Positions 1 to 50,029 of a DNA stretch of 50,029 nucleotides are shown piece by piece. The position numbers and the translations under genes are program-made. The first letter of the stretch is position 1. Each line of letters starts with the position of its first letter. Under the pieces are notes generated by a model. The model made no database searches. It saw only the letters and a program-made list of their open reading frames with translations, and had not been told where the DNA came from. This DNA is from Spirochaetaceae bacterium (lineage in GTDB: Bacteria > Spirochaetota > Spirochaetia > Treponematales > Treponemataceae), in assembly GCA_017936665.1 (NCBI GenBank), contig JAGBFB010000026.1:1-50029 (forward strand), given 5' to 3'.

Positions 1-99
1 AATCCCATTTTCTTGAGCTATCAAATGTGAACCTTTTTCTCCGCGCTCGTAGTCTCGGACAACTTTTAGCTTAAACTCAACTGAATATTTTTTATTCAT
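1..99 (-). CDS. IS3-family transposase OrfA, N-terminal 33 codons (cut by window edge)
   Basis: On the minus strand an ATG at 99 opens a frame that stays open to the window edge. The peptide starts MNKKYSVEFKLKVVRDYERG and continues through GSHLIAQENGI. This is the N-terminal helix-turn-helix of IS3-family OrfA proteins (K-Y-S-x-E-F-K-x-x-V, then a second helix with IA.E.GI), which binds the element's inverted repeats. A strong GGAGGT lies seven bases before the ATG. In this family OrfB, the DDE catalytic part, is normally made by frameshifting; it would lie outside the window. Whether the copy is intact cannot be seen. Confidence 0.85.
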   Translation of the reverse strand, partial: MNKKYSVEFKLKVVRDYERGEKGSHLIAQENGI

Positions 100-140
100 A
101 CTACACCTCCAATTGTGTCCAATTTTTTGGGTGCAGTTCA
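1..140 (-). mobile_element. IS3-family (IS150-like) insertion sequence, terminal fragment
   Basis: Read on the minus strand, the element begins at 140 with TGAACTGCACCC followed by an A/T stretch and TTGGACA. This is the form I know for IS3-family (IS150 group) terminal inverted repeats, which start with TG and carry the ACTGCACCC core. A ribosome site (GGAGGT) and the start of a transposase OrfA follow at once. The rest of the element lies left of the window, so completeness, the other end and a target duplication cannot be judged. The end lies 100 bases upstream of purE. Confidence 0.85.
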
Positions 141-239
141 GATTTTCGGCGAGAGCCAGTTTTTTCTGGTAACAATTACTATTTTGCAAAATTTTGTAGA
201 GTATATTGAAAATCTTTCCATTTTATGCTATCGTCAATT

Positions 240-752
240 ATGAAAGTTGCAATATTTTTCGGGTCAGCTTCTGATACTGATACAATGAAAAAGGCAAGTG
301 CCGTTCTTAAAGATTTTGGCGTAGAATATAACGCTTGGATTTTGTCTGCTCACCGTTCTGGTGAGTTGTTAAAAGAAACAATCAATCAAATTGAAAATGA
401 AGGCTATGAAGTAATTATCGCAGGGGCTGGTTTGGCTGCCCATCTTCCGGGAGTTATTGCTTCTATGACTGTTTTACCTGTAATTGGAGTTCCTCTAGAA
501 TGTCTTTCTATTGATTCAAAGGGAAGAACTTCAAACGGTTTGGCAGGAGTTGACGCGTTATACTCAATAGTGCAGATGCCAAAACAAATTCCAGTTGCTA
601 CAGTTGGAATTAATAACGCTGCTAATGCTGCTTATCTTGCAGTAGAAATTTTAGCTATAAAATATCCTGAACTAAAATCTAAACTTTTAGAATTTCGTAA
701 AAAACTCGCTGAAGATTCCGCAAAAAACGGTGGAACTGGAATAGAATTGTAA
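240..752 (+). CDS. purE: N5-carboxyaminoimidazole ribonucleotide mutase PurE
   Basis: PurE makes 4-carboxy-AIR in de novo purine synthesis. The 170-residue protein begins MKVAIFFGSASDTDTM, the family's N-terminal nucleotide-binding loop. It carries SAHR and AGAGLAAHLPG, then SIVQMPKQIPVATV near the C-terminus. SAHR and AGAG..AHLPG are features of class I PurE, which uses N5-CAIR made by PurK. As I recall it, the Treponema denticola class II enzyme instead has SAHK and AGRSNALSG. No purK is in this window. I chose the ATG at 240 because family members start at this MKVA-like motif; an in-frame ATG at 225 would add five residues. Neither has a clear ribosome site. It is first of four pur genes, 16 bases before purF. 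Confidence 0.93.
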   Translation: MKVAIFFGSASDTDTMKKASAVLKDFGVEYNAWILSAHRSGELLKETINQIENEGYEVIIAGAGLAAHLPGVIASMTVLPVIGVPLECLSIDSKGRTSNGLAGVDALYSIVQMPKQIPVATVGINNAANAAYLAVEILAIKYPELKSKLLEFRKKLAEDSAKNGGTGIEL

Positions 753-768
753 TATAAGTAGGTATAAG

Positions 769-2217
769 ATGAATATTGAAACATCAATTAATGAAAAATT
801 TGATTTGGATTCTGAAAAATTACGTGATGAATGTGGAATTTTAGGTGTATATCTTACAAAACCTGAAACTGATGATGAAGCAGCAATGCTTTCTTACTAT
901 GGTTTGTATTCATTGCAACATCGTGGACAGGAAAGTGCAGGAATTGCAGTTTCTGACGGAGAAAATGTTTCTCATTACAAAAATATGGGAATTCTTGCAG
1001 ATGTATTTACTTCCGAAAAATTAAAAAGTTTAAAAGGTCGCATTGCAGTGGGACAAGTTCTTTATGCAAAAGCAAAAGATAGAATTATTGAAAATGCACA
1101 ACCATTTGTAAATCACACAAAACTTGGAACAATTGCAGTTTCCTTTAATGGAAGTCTTGTAAATTATGACCAATTAAAAGAATTCCTTGAAGAAACAGGT
1201 TCTACTTTTGGTTCTACATCTCATACAGAAGTTATCGTTAAATTGATGGCAAAAAACTACAAAAAAGGGATGGATAGAGCCTTAGCAGATACAATTCAGC
1301 TTATTAAAGGTGGTTACGCCCTTACAATAATGACAGAAAAATCTCTTGTTGGTGCAAGAGACCCTAACGGAATTAGACCTTTATGTTTAGGAAAACTTGA
1401 AAACGGTTGGGCTTTAGCATCAGAAAGTTGTGCTTTTGACGCAATCGGAGCAGAACTTGTAAGAGATATTAAACCAGGTGAAATTGTTATTATAAATGAT
1501 GATGGAGTTTTATCCTTTGAGTTTGGTGAACATACAACAAAAGCAAGTTGTGTTTTTGAATACGTATATTTTGCCCGTCCAGATTCTGTTATTGATGAAA
1601 TTTCAGTACAAGAAGCTAGAATCAAAATGGGTGAAGTTCTTGCTAAAGAAAGTGGCGTAGATGCAGATGTTGTTATTGGTGTTCCTGATTCTGGTTTAGG
1701 AGCCGCTTTAGGATATTCAAAAGCTTCTGGAATTCCTTACGCAATGGGAATTGTAAAAAATAAATATATCGGAAGAACTTTTATCGCTCCTACACAAAAA
1801 GAAAGAGAGCGTCTTGTTTTTGTAAAACTTAATGCAATGAAAAGCGACCTTGATGGAAAAAGAGTTGTTGTAATTGATGACTCAATCGTTCGAGGAACAA
1901 CAAGCCGTCGTCTTATTCAAATTTTGAGAAGGGCTGGTGCAAAAGAAGTTCACTTTAGAATTTCTTCTCCTCCTGTAAAATTCCCTTGTCATTTTGGAAT
2001 TGACACACCGTCTAAGGCAGATTTGATTTCTTCACAACACGATGTAGAAGAAGTTAGAAAAGAAATTGGTGCTGACACTTTGGCATTTATCAGTTTAGAA
2101 GGTATGTTTGAGGCTTTAAAAGAAATTTGTCCATCAACTTATGGATATTGTAAAGGATGTTTTACTGGAGAATATCCAGTTTCTGTTCCTTGTAATTTGC
2201 ATTGCAAAAAAAATTAA
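769..2217 (+). CDS. purF: amidophosphoribosyltransferase PurF (Fe-S type)
   Basis: PurF commits PRPP to purine synthesis by making phosphoribosylamine from PRPP and glutamine. The N-terminal Ntn glutaminase has its nucleophile at Cys22 (DECGILG) after a 21-residue propeptide, so self-cleavage is expected. LQHRGQESAGI follows. The PRPP loop VVVIDDSIVRGTTS is near residues 364-378. Cys261, Cys407, Cys461 and Cys464 match the spacing of the four 4Fe-4S ligands in Bacillus-type PurF, so this is the oxygen-sensitive cluster form, which suits an anaerobe. At 482 residues it has the usual length. The stop is 22 bases before purM. Confidence 0.96.
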   Translation: MNIETSINEKFDLDSEKLRDECGILGVYLTKPETDDEAAMLSYYGLYSLQHRGQESAGIAVSDGENVSHYKNMGILADVFTSEKLKSLKGRIAVGQVLYAKAKDRIIENAQPFVNHTKLGTIAVSFNGSLVNYDQLKEFLEETGSTFGSTSHTEVIVKLMAKNYKKGMDRALADTIQLIKGGYALTIMTEKSLVGARDPNGIRPLCLGKLENGWALASESCAFDAIGAELVRDIKPGEIVIINDDGVLSFEFGEHTTKASCVFEYVYFARPDSVIDEISVQEARIKMGEVLAKESGVDADVVIGVPDSGLGAALGYSKASGIPYAMGIVKNKYIGRTFIAPTQKERERLVFVKLNAMKSDLDGKRVVVIDDSIVRGTTSRRLIQILRRAGAKEVHFRISSPPVKFPCHFGIDTPSKADLISSQHDVEEVRKEIGADTLAFISLEGMFEALKEICPSTYGYCKGCFTGEYPVSVPCNLHCKKN

Positions 2218-2239
2218 AATCATTCAGGGAGAAAAAATA

Positions 2240-3292
2240 ATGATAGATTATAAACAATCTGGTGTTGATGTTGAAGAAGGTTATAGAGCTGTAGGAAAAT
2301 ATAAATCACATGCAAAGAGAACTTCTATTCCTGGTGTATTAAACGGACTTGGAAGTTTTGCTGGAATGTTTGAAGTTCCTGCTGGAATGAAAAATCCTGT
2401 AATGGTTTCTGGAACAGACGGTGTTGGTACAAAACTAGACATCGCTTTTGCAATGAAAAAATATGATACAGTTGGAATTGACTGTGTTGCAATGAGCGTA
2501 AACGACATTCTTTGTACAGGCGCAAAACCACTTTACTTTTTAGACTATGTTGCTTGTGGAAAATTAGATGCTGATGTTGCTGCTGACTTAGTAAAAGGTG
2601 TTGCAGATGGATGTGTTGATTCAAATTGTGCTTTGCTAGGTGGTGAGACAGCTGAAATGCCTGGTTTTTATGACGAAGGAAAATACGATATTGCAGGTTT
2701 TGGCGTTGGTATCGTAGAAAAAGATGAAATTATCACTGGTGAAAAAATCGAAGAAGGGGATGTTTTAATCGGACTTGCTTCTACAGGTGTTCACTCAAAC
2801 GGATTTTCACTTGTTCGTAAACTTGTAACAGATTTTTCTGAAAAATTCATTGTAGATGGAAAAGACACAGGAAAAACTATTGGTGAAGTTTTACTTGAAC
2901 CAACAAGAATTTATGTTCGTCCAGTTTTATCTGTTTTAGAAAATTGTAAAGGTGCTGTTCATGGAATGGTACACGTTACAGGTGGTGGATTTTACGAAAA
3001 TCTTCCAAGAATGTACTCTTGCCCAGAAAAAAAATTGATTTCAGTTATCAAAAAAGATAGTTGGGAACAACCTGCAATTTTTGCAGAACTTGTAAGACGT
3101 GGTGCAAATCCTGATAGAATGTTCAACACATTTAATATGGGAATTGGTTTTGTTCTTGCAGTTGCAAAAGACAAAGCTGACGAAGTTCTTGCTCAATTAT
3201 CAACTCAAGATATTCCAGCTTGGAAAATCGGTAAGGTTGCAAAAGCAGATAAAGAAGTTTCTTCACAAGAAGATGCTGTAATTTTTGAATAA
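2240..3292 (+). CDS. purM: phosphoribosylformylglycinamidine cyclo-ligase PurM (AIR synthetase)
   Basis: PurM closes the imidazole ring to form AIR with ATP. The 350-residue protein starts MIDYKQSGVDVEEGYRAV and has the ATP/substrate loop SGTDGVGTKLDIAF, MSVNDILCTGAKPLYFLDY, GGETAEMPGFY, and STGVHSNGFSLVR followed by VTGGGFYENLPRM. The frame is open further upstream inside purF, but the ATG at 2240 has a GGGAGA ribosome site eight bases before it and gives the family N-terminus. It overlaps the first possible purN ATG by eight bases, so purM and purN are probably co-translated. Confidence 0.96.
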   Translation: MIDYKQSGVDVEEGYRAVGKYKSHAKRTSIPGVLNGLGSFAGMFEVPAGMKNPVMVSGTDGVGTKLDIAFAMKKYDTVGIDCVAMSVNDILCTGAKPLYFLDYVACGKLDADVAADLVKGVADGCVDSNCALLGGETAEMPGFYDEGKYDIAGFGVGIVEKDEIITGEKIEEGDVLIGLASTGVHSNGFSLVRKLVTDFSEKFIVDGKDTGKTIGEVLLEPTRIYVRPVLSVLENCKGAVHGMVHVTGGGFYENLPRMYSCPEKKLISVIKKDSWEQPAIFAELVRRGANPDRMFNTFNMGIGFVLAVAKDKADEVLAQLSTQDIPAWKIGKVAKADKEVSSQEDAVIFE

Positions 3293-3317
3293 TTACTTAT
3301 TTTTGGAAAACCTTAAA

Positions 3318-3953
3318 ATGAAAAAATTACAAGTTGCAGTTTTAGTTTCAGGTGGAGGAACAAACCTTCAAGCTTTAATTGATGAAGAATCTCGTTTGGA
3401 TAAAGATTGTCCTTATCATATAGCATTGGTTGTTTCTAGTACAAAAAATGCCTACGCTTTAGAAAGAGCTGAAAAAGCAAATATCCATACAGAAATTGCA
3501 AGTCCTTTTTCAGTTATGGGAAAGGAAGTTGCTCAAAATGCTTCAATCGAAGAAAAAAGACTTGCGGTTTCAAATAAAGTTTTAGAATTGTGCAAAAATC
3601 ATAAAATAGATGCAATTGTGTTAGCTGGTTTTTTAACTGTTCTTTCAGGAAAAATTGTTGATGATTTTTCAGGAAAGATAATAAACTTACATCCTGCTCT
3701 TTTACCAAAATTCGGTGGAGTAGGAATGTGGGGACACAATGTTCACGAAGCAGTTTTGGCTGCTGGCGAAACAGAATCAGGTTGTACAGTTCATCTTGTG
3801 GATGCCGGTTGTGATACAGGAAAAATTCTTTTGCAAAGAAAAGTTCCTGTGTTACCTGGTGATACTCCAGAATCCCTTTACGCTCGTATTGCTCCTGTTG
3901 AACACGAAGCAATGGTGGAAGGCGTAAAGGTTCTGGCTAAAATGATTAACTAA
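3318..3953 (+). CDS. purN: phosphoribosylglycinamide formyltransferase PurN
   Basis: PurN transfers a formyl group from 10-formyl-THF to GAR, the third purine step. The 211-residue protein starts MKKLQVAVLVSGGGTNLQAL (Rossmann GGGTNL). It has GFLTVLSGKIVDDFSGKIINLHPALLPKFGG, whose N-x-H is the catalytic pair, then GMWGHNVHEAVL and TESGCTVHLVDAGCDTG carrying the catalytic Asp. An ATG at 3285 is possible but adds 11 residues not found in the family; 3318 has GGAAAA before it. The gene ends the pur cluster and converges on the chemoreceptor gene with only two bases between stops, with no clear terminator in that gap. Confidence 0.95.
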   Translation: MKKLQVAVLVSGGGTNLQALIDEESRLDKDCPYHIALVVSSTKNAYALERAEKANIHTEIASPFSVMGKEVAQNASIEEKRLAVSNKVLELCKNHKIDAIVLAGFLTVLSGKIVDDFSGKIINLHPALLPKFGGVGMWGHNVHEAVLAAGETESGCTVHLVDAGCDTGKILLQRKVPVLPGDTPESLYARIAPVEHEAMVEGVKVLAKMIN

Positions 3954-3955
3954 TT

Positions 3956-6061
3956 TTATACATTAAATTGATCAATTTGTTGGTTAATTTCTTTAATTGA
4001 TTCATTTACATCCACAGAAATCATTTTTAACATTCCTTCTGTTTCTTTAATTGAAATAATACACTCTCCAAGTTGTGACATACAATTTTTTATTTCAATA
4101 TTGGCATTATGTAGATTGTCTACGCTGCGTAAAATTTGTTGATTTCCGTTTGTTATTTCAGAACCAAATTCTTTTACTTGAGAAGAACTACTATCTACAG
4201 AAATTAGAGCATTATTGATGATTTGTGTATCTCTTTCTTCTTCGTTAAGTGTTGATTTGATATTTGTAACAATTTCATCTGTTTCTTTGATTTTATCTGC
4301 AACTGAAACAAATGCATTACTAGATTCTTGTGATGCATTTACGATAGATTCTATTGTTTTTTTGATATTTGCAAGATGACTTCCGATTGTTTTTGTTTGT
4401 TCTGCTGATGTTACAGAAAGTTTTCTGATTTCGTCAGCAACAACGCTAAATCCTTTTCCGGCTTCTCCTGCGTGTGCAGCTTCGATTGCTGCGTTCATTG
4501 CTAATAATCCAGTTTGTGCTGTAATATTTTCGATAGTTTGGTTTGCTTCTTGCAAGAGTGCAGATTGATTTACAATTTTACCTATTTGAGCATCTACTTC
4601 CTTTTGTTTTGCTGAGCCATTTTCTGCTTTTATAATTAAGTCTGAAAAAGAACTAGCCAAAACTTCAATGTCTCTAGAAACAGAATTGATACTTTCTATC
4701 ATTCTTTTTACAAAGTTTGTTGCATTTTTAATATCTTCAGATTGTCTTTCTAAGGATTCTTGGAAAGAATTCATTATGTTAGAAATATTATTTACTGCTT
4801 CAGAAGTGGTTTCTACATTGTTGTGTTGAGTTGATAAGTTTGTTTCAATGTTGTTACTACTTGCAATAAGTTTTTTTACTGATTCTGCGGTACTTTCTGT
4901 TTGATGAGTTAAATCATTTCCAACTGTTTGAAGTTTTACACGGGATTTTTTTATATTGATAATCAAAGAACGAAGGATTTTTGTAAATTGATTAAAACTA
5001 TCAATAGCTTCTCCAATTTCATCATGTATTTTAACTTCAATTTCACCTGTTAAATCTGCATTACCACTTGCAATTTCAGAAACTGATTTTTTTAGTGAAG
5101 ATTCCAAATTATTCAATGGTTTTAAGGTTTTAGAAATAATCATTATGCTTATTACAATGATAAGCAAGATAGCAAAACTTCCTAAAATAATTACATTCAT
5201 AATTAAATTATCAAGAGATGAGAAAAATGCATCATAAGGAACAGTACAAACAGCAACCCAATCGTAACCTTCTACAGATGAAGATACAGCAACCATTTTT
5301 TCGTTTGTAAAAACATCTCTATAAATTTGCAAACTTGAATCATTTGTATGAGAAAGGATTGTTTGTGTGTATTTTGCAAATTTTTTCTCGTCTTTAGAAA
5401 TTTCTTCTGATACGGATGTTAAAATTTCATTAGAAACTTTATTTATGATGATTGGATGATATCCTGGAATAATTTCTACGCTATTAGCAATGTCATTGAT
5501 AACATTTCCTCGTAAAACTGTAACCATACATCCTAACGGATTATTTTTATAATCTTTTACAACAGTTGATAAAAACATCAAAACTTGATTATTTACTGTT
5601 GAAAATCGTGGATCTTCAACATAATCTTTGCCAGTTGCACAAGGTTCTACAACATACGGTTTGTTTTTAAGTTGCATAACAGTTCCGTTTGGCAAAGCTA
5701 AGAATCCGTCTTTGTCATAAAAAGCGATGTTTTCATATTTTTCTGGAAATTGTGAATAGAATGGTAAAAAGAATTGACATTTTTCTAGAATATCTTTTTT
5801 AGCATCAAATTCTTCTTTTGTGTAATCAGATTTTGTGATTGCTGGCAATTTTGCAAAAGAATGAATCAATGCAAATTCTTCGTCAACTTTTGCTTTTACT
5901 TGTTTAGCTGAACTTTTGGCAATTTCAAGCAAAGTTTTTTCTACTTGTTGTGTGTACTCTGTAGAAGCGTATCTTGTAACATAGATTGCGATAGAAGCCA
6001 TTGCAACAATTGCTACTGCAGATATGATAAGAGTTAATCTAGTTTTTAGTGATTTTTTCAT
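3956..6061 (-). CDS. methyl-accepting chemotaxis protein with periplasmic Cache-type sensor
   Basis: This is a transmembrane chemoreceptor that should signal through CheA/CheW to the flagellar motors. It has 701 residues: an N-terminal membrane helix after MKKSLKTRL (about residues 7-28), a periplasmic region of about 270 residues resembling a double Cache sensor, a second helix near residues 290-312, a HAMP linker, and a long coiled coil. The highly conserved signalling tip is near residues 508-545 ([31 protein letters not shown]). The ligand cannot be read from sequence. The start at 6061 has AGGAG nine bases before it; a further 41-residue upstream extension is open but lacks a site. No C-terminal CheR-tethering pentapeptide is seen. 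Confidence 0.93.
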
Positions 6062-6084
6062 AAAATCTCCTATGTGTACATTCG

Positions 6085-6114
6085 ATTCTACACCCCCTGT
6101 AAAATATTTGTCAA
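6085..6114 (-). promoter_or_regulatory. sigma-70-type promoter of the chemoreceptor gene
   Basis: On the minus strand TTGACA (6114-6109) and TAGAAT (6090-6085) are separated by 18 bases. They lie about 25 bases upstream of the start at 6061. The spacer contains a run of five G, notable in this A/T-rich DNA. Confidence 0.6.
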
Positions 6115-6257
6115 CTAAAAAACTATGATATTTGAATATATTGCGATAATGATTTTCGTATCGCCTGTTTTGTTTTGACATCAATTTACATTTTGCAAAG
6201 CTCTTTCTGGATTTATTGTGTTTTGTAAAATTTTTTTGTTCGGGTAATATTTTCTTT

Positions 6258-6286
6258 TTGCGTTTTTTGTGTTTTGAATGTATAAT
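6258..6286 (+). promoter_or_regulatory. sigma-70-type promoter of the Ig-like lipoprotein gene
   Basis: TTGCGT (6258-6263) and a perfect TATAAT (6281-6286) are 17 bases apart. The expected start of transcription is near 6293, about 27 bases before the ATG at 6320. The 6062-6319 interval is otherwise A/T-rich spacer between two divergent genes. Confidence 0.7.
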
Positions 6287-6319
6287 TTTTATTATTGAAT
6301 TTTTTTTGTAGAGGTGTGT

Positions 6320-6691
6320 ATGAAAAAACTAATTTTTGCTTTAACAATAATTTCGCTCTTTTTTCTAAGTTGTTCTGATGAAACTGTAAAACCAGGTGGT
6401 GATTATCAATTTGAAGGTTCTGTTTTACAATCTATCGAAGTTAAGACACTTCCTACAAAAACCGTATATTCTGTTGGTGAAGAATTTGAGCCAGATGGAC
6501 TTGTTTTAACTGCAAATTATATTGATTATTTTGCCAATGGTGAAACTAGAACTTCAACTCAAGAAATTAAGTATTCTGTTTACAAAGATTCCATTACTTT
6601 TTCACTAACAGATTTTTCTTCTGCAGGTGAAAAAGTAATTACAGTAACTTATGAAGGTAAATCTACATCTTTCAATGTAACTGTTGAGTAA
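6320..6691 (+). CDS. small lipoprotein with a bacterial Ig-like domain
   Basis: A 123-residue exported protein with a signal peptide ending in a lipobox (LFFLS|C, Cys at about residue 18), so it should be lipid-anchored. The rest is one domain starting [21 protein letters not shown], then DGLVLTANY, and ending [21 protein letters not shown]. This is the layout of the Big_3-type bacterial Ig-like domain common in surface proteins. It probably works in surface contact or as a structural module, but no partner is visible. The ATG at 6320 follows an AGAGGTG ribosome site; a GTG at 6314 lies inside that site and was rejected. Confidence 0.8.
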
Positions 6692-6795
6692 AAAAATTAG
6701 TATTTTTTACCAAAACACTTTCTAAAAACATTTCTAACTTTCTCATATTTATAATTTTTTAATATCAGATTAAAGAAAAAAAATTATATTCCTAC

Positions 6796-6822
6796 TTGAC
6801 GGGGGGGGTATTCTGTTAAACT
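6796..6822 (+). promoter_or_regulatory. candidate promoter with a run of eight G in the spacer
   Basis: TTGAC at 6796-6800 is followed by eight G (6801-6808) and then TATTCTGTTAAACT. The most likely -10 is TAAACT (6817-6822), giving a 15-base spacer, two short of ideal. Length changes in the G run would alter this spacing. The gene starts at 6881. Confidence 0.45.
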
Positions 6823-6826
6823 ACTT

Positions 6827-6866
6827 TTTGAAGTGAACTAACATAAAAAAATATTTTCACTTCAAA
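6827..6866 (+). promoter_or_regulatory. perfect inverted repeat directly before a ribosome binding site
   Basis: TTTGAAGTGAA (6827-6837) and TTCACTTCAAA (6856-6866) are exact reverse complements with an 18-base A/T loop. The right arm runs straight into GGAG (6867-6870) ten bases before the ATG at 6881. It could be an RNA hairpin controlling translation or mRNA stability, or a DNA operator just downstream of the promoter. There is no T-run after it, so a terminator is unlikely. Confidence 0.6.
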
Positions 6867-6880
6867 GGAGTTTATTTATT

Positions 6881-7273
6881 ATGAAAAAAATTCTTTTTTC
6901 AGTTTTAATCGTTGTATCGGTTATTTTTTTTAGTAGTTGTGGATTGAAATGGCAACTTTATGGTTTTAATTCTTCAAGTTGGGAAATGATAGCTTATGAA
7001 GATGATTCTTTAACTGTATCAGTTTATCTAACTTTTTGGGATGAAGAAGTTACAATGTACGTTAATTATGATTACGGTGGAGATTTAACACAATATTCAG
7101 GAGGAGGTCCTTATTCTGTTGATGGTGATCAATTAACTTTAAATTTGCGATGTGTTTGTGGTTCTTTTGATAATGTTATCGAAATTAATGGAACCTACAC
7201 AGCAGAAATTAAAGATGATAAATTAACTATCAAAAACGATAAGGAATCATTTACTTTAGAGAGAAGAAAATAA
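6881..7273 (+). CDS. small lipoprotein of unknown function
   Basis: A 130-residue protein with a classic lipoprotein signal (MKKILFSVLIVVSVIFFSS|C). The mature part is rich in Tyr, Asp and Gly and alternates polar and hydrophobic residues. It ends in a segment reading TYTAEIKDDKLTIKNDKESF, which resembles the beta-strand repeats of lipocalin-like or META-like small lipoproteins. I do not recognise a specific family. AAAGGAG lies ten bases before the ATG. Two regulatory-looking elements precede it: a promoter with a G8 run and a perfect hairpin. The stop lies four bases from the stop of the convergent OmpA-like gene. Confidence 0.75.
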   Translation: MKKILFSVLIVVSVIFFSSCGLKWQLYGFNSSSWEMIAYEDDSLTVSVYLTFWDEEVTMYVNYDYGGDLTQYSGGGPYSVDGDQLTLNLRCVCGSFDNVIEINGTYTAEIKDDKLTIKNDKESFTLERRK

Positions 7274-7277
7274 CCCC

Positions 7278-8630
7278 TTACGGAACTCTCTGAATATAAG
7301 TTGCCTTCGGTATGATGATTATTTCTACACGACGGTTTTGGGCTCTTCCTTCATTTGTGCTGTTATCGCCAATAGGGAGAGTTCCACCGTATCCTTTGTA
7401 TGAAAAAATGTTTCTATTCATTCCTCGTTCTACAAGTTGATTGATTATCGTTCCTGCTCTTTCAACTGAAAGATTCATTTCGCCAATTGGTTTTCCTACA
7501 CTGGCAGTGTGTCCTTCAACCATAATTGTAAATTCGTTATTCTTTGTGATTTTATGTAGCTCTTCGTAAATTGCATCAAGTCTTTCTTTTTCTTCTGGTA
7601 AAATTTCGCTTGAGTCAGCCACAAATTTTATATCTTGAATTGAAATTTGAATTCCTTTGTAAGTGTCAGTAATTTCAACATCTGGAATTTTGCGTTCATA
7701 GAAAAAGTTTTTTGTGTCCCTATAAACTACATAATAAGAATCGTTTTTTTCTGGAGCACCAACAGAATAAACAAGTTGTTCTTTATCCAAAAGGATGATA
7801 ACTCTTCCTTGCTTTAACAATTCACGATTTTCATCAAGTGAAAGAATTTTTAGTGCGTCTTTTTTTGAAATTACAGGGTCAGTTCTGTTAATTCCAAAGA
7901 TTTTTTTTGCAGTAATTCGTAAAGGGTCGTTTCCAATTCTATCTCTATAAAGATTTTCATCACTACTCCAATGATAATTTACAATTCCAAGTTCTTTTGC
8001 AACTTTGCTATCTTCAATGTTTTTTTCGTAAATTAATTCCATTTCTTCATTCCATACTTTAGGAAAAAGACAAGGATTTCCTGTTGAAGTTACAAATTCT
8101 CCTTGAACTGGCAAAACTCCACGGGCATCAATAATGATTCCTGTGTATTTACGAGTTGCAGTTTTTTCAATTGGGGAGTTTGGTTTGTAAGGAAAACTAT
8201 GTTTTACAAGTTTTGATGAAATATCATTTAATTTTATCGTGTGATTTATTATGATGCTATCTTTTTCGTTTGAATAAACTGAAGCACTTTGTTTTCCGTC
8301 TTGAATAATATTTGTGATTTCTTCTAAAGATAATGTATCTTGTAATACTGTATCTCCAAGTTTAAGTGAAGAATCAACTGGTAACGATAAAAGTGGATCT
8401 TTTATAAGTAGTGGAATTTTAGATTCTAAAATAGTTTTTGCAGCACCTCTTCCTGAAGGTAAAACTATATTACTTTCAGAAATATCTAATTCTGCAGTTG
8501 AAAAAAAAGCAGGTTTTGTCCAATCTACGATACTTTGCGATGTTGCTTGTTGTGAAAACAAATTTATGTTTAAAGCAAATAGTATAAAAACTATTGAAAT
8601 TAAAAATTTTCTCAAAAAATACCTTTTCAT
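7278..8630 (-). CDS. OmpA-family peptidoglycan-binding protein
   Basis: A 450-residue exported protein with a signal peptide ending near NINLFSQ. The first 320 residues are not recognisable beyond a large periplasmic or outer-membrane domain. The last 110 form an OmpA C-terminal domain: DIKFVADSSEILPEEKERLD, MVEGHTASVG, LSVERAGTIINQLVERG, and SYKGYGG with NEGRAQNRRVEI. The Asp/Arg pair of such domains binds diaminopimelate in peptidoglycan. It overlaps the upstream lytic transglycosylase gene by four bases (ATGA), so the two are translationally coupled in one envelope operon. Confidence 0.85.
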   Translation of the reverse strand: MKRYFLRKFLISIVFILFALNINLFSQQATSQSIVDWTKPAFFSTAELDISESNIVLPSGRGAAKTILESKIPLLIKDPLLSLPVDSSLKLGDTVLQDTLSLEEITNIIQDGKQSASVYSNEKDSIIINHTIKLNDISSKLVKHSFPYKPNSPIEKTATRKYTGIIIDARGVLPVQGEFVTSTGNPCLFPKVWNEEMELIYEKNIEDSKVAKELGIVNYHWSSDENLYRDRIGNDPLRITAKKIFGINRTDPVISKKDALKILSLDENRELLKQGRVIILLDKEQLVYSVGAPEKNDSYYVVYRDTKNFFYERKIPDVEITDTYKGIQISIQDIKFVADSSEILPEEKERLDAIYEELHKITKNNEFTIMVEGHTASVGKPIGEMNLSVERAGTIINQLVERGMNRNIFSYKGYGGTLPIGDNSTNEGRAQNRRVEIIIIPKATYIQRVP

Positions 8631-10018
8631 AACTCTATTATCGGCACTTTTATCTCAGAACCTATACGTAAAATGTCATCAATTTTCATATTATTTTCTT
8701 CTGCAAGAACTTCAACTTGAACATTGTATTTTAAAGATAAATTCCATAGTGTATCTTTTTCTGTAACTTTATGTTTTCCATTGAAAACTACTTTTTCAGG
8801 TTGTTTAGCTCCTGTAAACTTTGCTACATCTTTTATTGCTGGAATCATCAATTTTTGTCCAATTTTGATGATTGTTCCACTAAGTTTGTTTACTTTTTGA
8901 ATTTCGCTAACTGGAATTTCGTAATGTTTAGAAAGTGCGTATAAAGAATCCCCAGATTTTACAGTATAAACATGATATTTTATCAACGGAAGATTTGAAC
9001 TTGCCAATAAAGTTTGTACTTCTTCTTTTTTTTCTTTTGGAATACGCAAATTATATGTTGTATCAGGAGGAGTTACATTGTAATAAAGTGAAGGATTGTA
9101 AAAAGTTAATAGTTCCTTTTCTATATCAGATTTTTCTGCTAAAATTCCTAAATCGATAGAGCGTTTTACAGGAATTTCTTCAAAGTTTGTACAATTATCA
9201 GTTTCTTCATTAGGTTCAGGAAAGTCTAATCCGTAAAAATCTTTGTTATCTAAAATGTGAGAAATTGCTAAAAATTTTGGAACATAGTTTTTTGTTTCTG
9301 TTTTTAAAAATCCTTTTTCTGCTAAATACCAAAAATCAGAACTTCCTGCTTTTTTGATGGTTCTTGTCATTGCACCAAGACCACAATTGTACGCTGCTAA
9401 AGCTAGTTCCCAAGAACCTAGATAATCGTAGTTTTCTTTTAATTTTTTTATTGCAGCTTTTGTTGTTAGCCAAGGGTCTTTTCTTTCGTCCATCCAAGAA
9501 TTTATACGAATGTTAAATGGAGCAATACTGTTTTTCATAAATTGCCACATTCCGTAGGCTCCAGATTTTGAAAGGGCAGAAATTTTATAACTTGATTCAA
9601 TTACAGGAAGATATTGTAAATTTTTAGGCATATTATTTTTTTCCAGTGTTTTTTGAACAAAGGCTCTATATTTTAAAGATTCAGTCATTACAGTATTTAA
9701 CCAATCTTTTGCAAAATTACTTGTATATTGTTCAATTTGCTTTTGTACTAAAGGATGAAAATTTTTTGCTTCTTCTTCTGCATTATTTTTTTTCTCAATT
9801 TGAATTTCTTGTACAATTTTTTCAACTTCTTGTGAAAGTCCTACTTCTTGAATAAGTTCAACTTCTTGTTGTAAAATTTCTTCTTGTTTTTCAATGTTTT
9901 GAATTTCAGATTGAATTTCACCTTCTTGTGAAGTTATTTTAAAACATGCACACATAGATAATATAGCGTACAAGAAAATCTTAATTAAAAGATGTTTATT
10001 TATTGATTTATTTATCAT
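8627..10018 (-). CDS. membrane-associated lytic transglycosylase with two LysM domains (MltD-like)
   Basis: It cleaves peptidoglycan glycan strands with 1,6-anhydro ends. In 463 residues it has an N-terminal export signal, a Glu/Gln-rich stretch (residues 32-80), then an SLT catalytic domain with the general acid at about Glu141 in LPVIESSYKISALSKSGAYG, followed by MWQFM and ALAAYNCGLGAM. Two LysM modules close the protein: about 349-397 (YTVKSGDSLYALSKHYEIP) and 414-460 (KVTEKDTLWNLSLKYNVQV). This layout is that of MltD. Its start overlaps the stop of the upstream lipoprotein by one base (TAATG). It probably remodels the wall, and its proximity to flagellar genes need not mean a flagellar role. 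Confidence 0.92.
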   Translation of the reverse strand: MINKSINKHLLIKIFLYAILSMCACFKITSQEGEIQSEIQNIEKQEEILQQEVELIQEVGLSQEVEKIVQEIQIEKKNNAEEEAKNFHPLVQKQIEQYTSNFAKDWLNTVMTESLKYRAFVQKTLEKNNMPKNLQYLPVIESSYKISALSKSGAYGMWQFMKNSIAPFNIRINSWMDERKDPWLTTKAAIKKLKENYDYLGSWELALAAYNCGLGAMTRTIKKAGSSDFWYLAEKGFLKTETKNYVPKFLAISHILDNKDFYGLDFPEPNEETDNCTNFEEIPVKRSIDLGILAEKSDIEKELLTFYNPSLYYNVTPPDTTYNLRIPKEKKEEVQTLLASSNLPLIKYHVYTVKSGDSLYALSKHYEIPVSEIQKVNKLSGTIIKIGQKLMIPAIKDVAKFTGAKQPEKVVFNGKHKVTEKDTLWNLSLKYNVQVEVLAEENNMKIDDILRIGSEIKVPIIEL

Positions 10019-11052
10019 TAAAGTTTCTCACCAAAATAAATTCCAGCCCATTCCCATCTTCCATGAATTTCTGGGTCTAGAGGAAAGTTTACTTTTCTAA
10101 AATATAAGTACCAAACATTGATATATTGACTCCATCCTGTAGTTCTTAAGTAGGCTTCATTTGGATTTGAAGATTCATCAAGTTTTGCAGAATATCTAAT
10201 TCTGTTTCCTCTCATATAATCTTTCATAGAAAAGTTTTTTTGACTGTTTGTATCAGTTTCTTCTTGTTTCCAAGACATAGCAAAAAAGTTTACTTTAGAA
10301 CGATATTTATCTAAAAGTGTGGAACTGTATCTTGAAATTGCATTTTTTACGGCTTTTTCCAAGGATTCAAGACTTTCAAAAGTCCAATCTTTAGGTGAAT
10401 TATTAAAATCGATTAATTTTCTTGCTTTGTTATAAGCATCTGGAATTCCTGGAATTTGAATAGTTGTTGCATCAGGACGTTCCAAAAATAATGAATATGT
10501 GTATAGGGCTTGTTCCCAATCTCCAATTTTTTCATATTCGATGGCAAGCCTCATGTATAATTCTGTGATATTTACTTCATCTGGAAACCTTGTAATCAAC
10601 TGATTAAAATAGTATATTCTGTTATCAGAGGATGTACTTATTTGAATTAAGTTTTGCAAACACAAAATATGAACAGATTTTCCTTTTACAAGGAGGTCGT
10701 CATAGTTTTGGATAATTCTGTCAAAATAATATTCAGCTACAGAATCTGCATTTTCTTGCATATATGTGTAGGCTGTTAAAAGTAACCAATATGAGTTATA
10801 TGGATTATCAGGATTTTTTTCTACAAAATCTGTTAGAAAAAGAATCAAACTTTGATTATCTCCCTGATACCTAAAAGAATCTGCAATTTGATTTATGATT
10901 GAGAATGATGTTTGTGAATTATCCTTTTCTTTTTCTAGTAATTCAAATAATTCTTTTTGATTTTTGCTTATTGTTGTTTTTTGAGTACAAGAAAATGCAA
11001 ATAGAATATATACACAAAAAGCAAAAAATGTTATTTTATTAAGATGTAGCAT
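10018..11052 (-). CDS. TPR-like lipoprotein of unknown function
   Basis: A 344-residue protein with a lipobox (ILFAFS|C). The middle is helical with tetratricopeptide-like pairs (ELYMRLAIEYEKIGDWEQALYTYSLFL). The C-terminal 90 residues are different, rich in Trp and Tyr (TTGWSQYINVWYLYFRKVNF ... HGRWEWAGIYFGEKL), and may form a small beta domain. It leads the minus-strand operon lipoprotein-transglycosylase-OmpA, so a periplasmic scaffold or wall-assembly role is a reasonable inference but unproven. Its promoter -10 is only seven bases from the ATG, so the mRNA may have almost no leader. Confidence 0.75.
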   Translation of the reverse strand: MLHLNKITFFAFCVYILFAFSCTQKTTISKNQKELFELLEKEKDNSQTSFSIINQIADSFRYQGDNQSLILFLTDFVEKNPDNPYNSYWLLLTAYTYMQENADSVAEYYFDRIIQNYDDLLVKGKSVHILCLQNLIQISTSSDNRIYYFNQLITRFPDEVNITELYMRLAIEYEKIGDWEQALYTYSLFLERPDATTIQIPGIPDAYNKARKLIDFNNSPKDWTFESLESLEKAVKNAISRYSSTLLDKYRSKVNFFAMSWKQEETDTNSQKNFSMKDYMRGNRIRYSAKLDESSNPNEAYLRTTGWSQYINVWYLYFRKVNFPLDPEIHGRWEWAGIYFGEKL

Positions 11053-11058
11053 AATTGC

Positions 11059-11088
11059 ATTATAATAAAACTAATTGATAAATTACAA
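11059..11088 (-). promoter_or_regulatory. promoter of the envelope operon, giving a near-leaderless mRNA
   Basis: On the minus strand TTGTAA (11088-11083) and a perfect TATAAT (11064-11059) are 18 bases apart. Transcription should start near 11052, the A of the ATG. The 42-base gap also has to hold the signals for the divergent gene at 11095. Confidence 0.55.
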
Positions 11089-11094
11089 GGATAA

Positions 11095-11682
11095 ATGATG
11101 AAATTTTTGAGTAAAAATATTAAAATTAATATAGTTCTTGTTATAGGACTTGCTTTAATTTTTACAGGTATTCTATTATTAACAGGATATTTTGCAATTA
11201 ATCCTCAAAGTATTTTTTTGTTTAGAGGTGTAATTTTATTTATACTTGGTGCTGTTTTATTGTTCATAGAATTAATGACGCCAACAAAAACTTGGTTAAT
11301 GTTTATATCTGTTGTTTTAATGTTAATTTCGGTTATTTTTGTTATGAGTGATGTTGGATTTTTACCTTTTGGAATAAAAAACTTATGGCCTTCATTTATT
11401 ATTATTTTTGGTTTGTCACTTATTTTATTTTCTTTTTACAAAAATAAACAAATGAAAGCAGTTTATTTGATTCCAGCATTAACTATAATTTTTTTTGGTG
11501 TGTTTTTTATGCTTTTTTCTATGAAAGTAATTAAAGCAAATTTTGTTTCGCTTGCTTCAAAATTGTGGCCACTTTTATTAGTGCTTTGTGGTGGAATTTT
11601 AATTACAATTTATTTTATGCAACATCATAATTTACTAAAAATTGTACAAGATAAAACAACAATAAAAGAGGATGATGAGTGA
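11095..11682 (+). CDS. multi-pass membrane protein with LiaF-like transmembrane repeats
   Basis: A 195-residue protein with about six membrane helices arranged in pairs. It resembles the LiaF/DUF5668 membrane domain, with repeats such as FRGVILFILGAVLLFIEL and LWPLLLVLCGGILITIYF. The cytoplasmic tail is short and charged. In other bacteria such domains sit in envelope-stress systems, but here no sensor kinase is adjacent, so the function is unknown. Two ATGs in tandem (11095 and 11098) can serve; AAGG spacing slightly favours the second. It overlaps the next gene by four bases (GTGA), so the pair is probably co-translated. Confidence 0.75.
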   Translation: MMKFLSKNIKINIVLVIGLALIFTGILLLTGYFAINPQSIFLFRGVILFILGAVLLFIELMTPTKTWLMFISVVLMLISVIFVMSDVGFLPFGIKNLWPSFIIIFGLSLILFSFYKNKQMKAVYLIPALTIIFFGVFFMLFSMKVIKANFVSLASKLWPLLLVLCGGILITIYFMQHHNLLKIVQDKTTIKEDDE

Positions 11683-13430
11683 TAAATTTAAGAAGGACAA
11701 TTTTTTGTGTTACTTCATTATTATTAATTTTCTCATTTTCCTGTAAATCTGTTCCTGATAATGTGGAAGAAGGTGTTTCTGTAGAAACAACATCGCCTAT
11801 TGAGCAACAAGCAGTTCAGCTTTCTGTTCCAACTTCTCCTCCTAAAATTGAAAAATTGGGGAATTTTCCAGATATAAAACCGTCAACATTAAAATTGATT
11901 GAAAATGGAACTTTGCTGTCGTTAAAGGAAGCTGCATCTCTTCTTCGGAGTCCTGACCAAGTTTATAATAATCAGCAAATTATTTTGTTAAATGTTATTT
12001 CTGGAATAATGAGTATTGTTTATCCAGGCGAAAAACTTTCTTGGCCAATTCCTCCTGTTGATTTTGAAAATAATTATACTGCTGCCTTAAATTCAGCTAA
12101 AAAAGGTGTTTACGATTTTAGTGTAGGAACTTCTGATTTTTTAGAATTGACTTTACCTTCTCTTGTTTTGATTACAGCTCCCTCTTTAAAAAATTATTAT
12201 CTTGAATCCGAAGCCTCTTTGAAAGATGCATTGAAACTTTATCCTGAATCCTTTTTGGCAAATTATTTACTGGCTTTGCTTTTTTACAGACAAAATCGAG
12301 ATGTAGAATCAATGCAATATTTTGAAAAAGCTTATGCAATAGATGATTCTTGTATAACTATGAATCAAATTTATGCAAATTGTCTTATACGAAATAACAA
12401 AAACGCTTTGGCAGATAAAATTTCAAAGAAGATTTTGCAAAATAATCCTGATAACATTGAAATCTTAAAAGTTTCAGCAATTTCAAGTTTTAATTCTGGA
12501 AATTTACAAAGTGCAGAGCAATATGTAATCAGAGTTTTACAACAAGAACCTGATAATATGGAATTTATTTTGTTAAGAGCAAAAATCTTGATGAAAAAAG
12601 GTGAATATCTAAATGTTTCTTCACTTTTGGATGTTTACAGTCGAAACAATGGAACTGATAAAGATTATTTGTTGTTGAGAGCAGAATTACAAAGAGACTG
12701 GAATAAAAATATTTCTGCCGCCTCTAGTACAATTCAAACAGCTTTAAATCTTTACCCAGATGATATTGATGTTTTATTAATGGCAGCTTCTATAATGGCA
12801 AGTTCAGGGCAAAAAATAGGACAAAAATCATTAAGAGATGTTTTAGATACTGTGTTAAAAAAAGATCCTAATAATGCTTTTGCTCAAGAACTTTTAATTT
12901 CTGAATATTTAAACTTAGAGGATTGGAATTCTGCCTATAATTTAAGTTTTTCTTTAATAAACAAAAAAAATTATTCTACTCAAATTTTGTTACAACATAT
13001 AAAAAGTTGTATTGCTTTAAAATTATCTTCTGAAGCAAGAAATACTTTTATTTTATTAAAAAACTACTCTGTAGAAAAAAACATATTAGATTTAGTAGAA
13101 GTGCAAATTTTAATTGCAGAAGGTCGCAAAGCCGAAGCTTTAAACCTTATTCAAAAGGCTTTATCTGAATATTCTGGTAAGATAAAAAGTAATTTTTATT
13201 ATGAAAAAAGTAGAATTGCTTCAAATGATGATCAAAAATTGTCTGATTTACGCTCTTCTTTAACTGCAAATCCTCGCAATCCTGAAGCATTATTTGCTCT
13301 TTACGAATATTATTTTAAAAAAGCAGACTATCGTAAGGCTCAATATTATTTGCGACAAGTTGTTGCACTAAATCCTGAAAGTAAAAAATTAGCCGAATTG
13401 AATGCAAAATTAGATACCTTGATTAACTAA
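11679..13430 (+). CDS. TPR-repeat lipoprotein
   Basis: A 583-residue lipoprotein (lipobox LIFSFS|C at about residue 22) followed by at least eight helical repeat pairs of TPR type. Examples are ALLFYRQNRDVESMQYFEKA, SSFNSGNLQSAEQYVIRVLQ and YYFKKADYRKAQYYLRQVVA, each ending near an N-P or D-P turn. Such proteins are periplasmic or outer-membrane scaffolds. It starts with GTG; an in-frame TGA directly precedes it, and the GTG overlaps the preceding stop, with AGAGGA as ribosome site, so the start is firm. It is likely to work with its co-translated membrane partner. Confidence 0.85.
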   Translation: MINLRRTIFCVTSLLLIFSFSCKSVPDNVEEGVSVETTSPIEQQAVQLSVPTSPPKIEKLGNFPDIKPSTLKLIENGTLLSLKEAASLLRSPDQVYNNQQIILLNVISGIMSIVYPGEKLSWPIPPVDFENNYTAALNSAKKGVYDFSVGTSDFLELTLPSLVLITAPSLKNYYLESEASLKDALKLYPESFLANYLLALLFYRQNRDVESMQYFEKAYAIDDSCITMNQIYANCLIRNNKNALADKISKKILQNNPDNIEILKVSAISSFNSGNLQSAEQYVIRVLQQEPDNMEFILLRAKILMKKGEYLNVSSLLDVYSRNNGTDKDYLLLRAELQRDWNKNISAASSTIQTALNLYPDDIDVLLMAASIMASSGQKIGQKSLRDVLDTVLKKDPNNAFAQELLISEYLNLEDWNSAYNLSFSLINKKNYSTQILLQHIKSCIALKLSSEARNTFILLKNYSVEKNILDLVEVQILIAEGRKAEALNLIQKALSEYSGKIKSNFYYEKSRIASNDDQKLSDLRSSLTANPRNPEALFALYEYYFKKADYRKAQYYLRQVVALNPESKKLAELNAKLDTLIN

Positions 13431-13437
13431 ATTTTAA

Positions 13438-13466
13438 TTGCGTACTCTTAAAATATCTGGTAAAAT
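13438..13466 (+). promoter_or_regulatory. sigma-70-type promoter of the hexokinase gene
   Basis: TTGCGT (13438-13443) and TAAAAT (13461-13466) are 17 bases apart. A short inverted repeat AATCA-TTTT-TGATT (13474-13487) lies in the expected leader, before AAGGA and the ATG at 13514. Confidence 0.65.
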
Positions 13467-13513
13467 AGACTCAAATCATTTTTGATTAAATCATTATTTA
13501 AGGAAAATATAAT

Positions 13514-14851
13514 ATGCAAGAAAAGGTTTCTGCTTTTTTGGGACGACACGGTTTTAGTCCTGCTGGTTATGACATTAATACTGTAATTGATGGTCTTTTG
13601 TATGATATGAAAGAAGGCTTGAAAAATGGAACAGGAAATCTTGATTCCATGGAAGCTTCACAGGATATGATTCCAACTTGGGATCTTCCTCCAGCAGAAT
13701 CACCTAAAAATGAATCTGTAATTGTTATTGATGCAGGTGGAACAAATTTCCGTTCTTGCTTGGTAACTTTTGATGCCGAAGGAAATCCTGAAATTAGCGA
13801 ACTAGAAAAAACATCAATGCCTGGTATCGAAAGAGAACTTTCTAAAAAAGAATTTTTTGATGCAATTGCTAATAATCTTGAACACTTAAAAAATAAAGCA
13901 AGTCGTATCGGATTTTGTTTTTCTTACGCAATGCGTATCACTCCTGATGGTGACGGTGAAGTTCTTCATTTTTCAAAAGAAATTAAAGCAAAAGAAGTTG
14001 AAGGCTCTCTTGTTGGAAAATGCTTAAGTGATGCTTTAGTTGAACACGGATGGAATCGTCCAGAAAAAATTACACTTTTAAACGATACAACTGCTGCATT
14101 GTTAGCAGGAGCTTCTTCTGCAACTGGTGGGATAGCCTACAGTTCTTATGTTGGATTTATTTTAGGAACAGGAATGAATGCAGCCTACATTGATTCTGAC
14201 CCAATCGAAAAAATTGCTGGATTAAAAGATTCTAAAGGAAATTCTGCACCAGAAAGTCAAATTGTGGTTTGTGAATCTGGTAAATTCAATAAACTTCCTC
14301 GTAGTGAATTTGATGTTGAATTTGATAAAAACGCAAATACTCCAGGTCTTTATGTAATGGAAAAAATGTGTTCTGGTGCATATTTAGGACCAGTTTCATT
14401 AATTGCATTAAAAACTGCTGCAAAAGAAGGATTGTTCTCTAAATCAGTTGCTGAACAAATTATTGCACTACCAAAACTAGAACTTATTGACATCGATAAA
14501 TTCTTGTACAAACCATTCAATGAAGAAACTTTACTTGGTGGAATTTTAGCAAAAGGCACACAAGAAGATAGAGATACATTGTTCTTGATTTTAGATGCTT
14601 TTGTTGAACGCTCAGCAAGATTGTCTTGTGCAATTATTAGTGCTGCTGTAATTAAAAGCGGAAAAGGTACAAAACCTTCATTGCCTGTTTGTGTTTCTTG
14701 TGATGGAACAACTTTCTTTAAAACTCATAATCTTCAACCAAGATTACGGGGCTATTTGAACGAAGTTTTAACTGTTCAAAGAAACCTTTATTTTGAAATT
14801 GTTGCAATTGATACACCTATTACAAAAGGTGCTGCTGTTGCTGCTGTATAA
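13514..14851 (+). CDS. hexokinase (eukaryotic-type fold)
   Basis: It phosphorylates glucose or a related hexose with ATP at the entry to glycolysis. The 445-residue protein has the phosphate-1 loop VIDAGGTNFRSCL at about residues 71-83. The sugar-contacting and phosphate-2 segment follows (KITLLNDTTAALLAGASS), then FILGTGMNAAY and CVSCDGTTFF near the C-terminus for adenosine binding. Length and motifs fit the hexokinase family rather than the smaller bacterial ROK glucokinases; spirochaetes are known to have such an enzyme. It has its own promoter and ends at a strong inverted repeat that also holds the flagellar promoter. Confidence 0.9.
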   Translation: MQEKVSAFLGRHGFSPAGYDINTVIDGLLYDMKEGLKNGTGNLDSMEASQDMIPTWDLPPAESPKNESVIVIDAGGTNFRSCLVTFDAEGNPEISELEKTSMPGIERELSKKEFFDAIANNLEHLKNKASRIGFCFSYAMRITPDGDGEVLHFSKEIKAKEVEGSLVGKCLSDALVEHGWNRPEKITLLNDTTAALLAGASSATGGIAYSSYVGFILGTGMNAAYIDSDPIEKIAGLKDSKGNSAPESQIVVCESGKFNKLPRSEFDVEFDKNANTPGLYVMEKMCSGAYLGPVSLIALKTAAKEGLFSKSVAEQIIALPKLELIDIDKFLYKPFNEETLLGGILAKGTQEDRDTLFLILDAFVERSARLSCAIISAAVIKSGKGTKPSLPVCVSCDGTTFFKTHNLQPRLRGYLNEVLTVQRNLYFEIVAIDTPITKGAAVAAV

Positions 14852-14854
14852 TTA

Positions 14855-14883
14855 TTGACTTGAAAATAGAGTAAAGATATACT
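14855..14883 (+). promoter_or_regulatory. sigma-70-type promoter of the flbB-flgE flagellar operon
   Basis: TTGACT (14855-14860) and TATACT (14878-14883) are exactly 17 bases apart. The -35 starts four bases after the hexokinase stop. The -10 forms the end of the left arm of a 14-bp perfect inverted repeat. Spirochaete fla operons are known to use sigma-70 rather than sigma-28, which agrees. Confidence 0.75.
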
Positions 14884-14909
14884 GTAAAAAAAAGTATATC
14901 TTTACTTTT
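14870..14909 (+). terminator. 14-bp perfect inverted repeat: terminator of hexokinase and/or operator
   Basis: AGTAAAGATATACT (14870-14883) and AGTATATCTTTACT (14893-14906) are exact reverse complements with a nine-base loop (GTAAAAAAA), followed by TTT. As RNA it would make an A/U-rich terminator hairpin for hexokinase. As DNA it places an operator-like palindrome over the -10 and start of the flagellar promoter. Either role or both is possible. Confidence 0.6.
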
Positions 14910-14925
14910 AAAATTAGGAGATTCT

Positions 14926-15558
14926 GTGGCACGAGGCAAAGGTTTAGGCAAAACGATAGTTTTACTCTTTTTAGTGGTTATTCTTATATTGATTGGATTG
15001 ATGTGGTTCGATTACTTAGGAGTAGTTAATGCAAAAAAAATATTTGCACCAGTTTATAAACTTTTTGGTTTAGTTCCTCAAACTTCTGTTTCAATAACAA
15101 ATAATGATCCTGTTTTAATGTCCAATTTAGAAGATGACAGAATTGAAAAACGACTTGAGGCTTTAGAAATTCGTGCTCAAGAATTGGATAAACGGGAAGA
15201 AGAATTAAAAAAATTAGAAGAACAAAATCTACAAATTTCTCAAGAATTAGATGATTTAAGAAAATCTCAAGAAGAACGAGAAAAAACATTCAACAATACG
15301 GTAAAAAAGTACGATGATAGAGAAGTAAACATCGTGCAAAATGCAAAAAATTTAACAGGAATGCCACCTGAAAGTGCAGTTGCAATTCTTAACGCAATGG
15401 AAGATCAAGATGTTATTGATACATTGCGCAAAGTAGAAGAAATTGCTCAGGAAGAAGGAACTATGTCTATGGTTGCTTATTGGCTTTCCTTAATGCCTGC
15501 TGACCGTGTTGCTACAATTCAGCGTAAAATGGTTAGTAAGCCAAAAACTTTAGAATAA
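14926..15558 (+). CDS. flbB: periplasmic flagellar collar protein FlbB
   Basis: A 210-residue protein with one N-terminal membrane helix (IVLLFLVVILILIGLMWF, residues 10-27), a long coiled coil (about 70-130, LEALEIRAQELDKREEELKK), and a C-terminal MgtE-N/MotE-like helical domain (GMPPESAVAILNAMEDQDVI ... WLSLMPADRVATIQRKM). This matches FlbB, which in Borrelia builds the base of the spirochaete-specific collar around the periplasmic motor and supports stator assembly. It starts with GTG; AGGAG lies five bases upstream and no ATG fits. It leads the operon, with fliK 38 bases downstream. Confidence 0.85.
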   Translation: MARGKGLGKTIVLLFLVVILILIGLMWFDYLGVVNAKKIFAPVYKLFGLVPQTSVSITNNDPVLMSNLEDDRIEKRLEALEIRAQELDKREEELKKLEEQNLQISQELDDLRKSQEEREKTFNNTVKKYDDREVNIVQNAKNLTGMPPESAVAILNAMEDQDVIDTLRKVEEIAQEEGTMSMVAYWLSLMPADRVATIQRKMVSKPKTLE

Positions 15559-15596
15559 TTTTTTTTTCACGGTGTTTCCATTTCAGGAGGTTAGCC

Positions 15597-16958
15597 ATGC
15601 AGGCATTGAACCTTCGTCCTGAACCGGTAGCACCACAAATCAATGCTACAGAACAAAGAACATCTCAAGGAGCGAGTCGTTCAAATCAGGACGAATCTTC
15701 ATTTGAAGTTGCATTAAAAAAGGCACAAAAAGAATTAGATGATGAAAAACTATCATCTGAAAAAACTGAAACTGCCGAAGAAAATGTAACAACAAAAACC
15801 ACGGAAGGAAACAAAACAAATATTTCTCAAGAAGTTGAAGAGCAACCTTCAGTAAAGAATTCTGAAACTTTGTTTGTAAAAAATTCAAAGACTTTAGAAA
15901 ATGAAGAATTGAATTTAATTTCAGAAGAAATTTCAGAAAATTTAGAAGGGCAGACTGAAGAATTAAATCTTTTGTTGAATCAAAAATTAAATTCTTCTGA
16001 AGAAGTTTCAAAAATTGATGAAATGCTCAAAAAAACTTCTAAAAAACTTGAAAACAAAAATTTATCTCTAAAAGAAACTAAAGAGTTTGATTTATCAGCG
16101 ATAATTCAAAATTCATCAAATAAAAAAATAAAAATTGATGAAGAAAAAAAAGAACTTTTAGATGATAAATTGTCTACTCAAGAATTATTGAATTCTATTT
16201 TGACAGGAAAAACTGAATTAACAGAAAAAACTGATATTCAAAATATTTCAGTATTGTCTCAGGATGTTTCTGTAGAAGTAACAAATGAATTTGCTAAGAC
16301 TGAATCTGTAAAAACTGAAAAAAAACAACCAGTAATTTCTGTTATTGATGAAAGAACTGTAACTTCAGAAGGAAAAGAACAAGGAAATTTTGTTACAAGT
16401 ATAACTCAAACAGGTGATAATTCGGCACAAATGTCAATGAATCTTGCACCTAATGCTCAACAAAATATTCAGTTTGATGGAATTGTAAATCAAGCTGCAA
16501 CTCAAAAAACAGATTTTTCTTCAATGTTGTCATCAGAAATTCAAAATAATGCTTACGAATTTGTAAAAGCAGGTTCAATGGTTCTAAAAGATAATAAAAG
16601 TGGAACTATAAATTTGATTTTACATCCTGATGAATTGGGTAGTGTTAAGATTCAATTAGAACTTTCCGACAAACTTATTGCAGGAAAAATTGTAGTTGCT
16701 ACAAAAGAAGCTTACGAGGCTTTCAATTCAAGTATGAATGCTTTAAAAGACGCCTTTAATGCAAGTGGATTTGAAAGTTCAAATTTTGATTTATCCTGGT
16801 CTGGAAAAGAATCTTCATCAAATCAAGATGAAACTAAAAATTCTTACGGATTTTATTATGAAAAAAATCTTACTGAAGTTGTTGAAGATTCCTATGGAAT
16901 GGAACTTGTTAGAGATACCATCATGTATGGTTCATCTTTAATAAATATGATGGCATAA
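15597..16958 (+). CDS. fliK: flagellar hook-length control protein FliK
   Basis: FliK is secreted during hook growth and switches the export gate from hook to filament substrates. The 453-residue protein has a low-complexity Glu/Lys/Ser/Thr-rich N-terminal ruler of about 310 residues without Cys. It ends in the Flg_hook domain: GTINLILHPDELGSVKIQLE followed by IVVATKEAYEAFNSSMNALKD. That L-x-P-x-x-L-G-x-V motif is diagnostic. The gene is called flbC or tap1 in older spirochaete literature. A GGAGG ribosome site precedes the ATG, and flgD follows after 79 bases. Confidence 0.88.
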   Translation: MQALNLRPEPVAPQINATEQRTSQGASRSNQDESSFEVALKKAQKELDDEKLSSEKTETAEENVTTKTTEGNKTNISQEVEEQPSVKNSETLFVKNSKTLENEELNLISEEISENLEGQTEELNLLLNQKLNSSEEVSKIDEMLKKTSKKLENKNLSLKETKEFDLSAIIQNSSNKKIKIDEEKKELLDDKLSTQELLNSILTGKTELTEKTDIQNISVLSQDVSVEVTNEFAKTESVKTEKKQPVISVIDERTVTSEGKEQGNFVTSITQTGDNSAQMSMNLAPNAQQNIQFDGIVNQAATQKTDFSSMLSSEIQNNAYEFVKAGSMVLKDNKSGTINLILHPDELGSVKIQLELSDKLIAGKIVVATKEAYEAFNSSMNALKDAFNASGFESSNFDLSWSGKESSSNQDETKNSYGFYYEKNLTEVVEDSYGMELVRDTIMYGSSLINMMA

Positions 16959-17037
16959 AAATAAAATTTTTTACAAAAGTTTTTTTTTAGGTTGTCGATA
17001 AGTAATGTACAAGAGATTTTATTTTTGAGGGTGTGTT

Positions 17038-17472
17038 ATGGAAATTAATACTACAATGAGTGCAACAGAAAAGTTACAAACACAAAACGCTGTAAACTCA
17101 TTCAACAAAAGTATTGCAGTAAACGGACGTACAGCAAGTCAGGAATTGGGCAAGGATGATTTTTTGAAATTGTTATTAGCACAACTTGCTAACCAGGATC
17201 CAACAAGTCCTATGGAAAATACTCAGTTTATTGCTCAGATGGCACAGTTCTCATCTCTTGAGCAGATGACAAATATGAGTAATGAATTTACAAAGTTGGC
17301 AACAATGCTAAATTCATCAGAAGCAGTAACTGTTATCGGAAAAACTGTAGATATCGATGTTTCTGGGCAATTAGTAAGTGGTGTAGTTGATGGTGCAACA
17401 AGGGGAGCTAATCCTCAAGTTGAAGTAAATGGCATGTTGTATGACATGGCTCAAGTTCAAAGAGTATATTAA
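17038..17472 (+). CDS. flgD: flagellar hook cap / assembly protein FlgD
   Basis: FlgD caps the growing hook and folds FlgE subunits into place. The 144-residue protein holds the conserved N-terminal signature LGKDDFLKLLLAQLANQDP followed by PMENTQFIAQMAQFSSLEQM (about residues 38-78). The remainder is a short tail (TVIGKTVDIDVSG), shorter than enterobacterial FlgD, which carries extra Ig-like domains; this short form is usual in spirochaetes. GAGGGTG precedes the ATG. Nineteen bases separate it from flgE, its substrate. Confidence 0.93.
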   Translation: MEINTTMSATEKLQTQNAVNSFNKSIAVNGRTASQELGKDDFLKLLLAQLANQDPTSPMENTQFIAQMAQFSSLEQMTNMSNEFTKLATMLNSSEAVTVIGKTVDIDVSGQLVSGVVDGATRGANPQVEVNGMLYDMAQVQRVY

Positions 17473-17491
17473 GCAAAAGAGGATATAGATT

Positions 17492-18883
17492 ATGATGAGA
17501 TCACTTTACGCCGGTGTTTCCGGTATGCAAAATCACCAAACAAGACTTGATGTAATTGGTAATAACGTTGCTAATGTTAACACAACAGGTTTTAAAAGAG
17601 GTCGTGTTAATTTTCAAGACATGATTTCTCAACAAATGTCTGGAGCAGCTAGTCCTACAACTGAAGTTGGTGGTGTTAATCCAAAAGAAGTTGGACTTGG
17701 TGTTACAGTTGCAGCTATCGACACAGTTTTTACACAAGGAAACTTACAAACAACTGGAGTTTCAACAGATATTGCTATTCAAGGAAATGGATTTTTCGTT
17801 ATGAAAAATGGTGAAGAATCTTTTTACACAAGAGCTGGTGCTTTTAATCTTGATAGTGAAGGAACTTTGGTAAATCCTGCAAATGGTATGCGTGTACAAG
17901 GTTGGATGGCAGATGAAATTAACGGACAGATGGTTTTACAAACTGCTGGAAGTACAGAAGATCTTATCATTCCTGTAGGTTCAAAAGATCCTGCAAAAGC
18001 AACTGAAAATGTAAATTTTGCTTGTAACTTAAATAAAAACACTCCAGAAATTTTAGAAGGTGCAAGTCCTGAAGATATTGCTCGTGGAACTTGGTCTACA
18101 GAACAAAAAATCTACGACAGTTTTGGAAACGAACATATGCTCAATGTTTCATTTACAAGAGTAGTTGGTAATCCAAATCAATGGCAAGCAACAGTTGTTA
18201 TCGATCCAGATATGGCAGAAGAATCACAAACTCGTGTTGGCTTAAACACAACTGATGGACAAGAAAATACATTCTTAATTAATTTTGATAACACAGGAAC
18301 ATTGCAATCTGTAACAGATTCAGCTGGAAATCTTACAAATCCAGAAGGACAAATTGTTTTACAAACATCATTTAATGTAATCGGTGCAAATCCTGATGCA
18401 GATGGAAATCCTACACGACAAACATTAAATATCAATCTTGGAACTATCGGAAGTCAAAAAAATACAATCACACAAAGTGCTTCTACAAGTTCAACTAAGG
18501 CTTTCTATCAAGATGGATACACAATGGGATATCTTGATAATTTCAAAATTGATTCAAGTGGAATTATTACAGGTGTTTACTCAAACGGAACAAACAGAAC
18601 TATCGGACAAATTGCTTTAGCAACATTTGCTAATCAAGGTGGTTTGGAAAAAGCTGGAGATAACACTTACGTAGAATCAAACAACTCTGGTATGGCAAAT
18701 ATTGGAACATCAGGAATTGCTGGAAAAGGTTCAATGCTTGCTGGTGCTTTGGAAATGTCAAACGTTGACCTTACAGAACAATTTACAGATATGATTGTTA
18801 CTCAACGCGGTTTCCAAGCAAGTTCAAAAACAATTACAACAGCAGATACATTGCTTGAAACAGTAATGAACTTGAAACGATAA
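17492..18883 (+). CDS. flgE: flagellar hook protein FlgE with lysinoalanine cross-link residues
   Basis: FlgE polymerises into the hook joining motor and filament. The 463-residue protein starts [20 protein letters not shown] and continues [18 protein letters not shown], the rod/hook N-terminal signature. It ends with [20 protein letters not shown] and the C-terminal helix. Counting from the first Met, Lys165 (PVGSK) and Cys178 (NFACNL) fall at the positions reported for T. denticola FlgE, where they form a covalent lysinoalanine bond between hook subunits. That agreement favours the ATG at 17492 over the tandem ATG at 17495. A terminator-like hairpin follows, so this is the last gene of the first flagellar block. 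Confidence 0.96.
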
Positions 18884-18907
18884 TTAAATTTCAAATAAAT
18901 TCATAAG

Positions 18908-18935
18908 TTGAATAAAAGCGTGTTTTATGTATAAT
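18908..18935 (+). promoter_or_regulatory. sigma-70-type promoter of the histidine phosphatase gene
   Basis: TTGAAT (18908-18913) and a perfect TATAAT (18930-18935) are 16 bases apart. The -10 lies in the loop region of the inverted repeat 18912-18957. Confidence 0.5.
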
Positions 18936-18957
18936 TTTTTACATAGCACGCTTTTAT
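18912..18957 (+). terminator. inverted repeat after flgE (terminator-like)
   Basis: ATAAAAGCGTG (18912-18922) pairs exactly with CACGCTTTTAT (18947-18957). An inner stem TATGTA/TACATA (18926-18931 and 18940-18945) extends it. Only a weak T-stretch follows on the plus strand. It lies 28 bases after the flgE stop and probably ends the flbB-flgE transcript, while also embracing the next promoter. Confidence 0.6.
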
Positions 18958-18984
18958 CATTTTAAATCAGAAGGTTTTTTATTT

Positions 18985-19539
18985 ATGATTTTTTCTTGTA
19001 TAAGACATGGCAGAACAGAAATGAACGCACAAGATTTAGTTTGTGGAGTTACAGATATTCCTTTAGTTGAACTTGGTATTCAGCAAGCTAAAAATGCTTC
19101 TGAAGATATTTATAAAAAAATTCAAAATGGTGAACTTCCTAAAATCGATTTAATATTTTCTTCCCCATTGTTACGAGCCCAGCAAACAGCCCAGATTATT
19201 GCAGAAAAATTAAATCTTACTTATCAGATTGAAGAAAGACTTACTGAGCAAAACTACGGAAAAATGGAAGGCTGTAGTCGCTTTGATGAAAAATATTTAG
19301 CAATTCGTAGTCAGTTTGCTGTAAAATATCCAGAGGGAGAATCTATGTTGGATGTTGCTCAGCGAGTTTACAATTTTATTGATGAAGTTAAAAAAAAATA
19401 CTCAAAATTCAATCATATTCTATTTGTTTGTCATGGCGGAACAATTAGACTTATCAATACATACTTTAAAGATTTTTCTAATCAAGAATTTGCAGATTTT
19501 AGAGCAGAAAATTGCCAAATTCAAACTTTTGAATTGTAA
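18985..19539 (+). CDS. histidine phosphatase family protein (phosphoglycerate-mutase-like)
   Basis: A 184-residue member of the branch-1 histidine phosphatase superfamily. The phospho-acceptor is His8 in CIRHGRTEMN. The second conserved parts are GVTDIPLVELG, FSSPLLRAQQTAQIIAE, the acid residue in LTEQNYGKMEG, and the distal FVCHGGTIRLI. The substrate cannot be told: relatives include phosphoglycerate mutases, alpha-ribazole phosphatase and broad phosphatases. The gene lies between flgE and flbD, which are normally neighbours in spirochaete flagellar operons, and appears to have its own promoter and an upstream terminator. Confidence 0.85.
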   Translation: MIFSCIRHGRTEMNAQDLVCGVTDIPLVELGIQQAKNASEDIYKKIQNGELPKIDLIFSSPLLRAQQTAQIIAEKLNLTYQIEERLTEQNYGKMEGCSRFDEKYLAIRSQFAVKYPEGESMLDVAQRVYNFIDEVKKKYSKFNHILFVCHGGTIRLINTYFKDFSNQEFADFRAENCQIQTFEL

Positions 19540-19562
19540 TAATTTCGAGTAAATTTTATAAA
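19534..19562 (+). promoter_or_regulatory. candidate promoter of the aldo/keto reductase gene
   Basis: TTGTAA (19534-19539, overlapping the preceding stop) and TATAAA (19557-19562) are 17 bases apart, 45 bases before the ATG at 19607. Confidence 0.5.
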
Positions 19563-19606
19563 AATAAATATTTACAATTTAGTAATATCAATTTAAAATT
19601 TGAATT

Positions 19607-20779
19607 ATGAATTATAGAATTTTTCCTAAAATACCAGATTGTCAAATTTCTGTTCTTGGTTTTGGTTTGATGAGATTACCACTTCTTTCAAATTCTGATG
19701 AAATTGATAAAGAAAAAACTAGAAATTTAATAAAACTTGCTGTAAGTCAAGGTGTAAATTATTTTGATACTGCCTATCCATATCATAATGGAAAAAGTGA
19801 AAGTGTCTTTGGCGAAATTGTAAAAGAAGAAAACTTACGTGATAAAATTTTTATTGCAGATAAAATGCCTGTTTGGGATGTAAAAAAAGAAGATGATTTT
19901 TACAGAATTTTAGATGAACAATTAGCAAAACTTCAAACTTCTTATATTGATTTTTATCTTTTACATGCAATGGATGGTTCTCGTTGGGAACAGATGAAAA
20001 ATCTTAATGTAACAAAATTTTTAGAATATGCAAAATCTCAAGGTAAAATAAGACATATTGGTTTTTCCTTTCATGATAATTTTGACGCTTTTAAAAAGAT
20101 GTGTGATGAATATTCAGGTTTTGAATTTTGTCAACTTCAGTATAATTACATAGATGAAGATGGTGAAATACGCACACAAAATCCAGGTTGGCAAGGTTTA
20201 AAATACGCAGCACAAAAAGAACTTGGTGTTATTGTTATGGAACCTTTACGTGGTGGATTATTGGCAAATCCTCCTAGTGGAATTAGAGATATTTTTGCCT
20301 CCGCTGATGTTCCTCGGTTACCTGCTGAATGGGCTTTGCGTTATGTTTGGGAAAGTCAAGAAGTGATAACAGCTCTTTCAGGAATGAATGATGAAAGTCA
20401 AATTCTTGTAAATTGTGCTGTTGCTTCAACTGCCTTTCCAAATTCTATGCCACAATCCCAGTTAGAAGTTATAAAAAAGGCTCAATTTTGGTTTGAATCA
20501 AAAATAAAAGTTCCTTGCACAGGTTGTAAGTATTGTGTGCCTTGTCCTAAAGGTGTTTCTATTCCAGAAATTTTTGAAAAATACAATAATGCTTCTATGC
20601 GAGGTTTGTTTGAGCAAACTGAAAAAATTTTATTAACAGATTATGAAAATCTTGTAAATTGGAACAAAGGTGCAAATCAATGTGTAAATTGTGGCTCTTG
20701 TGTAAAACATTGTCCTCAACACATAGATATTCCTTTAAAAATACAGGAAGCACATAATTCTCTTCTCTTAAAAATTTAG
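19607..20779 (+). CDS. aldo/keto reductase with C-terminal 4Fe-4S ferredoxin domain
   Basis: A 390-residue oxidoreductase. The N-terminal (beta/alpha)8 domain has LGFGLMRLP, the catalytic YFDTAYPYHNG segment, the Lys of ADKMP and the His of LLHAMD, then GFSFHDN and the cofactor loop VMEPLRGG. The C-terminal 90 residues carry two cysteine groups, CTGCKYCVPCPKG and CVNCGSCVKHCPQ, for one or two 4Fe-4S clusters. Such fusions are frequent in anaerobes and are annotated as 4Fe-4S aldo/keto reductases; the substrate is unknown. A flagellar role is not implied: it probably inserted here with the phosphatase. Start context is weak but the N-terminus is typical. Confidence 0.9.
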   Translation: MNYRIFPKIPDCQISVLGFGLMRLPLLSNSDEIDKEKTRNLIKLAVSQGVNYFDTAYPYHNGKSESVFGEIVKEENLRDKIFIADKMPVWDVKKEDDFYRILDEQLAKLQTSYIDFYLLHAMDGSRWEQMKNLNVTKFLEYAKSQGKIRHIGFSFHDNFDAFKKMCDEYSGFEFCQLQYNYIDEDGEIRTQNPGWQGLKYAAQKELGVIVMEPLRGGLLANPPSGIRDIFASADVPRLPAEWALRYVWESQEVITALSGMNDESQILVNCAVASTAFPNSMPQSQLEVIKKAQFWFESKIKVPCTGCKYCVPCPKGVSIPEIFEKYNNASMRGLFEQTEKILLTDYENLVNWNKGANQCVNCGSCVKHCPQHIDIPLKIQEAHNSLLLKI

Positions 20780-20856
20780 TTTTTTTTTATAAATTTTGCA
20801 AAGTAATTTTCCGATATATAAATGAGTAGAAATGTGCATAAATTGTGCAAAACTAC

Positions 20857-20885
20857 TTGACTTGTAACGGATTAGCGTAGAAAAT
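20857..20885 (+). promoter_or_regulatory. candidate promoter of the flbD-motA... flagellar operon
   Basis: TTGACT (20857-20862), the same -35 as the flbB promoter, is followed after 17 bases by GAAAAT (20880-20885), a poor -10. The ATG at 20892 would be almost at the transcript start. Confidence 0.4.
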
Positions 20886-20891
20886 AGAAGA

Positions 20892-21089
20892 ATGATAGAA
20901 GTTGTTCGACTTGACGGTAAACATTACTGGATAAATCCTCATCAGATTGAGTGTATAGAGCAAAATCCTGATGTAACTCTAGTGATGCTTTCTGGAAAAA
21001 AATTAATTGTACGCAATTCTCCGGAAGAAATTATTAACAGTATCGTTGAGTATCGAAAACGAATCGGTGGATTTAAAAACGAACTGTAG
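20892..21089 (+). CDS. flbD: flagellar protein FlbD
   Basis: A 65-residue protein: MIEVVRLDGKHYWINPHQIE followed by NPDVTLVMLSGKKLIVRNSP. This is the small FlbD family (PF06289) found in spirochaete and firmicute flagellar operons just before motA. It is thought to assist motor assembly, but its biochemical role is not established. It restarts the flagellar block after the two-gene insertion, with motA 36 bases downstream. Confidence 0.9.
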   Translation: MIEVVRLDGKHYWINPHQIECIEQNPDVTLVMLSGKKLIVRNSPEEIINSIVEYRKRIGGFKNEL

Positions 21090-21125
21090 ACTTTCTTTAT
21101 ATTTGATTTTTGGGAGGAAATTCAA

Positions 21126-21908
21126 GTGGATATAGCTACAATATTGGGTCTTATAGGTGGTGCCGTTTGTATTGTAATGTCAGTTTTAACATCAGGTGGT
21201 ACGCTTGGTGGAATTATTGACGTTCCTTCAATTATCTTCGTTTTTGGTGGATCTTTTTTTGCTTTGTTTATTGCTTATCCAATGTCGTCTGTTTTAGGTA
21301 TTTTCCCTATTATGGGTCGTTCTTTCAAAATTCCTGATTTTAGTGAAAAAACTCTTGTTCAAGACATGGTTACATTGTCAGAAAAAGCTCGCCGCGAAGG
21401 TATTCTTGCTTTGGAAGAAGGACTTGAAGATTTATCCGATGATTTTATGAAAAATGGACTTCGTTTAGTTGTTGATGGTACTGATGGGGTTATCATTCGG
21501 AGTATTATGGAAAGTGAATTAAATCAAATTGAAAGTAGACACTTAGATTGGATTAACGTTGTTGTTGCTTGGGCTGGTCTTGCACCTGGATATGGTATGA
21601 TGGGTACCGTTATTGGTCTTATTGGTATGTTGCGTAACTTGGAAGATAAATCTTCTCTTGGTCCAAACATGGCGGTTGCTCTTGTTACAACCTTGTATGG
21701 TTCGCTTATTGCCAACTGGATTATGACTCCTATTGCGACAAAATTAGCGGCTCATAACTCCACAGAGATTAGAACAAAAGAAATGATTATCGAAGGGGTT
21801 TTATCAATTCAAGCAGGTGATAACCCTCGTATTTTGGCAATGAAACTTTTAACATATCTTGATCCTAAATCAAGAAAAGCTATTGAAGCAGATGTTCTAA
21901 AGGACTAA
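21126..21908 (+). CDS. motA: flagellar stator protein MotA
   Basis: MotA forms the rotating pentamer of the proton- or sodium-driven stator with MotB. The 260-residue protein has four membrane helices: two near the start (ATILGLIGGAVCIVMSV; IIFVFGGSFFALFIAYPM), a cytoplasmic loop with the charged rotor-contact region (SEKARREGILALEE), and two later (VVVAWAGLAPGYGMMGTVIG with the conserved Pro; NMAVALVTTLYGSLIANWIM). The start is GTG with a strong GGGAGGA eight bases before it. The stop is 12 bases before motB. Confidence 0.96.
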   Translation: MDIATILGLIGGAVCIVMSVLTSGGTLGGIIDVPSIIFVFGGSFFALFIAYPMSSVLGIFPIMGRSFKIPDFSEKTLVQDMVTLSEKARREGILALEEGLEDLSDDFMKNGLRLVVDGTDGVIIRSIMESELNQIESRHLDWINVVVAWAGLAPGYGMMGTVIGLIGMLRNLEDKSSLGPNMAVALVTTLYGSLIANWIMTPIATKLAAHNSTEIRTKEMIIEGVLSIQAGDNPRILAMKLLTYLDPKSRKAIEADVLKD

Positions 21909-21920
21909 GTCGAGGATTTT

Positions 21921-22631
21921 ATGGGAAAAAAAGAGCCTAAAAAGGCGTCACAGGAATGGTTGACCACATACGGAGATATGATTACTCTTATGCTTTGCTT
22001 CTTCGTTATGCTTTATAATCCGACAGAAGCAGATCCTGTGCAAATGGCTATGATGACAGCCTCTTTGCAAACAGATTCAGTTTCAGGTGGTATGTCAGCA
22101 ACTTCTGGACGTTTGGCTGATTTAGGAAATAGTATAAACAGTTTACCATCCCTTGAAAAAGGTAAAAATTTAGGAACTGCAAAAAAGAAGGCTGTTAGTT
22201 TATTTGCACCTGATAGAAAATCTACGAGAATTACAATTACAAGTGATGAACGTGGATTGGTTATAACTTTAGCGGCAGATGCATTTTTTGCAGAAAATAG
22301 TGCAGAGTTAAATATCGAGGAAACTCGTGATACTCTTTTAAGAATTGCACAATTTTTATCAATGCCTGAATTGGCAGGTAGAAAATTTAGAATTGAAGGT
22401 CACACAGATTCTACAACAGCTGATTCAACTAAGTGGCCAAGTAACTGGGAATTATCTTCCGCTAGGGCAGTGAATGTTTTGCATTATCTATCAGATTTTG
22501 GAATTGATGAAAGTCAGTTTTCTGTTGCTGGATACGCAGATAATCAACCAAGACATTCAAATGATACTCCAGATGGAAGAGCATATAATCGTCGAGTTGA
22601 TATAATTATTCTGGACGAAGGTCATTTTTAA
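21921..22631 (+). CDS. motB: flagellar stator protein MotB
   Basis: MotB anchors the stator to peptidoglycan and carries the ion-binding Asp. The 236-residue protein has [20 protein letters not shown], with the essential Asp at residue 19 in the single membrane helix. It has a plug/linker region and a C-terminal OmpA-type peptidoglycan domain ([53 protein letters not shown]). The ion used cannot be read with certainty. It lies 36 bases before fliL. Confidence 0.96.
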
Positions 22632-22667
22632 TGATATTATATTCTTTATATAACAAGGAAGGTTTTT

Positions 22668-23219
22668 ATGGCAGATGAAGATATGAACGTAGATGACAGC
22701 GATATTGGGATGTCTTCTTCAAGTGATAAAAAGAAAAAAGGAATGGGAGGTTTACTTCCTACTCTTCTAAAATGGATAGCTATTGTTATTGGTGCAATAA
22801 TTCTTATTGTTACTGTTGTAATAATTACAATGAAAGTTATGGGAACAAATAATACAGCAACTGTTGCTGTTCCTGTTTCTCCTGAATATACATCCAAAAG
22901 GGAATTGCTTTCATGGTACAACTCAATTGGTTCAATTAAGACCAAAACTTGTGATGAAATTCCTGCGAGTGTAATTGTAGAAGTTGTTTTAGGATATAAA
23001 ATTGACGATAAAACTACTGCAACAGAAATTACTCAGCGTCAAATTGAAATAAAAGACTTTTTACGCCGATACTTTACTGGTAAGACAGCAGAAGAATTGA
23101 GACCGAATAATGAAGCAAAATTGCAAATGGAAATTCGCAATACTATAAATGATGATATATTAAGTACTTCACGTATAAAAGATGTAAAATTTTTAACACT
23201 TGATGTGCTTGAACAATAA
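22668..23219 (+). CDS. fliL: flagellar basal body-associated protein FliL
   Basis: FliL rings the stator and increases torque; in spirochaetes it also affects filament orientation. The 183-residue protein has a short acidic cytoplasmic N-terminus, one membrane helix (IAIVIGAIILIVTVVIITM, about residues 37-56), and a periplasmic stomatin-like domain with VVLGYKIDDK, RQIEIKDFLRRYFTGKTAEEL and the ending IKDVKFLTLDVLEQ. AAGGAAGG precedes the ATG. fliM follows after 15 bases. Confidence 0.93.
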   Translation: MADEDMNVDDSDIGMSSSSDKKKKGMGGLLPTLLKWIAIVIGAIILIVTVVIITMKVMGTNNTATVAVPVSPEYTSKRELLSWYNSIGSIKTKTCDEIPASVIVEVVLGYKIDDKTTATEITQRQIEIKDFLRRYFTGKTAEELRPNNEAKLQMEIRNTINDDILSTSRIKDVKFLTLDVLEQ

Positions 23220-23234
23220 TTTTAAGGGTGAATA

Positions 23235-24269
23235 ATGAACGAAGTTCTGTCACAAGATGAAATAGATCAGTTACTCCAGGCGATTTCTTCCGGTGAGCCG
23301 GAAGCGGAGGATTATACCCCCGTAAACGATACTCGTAAAATCAAAATTTATGATTTTAAACGTCCTGATAAGTTCTCAAAAGAACAGATTCGTACTGTAT
23401 CTATCATGCATGAAACATTTGCACGATTAACAACAACAAGCCTTTCTGCTCAATTACGTAGTATGGTTCATGTCCATGTAGCATCTGTAGATCAGTTGAC
23501 TTACGAAGAATTTATCCGCTCTATTCCAACTCCTACTACTTTGGCTGTAATCAATATGGATCCTTTGAAGGGTAATGCAATCCTTGAAATTGACCCTGCA
23601 ATTACATTTTCTATGATTGACCGTCTTTTTGGTGGTACAGGACAAGGAACAAAAGTACAACGTGATTTGACTGATATCGAACAATCTGTTATGGAAGGTA
23701 TTATTGTTCGTATTCTTGCAAACATGAGAGAAGCTTGGACTCAGGTTATCGATTTAAGACCTCGTCTTGGACAAATCGAGACAAATCCTCAGTTTGCACA
23801 GATTGTACCTCCTTCAGAAATGGTTGTTCTTGTTACCCTAGAAACAAAAGTTGGTGAAGAAGAAGGAATGATGAACTTCTGTATTCCTTATATCACCATA
23901 GAACCAATTATTTCAAAGTTATCTTCACAATTCTGGTTTTCTTCAGTTAGAAGAAGTTCTACAACTCAATATAGTGGAATTCTTCAAGAAAAACTTTCTA
24001 CTGTAGAAATGGATGTTGTTGCTGAAATTGGTTCAATAAATTTACCTATTTATGATGTTTTAAATTTAAGAGTTGGGGATACTATCCGATTATCTAATGT
24101 GAAGGTTGGTGATCCTTTAACTTTAAGTGTTGGAAATAAAGAAAAATTTTTATGTCAACCTGGTGTTATCGGTAAAAAAATGGCAGTGCAAGTTATTGGA
24201 AAAATCGATCAGCCAGATTCTGAAAATTATGAAGAATTATCTGTAGAAGGAGATGAAACATATGAGTGA
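23235..24269 (+). CDS. fliM: flagellar motor switch protein FliM
   Basis: FliM sits in the C-ring and binds CheY-P to reverse rotation. The 344-residue protein starts with the CheY-binding peptide [17 protein letters not shown]. The CheC-like middle domain follows ([30 protein letters not shown], with GG..G in the FliG-binding loop), and a C-terminal SpoA/FliN-like domain ([20 protein letters not shown]). Its last eight bases overlap the chosen start of fliY, and the fliY ribosome site lies inside fliM. Confidence 0.96.
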
Positions 24270-25464
24270 TGGTGCAATTTCACAAGAAGAAATAGATGCT
24301 TTGTTAGCAGGCGTAGATATGGGTGGTATAAATTCCACTGGTATTTCCTCTCCGGCTTCTTCTGCAAAGTTAGATCTTTCATATTTGAAGGATATTGCTA
24401 GTCAGAATTCAGGAGCTTTAGCTTCTAGTTTGGAAATGATGACTGGTGCTCAAGTAAAAGTTGACGAGGCTGTAATTGAAACTGTTGATAGAGATCAAAC
24501 TCTCAGAAAAATACCAGAAATGGTAATTGCTGTTACAGCAGATTTTACAGAAGGTCTATATGGTAGTCATTTATTTATTCTTGCTCCTGAATTAACTCAG
24601 AAATTAGCAGGTTTAATTAATAAAGAAGATTCTCCAGAAATTGATGATATGTCTTTGTCTGTTGTTTCTGAAGTTGTTTCACAGCACACTGGTAATGAAA
24701 TTACAAATATTAGTAATACAGGAAAATTCCCTGGATTAGCATGTAATCCAGCAGAAGCAACTCATGTTCCAAAGGCAATGGTTCATTTTCCACAAGGTTC
24801 TTTTGTGTTATTTTCTTATCCATTAACAATTGATGGTTCTGTATATACTTTATGGGAAATCATGGGTGAAGAAGTTGCAAAAAGTTTAATTGTTTCCTTT
24901 GGTGGAGGTCAAACAGAAACTCCTGCTGCTGATAATTCTTTTGCTCAGCAAAGTGCAACTCCAAATCCTGCACAAAATTCAATGGGAATGCCACAAATGC
25001 AAATGGGCGGAATGCAAATGGGAATGCCACAAATGCAGATGGGTGGAATGCAAATGGGAATGCCACAAATGCAGATGAGTGGAATGCCAATGGGAATGCC
25101 TCAAATGCAAATGGGTGGAATGCCAATGGGTATGCCTATGAATACTCCTAATGTTCAAAGTGTTCAGTATCCTATGTTGCAAAATGGTTCTGTGGGAATG
25201 GAGCAAGGAAACATCGGTCTTATCATGGATGTTTACATGGAAATGACCGTAGAACTTGGTAGAACTAAAAAACTTATTAAAGATATTCTCGGAATGGGTG
25301 AAGGTACTATTATCGAGCTTGATAAACTTGCTGGTGAACCTGTAGATATTTTGGTAAATCACAAGCCAATTGCTAAAGGAGAAGTTGTAGTTATTGATGA
25401 AAACTTTGGTGTTCGTGTAACTGAAATTCTTTCTCCAATGGAGCGTTTACCAGATAGTCAATAA
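24262..25464 (+). CDS. fliY: flagellar motor switch protein FliY/FliN with Met/Gln-rich repeat linker
   Basis: This C-ring protein combines a FliM-like peptide ([14 protein letters not shown]), a CheC-like domain ([18 protein letters not shown]) and a C-terminal FliN/SpoA domain ([44 protein letters not shown]). It is therefore of FliY type and may dephosphorylate CheY-P, though phosphatase activity cannot be confirmed from sequence. Between the CheC and FliN parts lies a low-complexity linker of four 12-residue repeats rich in Met, Gln and Gly. AAGGAG at 24247-24252 fits the ATG at 24262 (nine-base spacing) and not the one at 24253. The product has 400 residues. Confidence 0.93.
24982..25140 (+). 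repeat. four tandem 36-bp repeats inside fliY
   Basis: Four consecutive 36-base units begin at 24982, 25018, 25054 and 25090, with a partial fifth from 25126. Each codes for MGMPQMQM(G/S)GM(Q/P). Units differ at only a few bases. The length is a multiple of three, so gain or loss of a unit would keep the reading frame. Confidence 0.93.
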
Positions 25465-25472
25465 TATTTCTT

Positions 25473-26108
25473 TTGGGTGGGGGAATTATTACGAAAACTT
25501 TATCTATCAAAATCATTTTTGTAGGATTATTTATCCTATTTTGTGGTGGAGTTGTATTTTCACAAGAAACTTCTGTTTCAAATGCTGTTTCTAGTAAAGA
25601 ACAAGAATTAGAAATGGTAATTTCTACAAATGAAGAAATACAAGAACAACAAACACGAAGTACAGGATGGCTTTTTGTTCGCATGGTTTTAGTGCTTTTG
25701 TTAGTTGTGGCTTGTGTTTACGGCGTTTTTTATTTTGTTAAGAAAAATACAAACACAGATAATCAAACAGATGCATTTTTGAAAAAAGTTGCTTCTATAA
25801 ATCTTGCCCCAGGAAAATCTGTTCAAGTTATTACTATTCAAAATCATTGTTATGTTTTAGGTGTTTCAGATTCGTCAGTTCAGTTGATAAGTGAATTAGA
25901 TGATAAAGATTTAATCGATGCGATGAATTTAAAAGCAGATTCTGAACCCACAGGAAAAGTTAAAGATTTTGCAACAATGCTTGCAAATGCAATGGGCGTA
26001 AAAAAGAAATCTTTTGAAGATTCAGTTTCTACATCTGTTCAAAATATGAAAACTCAATCTGATAGATTAAAGCGTTCTTCACTTATGGAGAAAAATGATG
26101 AAGAGTAG
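25473..26108 (+). CDS. fliO: flagellar biosynthetic protein FliO (FliZ-type)
   Basis: FliO helps assemble the FliP/Q/R export gate. The protein has an N-terminal hydrophobic signal-like segment (IKIIFVGLFILFCGGVVFSQ), a periplasmic stretch, a membrane helix (LFVRMVLVLLLVVACVYGVFYFV, about residues 66-88) and a cytoplasmic FliO domain with KVASINLAPGKSVQVITI and HCYVLGVSDSSVQLI. The start is unusual. The only conventional codon is TTG at 25473, but it lies on the ribosome site itself. The GGGTG at 25475-25479 points to ATT at 25488. The first in-frame ATG is beyond the signal segment. The gene ends inside the fliP start. Confidence 0.82.
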   Translation: MGGGIITKTLSIKIIFVGLFILFCGGVVFSQETSVSNAVSSKEQELEMVISTNEEIQEQQTRSTGWLFVRMVLVLLLVVACVYGVFYFVKKNTNTDNQTDAFLKKVASINLAPGKSVQVITIQNHCYVLGVSDSSVQLISELDDKDLIDAMNLKADSEPTGKVKDFATMLANAMGVKKKSFEDSVSTSVQNMKTQSDRLKRSSLMEKNDEE

Positions 26109-26910
26109 AATTGCTTTTTTATTGGCTATTTCTGTTTTTATTTTATTTCCATCAAATTTATTTTCCCAAAGTTTTCCTCAAGGTTCAACTGAAGGAACTG
26201 CGCAAATGTCAGGAACTGTAAATGATATTGATTTACCTATAGTTGATTTATCAATTAGACAGCCTGAAACTGGACAAGAAGTTGCATTTTCTGTTCAAAC
26301 TTTGTTGCTTTTAACAATACTTTCACTTGCTCCTAGTATTTTAATCTTAGTTACTTGTTTTTTAAGATTTTCTATTGTTCTTGATTTTATTAAAAGAGCC
26401 TTGTCTTTACAGCAAGTTCCACCTACAACAGTTCTAAATGGAATTGCATTTTTTATGACAATTTTTATTATGTGGCCAACTTTTACGCAAATCTATGACA
26501 ATTCATTTAAACCTTTAGCAGATGGACAAATTTCTTTAGAACAAGCTTACACAGAAGCAGAAGCTCCTTTAAGAATTTTTATGTTTAAGCAAATGGCCAA
26601 CGATACAGATTCAATTTCTCTTTTTATGTCCATGGCAAAATTACCAAAACCTCAAACTTTAGCTGATGTTCCAACTTATGTTTTGATTCCTGCCTACATT
26701 TTGCATGAATTAACAGTTGCATTTAAAATAGGTATTTTATTATATATTCCGTTTATCGTAATTGATATGGTTATTGCAAGTATTTTGATGGCAATGGGTA
26801 TGATTATGTTGCCTCCTGTACAGATTTCTATGCCATTCAAATTGATGATTTTTGTTCTTGTTGATGGTTGGGGATTGTTAACTCAACAATTGTTTAATTC
26901 AATCTTGTAA
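26095..26910 (+). CDS. fliP: flagellar export gate protein FliP
   Basis: FliP forms the core pore of the type III flagellar export gate. The 271-residue protein has a cleavable signal peptide (ending about LFSQ, residue 24). Four membrane helices follow with the signatures LLLLTILSLAPSILILVTCF, RFSIVLDFIKRALSLQQVPP, TTVLNGIAFFMTIFIMWP, and the C-terminal PVQISMPFKLMIFVLVDGW. Two ATGs are in tandem (26095 and 26098); GGAG spacing suits the second slightly better. It overlaps fliO by 14 bases. Confidence 0.95.
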   Translation: MMKSRIAFLLAISVFILFPSNLFSQSFPQGSTEGTAQMSGTVNDIDLPIVDLSIRQPETGQEVAFSVQTLLLLTILSLAPSILILVTCFLRFSIVLDFIKRALSLQQVPPTTVLNGIAFFMTIFIMWPTFTQIYDNSFKPLADGQISLEQAYTEAEAPLRIFMFKQMANDTDSISLFMSMAKLPKPQTLADVPTYVLIPAYILHELTVAFKIGILLYIPFIVIDMVIASILMAMGMIMLPPVQISMPFKLMIFVLVDGWGLLTQQLFNSIL

Positions 26911-26923
26911 AAGGTGGTAAATT

Positions 26924-27193
26924 ATGACTATCGGAAATTTAGTTACATTGATGCGAGATGGAATTTTTCAAGTTTTAATAATGATTGCTCCAGTTTTAGG
27001 TGTTGCTTTGGTTGTTGGTTTAATAATTGCAATTTTTCAAGCTGTAACTTCAATTCAAGAGCAAACTTTAACAACTGTACCAAAGATTTTTGCTATTTTA
27101 GCAGTGTTGGCTCTTTTGGGAGGATGGATGTTTTCTTCTATGAGAGATTATACAGTACAAATTTTTCAAATGATTCCACAACTAGTAAGGTAA
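26924..27193 (+). CDS. fliQ: flagellar export gate protein FliQ
   Basis: FliQ is the small two-helix subunit packed around FliP/FliR. Its 89 residues give MTIGNLVTLMRDGIFQVLIM, helix 1 with APVLGVALVVGLIIAIFQAV, the conserved TSIQEQTLTTVPKI, and helix 2 with FAILAVLALLGGWMFSSM. The length is normal. AAGGTGG precedes the ATG by six bases. It lies 13 bases after fliP and 23 before fliR. Confidence 0.96.
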   Translation: MTIGNLVTLMRDGIFQVLIMIAPVLGVALVVGLIIAIFQAVTSIQEQTLTTVPKIFAILAVLALLGGWMFSSMRDYTVQIFQMIPQLVR

Positions 27194-27216
27194 GTACAAA
27201 GTAAGGAAATTAATTA

Positions 27217-28041
27217 ATGTTAAATGAAATTGTACAACGGGCACCTTTGTTTTTATTAGTTGCTGTACGTTGTTTTGCATTATTAATGACACTTCCTCTT
27301 TTTTCTATGCAAAATGTTTCTAGAATTGCAAAAATTGCTTTGGCAGGATATATGGCTTTTATTGTTTTGCCTTCTGCTTATGGGCAAAGTTGGCAATTAG
27401 CAGAATATCATATTGCAAAAGATATTTTTTCTGGTGCTTTTTCATTACATTATATTTTTCTTCTTATTGGTGAAGGTTTAATCGGAGTTATTACCGGATT
27501 TTATATTTCTATGATTTTTGCAGCTTTTAGTTCTGCTGGACAGTTTTTTTCATATCAAATGGGCTTTGCTGCTTCTGAAGTTTATGATGCTTTGGCACAA
27601 ATTGAAAATCCTTTAATGGGTCAATATTTGAATTTGCTTGCTATGTTGCTTTTTATTCAAGTTGATGGATTTCAGGAATTATTTTTAGGTGGAATATTAC
27701 GAAGTTTTGAATCATTAAATGCATTTTCTTTAGTTTTTTATAAAAATGAATTTATTACTTTTTTGCTTACAGGATTAACCGACTTATTTTTTGACGCAAT
27801 GATGATTTCACTTCCTCTTGTTGGAACTTTATTTTTAATTTCTGTAACAATGGGAATTTTATCCAAAGCCGCTCCTCAGATGAACCTTCTTTCTGAAGGA
27901 TTACCTTTAACAATTTTAACTTCATTTTTAATTTTGTTTTTGTTGATGCCTGTTATGTGCGATTTCTTTACTCGTTCTTTTGATATTGCTTTTTTTAAGT
28001 TTGAAGACTTTTTGAGTCAGGTAAAAAGGAATCCATTATGA
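27217..28041 (+). CDS. fliR: flagellar export gate protein FliR
   Basis: FliR completes the FliPQR gate and contacts FlhB. It is a 274-residue, six-helix membrane protein with RCFALLMTLPLFSMQNVSRI, LIGEGLIGVITGFYISMIFA, AGQFFSYQMGFAASEVYD and KAAPQMNLLSEGLPLTIL, all typical of the family. GTAAGGAAA precedes the ATG. Its last four bases are the start of flhB (ATGA), so the two are translationally coupled, in keeping with natural FliR-FlhB fusions in some bacteria. Confidence 0.95.
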   Translation: MLNEIVQRAPLFLLVAVRCFALLMTLPLFSMQNVSRIAKIALAGYMAFIVLPSAYGQSWQLAEYHIAKDIFSGAFSLHYIFLLIGEGLIGVITGFYISMIFAAFSSAGQFFSYQMGFAASEVYDALAQIENPLMGQYLNLLAMLLFIQVDGFQELFLGGILRSFESLNAFSLVFYKNEFITFLLTGLTDLFFDAMMISLPLVGTLFLISVTMGILSKAAPQMNLLSEGLPLTILTSFLILFLLMPVMCDFFTRSFDIAFFKFEDFLSQVKRNPL

Positions 28042-29198
28042 TAATAAAAAGTAAAAATGATTATTGTTTTGAACCTTTTTATGAAACTCAACTTGAATCT
28101 CAAACTGAATTGATAATCGATTTGCAATGGTTTGCTTCTGCTGAAGAAGAAGGAAGAACGGAAGAGCCTTCTGAGCATAAATTACGCAAAGCAAGAGAAG
28201 AAGGTCGTGTTGCAAAAAGTACCGAGATAAATGGTGCTTTGGTTTTATTGTTGCCAGTAATTGCTATAATTATTTTAGCTCCCTGGATTTTTAAATCTTG
28301 CGTTGAAATTATCAAATTTTATTTTGGCAGATGTGTATCAGCTGAATTAACTGATTCAGCTTTAGTTGATGCTTTTTACAATTATTTTATAAAATTAGTT
28401 TTACCAATTGGACTTACTGCTATGGTTGCAGGTGTGGTTGGAAATATCGTTCAAACAAAAGGATTTTTATTTTCAACAAAACCTATCGAACCAAAATTTT
28501 CTAAAATCCTTCCTAAATTTGGTCAGTATTTTAAAAAGACAATTTTTTCAATGGAAGGTGCTTTTAATGTTTTTAAATCCTTGTTTAAAGTTGTTATTCT
28601 TTTTGTTGCTTCGTATATAATAATTTCTTCAGATTTGGAAACTTTACTTTCAATGATGAATGTTAGTTTGTGGAGTGGAGTTTGTTATATTGCAAAGATG
28701 GCTGCAAAGATTTTATTGGTTGCAGCAGTTGTTTTTTTAGGTGTTGCAATTCCAGATTATTTTGTACAGAAAAAGCAATTTATGGAATCAATGAAAATGA
28801 CAAAACAAGAAGTAAAACAAGAATATAAGGATATGGAAGGAGACCCTCTTGTAAAAAGTCGTTTGCGTCAACAAATGCGCAATTTACTTTATCAAAATTT
28901 ACCAAAAGCAGTTTCAGAAGCTGATGTTGTTATAACTAACCCAACTCATTATGCAGTTGCGGTAAAGTATGACAAGAATGTAATGCAAGCGCCAATTGTA
29001 AATGCTAAGGGTGAAGATGAAATTGCTATGAGGATTAAATCTTTAGCAAAAGAAAATAACGTAGAAATTGTAGAAAATAAACTTCTTGCTCGTGAGTTGT
29101 ATACAAAAGTAGAAATTGGTGATATAATACCAGAAGAGTATTTGCAAGCGATGGCAATTATTCTTGCTAAAGTTTACAAATTAAAAGGAAAACGATAA
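28038..29198 (+). CDS. flhB: flagellar export switch protein FlhB
   Basis: FlhB is the substrate-specificity switch of flagellar export and receives the hook-length signal from FliK. The 386-residue protein has an N-terminal extension of about 45 residues before EEPSEHKLRKAREEGRVAKS. Four membrane helices follow, then a cytoplasmic domain with the self-cleaving Asn-Pro-Thr-His at residues 301-304 (VVITNPTHYAVAVKYD). The motif is intact, so autocleavage is expected. Confidence 0.96.
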   Translation: MIIKSKNDYCFEPFYETQLESQTELIIDLQWFASAEEEGRTEEPSEHKLRKAREEGRVAKSTEINGALVLLLPVIAIIILAPWIFKSCVEIIKFYFGRCVSAELTDSALVDAFYNYFIKLVLPIGLTAMVAGVVGNIVQTKGFLFSTKPIEPKFSKILPKFGQYFKKTIFSMEGAFNVFKSLFKVVILFVASYIIISSDLETLLSMMNVSLWSGVCYIAKMAAKILLVAAVVFLGVAIPDYFVQKKQFMESMKMTKQEVKQEYKDMEGDPLVKSRLRQQMRNLLYQNLPKAVSEADVVITNPTHYAVAVKYDKNVMQAPIVNAKGEDEIAMRIKSLAKENNVEIVENKLLARELYTKVEIGDIIPEEYLQAMAIILAKVYKLKGKR

Positions 29199-29219
29199 AG
29201 TCATTTTGGGTGGGGACTC

Positions 29220-31295
29220 TTGGCTATTAAGTTTGATGTAAAATCTACGACTAATCTCTTTGTAGCAGTAGCTGTTGTTGCGGTTATTCTTATGTTAATT
29301 ATTCCGTTACCAACAGTTTTATTGGATTTTTTGATGGCATGTAATGTTTTGCTATCAGTTCTTATAATTTTAATTACTCTTTATACTCCAAAATCAACAG
29401 ATTTTTCTACTTTCCCTACGATATTATTGGTTTCTACCGTTTTTAGTTTGGCGTTAAATGTTTCTTCTACACGACTTATTCTTTCAAAAGGCTCTGACTT
29501 TGACGGAAAAATGGTTACAGCCTTTGGAGAGTTTGTTGTTGGTTCTGGTGGAACAGAAGGTCTTTTAATTGGTATTGTAATTTTTATTATTTTGATTGCT
29601 GTGCAAGTTGCTGTTATTACAAAGGGTGCAACTCGTATTGCAGAAGTTCAGGCTCGTTTTACCTTGGATGGAATGCCAAATAAATTAATGGCTGTTGATG
29701 CAGAATTTAATTCAGGAGCAATTACTGAAGAAATTGCTAAAAAACGAAAACAAGAAATACAAAAAGAAGTAGATTTTTATTCATCTATGGATGGTGCTTC
29801 AAAATTTATTTCTGGTTCTGTAAAAGTTGGTATTTTTATAACTGTTATTAACTTAGTTGTAGGAATTATCTTTGGAATGGTTTTACATGGTGAACCTTTT
29901 TCTCAGGCAATTACAACTTACGCAAAATTCACAATTGGTGATGGTTTGCTTTCTCAAATTCCTTCCTTGTTGATTTCTGTAGCAACAGGTCTTATTGTTA
30001 CTCGTTCTGCAAATGACGAAAAATCATCTCTTGGAGAAGACATAAAAAGAGAGTTTTCCCAAAATTCATGGATTTACTATGTTGGTGGTGGAATCATGAT
30101 TATTATTGGATTTTTCCCTGGATTTCCTTGGTATATTCTTCTTCCAATGGGTGTAGCTTTGATTTATTTAGGCTGGCGACTAACTACTGTAAATCAAGAA
30201 AAAGCAGAAAAAGCTATACAAGCAGAAAAAGAAAAGCAGAAAAAGCCAACCACTCCTGCAGGTATTAGTCCTGTGGTTCCATTAGATCCTCTTTCTTTGG
30301 AATTGGGATATGCCTTAGTTCCTTTACTTGAGAAAGAGAAAGGTGGAGATTTAATTGAGCGTATCAGTAGTATTCGTAGTAGTTTAGGTTTAGAGTTAGG
30401 TCTTGTTGTTCCTGCAATACGTGTTGTAGATAATATACAAATTGATCCAAATGAATATAGATTTAAAATTCGTGGCGTAGAAGTTGATACTGCTAAAGTT
30501 CGTATGGGTTGGTATCTATGTATGAATACAGGTGGTGTTACAGAGGAAATTCCAGGGGAAGCAACAGTAGATCCAGCTTTTGGGCTTCCTGCTTTATGGG
30601 TTTCTAAAGATAATCGTGAAAGAGCAGAAAGAGCAGGGTACTCAGTTGTAGATTCTTCTACAATTATCGTAACTCATCTTACAGAAATGATAAAAAAACA
30701 CGCAGGTGAAATTCTAGGACGTCAAGAAGTTAAATCTATTCTTGATGAATTATCAAAAACCTATTCAGCTGTTGTTGAAGAAGTTAATAAAATGTTCTCG
30801 ATTGGTGAAGTGCAAAAAGTTATGCAAGGTTTGTTAAAAGAACAAGTTTCAATTAGAAATACCGTTGCAATTTTAGAAACTATGGCAGATTATGGACCTT
30901 TAACAAAGAAAACAGAATTACTTGTAGAAAAAGTTCGTCAGCGCTTAGGAAGACAAATTTGTTTACAATATTGTGATGATAACAAAATTCTACATGTTTT
31001 AACGATAGAACCAAGCTTTTTACAAAAACTACTTGACTCTAGATATGAATCCACAAATGGATACGGAGTTGCTCTTGACCCAGTAGAACATAGACAATGG
31101 ATTTCATCATTAAGTAATTATATTGCTGCTGTTAAAAATGAAGGATATTTACCTGTAATACTTTGTCCAGAAGAAGCACGAATATTAGTAAAGATAAGTA
31201 CAGAACGAGAAATGCCTAATCTTGTTGTACTTTCAATACCAGAAATTGATAAAGAAATTAAGTTAGAATCTTTAGGGGAGGTAAAAGTTGGATAG
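29220..31295 (+). CDS. flhA: flagellar export protein FlhA
   Basis: FlhA is the nonameric proton-conducting export component that docks chaperone-substrate complexes. The 691-residue protein has eight N-terminal membrane helices (from about residue 13 to 325), with the conserved region NVSSTRLILSKG, ARFTLDGMPNKLMAVDAEFN and SGAITEEIAKKRK. A cytoplasmic ring domain follows (PLSLELGYALVPLLEKEKGG; IRSSLGLELGLVVPAIRVVD; LPALWVSKDNRERAERAGYS). It starts with TTG at 29220, seven bases after a GGGTG site; no ATG fits. It overlaps flhF by eight bases. Confidence 0.96.
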   Translation: MAIKFDVKSTTNLFVAVAVVAVILMLIIPLPTVLLDFLMACNVLLSVLIILITLYTPKSTDFSTFPTILLVSTVFSLALNVSSTRLILSKGSDFDGKMVTAFGEFVVGSGGTEGLLIGIVIFIILIAVQVAVITKGATRIAEVQARFTLDGMPNKLMAVDAEFNSGAITEEIAKKRKQEIQKEVDFYSSMDGASKFISGSVKVGIFITVINLVVGIIFGMVLHGEPFSQAITTYAKFTIGDGLLSQIPSLLISVATGLIVTRSANDEKSSLGEDIKREFSQNSWIYYVGGGIMIIIGFFPGFPWYILLPMGVALIYLGWRLTTVNQEKAEKAIQAEKEKQKKPTTPAGISPVVPLDPLSLELGYALVPLLEKEKGGDLIERISSIRSSLGLELGLVVPAIRVVDNIQIDPNEYRFKIRGVEVDTAKVRMGWYLCMNTGGVTEEIPGEATVDPAFGLPALWVSKDNRERAERAGYSVVDSSTIIVTHLTEMIKKHAGEILGRQEVKSILDELSKTYSAVVEEVNKMFSIGEVQKVMQGLLKEQVSIRNTVAILETMADYGPLTKKTELLVEKVRQRLGRQICLQYCDDNKILHVLTIEPSFLQKLLDSRYESTNGYGVALDPVEHRQWISSLSNYIAAVKNEGYLPVILCPEEARILVKISTEREMPNLVVLSIPEIDKEIKLESLGEVKVG

Positions 31296-32526
31296 GCTAA
31301 GTTCGCCGGTTAAACTATCTGTAAAAGGTGAAACTGAAATGGAATGTCTAAAAAAAATACAAGCAGTTCACGGAATGAATTATCAGGTTGTTGAAACAAA
31401 GGATATAAAAATAAAAACAGGTTTTTTAGGACTTTTTTATAAAAATGGAATTGAACTTTTTTATCTTCCAACACGTTCTCAATATTCAGGGTTTTCAGGA
31501 ATCAGTAGACCTACTGTAAATTCTAGTGCAACTTCTCGGTCTATGGATTTTAACGAAGAAAAAAATAAAATTTTAGAAAAAAACAATTATCGACCAAATC
31601 CTCAAATGCAAGAAGTTTTAGAAACTGTAAAATCTTTGCAACAACAAATTTCTTCTTCTAAAAATTTTGCCCCAGAGGAACATCCTACAATTTCAAAAAT
31701 TGAAAGTTTGCTAGAAAATAATGAATTTTCATCTTCCTATATTCGAAGAATCGTAGATAAAATACGTAAAGAATTTCCTCTTGAAACTTTAGATGATTTT
31801 GATGCTGTACAAAATTCTGTAGTAGAATGGATTGGGGAAAGTATTTCAATAAAGAAACCTGTTTATGAATCAAGACCTCAAGTAATTATTTTAGTAGGTC
31901 CAACAGGCGTTGGAAAAACCACTACAGTTGCAAAACTTGCTGCAAGATATTCTTTTGGCAGTTCTGGAAATGAATTAAGAAAAAATGTAAGAATCATTAC
32001 AATAGACTGGTATAGAATTGGTGCAAGAGAACAAATTGAAATTTATGGCGAAACTATGCAAGTTCCTGTTTCAAAGGCAGAATCCAGCAATGATATTGGT
32101 AAACTTCTTGATACTTACAGAAATGATGAAGATTATATCATTATTGATACAGCAGGTTATAGTCCAAAGGATTACGAAAATATTGCTAAAATGAAAAAAG
32201 TTTTAGATGTAAGAAACTATTCAGTGGAAACTTATTTGTGTATGTCTGCTTCAACTAAGTTATCTGATATGAAAGATATAATGCAACAATATGAAATTTT
32301 TGGATATGATTCTGTAATCATCACAAAATTTGATGAAACTTCCTATGTTGGAAATGTTGTGTGTGCTTTATCTGACAGGGGTAAAAATCTTACATACTTA
32401 ACTACAGGACAGAAAGTTCCTAATTATTTTGAAGAAGCAACTCAAATTAGATTATTAACTGAACTTTCAGGATTTAATATTGATAGAAAAAATCTTGAAA
32501 AAAAATTTGGAATATTAACTGATTAA
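31288..32526 (+). CDS. flhF: flagellar SRP-like GTPase FlhF
   Basis: FlhF sets the place, and with FlhG the number, of flagella, which matters for the subpolar periplasmic flagella of spirochaetes. The 412-residue protein has a variable N-terminal basic domain, then the NG GTPase core. This has the P-loop [19 protein letters not shown] (near residue 203), [13 protein letters not shown], the DTAG motif in [15 protein letters not shown], and TKFDET. It starts with TTG, eight bases after GGGGAGG inside flhA. A 23-base gap separates it from the chosen flhG start. Confidence 0.94.
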
Positions 32527-32549
32527 TTGGGATATTGAAAGGAGAGCTT

Positions 32550-33443
32550 ATGGAAGATCAAGCTTCAGAATTACGTGCATTGATGCAAAAAAGAATGGAA
32601 AGTGCTATAAATGAGTCGCCTTATGTAAAATCGGCAACTCACAAAACAAGAATTATTGCAATTACAAGTGGAAAAGGTGGTGTAGGTAAAACAAATATTG
32701 CAGTAAATATGGCTATTCAATATGCTCAACTTGGTAAAAAAGTTATTTTGATAGATGGAGATTTAGGTATGGCAAACGTAAATGTTTTGTTAAATGTTGT
32801 ACCTAGTAGTAATCTTTTGCATGTAATCACTCAACATAAAAAAATGAGTGATATTATTTTGGATACTGAATACGGAATTAAATTTATTGCAGGTGCAAAT
32901 GGATTTTCTAGAATTGCAAACCTTTCTGAAGAAGAATTAGATTATTTTGTAAAAGAATTTTCAACACTTTCTAATGCAGATATTATTATTATTGATACTG
33001 GTGCTGGAATTTCAAATAACGTATTGAGTTTTGTTGCTGCTGCTGATGAAGTTTATGTAATTACAACTCCAGAACCTACAGCTGTAACAGATGCTTACGG
33101 AATTATAAAAATTATTGCAACTGAATTGCCTAATTCTGAAATTAATATGAAACTTTTGGTAAACAGAGTTCATTCAGCAGATGAAGGAAAGCGTATTTCT
33201 GAAAGAATTATAAATATTGCTGCTCAATTTTTAAATTATAAAATTGATTATTTAGGTTTTATTTATGATGATCCACTTGTTTCTACTGCTGTAATTCGTC
33301 AAAAACCTTTTATAATTTCAACTCCAAATTCAAAACCTGCAATATGTTTAAAACATATCGTAGGAAGAATCGAAAAAACAGGAATTGATGAAGAAGAAGG
33401 ATTTGCAAGATTTATGCGCAAATTCAGAGGCAAAAGGAAATAA
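32550..33443 (+). CDS. flhG: flagellum site-determining ATPase FlhG (FleN/YlxH)
   Basis: FlhG is a MinD/ParA-type ATPase that limits flagellar number and works against FlhF. The 297-residue protein carries the deviant Walker [19 protein letters not shown], then [15 protein letters not shown], Walker B-like [19 protein letters not shown], and [16 protein letters not shown]. An N-terminal helix ([11 protein letters not shown]) resembles the FlhF-activating segment. AAAGGAG at 32538-32544 fits the ATG at 32550; the earlier TTG at 32535 lies just ahead of that site. An inverted repeat with an embedded promoter follows the gene. Confidence 0.94.
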
Positions 33444-33458
33444 TTTTAAGAAAAATTG

Positions 33459-33502
33459 AGGCAAAATATTTACTTGACCTAATAGAAATTTTGCCTTAAT
33501 CT
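33459..33502 (+). promoter_or_regulatory. internal sigma-70-type promoter within an inverted repeat
   Basis: TTGACC (33474-33479) and TAATCT (33497-33502) are 17 bases apart. AGGCAAAAT (33459-33467) and ATTTTGCCT (33488-33496) are exact reverse complements: the -35 lies in the loop and the right arm abuts the -10. It could give separate control of the downstream membrane protein, fliA and fapA, or act as a partial terminator after flhG. Confidence 0.6.
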
Positions 33503-33520
33503 ATTATATGGAGGAAGTCT

Positions 33521-34255
33521 ATGTTTAATTCCAAAGTTATTGTAGCAGCAGCAGTTGTTGGATTTCTTCTTTCATTTTTTACTGGTATTTTTTCTGGTGT
33601 AGGATTTGGATTTGTTGTATTAAGAGCGATTATTTTTGCAGCAATTTTAGCCTTGGTGGCTGTTGGAGTTTCCTATATTTTTGAAAAATTTTTGGATATG
33701 GAAACTGGAGATTCTTCTCAATATACGCCAGAAGTAAATGTAGGTTCAATGGTTGATGTAACTGTAGGAGATGATGAATTACCTGAAGAAGATTCTGCTC
33801 CAGGATTTTATGTTGATGCTAACTTGAATTCTCAAGAAAGTAAACAACAAAGTAATGTTACACCTTCAGTGCAATCTGAATCAGTAATTCAAAATTCTGA
33901 ATCATCATTAAATAGTGTTGATTCTGCTGAAAAAGTAAAAAATGATACAATGCAAAAAAGTATTGTAGAAGAAAAAACTAATATTTCTAGTACTGCAAAA
34001 TCTCAACCACAGAGTTCTGGTTTTGTAAAGTCGGATGTTCAGTCTATAACTTCTTCTACAAATTACAGTGATTATACAGGGGATGAATCTGATGAAGATT
34101 TAGATAATCTTCCAGATTTTGGATCTGTCGTAAAAGAAGTTACAAAGGTAGATAATTCTTCTTTTAGAGATGATTCTCCTATGAAAGAGATGGGTACGCA
34201 GGATGCAGAGGCAATGGCTCAGGCAATTCGTACTATATTAAATAAAGATGTATAA
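33521..34255 (+). CDS. membrane protein of the spirochaete flagellar operon, function unknown
   Basis: A 244-residue protein with two N-terminal membrane helices (VIVAAAVVGFLLSFFTGIFS; FVVLRAIIFAAILALVAVGV) and a long acidic, Ser/Gln/Asn-rich cytoplasmic tail that looks disordered. The tail ends in a short helix (DAEAMAQAIRTILNKDV). I recognise it only by position: an uncharacterised gene between flhG and fliA is usual in treponemes. The tail's low complexity gives no functional hint. GGAGGAAG precedes the ATG. It has its own candidate promoter and lies 14 bases before fliA. Confidence 0.7.
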   Translation: MFNSKVIVAAAVVGFLLSFFTGIFSGVGFGFVVLRAIIFAAILALVAVGVSYIFEKFLDMETGDSSQYTPEVNVGSMVDVTVGDDELPEEDSAPGFYVDANLNSQESKQQSNVTPSVQSESVIQNSESSLNSVDSAEKVKNDTMQKSIVEEKTNISSTAKSQPQSSGFVKSDVQSITSSTNYSDYTGDESDEDLDNLPDFGSVVKEVTKVDNSSFRDDSPMKEMGTQDAEAMAQAIRTILNKDV

Positions 34256-34269
34256 TTGGGTGGGAAATT

Positions 34270-35058
34270 ATGACTATTGCGTTAAATGAGCAAAAAACAG
34301 AAGATGAACTTTGGATAGAGTTCAAAAAAACAAAATCTCCTCAACTTCGTGATAAATTTATTAGGCAATATATGCCTTTGGTAAAATATGTTGCAGGAAA
34401 GGTTTCTGTAGGAATGCCTGGAAGTGTAGATTTTGACGATTTAGTTGGTTATGGTCAGTTTGGATTATTAGACGCAATCAATAAATTTGATCCAGATAAA
34501 AATGTAAAATTTAAAACTTACGCAGTTACAAGAATTAGAGGTGCGATTTTTGATGAATTAAGAACATTGGATTGGGTTCCTCGTTCTGTAAGACAAAAGT
34601 CTAGAGAAATTGAAGATACAATCGTTCAACTTGAATCAAAATTAGGTAGACCTGCATCAGATAGCGAAGTTGCTGGTGCAATGGGGCTTTCTGAAGATGA
34701 ATATCATCAAACAATTTTAAAAGTATCTGGAACAAGCGTTCTTTCTTTAAATGATGTTTGGTATTCAGGTGAAGATTCAGAGCATGTTTCAATAGGAGAT
34801 TGTATAGAATCACCTTCAAGTCTTAATCCTGATGTAATTGTAGAAAGAGAAGAAATTCGTAGAGTTATTATCGAAGCAATAAATGAACTTCCAGAAAAAG
34901 AAAAAATGGTTTTGGTATTGTACTATCATGAAGATATGACATTCAAAGAAATAGGACAAGTTTTAGAAGTTAGCGAATCTAGAGTTTCTCAGTTGCACAC
35001 AAAAGCCAATTTGCGATTGCGTGCTAAATTAACAAATGTTCGTAAAGGAATCGTTTAG
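34270..35058 (+). CDS. fliA: flagellar sigma factor FliA (sigma-28)
   Basis: FliA directs RNA polymerase to late flagellar and chemotaxis promoters. The 262-residue protein has region 2 with MPLVKYVAGKVSVGMPGSVD, DLVGYGQFGLLDAINKFDP and KFKTYAVTRIRGAIFDELR (-10 recognition). Region 3 is WVPRSVRQKSREIED. Region 4 has INELPEKEKMVLVLYYHEDM and FKEIGQVLEVSESRVSQLHT (-35 recognition HTH). No anti-sigma FlgM is next to it. GGGTG seven bases before the ATG is the same ribosome-site form as at fliO and flhA. fapA starts five bases after the stop. Confidence 0.95.
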   Translation: MTIALNEQKTEDELWIEFKKTKSPQLRDKFIRQYMPLVKYVAGKVSVGMPGSVDFDDLVGYGQFGLLDAINKFDPDKNVKFKTYAVTRIRGAIFDELRTLDWVPRSVRQKSREIEDTIVQLESKLGRPASDSEVAGAMGLSEDEYHQTILKVSGTSVLSLNDVWYSGEDSEHVSIGDCIESPSSLNPDVIVEREEIRRVIIEAINELPEKEKMVLVLYYHEDMTFKEIGQVLEVSESRVSQLHTKANLRLRAKLTNVRKGIV

Positions 35059-35063
35059 CCCAG

Positions 35064-37040
35064 ATGATTACTCTCGATAAAATTCGTAAAGATATGAAAA
35101 AATTACTTGATGTAGATGAATCTTTACGATATGTGGATGTACTTGCAGATACTCTTGATGAAGCTTTAGCTGATGCTGCGGTTCAACTTGACTCGAGAGT
35201 TTCACTTTTAGAATACGAAGTTATAGAACGTGGAAGTAAAGGCTTTTTAGGATTTGTTAAAAAAAATTGGAAAATTCGTGCTTATGAAGTTACTTCTTCT
35301 GTAACTAAAAAGAAAAAAAGTAATTCTGATGATATTTTTGATGATGATGACTTAGAAAATGTTGAAGTTATTCAGGATAAAGATGGAGTTTTCTATGTTC
35401 GCCATTTTGCTTCACAGTTACATTTAAAAGTTATTCTTCCTGTGGGTAAAGGTGAAGAAGTTAATATAAAAGATGTTTTGGGTCAACTTAATCGTTCTGA
35501 TACAGTTAAAATTGATGAAAGTACTGTTAAAAATGCAGTTAAATCTGGTACAAATAATGAATATATCGTAGTTGGACAATATCAACACAATCCTGCAGGA
35601 GATGCCTTACTTACTGTGGAAATTTCTAGCGATGAAATGCATGGTACAATTACTGTTTCTTCACCAGCAATTGGAGGAGCTGATATTTCAGCTGATCAAA
35701 TTCGTCGTGCTTTACAAACTCAAGGTGTTGTTGCAGGAATTAGCGAAGAAAAAATCAATGAATTTGTAGATTCTCCTGTTTATGGAGTTCCTTTTGAGGT
35801 TGCAAGTGCAGAATTACCAGTTGATGGAAAAAATGCTTACATATCATATAATTTTGAAACAGATAAATCTAAACTTAAAATGAAAGAATCTGCTTCAGGT
35901 CAGGTTGATTTTAAAGAGCTAAATCGTATTCAAAATGTTGTTGAAGGTCAACCTTTGGCTCAGAAAATGGAACCAGAGCGAGGAAAGGCAGGTAAAACAA
36001 TTCTTGGTCGCTATCTCGAAGCAAAGAACGGAAAAGATATCAATTTACCATTAGGAAAAAATGTTTATGTTGATACAGATGGAAAGACAATTTGTGCTTC
36101 TATTAATGGTCAAGTAGTTTTAAATGGTGATAAAATTAGTGTTGAGCCTGTTTATCTTGTTGAAGGAGATGTTTCGATTAAAACAGGAAATATCACTTTC
36201 CTTGGAACTGTAATTGTAAAAGGCTGTGTTGATGACGGATATGAAATCAAAGCCTCTGGAAATATTGAAATTGCTGGAACTGTTGGACGTTGTAAACTTG
36301 AAGCTGATGGAAACATTATTGTAAATCAAGGTATTATGGGTCGTGATGAAGGTTACATTAGAGCAGGAAAATCTTTATGGGCCAAATTTATCCAAAATAC
36401 GAAGGTTGATGTTGAAGAATACGTTTATGTTTCAGATTCAATTATGAACTCAGATGTTACTTGTAATAAAAAGGTTTTTGTTCAAGGAAAAAGAGCGGCT
36501 ATTGTTGGTGGTCATATTTTTGCAACAGAAGAAATTTATACTAAGAATATTGGTAGTGCTGGTGGTGGTAGCGAAACTATTCTTGAAGTTGGTTATGATC
36601 CTCGTGCAAAAAATAGATTGGATGAACTACAAGAAAGACAAAGTGTATTATTGCGAGAACTTGATGAGTTAGATTTGGATATAAAACACTTAGAAGAACA
36701 AAAGAAAGTACGAAGAACACTTCCTCATGATAAAGAAGAAATGTTAATCAATTTTACTGCTCGTAAAAAAGAAATTGTTTCTGAATCAGATGAAATGTCT
36801 AAAGAAATTCAAGAAATCCAAGAGCATTTAAAAGAGTTAAAAGTAATCGGAAAAATTTCTGCTTCTGGAACTGTTTATGCAGGCGTAAAAATATATGTTC
36901 GTGATGTTAAAGAAGAAATTAGAACTGATGTAAAACAAGTTACTTTCTATTACGAAAATGGATTTGTTCGGCACGGAAAATACGAATCACCATCACCAGA
37001 AGATGCAAAGAGGGTACCAGATGGCTATACAGCCGATTGA
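35064..37040 (+). CDS. FapA/DUF342 polymerising beta-helix protein
   Basis: A 658-residue protein with an N-terminal Jag-N/KOW-like region (SLLEYEVIERGSKGFLGFVK, residues 46-65), a middle part, then the FapA (flagellar assembly protein A, DUF342) beta-helix: repeats such as VSIKTGNITFLGTVIVKG, GYEIKASGNIEIAGTVGRC and DGNIIVNQGIMGRDEGYIRA. A C-terminal coiled coil (LDELQERQSVLLRELDELDL) ends the domain. This family forms cytoplasmic assemblies; its link to flagella comes from its steady place in flagellar operons. There is no clear ribosome site, but fliA ends five bases before it. Confidence 0.85.
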   Translation: MITLDKIRKDMKKLLDVDESLRYVDVLADTLDEALADAAVQLDSRVSLLEYEVIERGSKGFLGFVKKNWKIRAYEVTSSVTKKKKSNSDDIFDDDDLENVEVIQDKDGVFYVRHFASQLHLKVILPVGKGEEVNIKDVLGQLNRSDTVKIDESTVKNAVKSGTNNEYIVVGQYQHNPAGDALLTVEISSDEMHGTITVSSPAIGGADISADQIRRALQTQGVVAGISEEKINEFVDSPVYGVPFEVASAELPVDGKNAYISYNFETDKSKLKMKESASGQVDFKELNRIQNVVEGQPLAQKMEPERGKAGKTILGRYLEAKNGKDINLPLGKNVYVDTDGKTICASINGQVVLNGDKISVEPVYLVEGDVSIKTGNITFLGTVIVKGCVDDGYEIKASGNIEIAGTVGRCKLEADGNIIVNQGIMGRDEGYIRAGKSLWAKFIQNTKVDVEEYVYVSDSIMNSDVTCNKKVFVQGKRAAIVGGHIFATEEIYTKNIGSAGGGSETILEVGYDPRAKNRLDELQERQSVLLRELDELDLDIKHLEEQKKVRRTLPHDKEEMLINFTARKKEIVSESDEMSKEIQEIQEHLKELKVIGKISASGTVYAGVKIYVRDVKEEIRTDVKQVTFYYENGFVRHGKYESPSPEDAKRVPDGYTAD

Positions 37041-37344
37041 TTTACAAACGCTTTACTCTCAAATGGATAAGGTTTCTAAAAACGTTGTACAGCAACAACA
37101 GCATGTTCAACTACACAATTCTATGGAACTTGATGGACTTGTAAAAAAAGATATACAAAAAAATGAGAAGATTGAAAAAACTTCAGAAAAAGAAGGTATG
37201 GCTGAAATTAAAGATGGTCAATCTTCAAAAAATTCTGGTCAAAATCCTTCAAATAAAAATGAAAAAGAAGAAGTTTCTTCTGAAGTTGTTTTAGAGATTA
37301 TAAAAGATCCTTCTTTAGGAAAAACTATCGATATTTCAGGATAA
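37021..37344 (+). CDS. small hydrophilic protein of unknown function
   Basis: A 107-residue soluble protein, MAIQPIDLQTLYSQMDKVSK, with Gln- and Lys-rich low-complexity sequence and a conserved-looking ending VVLEIIKDPSLGKTIDISG. I do not recognise a family. The ATG at 37021 overlaps fapA by 20 bases and has AGAGGG seven bases upstream. The frame is open for 21 more codons inside fapA, but that stretch has no ribosome site. Its place in the fla operon suggests a motility accessory role, unproven. Confidence 0.65.
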   Translation: MAIQPIDLQTLYSQMDKVSKNVVQQQQHVQLHNSMELDGLVKKDIQKNEKIEKTSEKEGMAEIKDGQSSKNSGQNPSNKNEKEEVSSEVVLEIIKDPSLGKTIDISG

Positions 37345-37348
37345 AAAA

Positions 37349-38005
37349 ATGTATATTTTCTGTGGTATAATTTTAGTCATAAATATTGTTCTCTGGATTC
37401 TGTTTTTTTTCTTCATAAAAAAATATTTTTCTGCAAAGGGTGTATTATCTGATATAAAACAAGAAGCTGAAAAAATCATTATAGAAATAAATCGGGAAAC
37501 TGATAATGCAATTACTTTGATGGAAGCAAAAATTAGTCAAGTAAAAGATATAATTGCTACTGCGGAAAAAAAAGTTATTTTATATGAAAATACTTTTATT
37601 CAAAAAGAAAATGAAAAACAAATTTATCAACAACTAACTAATTATGAAAAAACAAATACTCCAATGCAAAAAGCAATAAATGTTTATAAATTTAATTCTT
37701 CCCAAAATTCTGTGGAAGATTTATCTCTTTTTACTGAAAATGCAGGAACAAGCGATTTTAAGAATTCTGAAAAGTTAACTTCTGTAAATAAAAAGAAAAA
37801 AACAGATGATCAAACCTTAGAACTTGATTTTAACGAAAAAAAAGAAGAAATTACAATAATAAAAAAAGAACAAATTGAGCCAAAAGTATCAGTTCAGGAA
37901 CAAATTATTAAGTTGGCAAAAGAAGGCTTTACTCCAGAATTAATTGCAAGTAAATTAAGTGTTTCAATTAATGTTGTTACAATGACCATCGATTTGTATT
38001 TATGA
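37349..38005 (+). CDS. membrane-anchored coiled-coil protein with C-terminal HTH-like segment
   Basis: A 218-residue protein: one N-terminal membrane helix (IFCGIILVINIVLWILFFFF), a coiled coil (about residues 30-95, IKQEAEKIIIEINRETDNAI), a Lys/Glu-rich linker, and a C-terminal helical pair EQIIKLAKEGFTPELIASKL and SVSINVVTMTIDLYL. The last part resembles the short HTH-like ending of DUF6115-type membrane proteins seen near flagellar operons. It begins four bases after the previous stop and overlaps the next gene by four (ATGA). Confidence 0.65.
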   Translation: MYIFCGIILVINIVLWILFFFFIKKYFSAKGVLSDIKQEAEKIIIEINRETDNAITLMEAKISQVKDIIATAEKKVILYENTFIQKENEKQIYQQLTNYEKTNTPMQKAINVYKFNSSQNSVEDLSLFTENAGTSDFKNSEKLTSVNKKKKTDDQTLELDFNEKKEEITIIKKEQIEPKVSVQEQIIKLAKEGFTPELIASKLSVSINVVTMTIDLYL

Positions 38006-38772
38006 TTTTTATGAAAGACAAAATTTTAAAATCCAATTTTATAAAATGCTCATTTTGCTTTTTATTGTTGATAAACTTTACATTTTTTCACTTATTTTCT
38101 CAAACTTCTACTGATGAATTTTCTGAGTTTGCAGGAGAATGGCAAAATTCTTCTAAATTTATAAATTTTGATTTTGAAAATAACAGTATTATTCATGAAC
38201 TAAAAACCTTCTACGGATTATGGCGAGATAAAAAAGAATTTTCTAAAATCGATGAATTAAAAGTCTTGCCTTTAGTTTACGAAAATCAATTATTTATGCA
38301 ATATTGGATTTTAGATGAATTTTTTAAGACAGATAAAAATTCAAAACTAAAATTATATTTACCTAAAAATAATGTTGATGAAATTTCACTAGATAATCCA
38401 GAAATTTATCAAGAACTTTATGCCTATCTTTTTGTGAATGAAAATCAAATTGTTAAAATTAGATATTGGGTTGTAAATTTAGACCTTGAAGAAGAAGTTT
38501 TAATAAATCAAAAAGCAACAATTACTGAAAGTACTGTTAATTTAACAAAAAATAATACTAGTCTTGATTTAAAAGATGAAGGATTTAGAAATATAAAAAA
38601 ATATCTAAAAATAGGGGATATGTATTATACCTGTGTTGAAGGAAGAGGAACTAATATTAGAAATATAGAAATTTTAGAAAAAAAAGATTTTTCTGTATTA
38701 AAAATTATAAACAAAAATGATGAATCTTATTTATTATTGCAAAATCCATATATGTATAGAACTATTGACTAA
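38002..38772 (+). CDS. exported protein of unknown function, last gene of the flagellar block
   Basis: A protein of up to 256 residues with an N-terminal export signal (FIKCSFCFLLLINFTFFHLF followed by SQ). The mature part is rich in Asn, Lys and Glu, mixed alpha/beta, with segments such as FYGLWRDKKEFSKIDELKVL and MYYTCVEGRGTNIRNIEIL. I do not recognise the family. The ATG at 38002 overlaps the preceding stop; an ATG at 38011 is equally possible. Its final codons contain the -35 of the promoter that faces the rimP-nusA operon. Confidence 0.65.
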   Translation: MIFMKDKILKSNFIKCSFCFLLLINFTFFHLFSQTSTDEFSEFAGEWQNSSKFINFDFENNSIIHELKTFYGLWRDKKEFSKIDELKVLPLVYENQLFMQYWILDEFFKTDKNSKLKLYLPKNNVDEISLDNPEIYQELYAYLFVNENQIVKIRYWVVNLDLEEEVLINQKATITESTVNLTKNNTSLDLKDEGFRNIKKYLKIGDMYYTCVEGRGTNIRNIEILEKKDFSVLKIINKNDESYLLLQNPYMYRTID

Positions 38773-38793
38773 AAAATACTTGAATGTTATACT
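38765..38793 (+). promoter_or_regulatory. sigma-70-type promoter ahead of the rimP-nusA-infB operon
   Basis: TTGACT (38765-38770) and TATACT (38788-38793) are 17 bases apart, hexamers identical to those of the flbB promoter. The -35 overlaps the last codons of the preceding gene. Transcription should start near 38800 and meet a terminator after about 50 bases. Confidence 0.7.
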
Positions 38794-38827
38794 ACTTCTT
38801 GAACATTATATATATCCTAAAAATTTG

Positions 38828-38854
38828 GAGTCGTTCGAACGGCTCTTTTTTTTT
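38828..38854 (+). terminator. intrinsic terminator in the rimP-nusA leader (possible attenuator)
   Basis: GAGTCG-TTCGAA-CGGCTC (38828-38845) forms a six- to eight-bp stem with one G-T pair, followed by nine T (38846-38854). It ends the flagellar transcript, and also any short transcript from the promoter at 38765-38793. A TATAAT at 38861 has no -35 partner. Confidence 0.85.
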
Positions 38855-38901
38855 GGTGTTTATAATTTTTGTAAGAAATTTTATGCAAGGAAGGAATAAT
38901 T

Positions 38902-39366
38902 ATGGATTTTACATCCTTAGACAGTATGCCATATTATACTCAGTGCAAATCCTTGGTTGAAGGACTTGGGTACATTCTTGTGTCCATACATGTTGTTCCT
39001 GCAAAAACAACAACTAAGGTTCAAGCAGTAATAACTAATGGTGAATCAAATAGTTCTGAAGGAATTGGAATAAATGATTGTGCAAAAGTTCATCGTTTAT
39101 TATTGCCTAGATTAGAAGCTCTTTTGCAAAATCAAGATATTTATATGGAAGTTACTTCTCCTGGGATGGAACGCCATATAAAAAATGCCGCAGAATTTTC
39201 CTTGTTTAAGGGACGTGATGTAAAAGTTTGGAATACAGAAATCTCTGATTGGATATCTGGAGTTATCAAAGATTCAGACGAACATCAATTAACTTTGGAA
39301 GTAATGGAAGAAACAAAAATCATTCCATATACAAATATAGCAAAAGCAAAATTATTACAACTTTAA
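38902..39366 (+). CDS. rimP: ribosome maturation factor RimP
   Basis: RimP helps assemble the 30S subunit. The 154-residue protein has an N-terminal alpha/beta domain (CKSLVEGLGYILVSIHVVPA; INDCAKVHRLLLPRLEAL; YMEVTSPGMERHIKNAAEF) and the C-terminal SH3-like part (GRDVKVWNTEISDWISGVIK). The V-T-S-P-G-M-E-R motif is characteristic. AAGGAAGG precedes the ATG. It opens the classical rimP-nusA-infB-rbfA-truB order. Confidence 0.94.
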   Translation: MDFTSLDSMPYYTQCKSLVEGLGYILVSIHVVPAKTTTKVQAVITNGESNSSEGIGINDCAKVHRLLLPRLEALLQNQDIYMEVTSPGMERHIKNAAEFSLFKGRDVKVWNTEISDWISGVIKDSDEHQLTLEVMEETKIIPYTNIAKAKLLQL

Positions 39367-39390
39367 GAAGATAGAGTTTAGGAGGTTAAA

Positions 39391-40854
39391 ATGTCAGTAG
39401 AGATGGCTGAAGCAATACGCCAATTAACACAGGATAAAGGTTATTCAAAAGAGGCAGTTTTACATACAATCGAAAATATGTTAAAAGCTGCTTATAAACG
39501 AACATTTGGTACAAATGTAAATGCAGTTGTACAATTTAACGAAGATGAAACAGATGTTGCTTTATACTCAAGAAAAGTAATTGTTGACGGTGTTTATGAC
39601 CCAGTTACAGAAATTGAACTTGAAGATGCAAAAAAATTAAGTGAAGAATGTGAACTTGGAGATGAAATTGATATTTTAGTTGATCCTAAAGAATTTGATA
39701 GATCCGCAGTTCAAACTGGAAAACAAACAACTCATCAATCTTTGTCAGAAATTCAAAAAGATAGTCTTTATGCTGAATACAAAGATAAAGTTGGTGAAAT
39801 CATTATTGGTTATTATCAACGAGAAAAAAATGGAAACATTTATGTTGATTTAGGAAAAGTTGAAGGAATTTTACCTGCAAAATTTCAATCACCAAGAGAA
39901 GTTTTCCATAAAAACGATAGAATTAAGGCAATGATTGCAGAATTAAAAAATACTCGTTCAGGATTACAAATTGTTCTTTCAAGAACTGATCCAGATTTTG
40001 TACGTTCAATCATTGAACTTGAAGTTCCAGAAATTTATGACAAGACTGTAGAAATTCATAAAATCGTTCGTGAACCAGGATATAGAACTAAGGTTGCTGT
40101 TTATTCACACAAAGATGATATTGACCCAGTTGGTTCTTGTGTTGGTCCAAAAGGTGTTAGAATTCAAAATGTAATTAAAGAACTTGAAGGCGAAAAAATT
40201 GATATTCTAAAATATGATCCAGACCCAAGAGTTTTCATAAAAAATGCACTTTCACCAGCAGAAGTTACAGCTGTTGTAATTTTGGATGAAGAGAAAAAAC
40301 AAGCTTTGGCTGTAGTGCCAGATTCACAGTTTTCTTTGGCAATCGGTAAACAAGGTCTTAATGTTAGACTTGCAAATAGACTTGCAGATTGGACAATTGA
40401 TGTTAAAACTGAAGATCAATGTGAAGGACTTGATGCAATTCTTGAAGAAGCAAGAAAAGCTGCTCAAAACTTGTTTACTGATTCTGAATATGAAGAAATT
40501 ACAAATCTTGCAGATGTTGAAGGTATCCCTGAAACAGTTTTAGCCGTATTAAAAAATGCTGGAATTGAAACTATCGAACAATTTGATATCGCTGATGCTG
40601 AAGGAAATCTTGCTTCTATCGAAGGTCTTTCAGAAGATGATATTGCTCTTGTTCAAAACGCATTGGATAATGCAGCAAACTACGAAGAAACAACTGAAGT
40701 AGTAGAAGAATCTGAAACAGAAGAAACCCAAGAAGTTTCAGAAGACGAAGAAGAATATGAATGCCCAGAATGTGGTGCAAAAATTACAATCGATATGACA
40801 GTATGTCCTAATTGTGGTATCGGTCTTAGCTTTGAGTATGAGGACGAAGAGTAG
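39391..40854 (+). CDS. nusA: transcription factor NusA with C-terminal zinc-ribbon extension
   Basis: NusA binds RNA polymerase and governs pausing, termination and antitermination. In 487 residues: N-terminal polymerase-binding domain (about 1-130), S1 domain (about 135-200, VGEIIGYYQREKNGNIYVDL), two KH domains (GSCVGPKGVRIQNVIKELEG and FSLAIGKQGLNVRLANRL), then a helix-hairpin-helix acidic repeat (about 380-430). A short tail carries Cys458-x2-Cys461 and Cys472-x2-Cys475, a zinc ribbon that most NusA proteins lack. AGGAGG precedes the ATG. infB begins nine bases after the stop. Confidence 0.95.
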   Translation: MSVEMAEAIRQLTQDKGYSKEAVLHTIENMLKAAYKRTFGTNVNAVVQFNEDETDVALYSRKVIVDGVYDPVTEIELEDAKKLSEECELGDEIDILVDPKEFDRSAVQTGKQTTHQSLSEIQKDSLYAEYKDKVGEIIIGYYQREKNGNIYVDLGKVEGILPAKFQSPREVFHKNDRIKAMIAELKNTRSGLQIVLSRTDPDFVRSIIELEVPEIYDKTVEIHKIVREPGYRTKVAVYSHKDDIDPVGSCVGPKGVRIQNVIKELEGEKIDILKYDPDPRVFIKNALSPAEVTAVVILDEEKKQALAVVPDSQFSLAIGKQGLNVRLANRLADWTIDVKTEDQCEGLDAILEEARKAAQNLFTDSEYEEITNLADVEGIPETVLAVLKNAGIETIEQFDIADAEGNLASIEGLSEDDIALVQNALDNAANYEETTEVVEESETEETQEVSEDEEEYECPECGAKITIDMTVCPNCGIGLSFEYEDEE

Positions 40855-40862
40855 GATAGAAT

Positions 40863-43460
40863 ATGGCAGATGAAGTAGAAAATAAACCTAAATTTATTTT
40901 AAATAAACAAAAAAATGATAAACCTTCTCAACCAAAAGAAGAAAAAGAACCTTCTCAAGAAAAGAAGAAAGTTGTTGTTAGAAGAAAACCTGTTGTTGTA
41001 GCAAAAACCTCTGAAAAAACAGATAATGGCAAAAATCCTCAGGTAAATAATTCAAACACTTCATCTAACACAGAAAAAAAAGAAAAAGATGTTGCACGTA
41101 AACCAACAACAACTTTTGAATTGAGTCCTCCACGACCAAATATTAAGCAAGGAAATCTTGCTGATAAACCAAAAGGTGGCTCAAAACAAAATAACTCTGG
41201 TAATCGTCGTGATGGTCAATCTAGAGATGGAAATCGTTTTGATAGACCTCGCCGAGAAGGTGGCTTTACAGGAGCACAAGCTAGAGAAGGCTACCAAAAC
41301 CGTAACGACAAAAACGGCGGAAATCATCAAGGGAAAGGCCAGTTTAATAAAAATGGTTCTGGTGGAAATTTCCAAGGAAAAGGTCAATTTAATAAAAACG
41401 GTGGTCAAAATCGTGGACAAAACGGTCAGAATGGACAAGGTTCTAATCGTTCACAAAATGGAAATTCTCAAAATCGTCAAGGATTTTCTGGTGGAAGAAG
41501 TGGATTTGTTGCAGCTCCAGCACCAATGGAAGAAAACAAAAAGGCTTCTTCAAAGAAAACTTTTGTAAAGAAAAAGACTGTTTATTCTAGAAAAGATAAA
41601 GAAATTGAACTTGATGATAAAATCTTTAATCAAAAGAAAAAGCAAGTTGTAAAAACTAATCCAATTCCTGAAAAAATTGAAATTATGGAAACAATTTCGG
41701 TTTCTGACCTTGCTAAAAAGATGAATCTTAAAGCATCAGAAATTATTGGAAAATTAATGTCCATGGGAATGATGGTTTCTATCACTCAATCTATTGACGC
41801 TGATACTGCAACATTACTTGCTTCTGAATATGGATGTGATGTTCATATCATCAGTTTATATGATGAAACTGTTATTGCAAGAGAAGAAGATAACGAAGAT
41901 GATATGCAAAGTCGTCCTCCTGTTGTAACTGTTATGGGACACGTTGACCATGGTAAAACTAAAACTCTTGATGCAATTCGTAGTGCAAGAGTTGCAGAAT
42001 CTGAGTTTGGTGGAATTACACAACATATCGGTGCTTACATGGTTGATACTCCAAAAGGAAAAATCACTTTCTTGGATACACCAGGGCACGAAGCTTTTAC
42101 AATGATGCGAGCTCGAGGGGCTGCAATCACTGATATTGTTATCCTTGTTGTTGCTGCTGACGATGGTGTTATGCCTCAAACAGTAGAAGCTATAAATCAC
42201 GCAAAAGATGCAAATGTTCCTATTGTTGTTGCTGTAAATAAAGTTGATAAACCAGAAGCAAATCCTGATAAAGTTATGACACAACTTTCTGAACTTGGTT
42301 TAATGCCAGAAGAATGGGGTGGAGATACTCAATATGTAAAAATCAGTGCCTTAAAGAAAGAAGGTATTGATGAACTTTTGGACGCTGTTTTATTACAAGC
42401 AGAAATTCTTGAACTTAAAGCAAACTGGAATTGTCGTGCAGAAGGAAAAGTTATTGAATCTCGTACAGATCATGGTCGTGGTGTTGTTTCAACAATTATT
42501 GTTGAAAGAGGATGCTTAAAAACTGGAGATCCTTATGTTGCAGGTATTTATTCAGGTCGTGTTCGTGCTATCTTTAATGATAGAGGACAAAAACTTGATA
42601 AAGCAACTCCAAGTATGCCAGTAGAAATTCTTGGATTAGAAGCAATGCCTAACGCAGGTGACCCATTCCAAGTTACAGATAGCGAAAAAACTGCTCGTGC
42701 AATTTCTAGCAAACGAAAGGAACTTAAACGATTTGAAGATGCTAAGAATGTTAAGAAAGTTACTCTTGATAACCTTTACGCAACAATTGACGCTGGTGAA
42801 GTTACAGAACTTAAAGTTGTAATTAAAGCCGATGTTCAAGGTTCTGCCGAAGCCTTAAAACTTTCTTTAGAAAAACTTTCTACACCAGAAGTACGCTTAG
42901 TTGTAATTCACTCTTCTGCTGGTGCAATTAATGAAAGTGATGTTCTTTTGGCAGCCGCTGACTCAAATGCAATTATTATCGGATTTAATGTTCGTCCAAC
43001 ACCTAAGGCAAAAATTCTTGCTGACCAAGAAAAAATTGAAATTCGTAAATACAATGTTATTTACAAGTGTGTTGAAGAAATCACACAAGCTTTGGAAGGT
43101 ATGTTAAAGCCAGATGTAAAAGAAGAAGTTATCGGTATGTTGGAAGTTCGCGAAACTTTCAAAGTGCCAAAAGTTGGTACAATCGCTGGTTCTTATGTTA
43201 TGCAAGGTGTTATCAAACGAACATCTAGCGTAAATGTAATTAGAGACGGAATCGTTATTTATACTGGTAAAGTTTCTTCTCTTAAACGATTCAAAGATGA
43301 TGCAAAAGAAGTTGCAACTGGATATGAATGCGGTGTAGGAATTGACGAATGGCAGGATATTAAAGTTGGCGACCAATTTGAAGTATTTGAATTTGTTGAA
43401 GTTGCAAGAAAACTTAGTGATACAATATCCGAAACAAAACCAGCTGAAGTTTCTGAATAA
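40863..43460 (+). CDS. infB: translation initiation factor IF-2
   Basis: IF-2 is the GTPase that places fMet-tRNA on the 30S and joins the subunits. The 865-residue protein has a basic N-terminal region with a Gly/Asn/Gln/Arg-rich low-complexity part (about residues 100-220, repeats of [10 protein letters not shown]). Then come an IF2-N domain ([20 protein letters not shown]), G1 GHVDHGKT at 359-366, [28 protein letters not shown], and domains II-IV ending [20 protein letters not shown]. Codon 366 is Thr as expected. It is followed 15 bases later by rbfA. Confidence 0.97.
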
Positions 43461-43474
43461 TCTGGAGTTTTGTT

Positions 43475-43882
43475 ATGGGTGAATTTAGATTAATTCGTCT
43501 TGGGGAGCAAATTAGAGGTGAAATTTCTAAAATGCTCCTTTCTGGACAGATAAAAGATCCTAGAGTTTCTTCTTTTTTAAGTATAAACCGAGTTGATGTT
43601 TCTGCTGATTTAGGTTATGCAAAAGTTTACGTTTCTAGCTTTATGCAAGATAAATCTGTAGAAAAAGGTGTTAAAGGATTGCAAAGTGCTGCTGGATACA
43701 TTCAGTCAACCATCGGAAAAAAACTTACAATTCGTCAATTTCCAAAATTAACTTTTGTAGTTGATTCTAGTATAAAAGATGGCTTTGAAATGGTACAAAA
43801 GTTAAACGAAATTGAAAAAGAAGATGCCGAAAAAGCAAGAATCGCAGCTGAATCAGGTTATATTCCATCAGATGCAGAATAA
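43475..43882 (+). CDS. rbfA: ribosome-binding factor A
   Basis: RbfA matures the 17S rRNA 5' end within the 30S. Its 135 residues match the family: EFRLIRLGEQIRGEISKMLL, KDPRVSSFLSINRVDVSADL, GYAKVYVSSF, the helix GVKGLQSAAGYIQSTIGKKL and RQFPKLTFVVDSSIKDGFEM. The KH-like fold and length are normal. Its stop overlaps the truB start by 11 bases, so the two are probably coupled. Confidence 0.95.
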   Translation: MGEFRLIRLGEQIRGEISKMLLSGQIKDPRVSSFLSINRVDVSADLGYAKVYVSSFMQDKSVEKGVKGLQSAAGYIQSTIGKKLTIRQFPKLTFVVDSSIKDGFEMVQKLNEIEKEDAEKARIAAESGYIPSDAE

Positions 43883-44927
43883 ATTAAATACAAACGGAAT
43901 TGTCCTGTACGCTAAAAGTGCAGGACAAACCAGTTTTTCATCACTTTTTACAATAAAACACGCTCTTGGAATAAAAAAAGTAGGACACACAGGAACTTTA
44001 GATAGTTTTGCTCAAGGTTTATTAGTAATTTGTACAGGCTCCCTTACAAGATTAGTTTCTCACATTACAGCTTTTGATAAAGTTTATGAAGCTATAATTT
44101 GTTTTGGAAAAGAAACTGATACCCTTGACCCAACTGGAAAAGTTATCAAAGAAACGGATTTGCCTTCATTAAAACAAATTTTTTCTGCTTTAGAACATTT
44201 TAAGGGAAAAATAGAACAAAACCCTCCTGCTTTTTCTGCAATTCATATTGACGGCAAAAGATTAAGTGATATTGCACGTTCAGGAAAAGAAGTTGAAATC
44301 CCTTCTCGTCAAGTTGAAGTTTTTTCTTCCGAATTGATAGAAATAATGGACGAAAAAAATACAATTTTCAATTTATCATCTTGTGATATTAAAAATCTTA
44401 ATGATGATTTGAAAGTAAAATTTGCAAAAGTAAAATTTCATGTTTCAAAAGGAACTTATATTCGTTCTTTAGCAAGAGATATTGGAATTTTTTGCGATTC
44501 ATCAGCATATCTAGTTGGGTTACTTCGTACAAAGGTTGGAAATTTCAAATTAGAAGACGCTGTAGGATTTGAATATCTATCTGATTTTACAATTAATTCA
44601 GTTTTGCAAAATTTAAAAACTGAGGATGAAAAAATAAAATTGGATAAAGATGTAGAACTTGATTTACAAAAACAAGTAAAAGAAAAAATTTCTTTACTTA
44701 CAATAGATTTGGCTTTAGACTGTGGTTTTTTGATTGCTAATTTGAAAAATGATTTTGTAAATGACTTTTATAACGGAAAATTTTTGAAAGAAAATATGTT
44801 TGAAAAATTTCCTTCTGATTGCCAAAATAATGAAATTGCAGTTTTTAATCAAGATAAGTTTTTAGGTGTTATTTCTAAACAAGGCAAGATTATAAAATAT
44901 TGCTATGTGCTACAAAATTTAGTATAG
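43872..44927 (+). CDS. truB: tRNA pseudouridine(55) synthase TruB
   Basis: TruB isomerises U55 in the T-loop of tRNAs. The 351-residue protein starts MQNKLNTNGIVLYAKSAGQT, with the catalytic Asp44 in GHTGTLDSFAQGLLVICTG, KVYEAIICFGKETDTLDPTG, PPAFSAIHIDGKRL and YIRSLARDIG. The C-terminal 110 residues are poorly conserved, longer than in short TruB forms, and may be a lineage-specific RNA-binding tail. The ATG at 43872 overlaps rbfA; an ATG at 43812 is open but would add 20 residues unlike TruB. Confidence 0.94.
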   Translation: MQNKLNTNGIVLYAKSAGQTSFSSLFTIKHALGIKKVGHTGTLDSFAQGLLVICTGSLTRLVSHITAFDKVYEAIICFGKETDTLDPTGKVIKETDLPSLKQIFSALEHFKGKIEQNPPAFSAIHIDGKRLSDIARSGKEVEIPSRQVEVFSSELIEIMDEKNTIFNLSSCDIKNLNDDLKVKFAKVKFHVSKGTYIRSLARDIGIFCDSSAYLVGLLRTKVGNFKLEDAVGFEYLSDFTINSVLQNLKTEDEKIKLDKDVELDLQKQVKEKISLLTIDLALDCGFLIANLKNDFVNDFYNGKFLKENMFEKFPSDCQNNEIAVFNQDKFLGVISKQGKIIKYCYVLQNLV

Positions 44928-44936
44928 TTTATTTAT

Positions 44937-45746
44937 ATGAAAGTTTTTTCTTGGGACGATTTAGGCTCTGTAAAACAATTTTTATCTCATAATTTGATGA
45001 ATTCAACTTGCTTAACCATCGGTGGATTTGACGGGCCTCATTTAGGTCATGAAGTTTTATTTGAAAAAGTTTTATCTAAGAAAAAATCATTAAAATCATC
45101 TTATGCAGGAGTTGTAACTTTTGCTCGTTCTCCACGAGGTGTAAAATCCGAAAATTCTTATAAAGGGGATTTATCAACATTATCCCAAAAAATTCATTAT
45201 TTTGAAAAAAAAGGCTTTGATTTTTGTCTTGTTATCAATTTTGATTCAGATTTTAAAAAGACATCAGGAATTGATTTTTTTAACTGCTTGCAAGGTTATT
45301 GTAATATGAAATTTTTATCTGTTGGCAAAGATTTTAGATGTGGATATAAAGGTGCCATGGGAATTAAAGAAATTTCAGAATATTTTGAAACAAACAATTT
45401 AGAATTATCTATTTGTGATGATGTTTTTTTAGATGATAAGCGAATTAGTTCTAGTTTGATTAGAGATTTTATTTACACTGGGGATATTGTCAATGCAGAA
45501 AAGTTTTTAGGTAGAAAGTATGTTTTAGATTGTTCCAATATAAAGTGGAATCTAACAGAAGAAAATTTTTTATTTACAAAAAAAACGAATCAAGTTACTC
45601 CTCAAAACGCAAAAATAAACGTAACCCTAGTTACAAGTTCAGAAAAAATTAATACTTTTGTGAATTTTAACCAAGATGGAATTTTAATTATAGATAAAAA
45701 CAAAATTTTATCTGAAAGTGTTTTTATAGAAGAAATTGTGATGTAG
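44937..45746 (+). CDS. RibF-like FMN adenylyltransferase, flavokinase domain not recognisable
   Basis: The N-terminal two thirds is the FAD-synthetase nucleotidyltransferase of bifunctional RibF: LTIGGFDGPHLGHEVLFEKV (HxGH-like) at 27-46, VGKDFRCGYKGAMGI, and RISSSLIRDFIYTGDI near 168, leading to FLGRKYVLD. Bifunctional RibF normally continues with a riboflavin kinase domain containing GxPTAN and a GVY segment. Here the last 75 residues show neither. The protein has 269 residues against about 310 usual. It may therefore make FAD from FMN only, or be a divergent form. It closes the truB operon, ten bases after truB. Confidence 0.82.
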   Translation: MKVFSWDDLGSVKQFLSHNLMNSTCLTIGGFDGPHLGHEVLFEKVLSKKKSLKSSYAGVVTFARSPRGVKSENSYKGDLSTLSQKIHYFEKKGFDFCLVINFDSDFKKTSGIDFFNCLQGYCNMKFLSVGKDFRCGYKGAMGIKEISEYFETNNLELSICDDVFLDDKRISSSLIRDFIYTGDIVNAEKFLGRKYVLDCSNIKWNLTEENFLFTKKTNQVTPQNAKINVTLVTSSEKINTFVNFNQDGILIIDKNKILSESVFIEEIVM

Positions 45747-45752
45747 ACGTAA

Positions 45753-46025
45753 GTGTACGCTTATGTAAGTGAAATTACAAAATGTATTGCTTCAATAAAA
45801 GACGGAAAAAATTATTATTCTTCAAATTTTTATAAAATCTTAAATTCTAACACTTCTGATAGAATGGAATATCCTGAAGTTTTTGAAGGTTTTTCAATGA
45901 AAGAAAAAATGGTATTCAATTTTATGTTACAAAGTATAAAACAAGAAAGAATTGCTTATATTTTAGGCATAAATAAAAATACGGTTGCAACATATTGTTC
46001 TAGAGTTAAAAAAAAAGTGGCGTAA
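45753..46025 (+). CDS. LuxR/NarL-type HTH protein without a receiver domain
   Basis: A 90-residue protein. Residues 46-90, FSMKEKMVFNFMLQSIKQER followed by IAYILGINKNTVATYCSRVKKKVA, match the four-helix LuxR/GerE DNA-binding domain. The preceding ITKCIASIKDGKNYYSSNFY matches the linker that follows the receiver in NarL-type response regulators. The phospho-receiver itself is absent: an in-frame TAA lies directly before the GTG start, so the ORF cannot extend upstream. It may be a free-standing regulator or a remnant. It is the first gene before the repeated peptide cassettes and could control them. Confidence 0.7.
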   Translation: MYAYVSEITKCIASIKDGKNYYSSNFYKILNSNTSDRMEYPEVFEGFSMKEKMVFNFMLQSIKQERIAYILGINKNTVATYCSRVKKKVA

Positions 46026-46040
46026 ATTCTGTAAATTAGG

Positions 46041-46090
46041 TATACTAAACAGGAGACAAAGTTATGAAAATAACAGTAAAAGAATTTGTA
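46041..46090 (+). repeat. cassette repeat, copy 1 (ribosome site and start of a short leader ORF)
   Basis: TATACTAAACAGGAGACAAA, then GTTATGAAAATAACAG, is shared almost base for base with 47861, 48627 and 49622. From there copy 1 follows copy 4 (GTAAAAGAATTTGTA), while copies 2 and 3 diverge. It lies in the gap after the HTH gene. Confidence 0.85.
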
Positions 46091-46163
46091 TTCTCCAAAT
46101 GGAGAAATTATTACACAAGCCTATGATTTGAATAATGATGGGGTTATAGATTATGCGAGATAA
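46064..46163 (+). pseudogene. frameshifted short-peptide gene (relative of 49646-49885)
   Basis: The ATG at 46064 (GGAG eight bases upstream) starts MKITVKEFV, identical to the leader start at 49646, but the frame ends at 46126 after 20 residues. From 46098 another frame reads NGEIITQAYDLNNDGVIDYA, Arg, stop at 46163. That tail is the counterpart of the NGNGDGKVDYVKR ending at 49885. Leader and tail are in different frames and the body is missing, so an internal deletion or frameshift is likely. The tail frame overlaps the next gene's ATG by 11 bases. Confidence 0.65.
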
Positions 46164-47208
46164 AATTATATGTATTTTGATGTTGTTTATATCATTTAAT
46201 ATTTTTGCTTATGAGCGAGTTGATTTAGTATCAGAAAATTCTGTGGATAAAATTTATGTTGATAAAATTATTCAAAATTATTTTTGGGATGAATACGATT
46301 CAACAAGGCTTGTAAAAAATTATTCTGAAGTTGAAGGTAATTTTATTAAAGAATATTATTTTTACAATGTTGATATTTTTCAATTTAAAAAAGAAACTAA
46401 AAATGAATTACGATGTCTTGGATTTCGCTGTAGAGATGTAGCAAATTTTACTAACGATGTTTTATTGATAAATACAGACAAAGTTAATGGAAATATCTGC
46501 TATATAAAACTTGATTCTGTTGAAAATAATTCAGATAACATTTTCTATTTGTGGAATGGCTCATTTAATTCAAACGCACAAAATAAATCAAAATTAGGAA
46601 TTACATTTAATAAAAAAAGAAGTGAATTTCAATTAAACACGAATATTTCAAAACTTAAAATTTATAGTTTAGATAAAAATATTAAAGTAAATAAAATTGA
46701 TGGCTATGAATCTTTTGTATGTCTTAGAGAAGTTCAATTTGAAAATTTTGAAAATGTAAATCTTAAAAAATTAGAAAATCCTGTTTGGTTTAAAATTACT
46801 TTTAACAACTGTAAAAATGTAAACATAAAAAAAATTAACCAAAATATTAGTAATCTTGAAAAATGGTTTTTATCAAATGGATATACTCCAGTTTTAGATG
46901 AATCAATTGGAAGCAAGAAAAATAAATATGAACTTTCAAAAGGGAAGAAGTCAAAAATTTTTGAATATAAAGAAACTTGTTTAATTGAAAATACTAATAT
47001 TGATTTTATTTATAGATATGATTCAATTTCACAAGAAATGATAAATTTTCATGTACTTGCTCGTTATGAAGAAAATGGAATAATAAAGTTTTATGAAAAA
47101 TTAAATTTAAATAAAGATAATTCTGATAATAAAATAATTCTTAATGGAAAATTTACTGATGAAAATAATAAAACTATAGAAAATCCAATTTTGTATTTGT
47201 GGAGATAA
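46153..47208 (+). CDS. secreted protein of unknown function, cassette 1
   Basis: A 351-residue protein with a signal peptide (MRDKIICILMLFISFNIFA|Y). The mature part is Asn/Lys-rich with repeated aromatic positions, for example KIIQNYFWDEYDSTRLVKNY and FYLWNGSFNSNAQNKSKLGI, and looks mostly beta-stranded. It contains two cysteines in NELRCLGFRCRD. I recognise no family. Its ATG lies within the last codons of the decayed short-peptide gene, exactly as the lipoprotein at 49872 lies within the tail of the intact one. The next gene starts after seven bases. Confidence 0.7.
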   Translation: MRDKIICILMLFISFNIFAYERVDLVSENSVDKIYVDKIIQNYFWDEYDSTRLVKNYSEVEGNFIKEYYFYNVDIFQFKKETKNELRCLGFRCRDVANFTNDVLLINTDKVNGNICYIKLDSVENNSDNIFYLWNGSFNSNAQNKSKLGITFNKKRSEFQLNTNISKLKIYSLDKNIKVNKIDGYESFVCLREVQFENFENVNLKKLENPVWFKITFNNCKNVNIKKINQNISNLEKWFLSNGYTPVLDESIGSKKNKYELSKGKKSKIFEYKETCLIENTNIDFIYRYDSISQEMINFHVLARYEENGIIKFYEKLNLNKDNSDNKIILNGKFTDENNKTIENPILYLWR

Positions 47209-47215
47209 CTAATTT

Positions 47216-47845
47216 ATGAAAAAGAAAATTTTACTTTCAATACTTTTAATATCATGTTGTTGCTATGTTTTTACACAATCTTGCGAAAGTATAGGTTTAT
47301 ATGAAAAACTCCAACCGACTAAAAAGAAAGGAGTGCAATTTCCATATAAAGACCAATTTGAAGTAACAAATCTTGAAGGTAAATCAATAAGATTATTTCA
47401 AAATGTAGATGAAATAATTGAAATTCTAGGCGAACCTGATACGATTGATTTAGTTTTTAAGAATCCTGGAAAAAATAAAGAAGATTATGATATTTTAGAA
47501 CTTGTTTATAATGATGGTTTAAGATGCTTATATTATCGAGGTCTAAAAAATGTTTTTCGTATAATACTTACGACTGATAAATATTTTTTGTCTGACGATA
47601 AAATTTGTATAAATCATTTTACGCAACAAGAAATTTTAGAACGATTTGGTTCAGGTGTTAGTTATTATAAAGTTTACGAAGATAACAGTAGAAAAAAAAT
47701 AAAATTTTTTTATGATACACGATTACCTGACATTATTGGAGAAAAGGCTTTTAATCTTGAATATCTATTTTCTGCAAGGTTTGTTATAGATTACGAAACA
47801 GATATTTGTGAATCTATAGTTTTGTTTGCAGATTCTGGAGTATAA
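47216..47845 (+). CDS. exported protein of unknown function with SmpA/BamE-like motifs
   Basis: A 209-residue protein with an export signal MKKKILLSILLISCCCYVFT; a Cys cluster at residues 14-16 could serve as a lipobox, but the fit is poor. Two segments, FQNVDEIIEILGEPDTIDLV and HFTQQEILERFGSGVSYY, have the pattern of BamE/SmpA-like small domains (hydrophobic, E-I-L-x-x-F/L-G). Function unknown. Its stop begins the 48-base repeat that leads into the second cassette. Confidence 0.65.
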   Translation: MKKKILLSILLISCCCYVFTQSCESIGLYEKLQPTKKKGVQFPYKDQFEVTNLEGKSIRLFQNVDEIIEILGEPDTIDLVFKNPGKNKEDYDILELVYNDGLRCLYYRGLKNVFRIILTTDKYFLSDDKICINHFTQQEILERFGSGVSYYKVYEDNSRKKIKFFYDTRLPDIIGEKAFNLEYLFSARFVIDYETDICESIVLFADSGV

Positions 47846-47935
47846 ATTTTTACAAAAAAATATACTAAACAGGAGACAAAGTTATGAAAATAACAGATAC
47901 TGCTGTTGGTTTGTAAATTAATAATAAATTAATCA
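47843..47935 (+). repeat. cassette repeat, copy 2
   Basis: Starts at the stop codon of the preceding gene. The first 48 bases (TAAATTTTTACAAAAAAATA, then TACTAAACAGGAGACAAAGT) recur at 49604-49652 with one inserted A. The part from 47870 through ATGAAAATAACAGATACTGC, then TGTTGGTTTGTAAATTAATA, recurs at 48628 with a single substitution. Confidence 0.9.
47884..47916 (+). CDS. 10-residue mini-ORF MKITDTAVGL (copy 2)
   Basis: ATG at 47884 with GGAG eight bases upstream, same spacing as the other copies. The peptide MKITDTAVGL is identical at the base level to 48642-48674. It shares the first four codons and ribosome site with the leader-peptide genes, then differs. It may be a translated leader for the following gene, or the stub left by deletion of a longer peptide gene. 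Translation is plausible but not proven. Confidence 0.4.
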   Translation: MKITDTAVGL

Positions 47936-47950
47936 GGAGAGTAAACTTTT

Positions 47951-48601
47951 ATGAAAAAGAAAATTAATATCTTTTTAGTTGTTTTACTAATAACAAGCGT
48001 ATTTGCTATGGGGCAGCAAAAAACAAATCTAAATTCAAATGATTATAAAACTGAATTAATTCCAGATATCAATAGTGATGATTCAGCTTATGACGATTCT
48101 CGTACATTAGAATTTTGTTTAAAAAATGATAAAGGTATAAATCTTTGCCTTTATCATAATATCAGAAAACAAAATGGAATTGATTTTGAGGACAATGAGA
48201 TTTATGCAGAGTGGACGCTAAAAATGCAAAATAAAATAATAAGATGGGTAAAACAAGAACTCGATGGATTATCTGTTATTTGGGATTACATGGATGGAAC
48301 AATTTTGAAAATGGAAACAACATCTTCCCATTGGTCAACAAAACGTGGTGTAAAAGTTGGAGATCCAATTTCAAAAATTATGGAATTTTATGCTCCAGAT
48401 GCAAAAGTAACTTATTATAACTTTGAAACAAAAGAGAGTACTATAATTTCAGATAAAGCAAATCCATTATTATTTTTGAGAGAAGATAATGAAGGTATAC
48501 TTGTGTATGTTGCTAATATGTTAGCAGAAGAGACAATGTATATTAGGTTTACTCAAGAAAATGGTTTAATTACTAAAATACAAATATATGCTGCTACTTA
48601 G
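47951..48601 (+). CDS. secreted protein of unknown function, cassette 2
   Basis: A 216-residue protein with a signal peptide (MKKKINIFLVVLLITSVFAM, cleavage probably near GQQ). The mature part has a beta-rich core and a segment RGVKVGDPISKIMEFYAPDA followed by KVTYYNF, like the G-x-x-x-G-D-x-x-x-x-I motif in BamE-type folds. The gene at 47216 has similar segments. Two Cys occur in TLEFCLKNDKGINLCLYHN. No known family. GGAG is 11 bases before the ATG, rather far. Confidence 0.65.
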   Translation: MKKKINIFLVVLLITSVFAMGQQKTNLNSNDYKTELIPDINSDDSAYDDSRTLEFCLKNDKGINLCLYHNIRKQNGIDFEDNEIYAEWTLKMQNKIIRWVKQELDGLSVIWDYMDGTILKMETTSSHWSTKRGVKVGDPISKIMEFYAPDAKVTYYNFETKESTIISDKANPLLFLREDNEGILVYVANMLAEETMYIRFTQENGLITKIQIYAAT

Positions 48602-48620
48602 TTTAGAACAAAAAATCCCA

Positions 48621-48685
48621 TAATAATCAGGAGGCAAAGTTATGAAAATAACAGATACTGCTGTTGGTTTGTAAATTAATAATAA
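48621..48685 (+). repeat. cassette repeat, copy 3
   Basis: AATCAGGAGGCAAAGTTATG, then AAAATAACAGATACTGCTGT and TGGTTTGTAAATTAATAATA, matches copy 2 with one substitution (GGAGGC for GGAGAC). The TATACTAAAC part is replaced by CATAATAATC. Confidence 0.9.
48642..48674 (+). CDS. 10-residue mini-ORF MKITDTAVGL (copy 3)
   Basis: ATG at 48642 with AGGAGG eight bases upstream. All 11 codons are identical to 47884-47916. It is followed after 29 bases by the next exported-protein gene. Interpretation as for copy 2: leader ORF or deletion stub. Confidence 0.4.
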   Translation: MKITDTAVGL

Positions 48686-48703
48686 AGGAGAAATAAAACT
48701 TTT

Positions 48704-49606
48704 ATGAAAAAGAGCCTTTTAATTTTTTTATGTTTAGTATTTTTCTCTGTTTGTCTTTTTTCAGAAAATATTACAGATATATTTAAAGATGTAATTCCAG
48801 AAAGTATAGTAAATTATGACCAATTAGTTCAAAATCCGATAGTAAATGGTAAATATATTGAAAATTTAGATTTTGTAAAAGGAAAGATATTAAAGTGCTA
48901 TGATGAAGAATATTATCTGCATAGTGATGGTAATGTTTCTTATGGTGATAGCGAAGAAAAAGATATTTATATTTTGTATTATTTTTATGATAATAATGGT
49001 CGTATAAATAAATTTATTTTTACTAAAGGATATCCAGATAGGGTTTTTGAAATAGATGTAGATTTGTATGAATACAAAGATGGAATTTTTCTTATAAGAA
49101 CAACTTCAACAAAATTATATAATAATAAAATAACAGAAAGTGTTGAAAAGTATAAAATTACAAAAGACAAAAATAAAGTTTTTCTATTTAAAGAAAATGA
49201 AAAAGGTGAAAATTTAAATGAAACAATTTATTCCAAAGTTGATAATGAATTAAGAATTATATCTTGTACAATAGACGAAAATAATCAAAAAAAACTAGAT
49301 GCACGAACAGAAACTATCTATAAAGAAAATATAAAGACAATTATACGATACAAAAACAATGAAGTCTATTCAATTACAGAATATAAAAATAATATTGCAG
49401 TAAAAAAAATAGACAAAGATGGAAATATAACAATACTTACGAGTAATGCAAAAGAAATAGAATATCATCCAGCTGGATTTATTGAATTGGAATATTATCA
49501 TCCTCAAGAACATGGTAGTCCTGGATTATATCAAAAATCAACTATAGAAATTCTCGATAAGCCAGATGAATTGTTACTAAAATATTTTCCAGAGCTAAAG
49601 GAATAA
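48704..49606 (+). CDS. secreted protein of unknown function, cassette 3
   Basis: A 300-residue protein with a signal peptide (MKKSLLIFLCLVFFSVCLFS|E). The mature part is made of short repeated beta-hairpin segments with Tyr and Lys, for example EEYYLHSDGNVSYGDSEEKD, YYFYDNNGRINKFIFTKGYP and NEVYSITEYKNNIAVKKIDK. They recall the tandem YD/MORN-like antitoxin or wall-contact repeats, but I cannot assign a family. AAAGGAG lies 13 bases before the ATG. Its stop starts the same 48-base repeat as the gene at 47216. Confidence 0.7.
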   Translation: MKKSLLIFLCLVFFSVCLFSENITDIFKDVIPESIVNYDQLVQNPIVNGKYIENLDFVKGKILKCYDEEYYLHSDGNVSYGDSEEKDIYILYYFYDNNGRINKFIFTKGYPDRVFEIDVDLYEYKDGIFLIRTTSTKLYNNKITESVEKYKITKDKNKVFLFKENEKGENLNETIYSKVDNELRIISCTIDENNQKKLDARTETIYKENIKTIIRYKNNEVYSITEYKNNIAVKKIDKDGNITILTSNAKEIEYHPAGFIELEYYHPQEHGSPGLYQKSTIEILDKPDELLLKYFPELKE

Positions 49607-49671
49607 ATTTTTACAAAAAAATATACTAAACAAGGAGACAAAGTTATGAAAATCACTGTAAAAGAATTTGT
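49604..49671 (+). repeat. cassette repeat, copy 4
   Basis: Starts at the stop codon of the preceding gene; matches 47843-47890 with one inserted A (AACAAGGAGACAAAG). From the ATG on it follows copy 1, with ATCACT in place of ATAACA. Confidence 0.9.
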
Positions 49672-49885
49672 AAAGTTAGATATACAAGGTTTAATGAAAG
49701 TAAATGGTGGAACAAGTAGTTGCTGAAATTATAGTAAAACCCAACCAGCAACACCTCCATCAGGAGGAAATGAAACAAATAATGCACCATCAAATAATGG
49801 AAGTGGTATTACTGTTGGAGGATGTAGTTCTATAAATGGTGGAAACGGTAATGGAGATGGTAAGGTAGATTATGTTAAAAGATAA
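49646..49885 (+). CDS. short double-glycine-leader peptide with in-frame TGA and EF-hand-like tail
   Basis: ATG at 49646 with AGGAG eight bases upstream. Residues 1-22 (MKITVKEFVKLDIQGLMKVN, Gly, Gly) fit a double-glycine leader: Gly at -1 and -2, hydrophobics at -4 (Val), -7 (Leu) and -12 (Leu). Such leaders are cut by C39-peptidase ABC exporters. Thr-Ser-Ser-Cys follows, then TGA at 49724-49726. The frame then stays open for 52 more codons with a Gly/Asn/Ser/Pro-rich body (TQPATPPSGGNETNNAPSNN), GGCSSINGG and the tail NGNGDGKVDYVKR, stop at 49883-49885. The tail resembles a calcium-binding EF-hand/dockerin loop lacking the twelfth-position acid. Read-through (possibly selenocysteine) and a nonsense mutation are both possible. 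No exporter gene is in the window. Confidence 0.5.
49754..49767 (+). other. short hairpin 27 bases after the in-frame TGA
   Basis: CCTCC-ATCA-GGAGG is a perfect five-bp stem with a four-base loop, 27 bases after the TGA at 49724. Bacterial SECIS hairpins have apical loops roughly 16-37 bases after the UGA, so the distance fits. The loop lacks the G residues usual for SelB binding, so this is weak support only. Confidence 0.3.
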
Positions 49886-50029
49886 ATTATTTTTATTAGT
49901 TTTAGTTTTTTTTATATTGAATTTGGAATCTTGCGTTACTCCAAAAGATAAAACTTCCTCTAGTAAACCAATTGTTACAAAATTTGTTCTGGATGAAGAA
50001 CCTAGCTATCAATCCAAATATGAAAATAA
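49872..50029 (+). CDS. lipoprotein of unknown function, 5' part (cut by window end)
   Basis: ATG at 49872, 14 bases inside the tail of the short-peptide gene, with AAGG about six bases upstream. The first 52 codons give a lipoprotein signal MLKDKLFLLVLVFFILNLES|C and a mature start VTPKDKTSSSKPIVTKFVLD. The rest lies beyond the window. The overlap mirrors the one at 46153, and the starts of the two proteins (MRDK / MLKDK) come from the homologous peptide-tail DNA. The lipobox is good; the function is unknown. Confidence 0.75.
   Translation, partial: MLKDKLFLLVLVFFILNLESCVTPKDKTSSSKPIVTKFVLDEEPSYQSKYEN

What the first reader, a model, noticed from the sequence alone, without database searches (positions are those of the whole stretch)
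46041..50029. Repeated short-peptide / exported-protein cassettes
Seen: four copies of a short unit (ribosome site plus ATG-AAA-AT(A/C)-AC(A/T), Met-Lys-Ile-Thr) precede four segments of exported-protein genes in 4 kb. Copy 4 starts a double-glycine-leader peptide, copy 1 a broken relative, and copies 2 and 3 a 10-codon mini-ORF. Inference: this is a locus of short secreted peptides, each paired with an exported partner (receptor, immunity or anchoring protein), partly decayed and spread by duplication. I know no described system of this form.
Basis: partly seen in the sequence, partly recalled or inferred. Interest (0 to 1): 0.85.

Follow-up and report, generated by a model that had tools for sequence, protein, structure and literature searches.

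The report
Orphan immunity genes with toxin stubs
In a Treponema genome, a stretch that looked like genes for short secreted peptides is better read as a row of leftover 'immunity' genes, most still preceded by a stump of the secreted toxin gene they once travelled with, showing how a bacterium may collect protection against its rivals' weapons.

Summary
Four copies of one RBS + ATG-AAA-ATM-AC unit lie within 3.6 kb; a fifth is on contig C22 and there are no others in 2.58 Mb. They precede five exported-protein genes.

The reading changes. Relatives of three of these proteins sit directly behind full-length double-glycine (GG) leader proteins in other Treponemataceae. These carry a C-terminal M23 peptidase (P2, P3) or a papain-like domain with an EF-hand (P4), often near C39-ABC exporters. 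P3 homologues also follow RHS-M23 proteins, so the partner tracks the toxin domain rather than the delivery part. I conclude that the window is an array of orphan immunity genes. Its short 'peptides' are stubs: copies 2 and 3 have ten codons, copy 1 has an internal deletion, copy 4 a stop at codon 27.

The array lies between ribF and rpsO, which are adjacent in 27 of 29 related loci. The assembly breaks inside it; the contig carrying rpsO-pnp begins with a C39-exporter fragment. An intact GG/C39 system lies elsewhere (C7).

Precedents: T. denticola lipoprotein/bacteriocin-signal clusters and V. cholerae T6SS immunity arrays. Immunity itself is inferred, not shown.

The parts
45753..46025 (+). 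Remnant of a LuxR-type regulator (C-terminal HTH only) at the left edge of the insert, right after ribF
   Evidence: Pfam GerE E 8.9e-6, above its cut-off; ribF ends at 45746
46042..46126 (+). Copy 1: anchor/RBS plus broken leader ORF MKITVKEFV... (20 codons)
46086..46163 (+). Out-of-frame effector tail ...YDLNNDGVIDYAR* overlapping the start of P1
   Evidence: same geometry as copy 4
46153..47208 (+). P1, exported protein, 351 aa; C-terminal relatives in G086 and G171, adjacent to P2-family genes
47216..47845 (+). P2, exported protein, 209 aa; family found behind GG-leader-M23 genes
47842..47916 (+). Copy 2: 30-nt conserved upstream, RBS and 10-codon stub MKITDTAVGL*
47951..48601 (+). P3, exported protein, 216 aa; family found behind GG-leader-M23, RHS-M23 and M23 remnants
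48620..48674 (+). Copy 3: RBS and the same 10-codon stub MKITDTAVGL*
48704..49606 (+). P4, exported protein, 300 aa; family found behind GG-leader papain-like/EF-hand proteins
49603..49726 (+). Copy 4: conserved upstream, RBS and 26-codon GG-leader ORF ended by TGA
49727..49885 (+). Still-open remainder of the copy 4 frame: linker and tail ...GNGNGDGKVDYVKR*, overlapping the start of P5
49872..50029 (+). P5, start of a lipoprotein gene (LESC box), cut by the contig end
   Evidence: contig C15 ends at 50029

Best explanation
The segment is an array of orphan immunity genes from double-glycine-leader toxin systems of Treponema. In the intact form, a cell makes an effector with a GG leader, a low-complexity linker and a C-terminal toxin domain (M23 peptidase or papain-like peptidase with an EF-hand). 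A C39-peptidase ABC exporter cuts the leader at GG and secretes the effector. The next gene makes an exported or lipoprotein partner that would protect the producer's own envelope. In this genome, incoming effector-immunity modules probably recombined at the conserved leader/RBS stretch. Each time the old effector was lost down to a stub and its immunity gene was kept. The result is stub-P1-P2-stub-P3-stub-P4-truncated leader-P5. Shown here: the anatomy, the homology of P2, P3 and P4 to partners of full effectors, the decay of all four leaders in the window, and the interrupted ribF-rpsO order. Inferred: toxicity, immunity, the recombination route, and that the array still protects the cell.
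For: P3 homologue directly behind a 338-aa GG-leader-M23 gene in G024, with a C39-ABC exporter in the cluster. P2 homologue directly behind a GG-leader-M23 gene in G019 and in G096. P3-family genes also behind GG-M23 (G190), RHS-M23 (G287) and M23 remnants (G083, G293). P4 homologues directly behind GG-leader papain-like effectors in G106, G132 (twice) and G138, with C39-ABC exporters nearby in all three genomes. A crude GG-leader pattern hits 3 of 114 background ORFs. Partners track the toxin domain across two delivery modules (GG and RHS). The same decay recurs in other genera: G200 has ten leader copies in 12 kb, including two identical GG-less stubs, each followed by a small exported or membrane gene; G006 has a leader start fused to a P2 homologue; G096 has a frameshifted leader and a C39-only exporter fragment. 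ribF and rpsO are adjacent in 27 of 29 relatives' loci, while here the insert separates them and a C39 fragment abuts rpsO on C26. Intact C39-ABC, HlyD and TolC-like genes with a GG-leader protein lie on C7.
Against: No immunity activity has been tested. Only about a third of the partner homologues sit next to a recognisable toxin gene; the others may be orphans or may do something else. P1 and P5 have no linked toxin of their own. A toxin-first search gave two further papain-like loci (L130, L131) whose downstream lipoproteins are not P4-type. The sequence between the window end and C26 is missing. The C22 copy is still open and may be a working short GG protein.
Confidence: 0.76

Rival explanations
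1. The short ORFs are working secreted peptides (bacteriocin or signal peptides), each paired with a cognate receptor or immunity protein.
For: Clear GG leader in copy 4 and in the open C22 copy; intact C39 exporter on C7; strong conserved RBS on every copy.
Against: Copies 2 and 3 end after 10 codons with no GG and no mature part. Copy 1 is out of frame. Copy 4 stops four residues after GG. No related peptide was found in 59 relatives beyond a chance match or in genome contigs. The partners' relatives pair with long effectors instead.
Confidence: 0.08
2. The mini-ORFs are kept as cis-acting translation leaders: their strong RBS loads ribosomes that re-initiate on the exported gene about 30 nt downstream, so the stub now drives expression of the immunity gene. 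This can be true together with the best explanation.
For: Copies 2 and 3 stay 96% identical over 67 nt while the genes behind them are unrelated; the tails of copies 1 and 4 overlap the next start codon; slight excess of local folding, z -2.3.
Against: The identity can equally reflect recent duplication or gene conversion. P3 and P4 have their own RBS. The stub DNA occurs in no other genome searched, so conservation cannot be judged.
Confidence: 0.2
3. The exported proteins are surface or anchoring proteins (for example adhesins) that merely share an export-related operon and are not immunity proteins.
For: No Pfam or NCBIfam assignment; some homologues lie away from any toxin gene.
Against: P2 and P3 relatives track M23 domains, P3 across GG and RHS carriers, and P4 relatives track the papain-like domain. 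Small exported or lipoprotein products suit protection of the periplasm.
Confidence: 0.1
4. Copy 4 is a functional recoded gene, its TGA read as selenocysteine or another residue.
For: The frame stays open for 52 codons after TGA, with a tail like the C22 copy; a hairpin spans the TGA.
Against: No SelA in this 99%-complete genome; the C22 copy has an ordinary sense codon at the corresponding place.
Confidence: 0.02

Closest known systems
[quoted passage not shown]
   Same: Same genus; GG-leader proteins alternating with exported lipoproteins in tandem; bacteriocin-type ABC exporter alongside; repeats attributed to duplication.
   Different: There three GG proteins (167-614 aa) are expressed and detected in culture supernatant, the lipoprotein lies upstream of its GG protein, and the copies are close duplicates. 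Here the effectors are stubs, the partners lie downstream and the partner families are unrelated. Homology between the two sets was not tested.
Vibrio cholerae T6SS orphan immunity gene arrays (PMC5361080)
   Same: Different immunity genes in tandem, left when incoming effector-immunity modules displaced old effectors, with a conserved upstream stretch proposed as the recombination anchor.
   Different: T6SS rather than C39/GG delivery. Here each partner except P2 is still preceded by a stub of the 5' leader.
Polyimmunity loci of polymorphic toxin systems (PMC3482391)
   Same: Several immunity genes in one orientation with small gaps and no intact toxin between them; the paper lists T. denticola among species with an excess of immunity proteins.
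   Different: That paper says extended loci (four or more genes) were seen only in proteobacteria, bacteroidetes, firmicutes and actinobacteria. P1-P5 match no Pfam family above its cut-off.
GG-leader class II bacteriocins/microcins with C39-ABC (PCAT) exporters
   Same: N-terminal leader ending in GG; C39 exporter, HlyD and TolC-like genes in the genome (C7).
   Different: The related effectors are 270-460 aa proteins with enzymatic C-terminal domains, not small pore-forming peptides.

Membership tests
Orphan immunity array / polyimmunity locus | Tandem partner genes, same strand, short gaps | tested here: met
   P1-P5 all on +; gaps of 7 to about 265 nt, the longer ones filled by stubs
Orphan immunity array / polyimmunity locus | Members homologous to partners of complete toxins elsewhere | tested here: met
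   P2, P3 and P4 met; P1 only indirectly (beside P2-family genes); P5 too short to tell
Orphan immunity array / polyimmunity locus | No intact toxin gene within the array | tested here: met
   All four leader copies are stubs or broken; the part beyond the contig end is unseen
Orphan immunity array / polyimmunity locus | Proteins neutralise a toxin | not testable with these tools
   Needs a co-expression assay
C39/GG-leader export system | Leader ending in a double glycine | tested here: met
   Copy 4 and the C22 copy end ...V-N-G-G; copies 1-3 do not. TIGR01847 is at or below its cut-off on the relatives tested
C39/GG-leader export system | C39-ABC exporter in the genome and at the locus | tested here: met
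   Intact on C7. At the locus only a 68-aa fragment, on C26, joined by gene order and not by sequence
Short-peptide bacteriocin with immunity protein | A mature peptide follows the leader | tested here: not met
   Copies 1-3 have none; copy 4 has four residues before TGA
T. denticola bacteriocin-type signal / clustered lipoprotein locus | Sequence homology of GG proteins and lipoproteins to TDE_0412-0424 | not tested
   No T. denticola record was fetched; the comparison is by architecture from PMC11879956 only
Selenoprotein (copy 4) | Selenocysteine machinery in the genome | tested here: not met
   No SelA match in own genome; control rings in E. coli

The most novel reading that the evidence does not exclude
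Treponema carry a family-wide class of polymorphic toxins (M23 or papain-like with EF-hand) delivered by GG-leader/C39 exporters. The short conserved leader/RBS DNA acts as the recombination anchor, so arrays of orphan immunity genes grow stepwise and each displaced effector leaves a leader stub that records an earlier weapon and may be reused to drive translation of the retained immunity gene.
Probability: 0.4. Interest if true: 0.7.

Novelty: new variant of a known kind. Interest (0 to 1): 0.52.

Why it matters
It links an unexplained Treponema gene cluster to competition between bacteria. It also offers an explanation for why the T. denticola 'bacteriocin-signal' proteins showed no killing of the strains tried in PMC11879956: they may be narrow-range effectors against close relatives that lack the matching partner. 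It gives three uncharacterised exported families a testable role as inhibitors of an M23 or papain-like toxin domain. The stubs preserve a readable record of displaced effectors outside the T6SS, where such arrays are best known.

Tried and rejected
Peptide search: 59 relatives gave only one weak match (G046), which on inspection is a shared QPATPPAG string inside an unrelated ORF; genome contigs gave none. Pfam, NCBIfam and PADLOC on the window's exported proteins: nothing usable. Structure prediction of P3 and P4 from single sequences: mean pLDDT about 40, not used; loci taken from whole genomes are not on the list of sequences allowed for that tool, so no alignment was sent. PDB profile searches: the P4-linked toxin profile finds almost only EF-hand proteins, and the P4 family finds nothing; the papain-like call therefore rests on conserved Cys and His in the alignment and is an inference. 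Promoter/terminator scan: no clear excess over shuffles. Selenocysteine reading of the TGA: rejected. Duplication of one exported gene: rejected, the four proteins are not alike. Search for the stub DNA in 274 family genomes: own genome only. The anchor-identity computation used starts one base off for copies 1-3, so I rely for those identities.
Full report
Setting. The window is the whole of contig C15 (50029 bp) of a 43-contig, 99.2% complete genome. Relatives found by toxin search are named Treponema MAGs, some from rumen. The window ends inside the finding, so the locus is cut by the assembly.

Observation. Four exact copies of the RBS/MKIT unit lie at 46051, 47871, 48629 and 49633; one more is on C22 and no others exist in the genome. 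Copies 2 and 3 share 67 nt at 96% identity, including the 10-codon ORF, although the genes behind them are unrelated. Copies 2 and 4 share 30 identical nt upstream. Copy 4 has a full GG leader but a TGA at codon 27. The C22 copy is open for at least 124 codons to the contig end. Copy 1 keeps MKITVKEFV and then an out-of-frame tail. The tails of copies 1 and 4 (YDLNNDGVIDYAR*, GNGNGDGKVDYVKR*) overlap the next gene's start codon in the same way, which suggests translational coupling of an effector to its partner before decay.

Where the locus sits. ribF ends at 45746. Of 29 rpsO loci taken from relatives, 27 have ribF immediately upstream of rpsO; this includes both other members of the genus (G001, G002). 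In this genome rpsO-pnp lie at the end of C26, which begins, on the matching strand, with a C39-peptidase fragment of 68 aa ending in a stop. By gene order, C26 is the right-hand continuation, and the insert between ribF and rpsO ends in a decayed exporter. This is inference from conserved order; no read joins the two contigs. The genome has an intact C39-ABC exporter on C7 with HlyD and TolC-like genes, a 277-aa GG-leader protein and an exported lipoprotein.

What the exported genes are. None has a Pfam or NCBIfam assignment. Searches in relatives changed the picture. P3 has a 36-38% homologue in G024 directly behind a 338-aa GG-leader protein with an M23 domain; the cluster also has a second GG protein, a radical-SAM protein and a C39-ABC exporter. 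P2 has a 34-36% homologue in G019 directly behind a GG-leader-M23 protein. Across 274 family genomes, P2-type genes occur in 11 genomes (own genome included) and P3-type in 15, the weakest of these at E near 1e-4. M23 genes lie directly upstream in GG form (G019, G024, G096, G190), in RHS form (G287; G164 at a weak partner score) and as remnants (G083, G293; G285 weak). P4-type genes lie directly behind GG-leader proteins with a conserved Cys/His domain and an EF-hand in G106, G138 and twice in G132, with C39-ABC exporters nearby. P1 has C-terminal relatives in G086 and G171, next to P2-type genes as in the window.

Control. A crude GG-leader pattern hits 3 of 114 background ORFs. About a third of the partner homologues have a recognisable toxin domain directly upstream; the rest do not, which fits the view that such genes are often orphaned but is not proof. 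A toxin-first search gave five loci: three already seen, plus L130 and L131, where a different exported or lipoprotein gene follows the toxin. So the toxin domain changes partners over distance, as toxin-immunity pairs do.

Decay elsewhere. G200 has ten leader copies in 12 kb, including two stubs with the same GG-less fusion, each followed by a small exported or membrane gene. L130 has one intact effector, decayed effector pieces and several lipoprotein genes in a row. G006 has a leader start fused to a P2 homologue. G096 has a frameshifted leader and a C39-only exporter fragment. The window is therefore one case of a recurring pattern.

Mechanism. Best supported: incoming modules of leader-effector-partner recombined at the shared leader/RBS stretch; old effectors were lost and partners retained. 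This is the route proposed for V. cholerae T6SS arrays (PMC5361080). Tandem immunity loci are known in polymorphic toxin systems (PMC3482391). The partners carry signal peptides or lipoboxes by eye, which suits protection of the periplasm against peptidases. Toxicity and protection have not been shown for any of them.

Comparison. The nearest published relative is the T. denticola cluster of lipoproteins and bacteriocin-type signal proteins with tepA1-B1; its GG proteins are secreted but killed none of the tested strains (PMC11879956). I compared architecture only. No paper found in my searches describes C39/GG-delivered M23 or papain-like effectors with immunity arrays in spirochaetes, but that library is partial.

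Verdict. Real feature, reinterpreted: an orphan immunity array with effector stubs, a new variant of a known kind.

Noticed in passing
window 49719-49752: The TGA of copy 4 lies in a perfect 7-bp inverted repeat (GTTGCTG...CAGCAAC) that the C22 copy lacks; RNA fold z -4.6. The cluster of changes looks like a template-switch mutation.
   Followed up: partly
L013 (G000:C7:28000-47999), 5248-11589 minus strand: Intact GG-leader protein (277 aa, papain-like by eye), lipoprotein, C39-ABC exporter, HlyD and TolC-like genes beside a glycosyltransferase; the same neighbour flanks the G006 cluster (L068), so the site is probably shared between genera.
   Followed up: partly
L005 (G000:C22) 1-413 minus strand: Fifth leader copy, open for at least 124 codons and cut by the contig end; a Pro/Gly/Ser/Thr-rich linker with no toxin domain visible.
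   Followed up: partly
L125 (G200:C23) about 550-12760, reverse complement: Ten GG-leader copies in 12 kb, several truncated, alternating with small exported or membrane genes: a larger version of the window's array.
   Followed up: partly
L066 (G024:C1) 5346-7023 minus strand: Radical-SAM gene, apparently split by a frameshift, between GG-leader effectors and the C39 exporter; could modify the effectors.
   Followed up: no
L126 (G287:C31) 1143-7262, reverse complement: A 2039-aa RHS/YD-repeat protein with a C-terminal M23 domain, directly followed by a P3-type partner.
   Followed up: partly
window 45753-46025: Fragment of a LuxR-type regulator at the left edge of the insert; whether it once controlled the cluster is unknown.
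   Followed up: no
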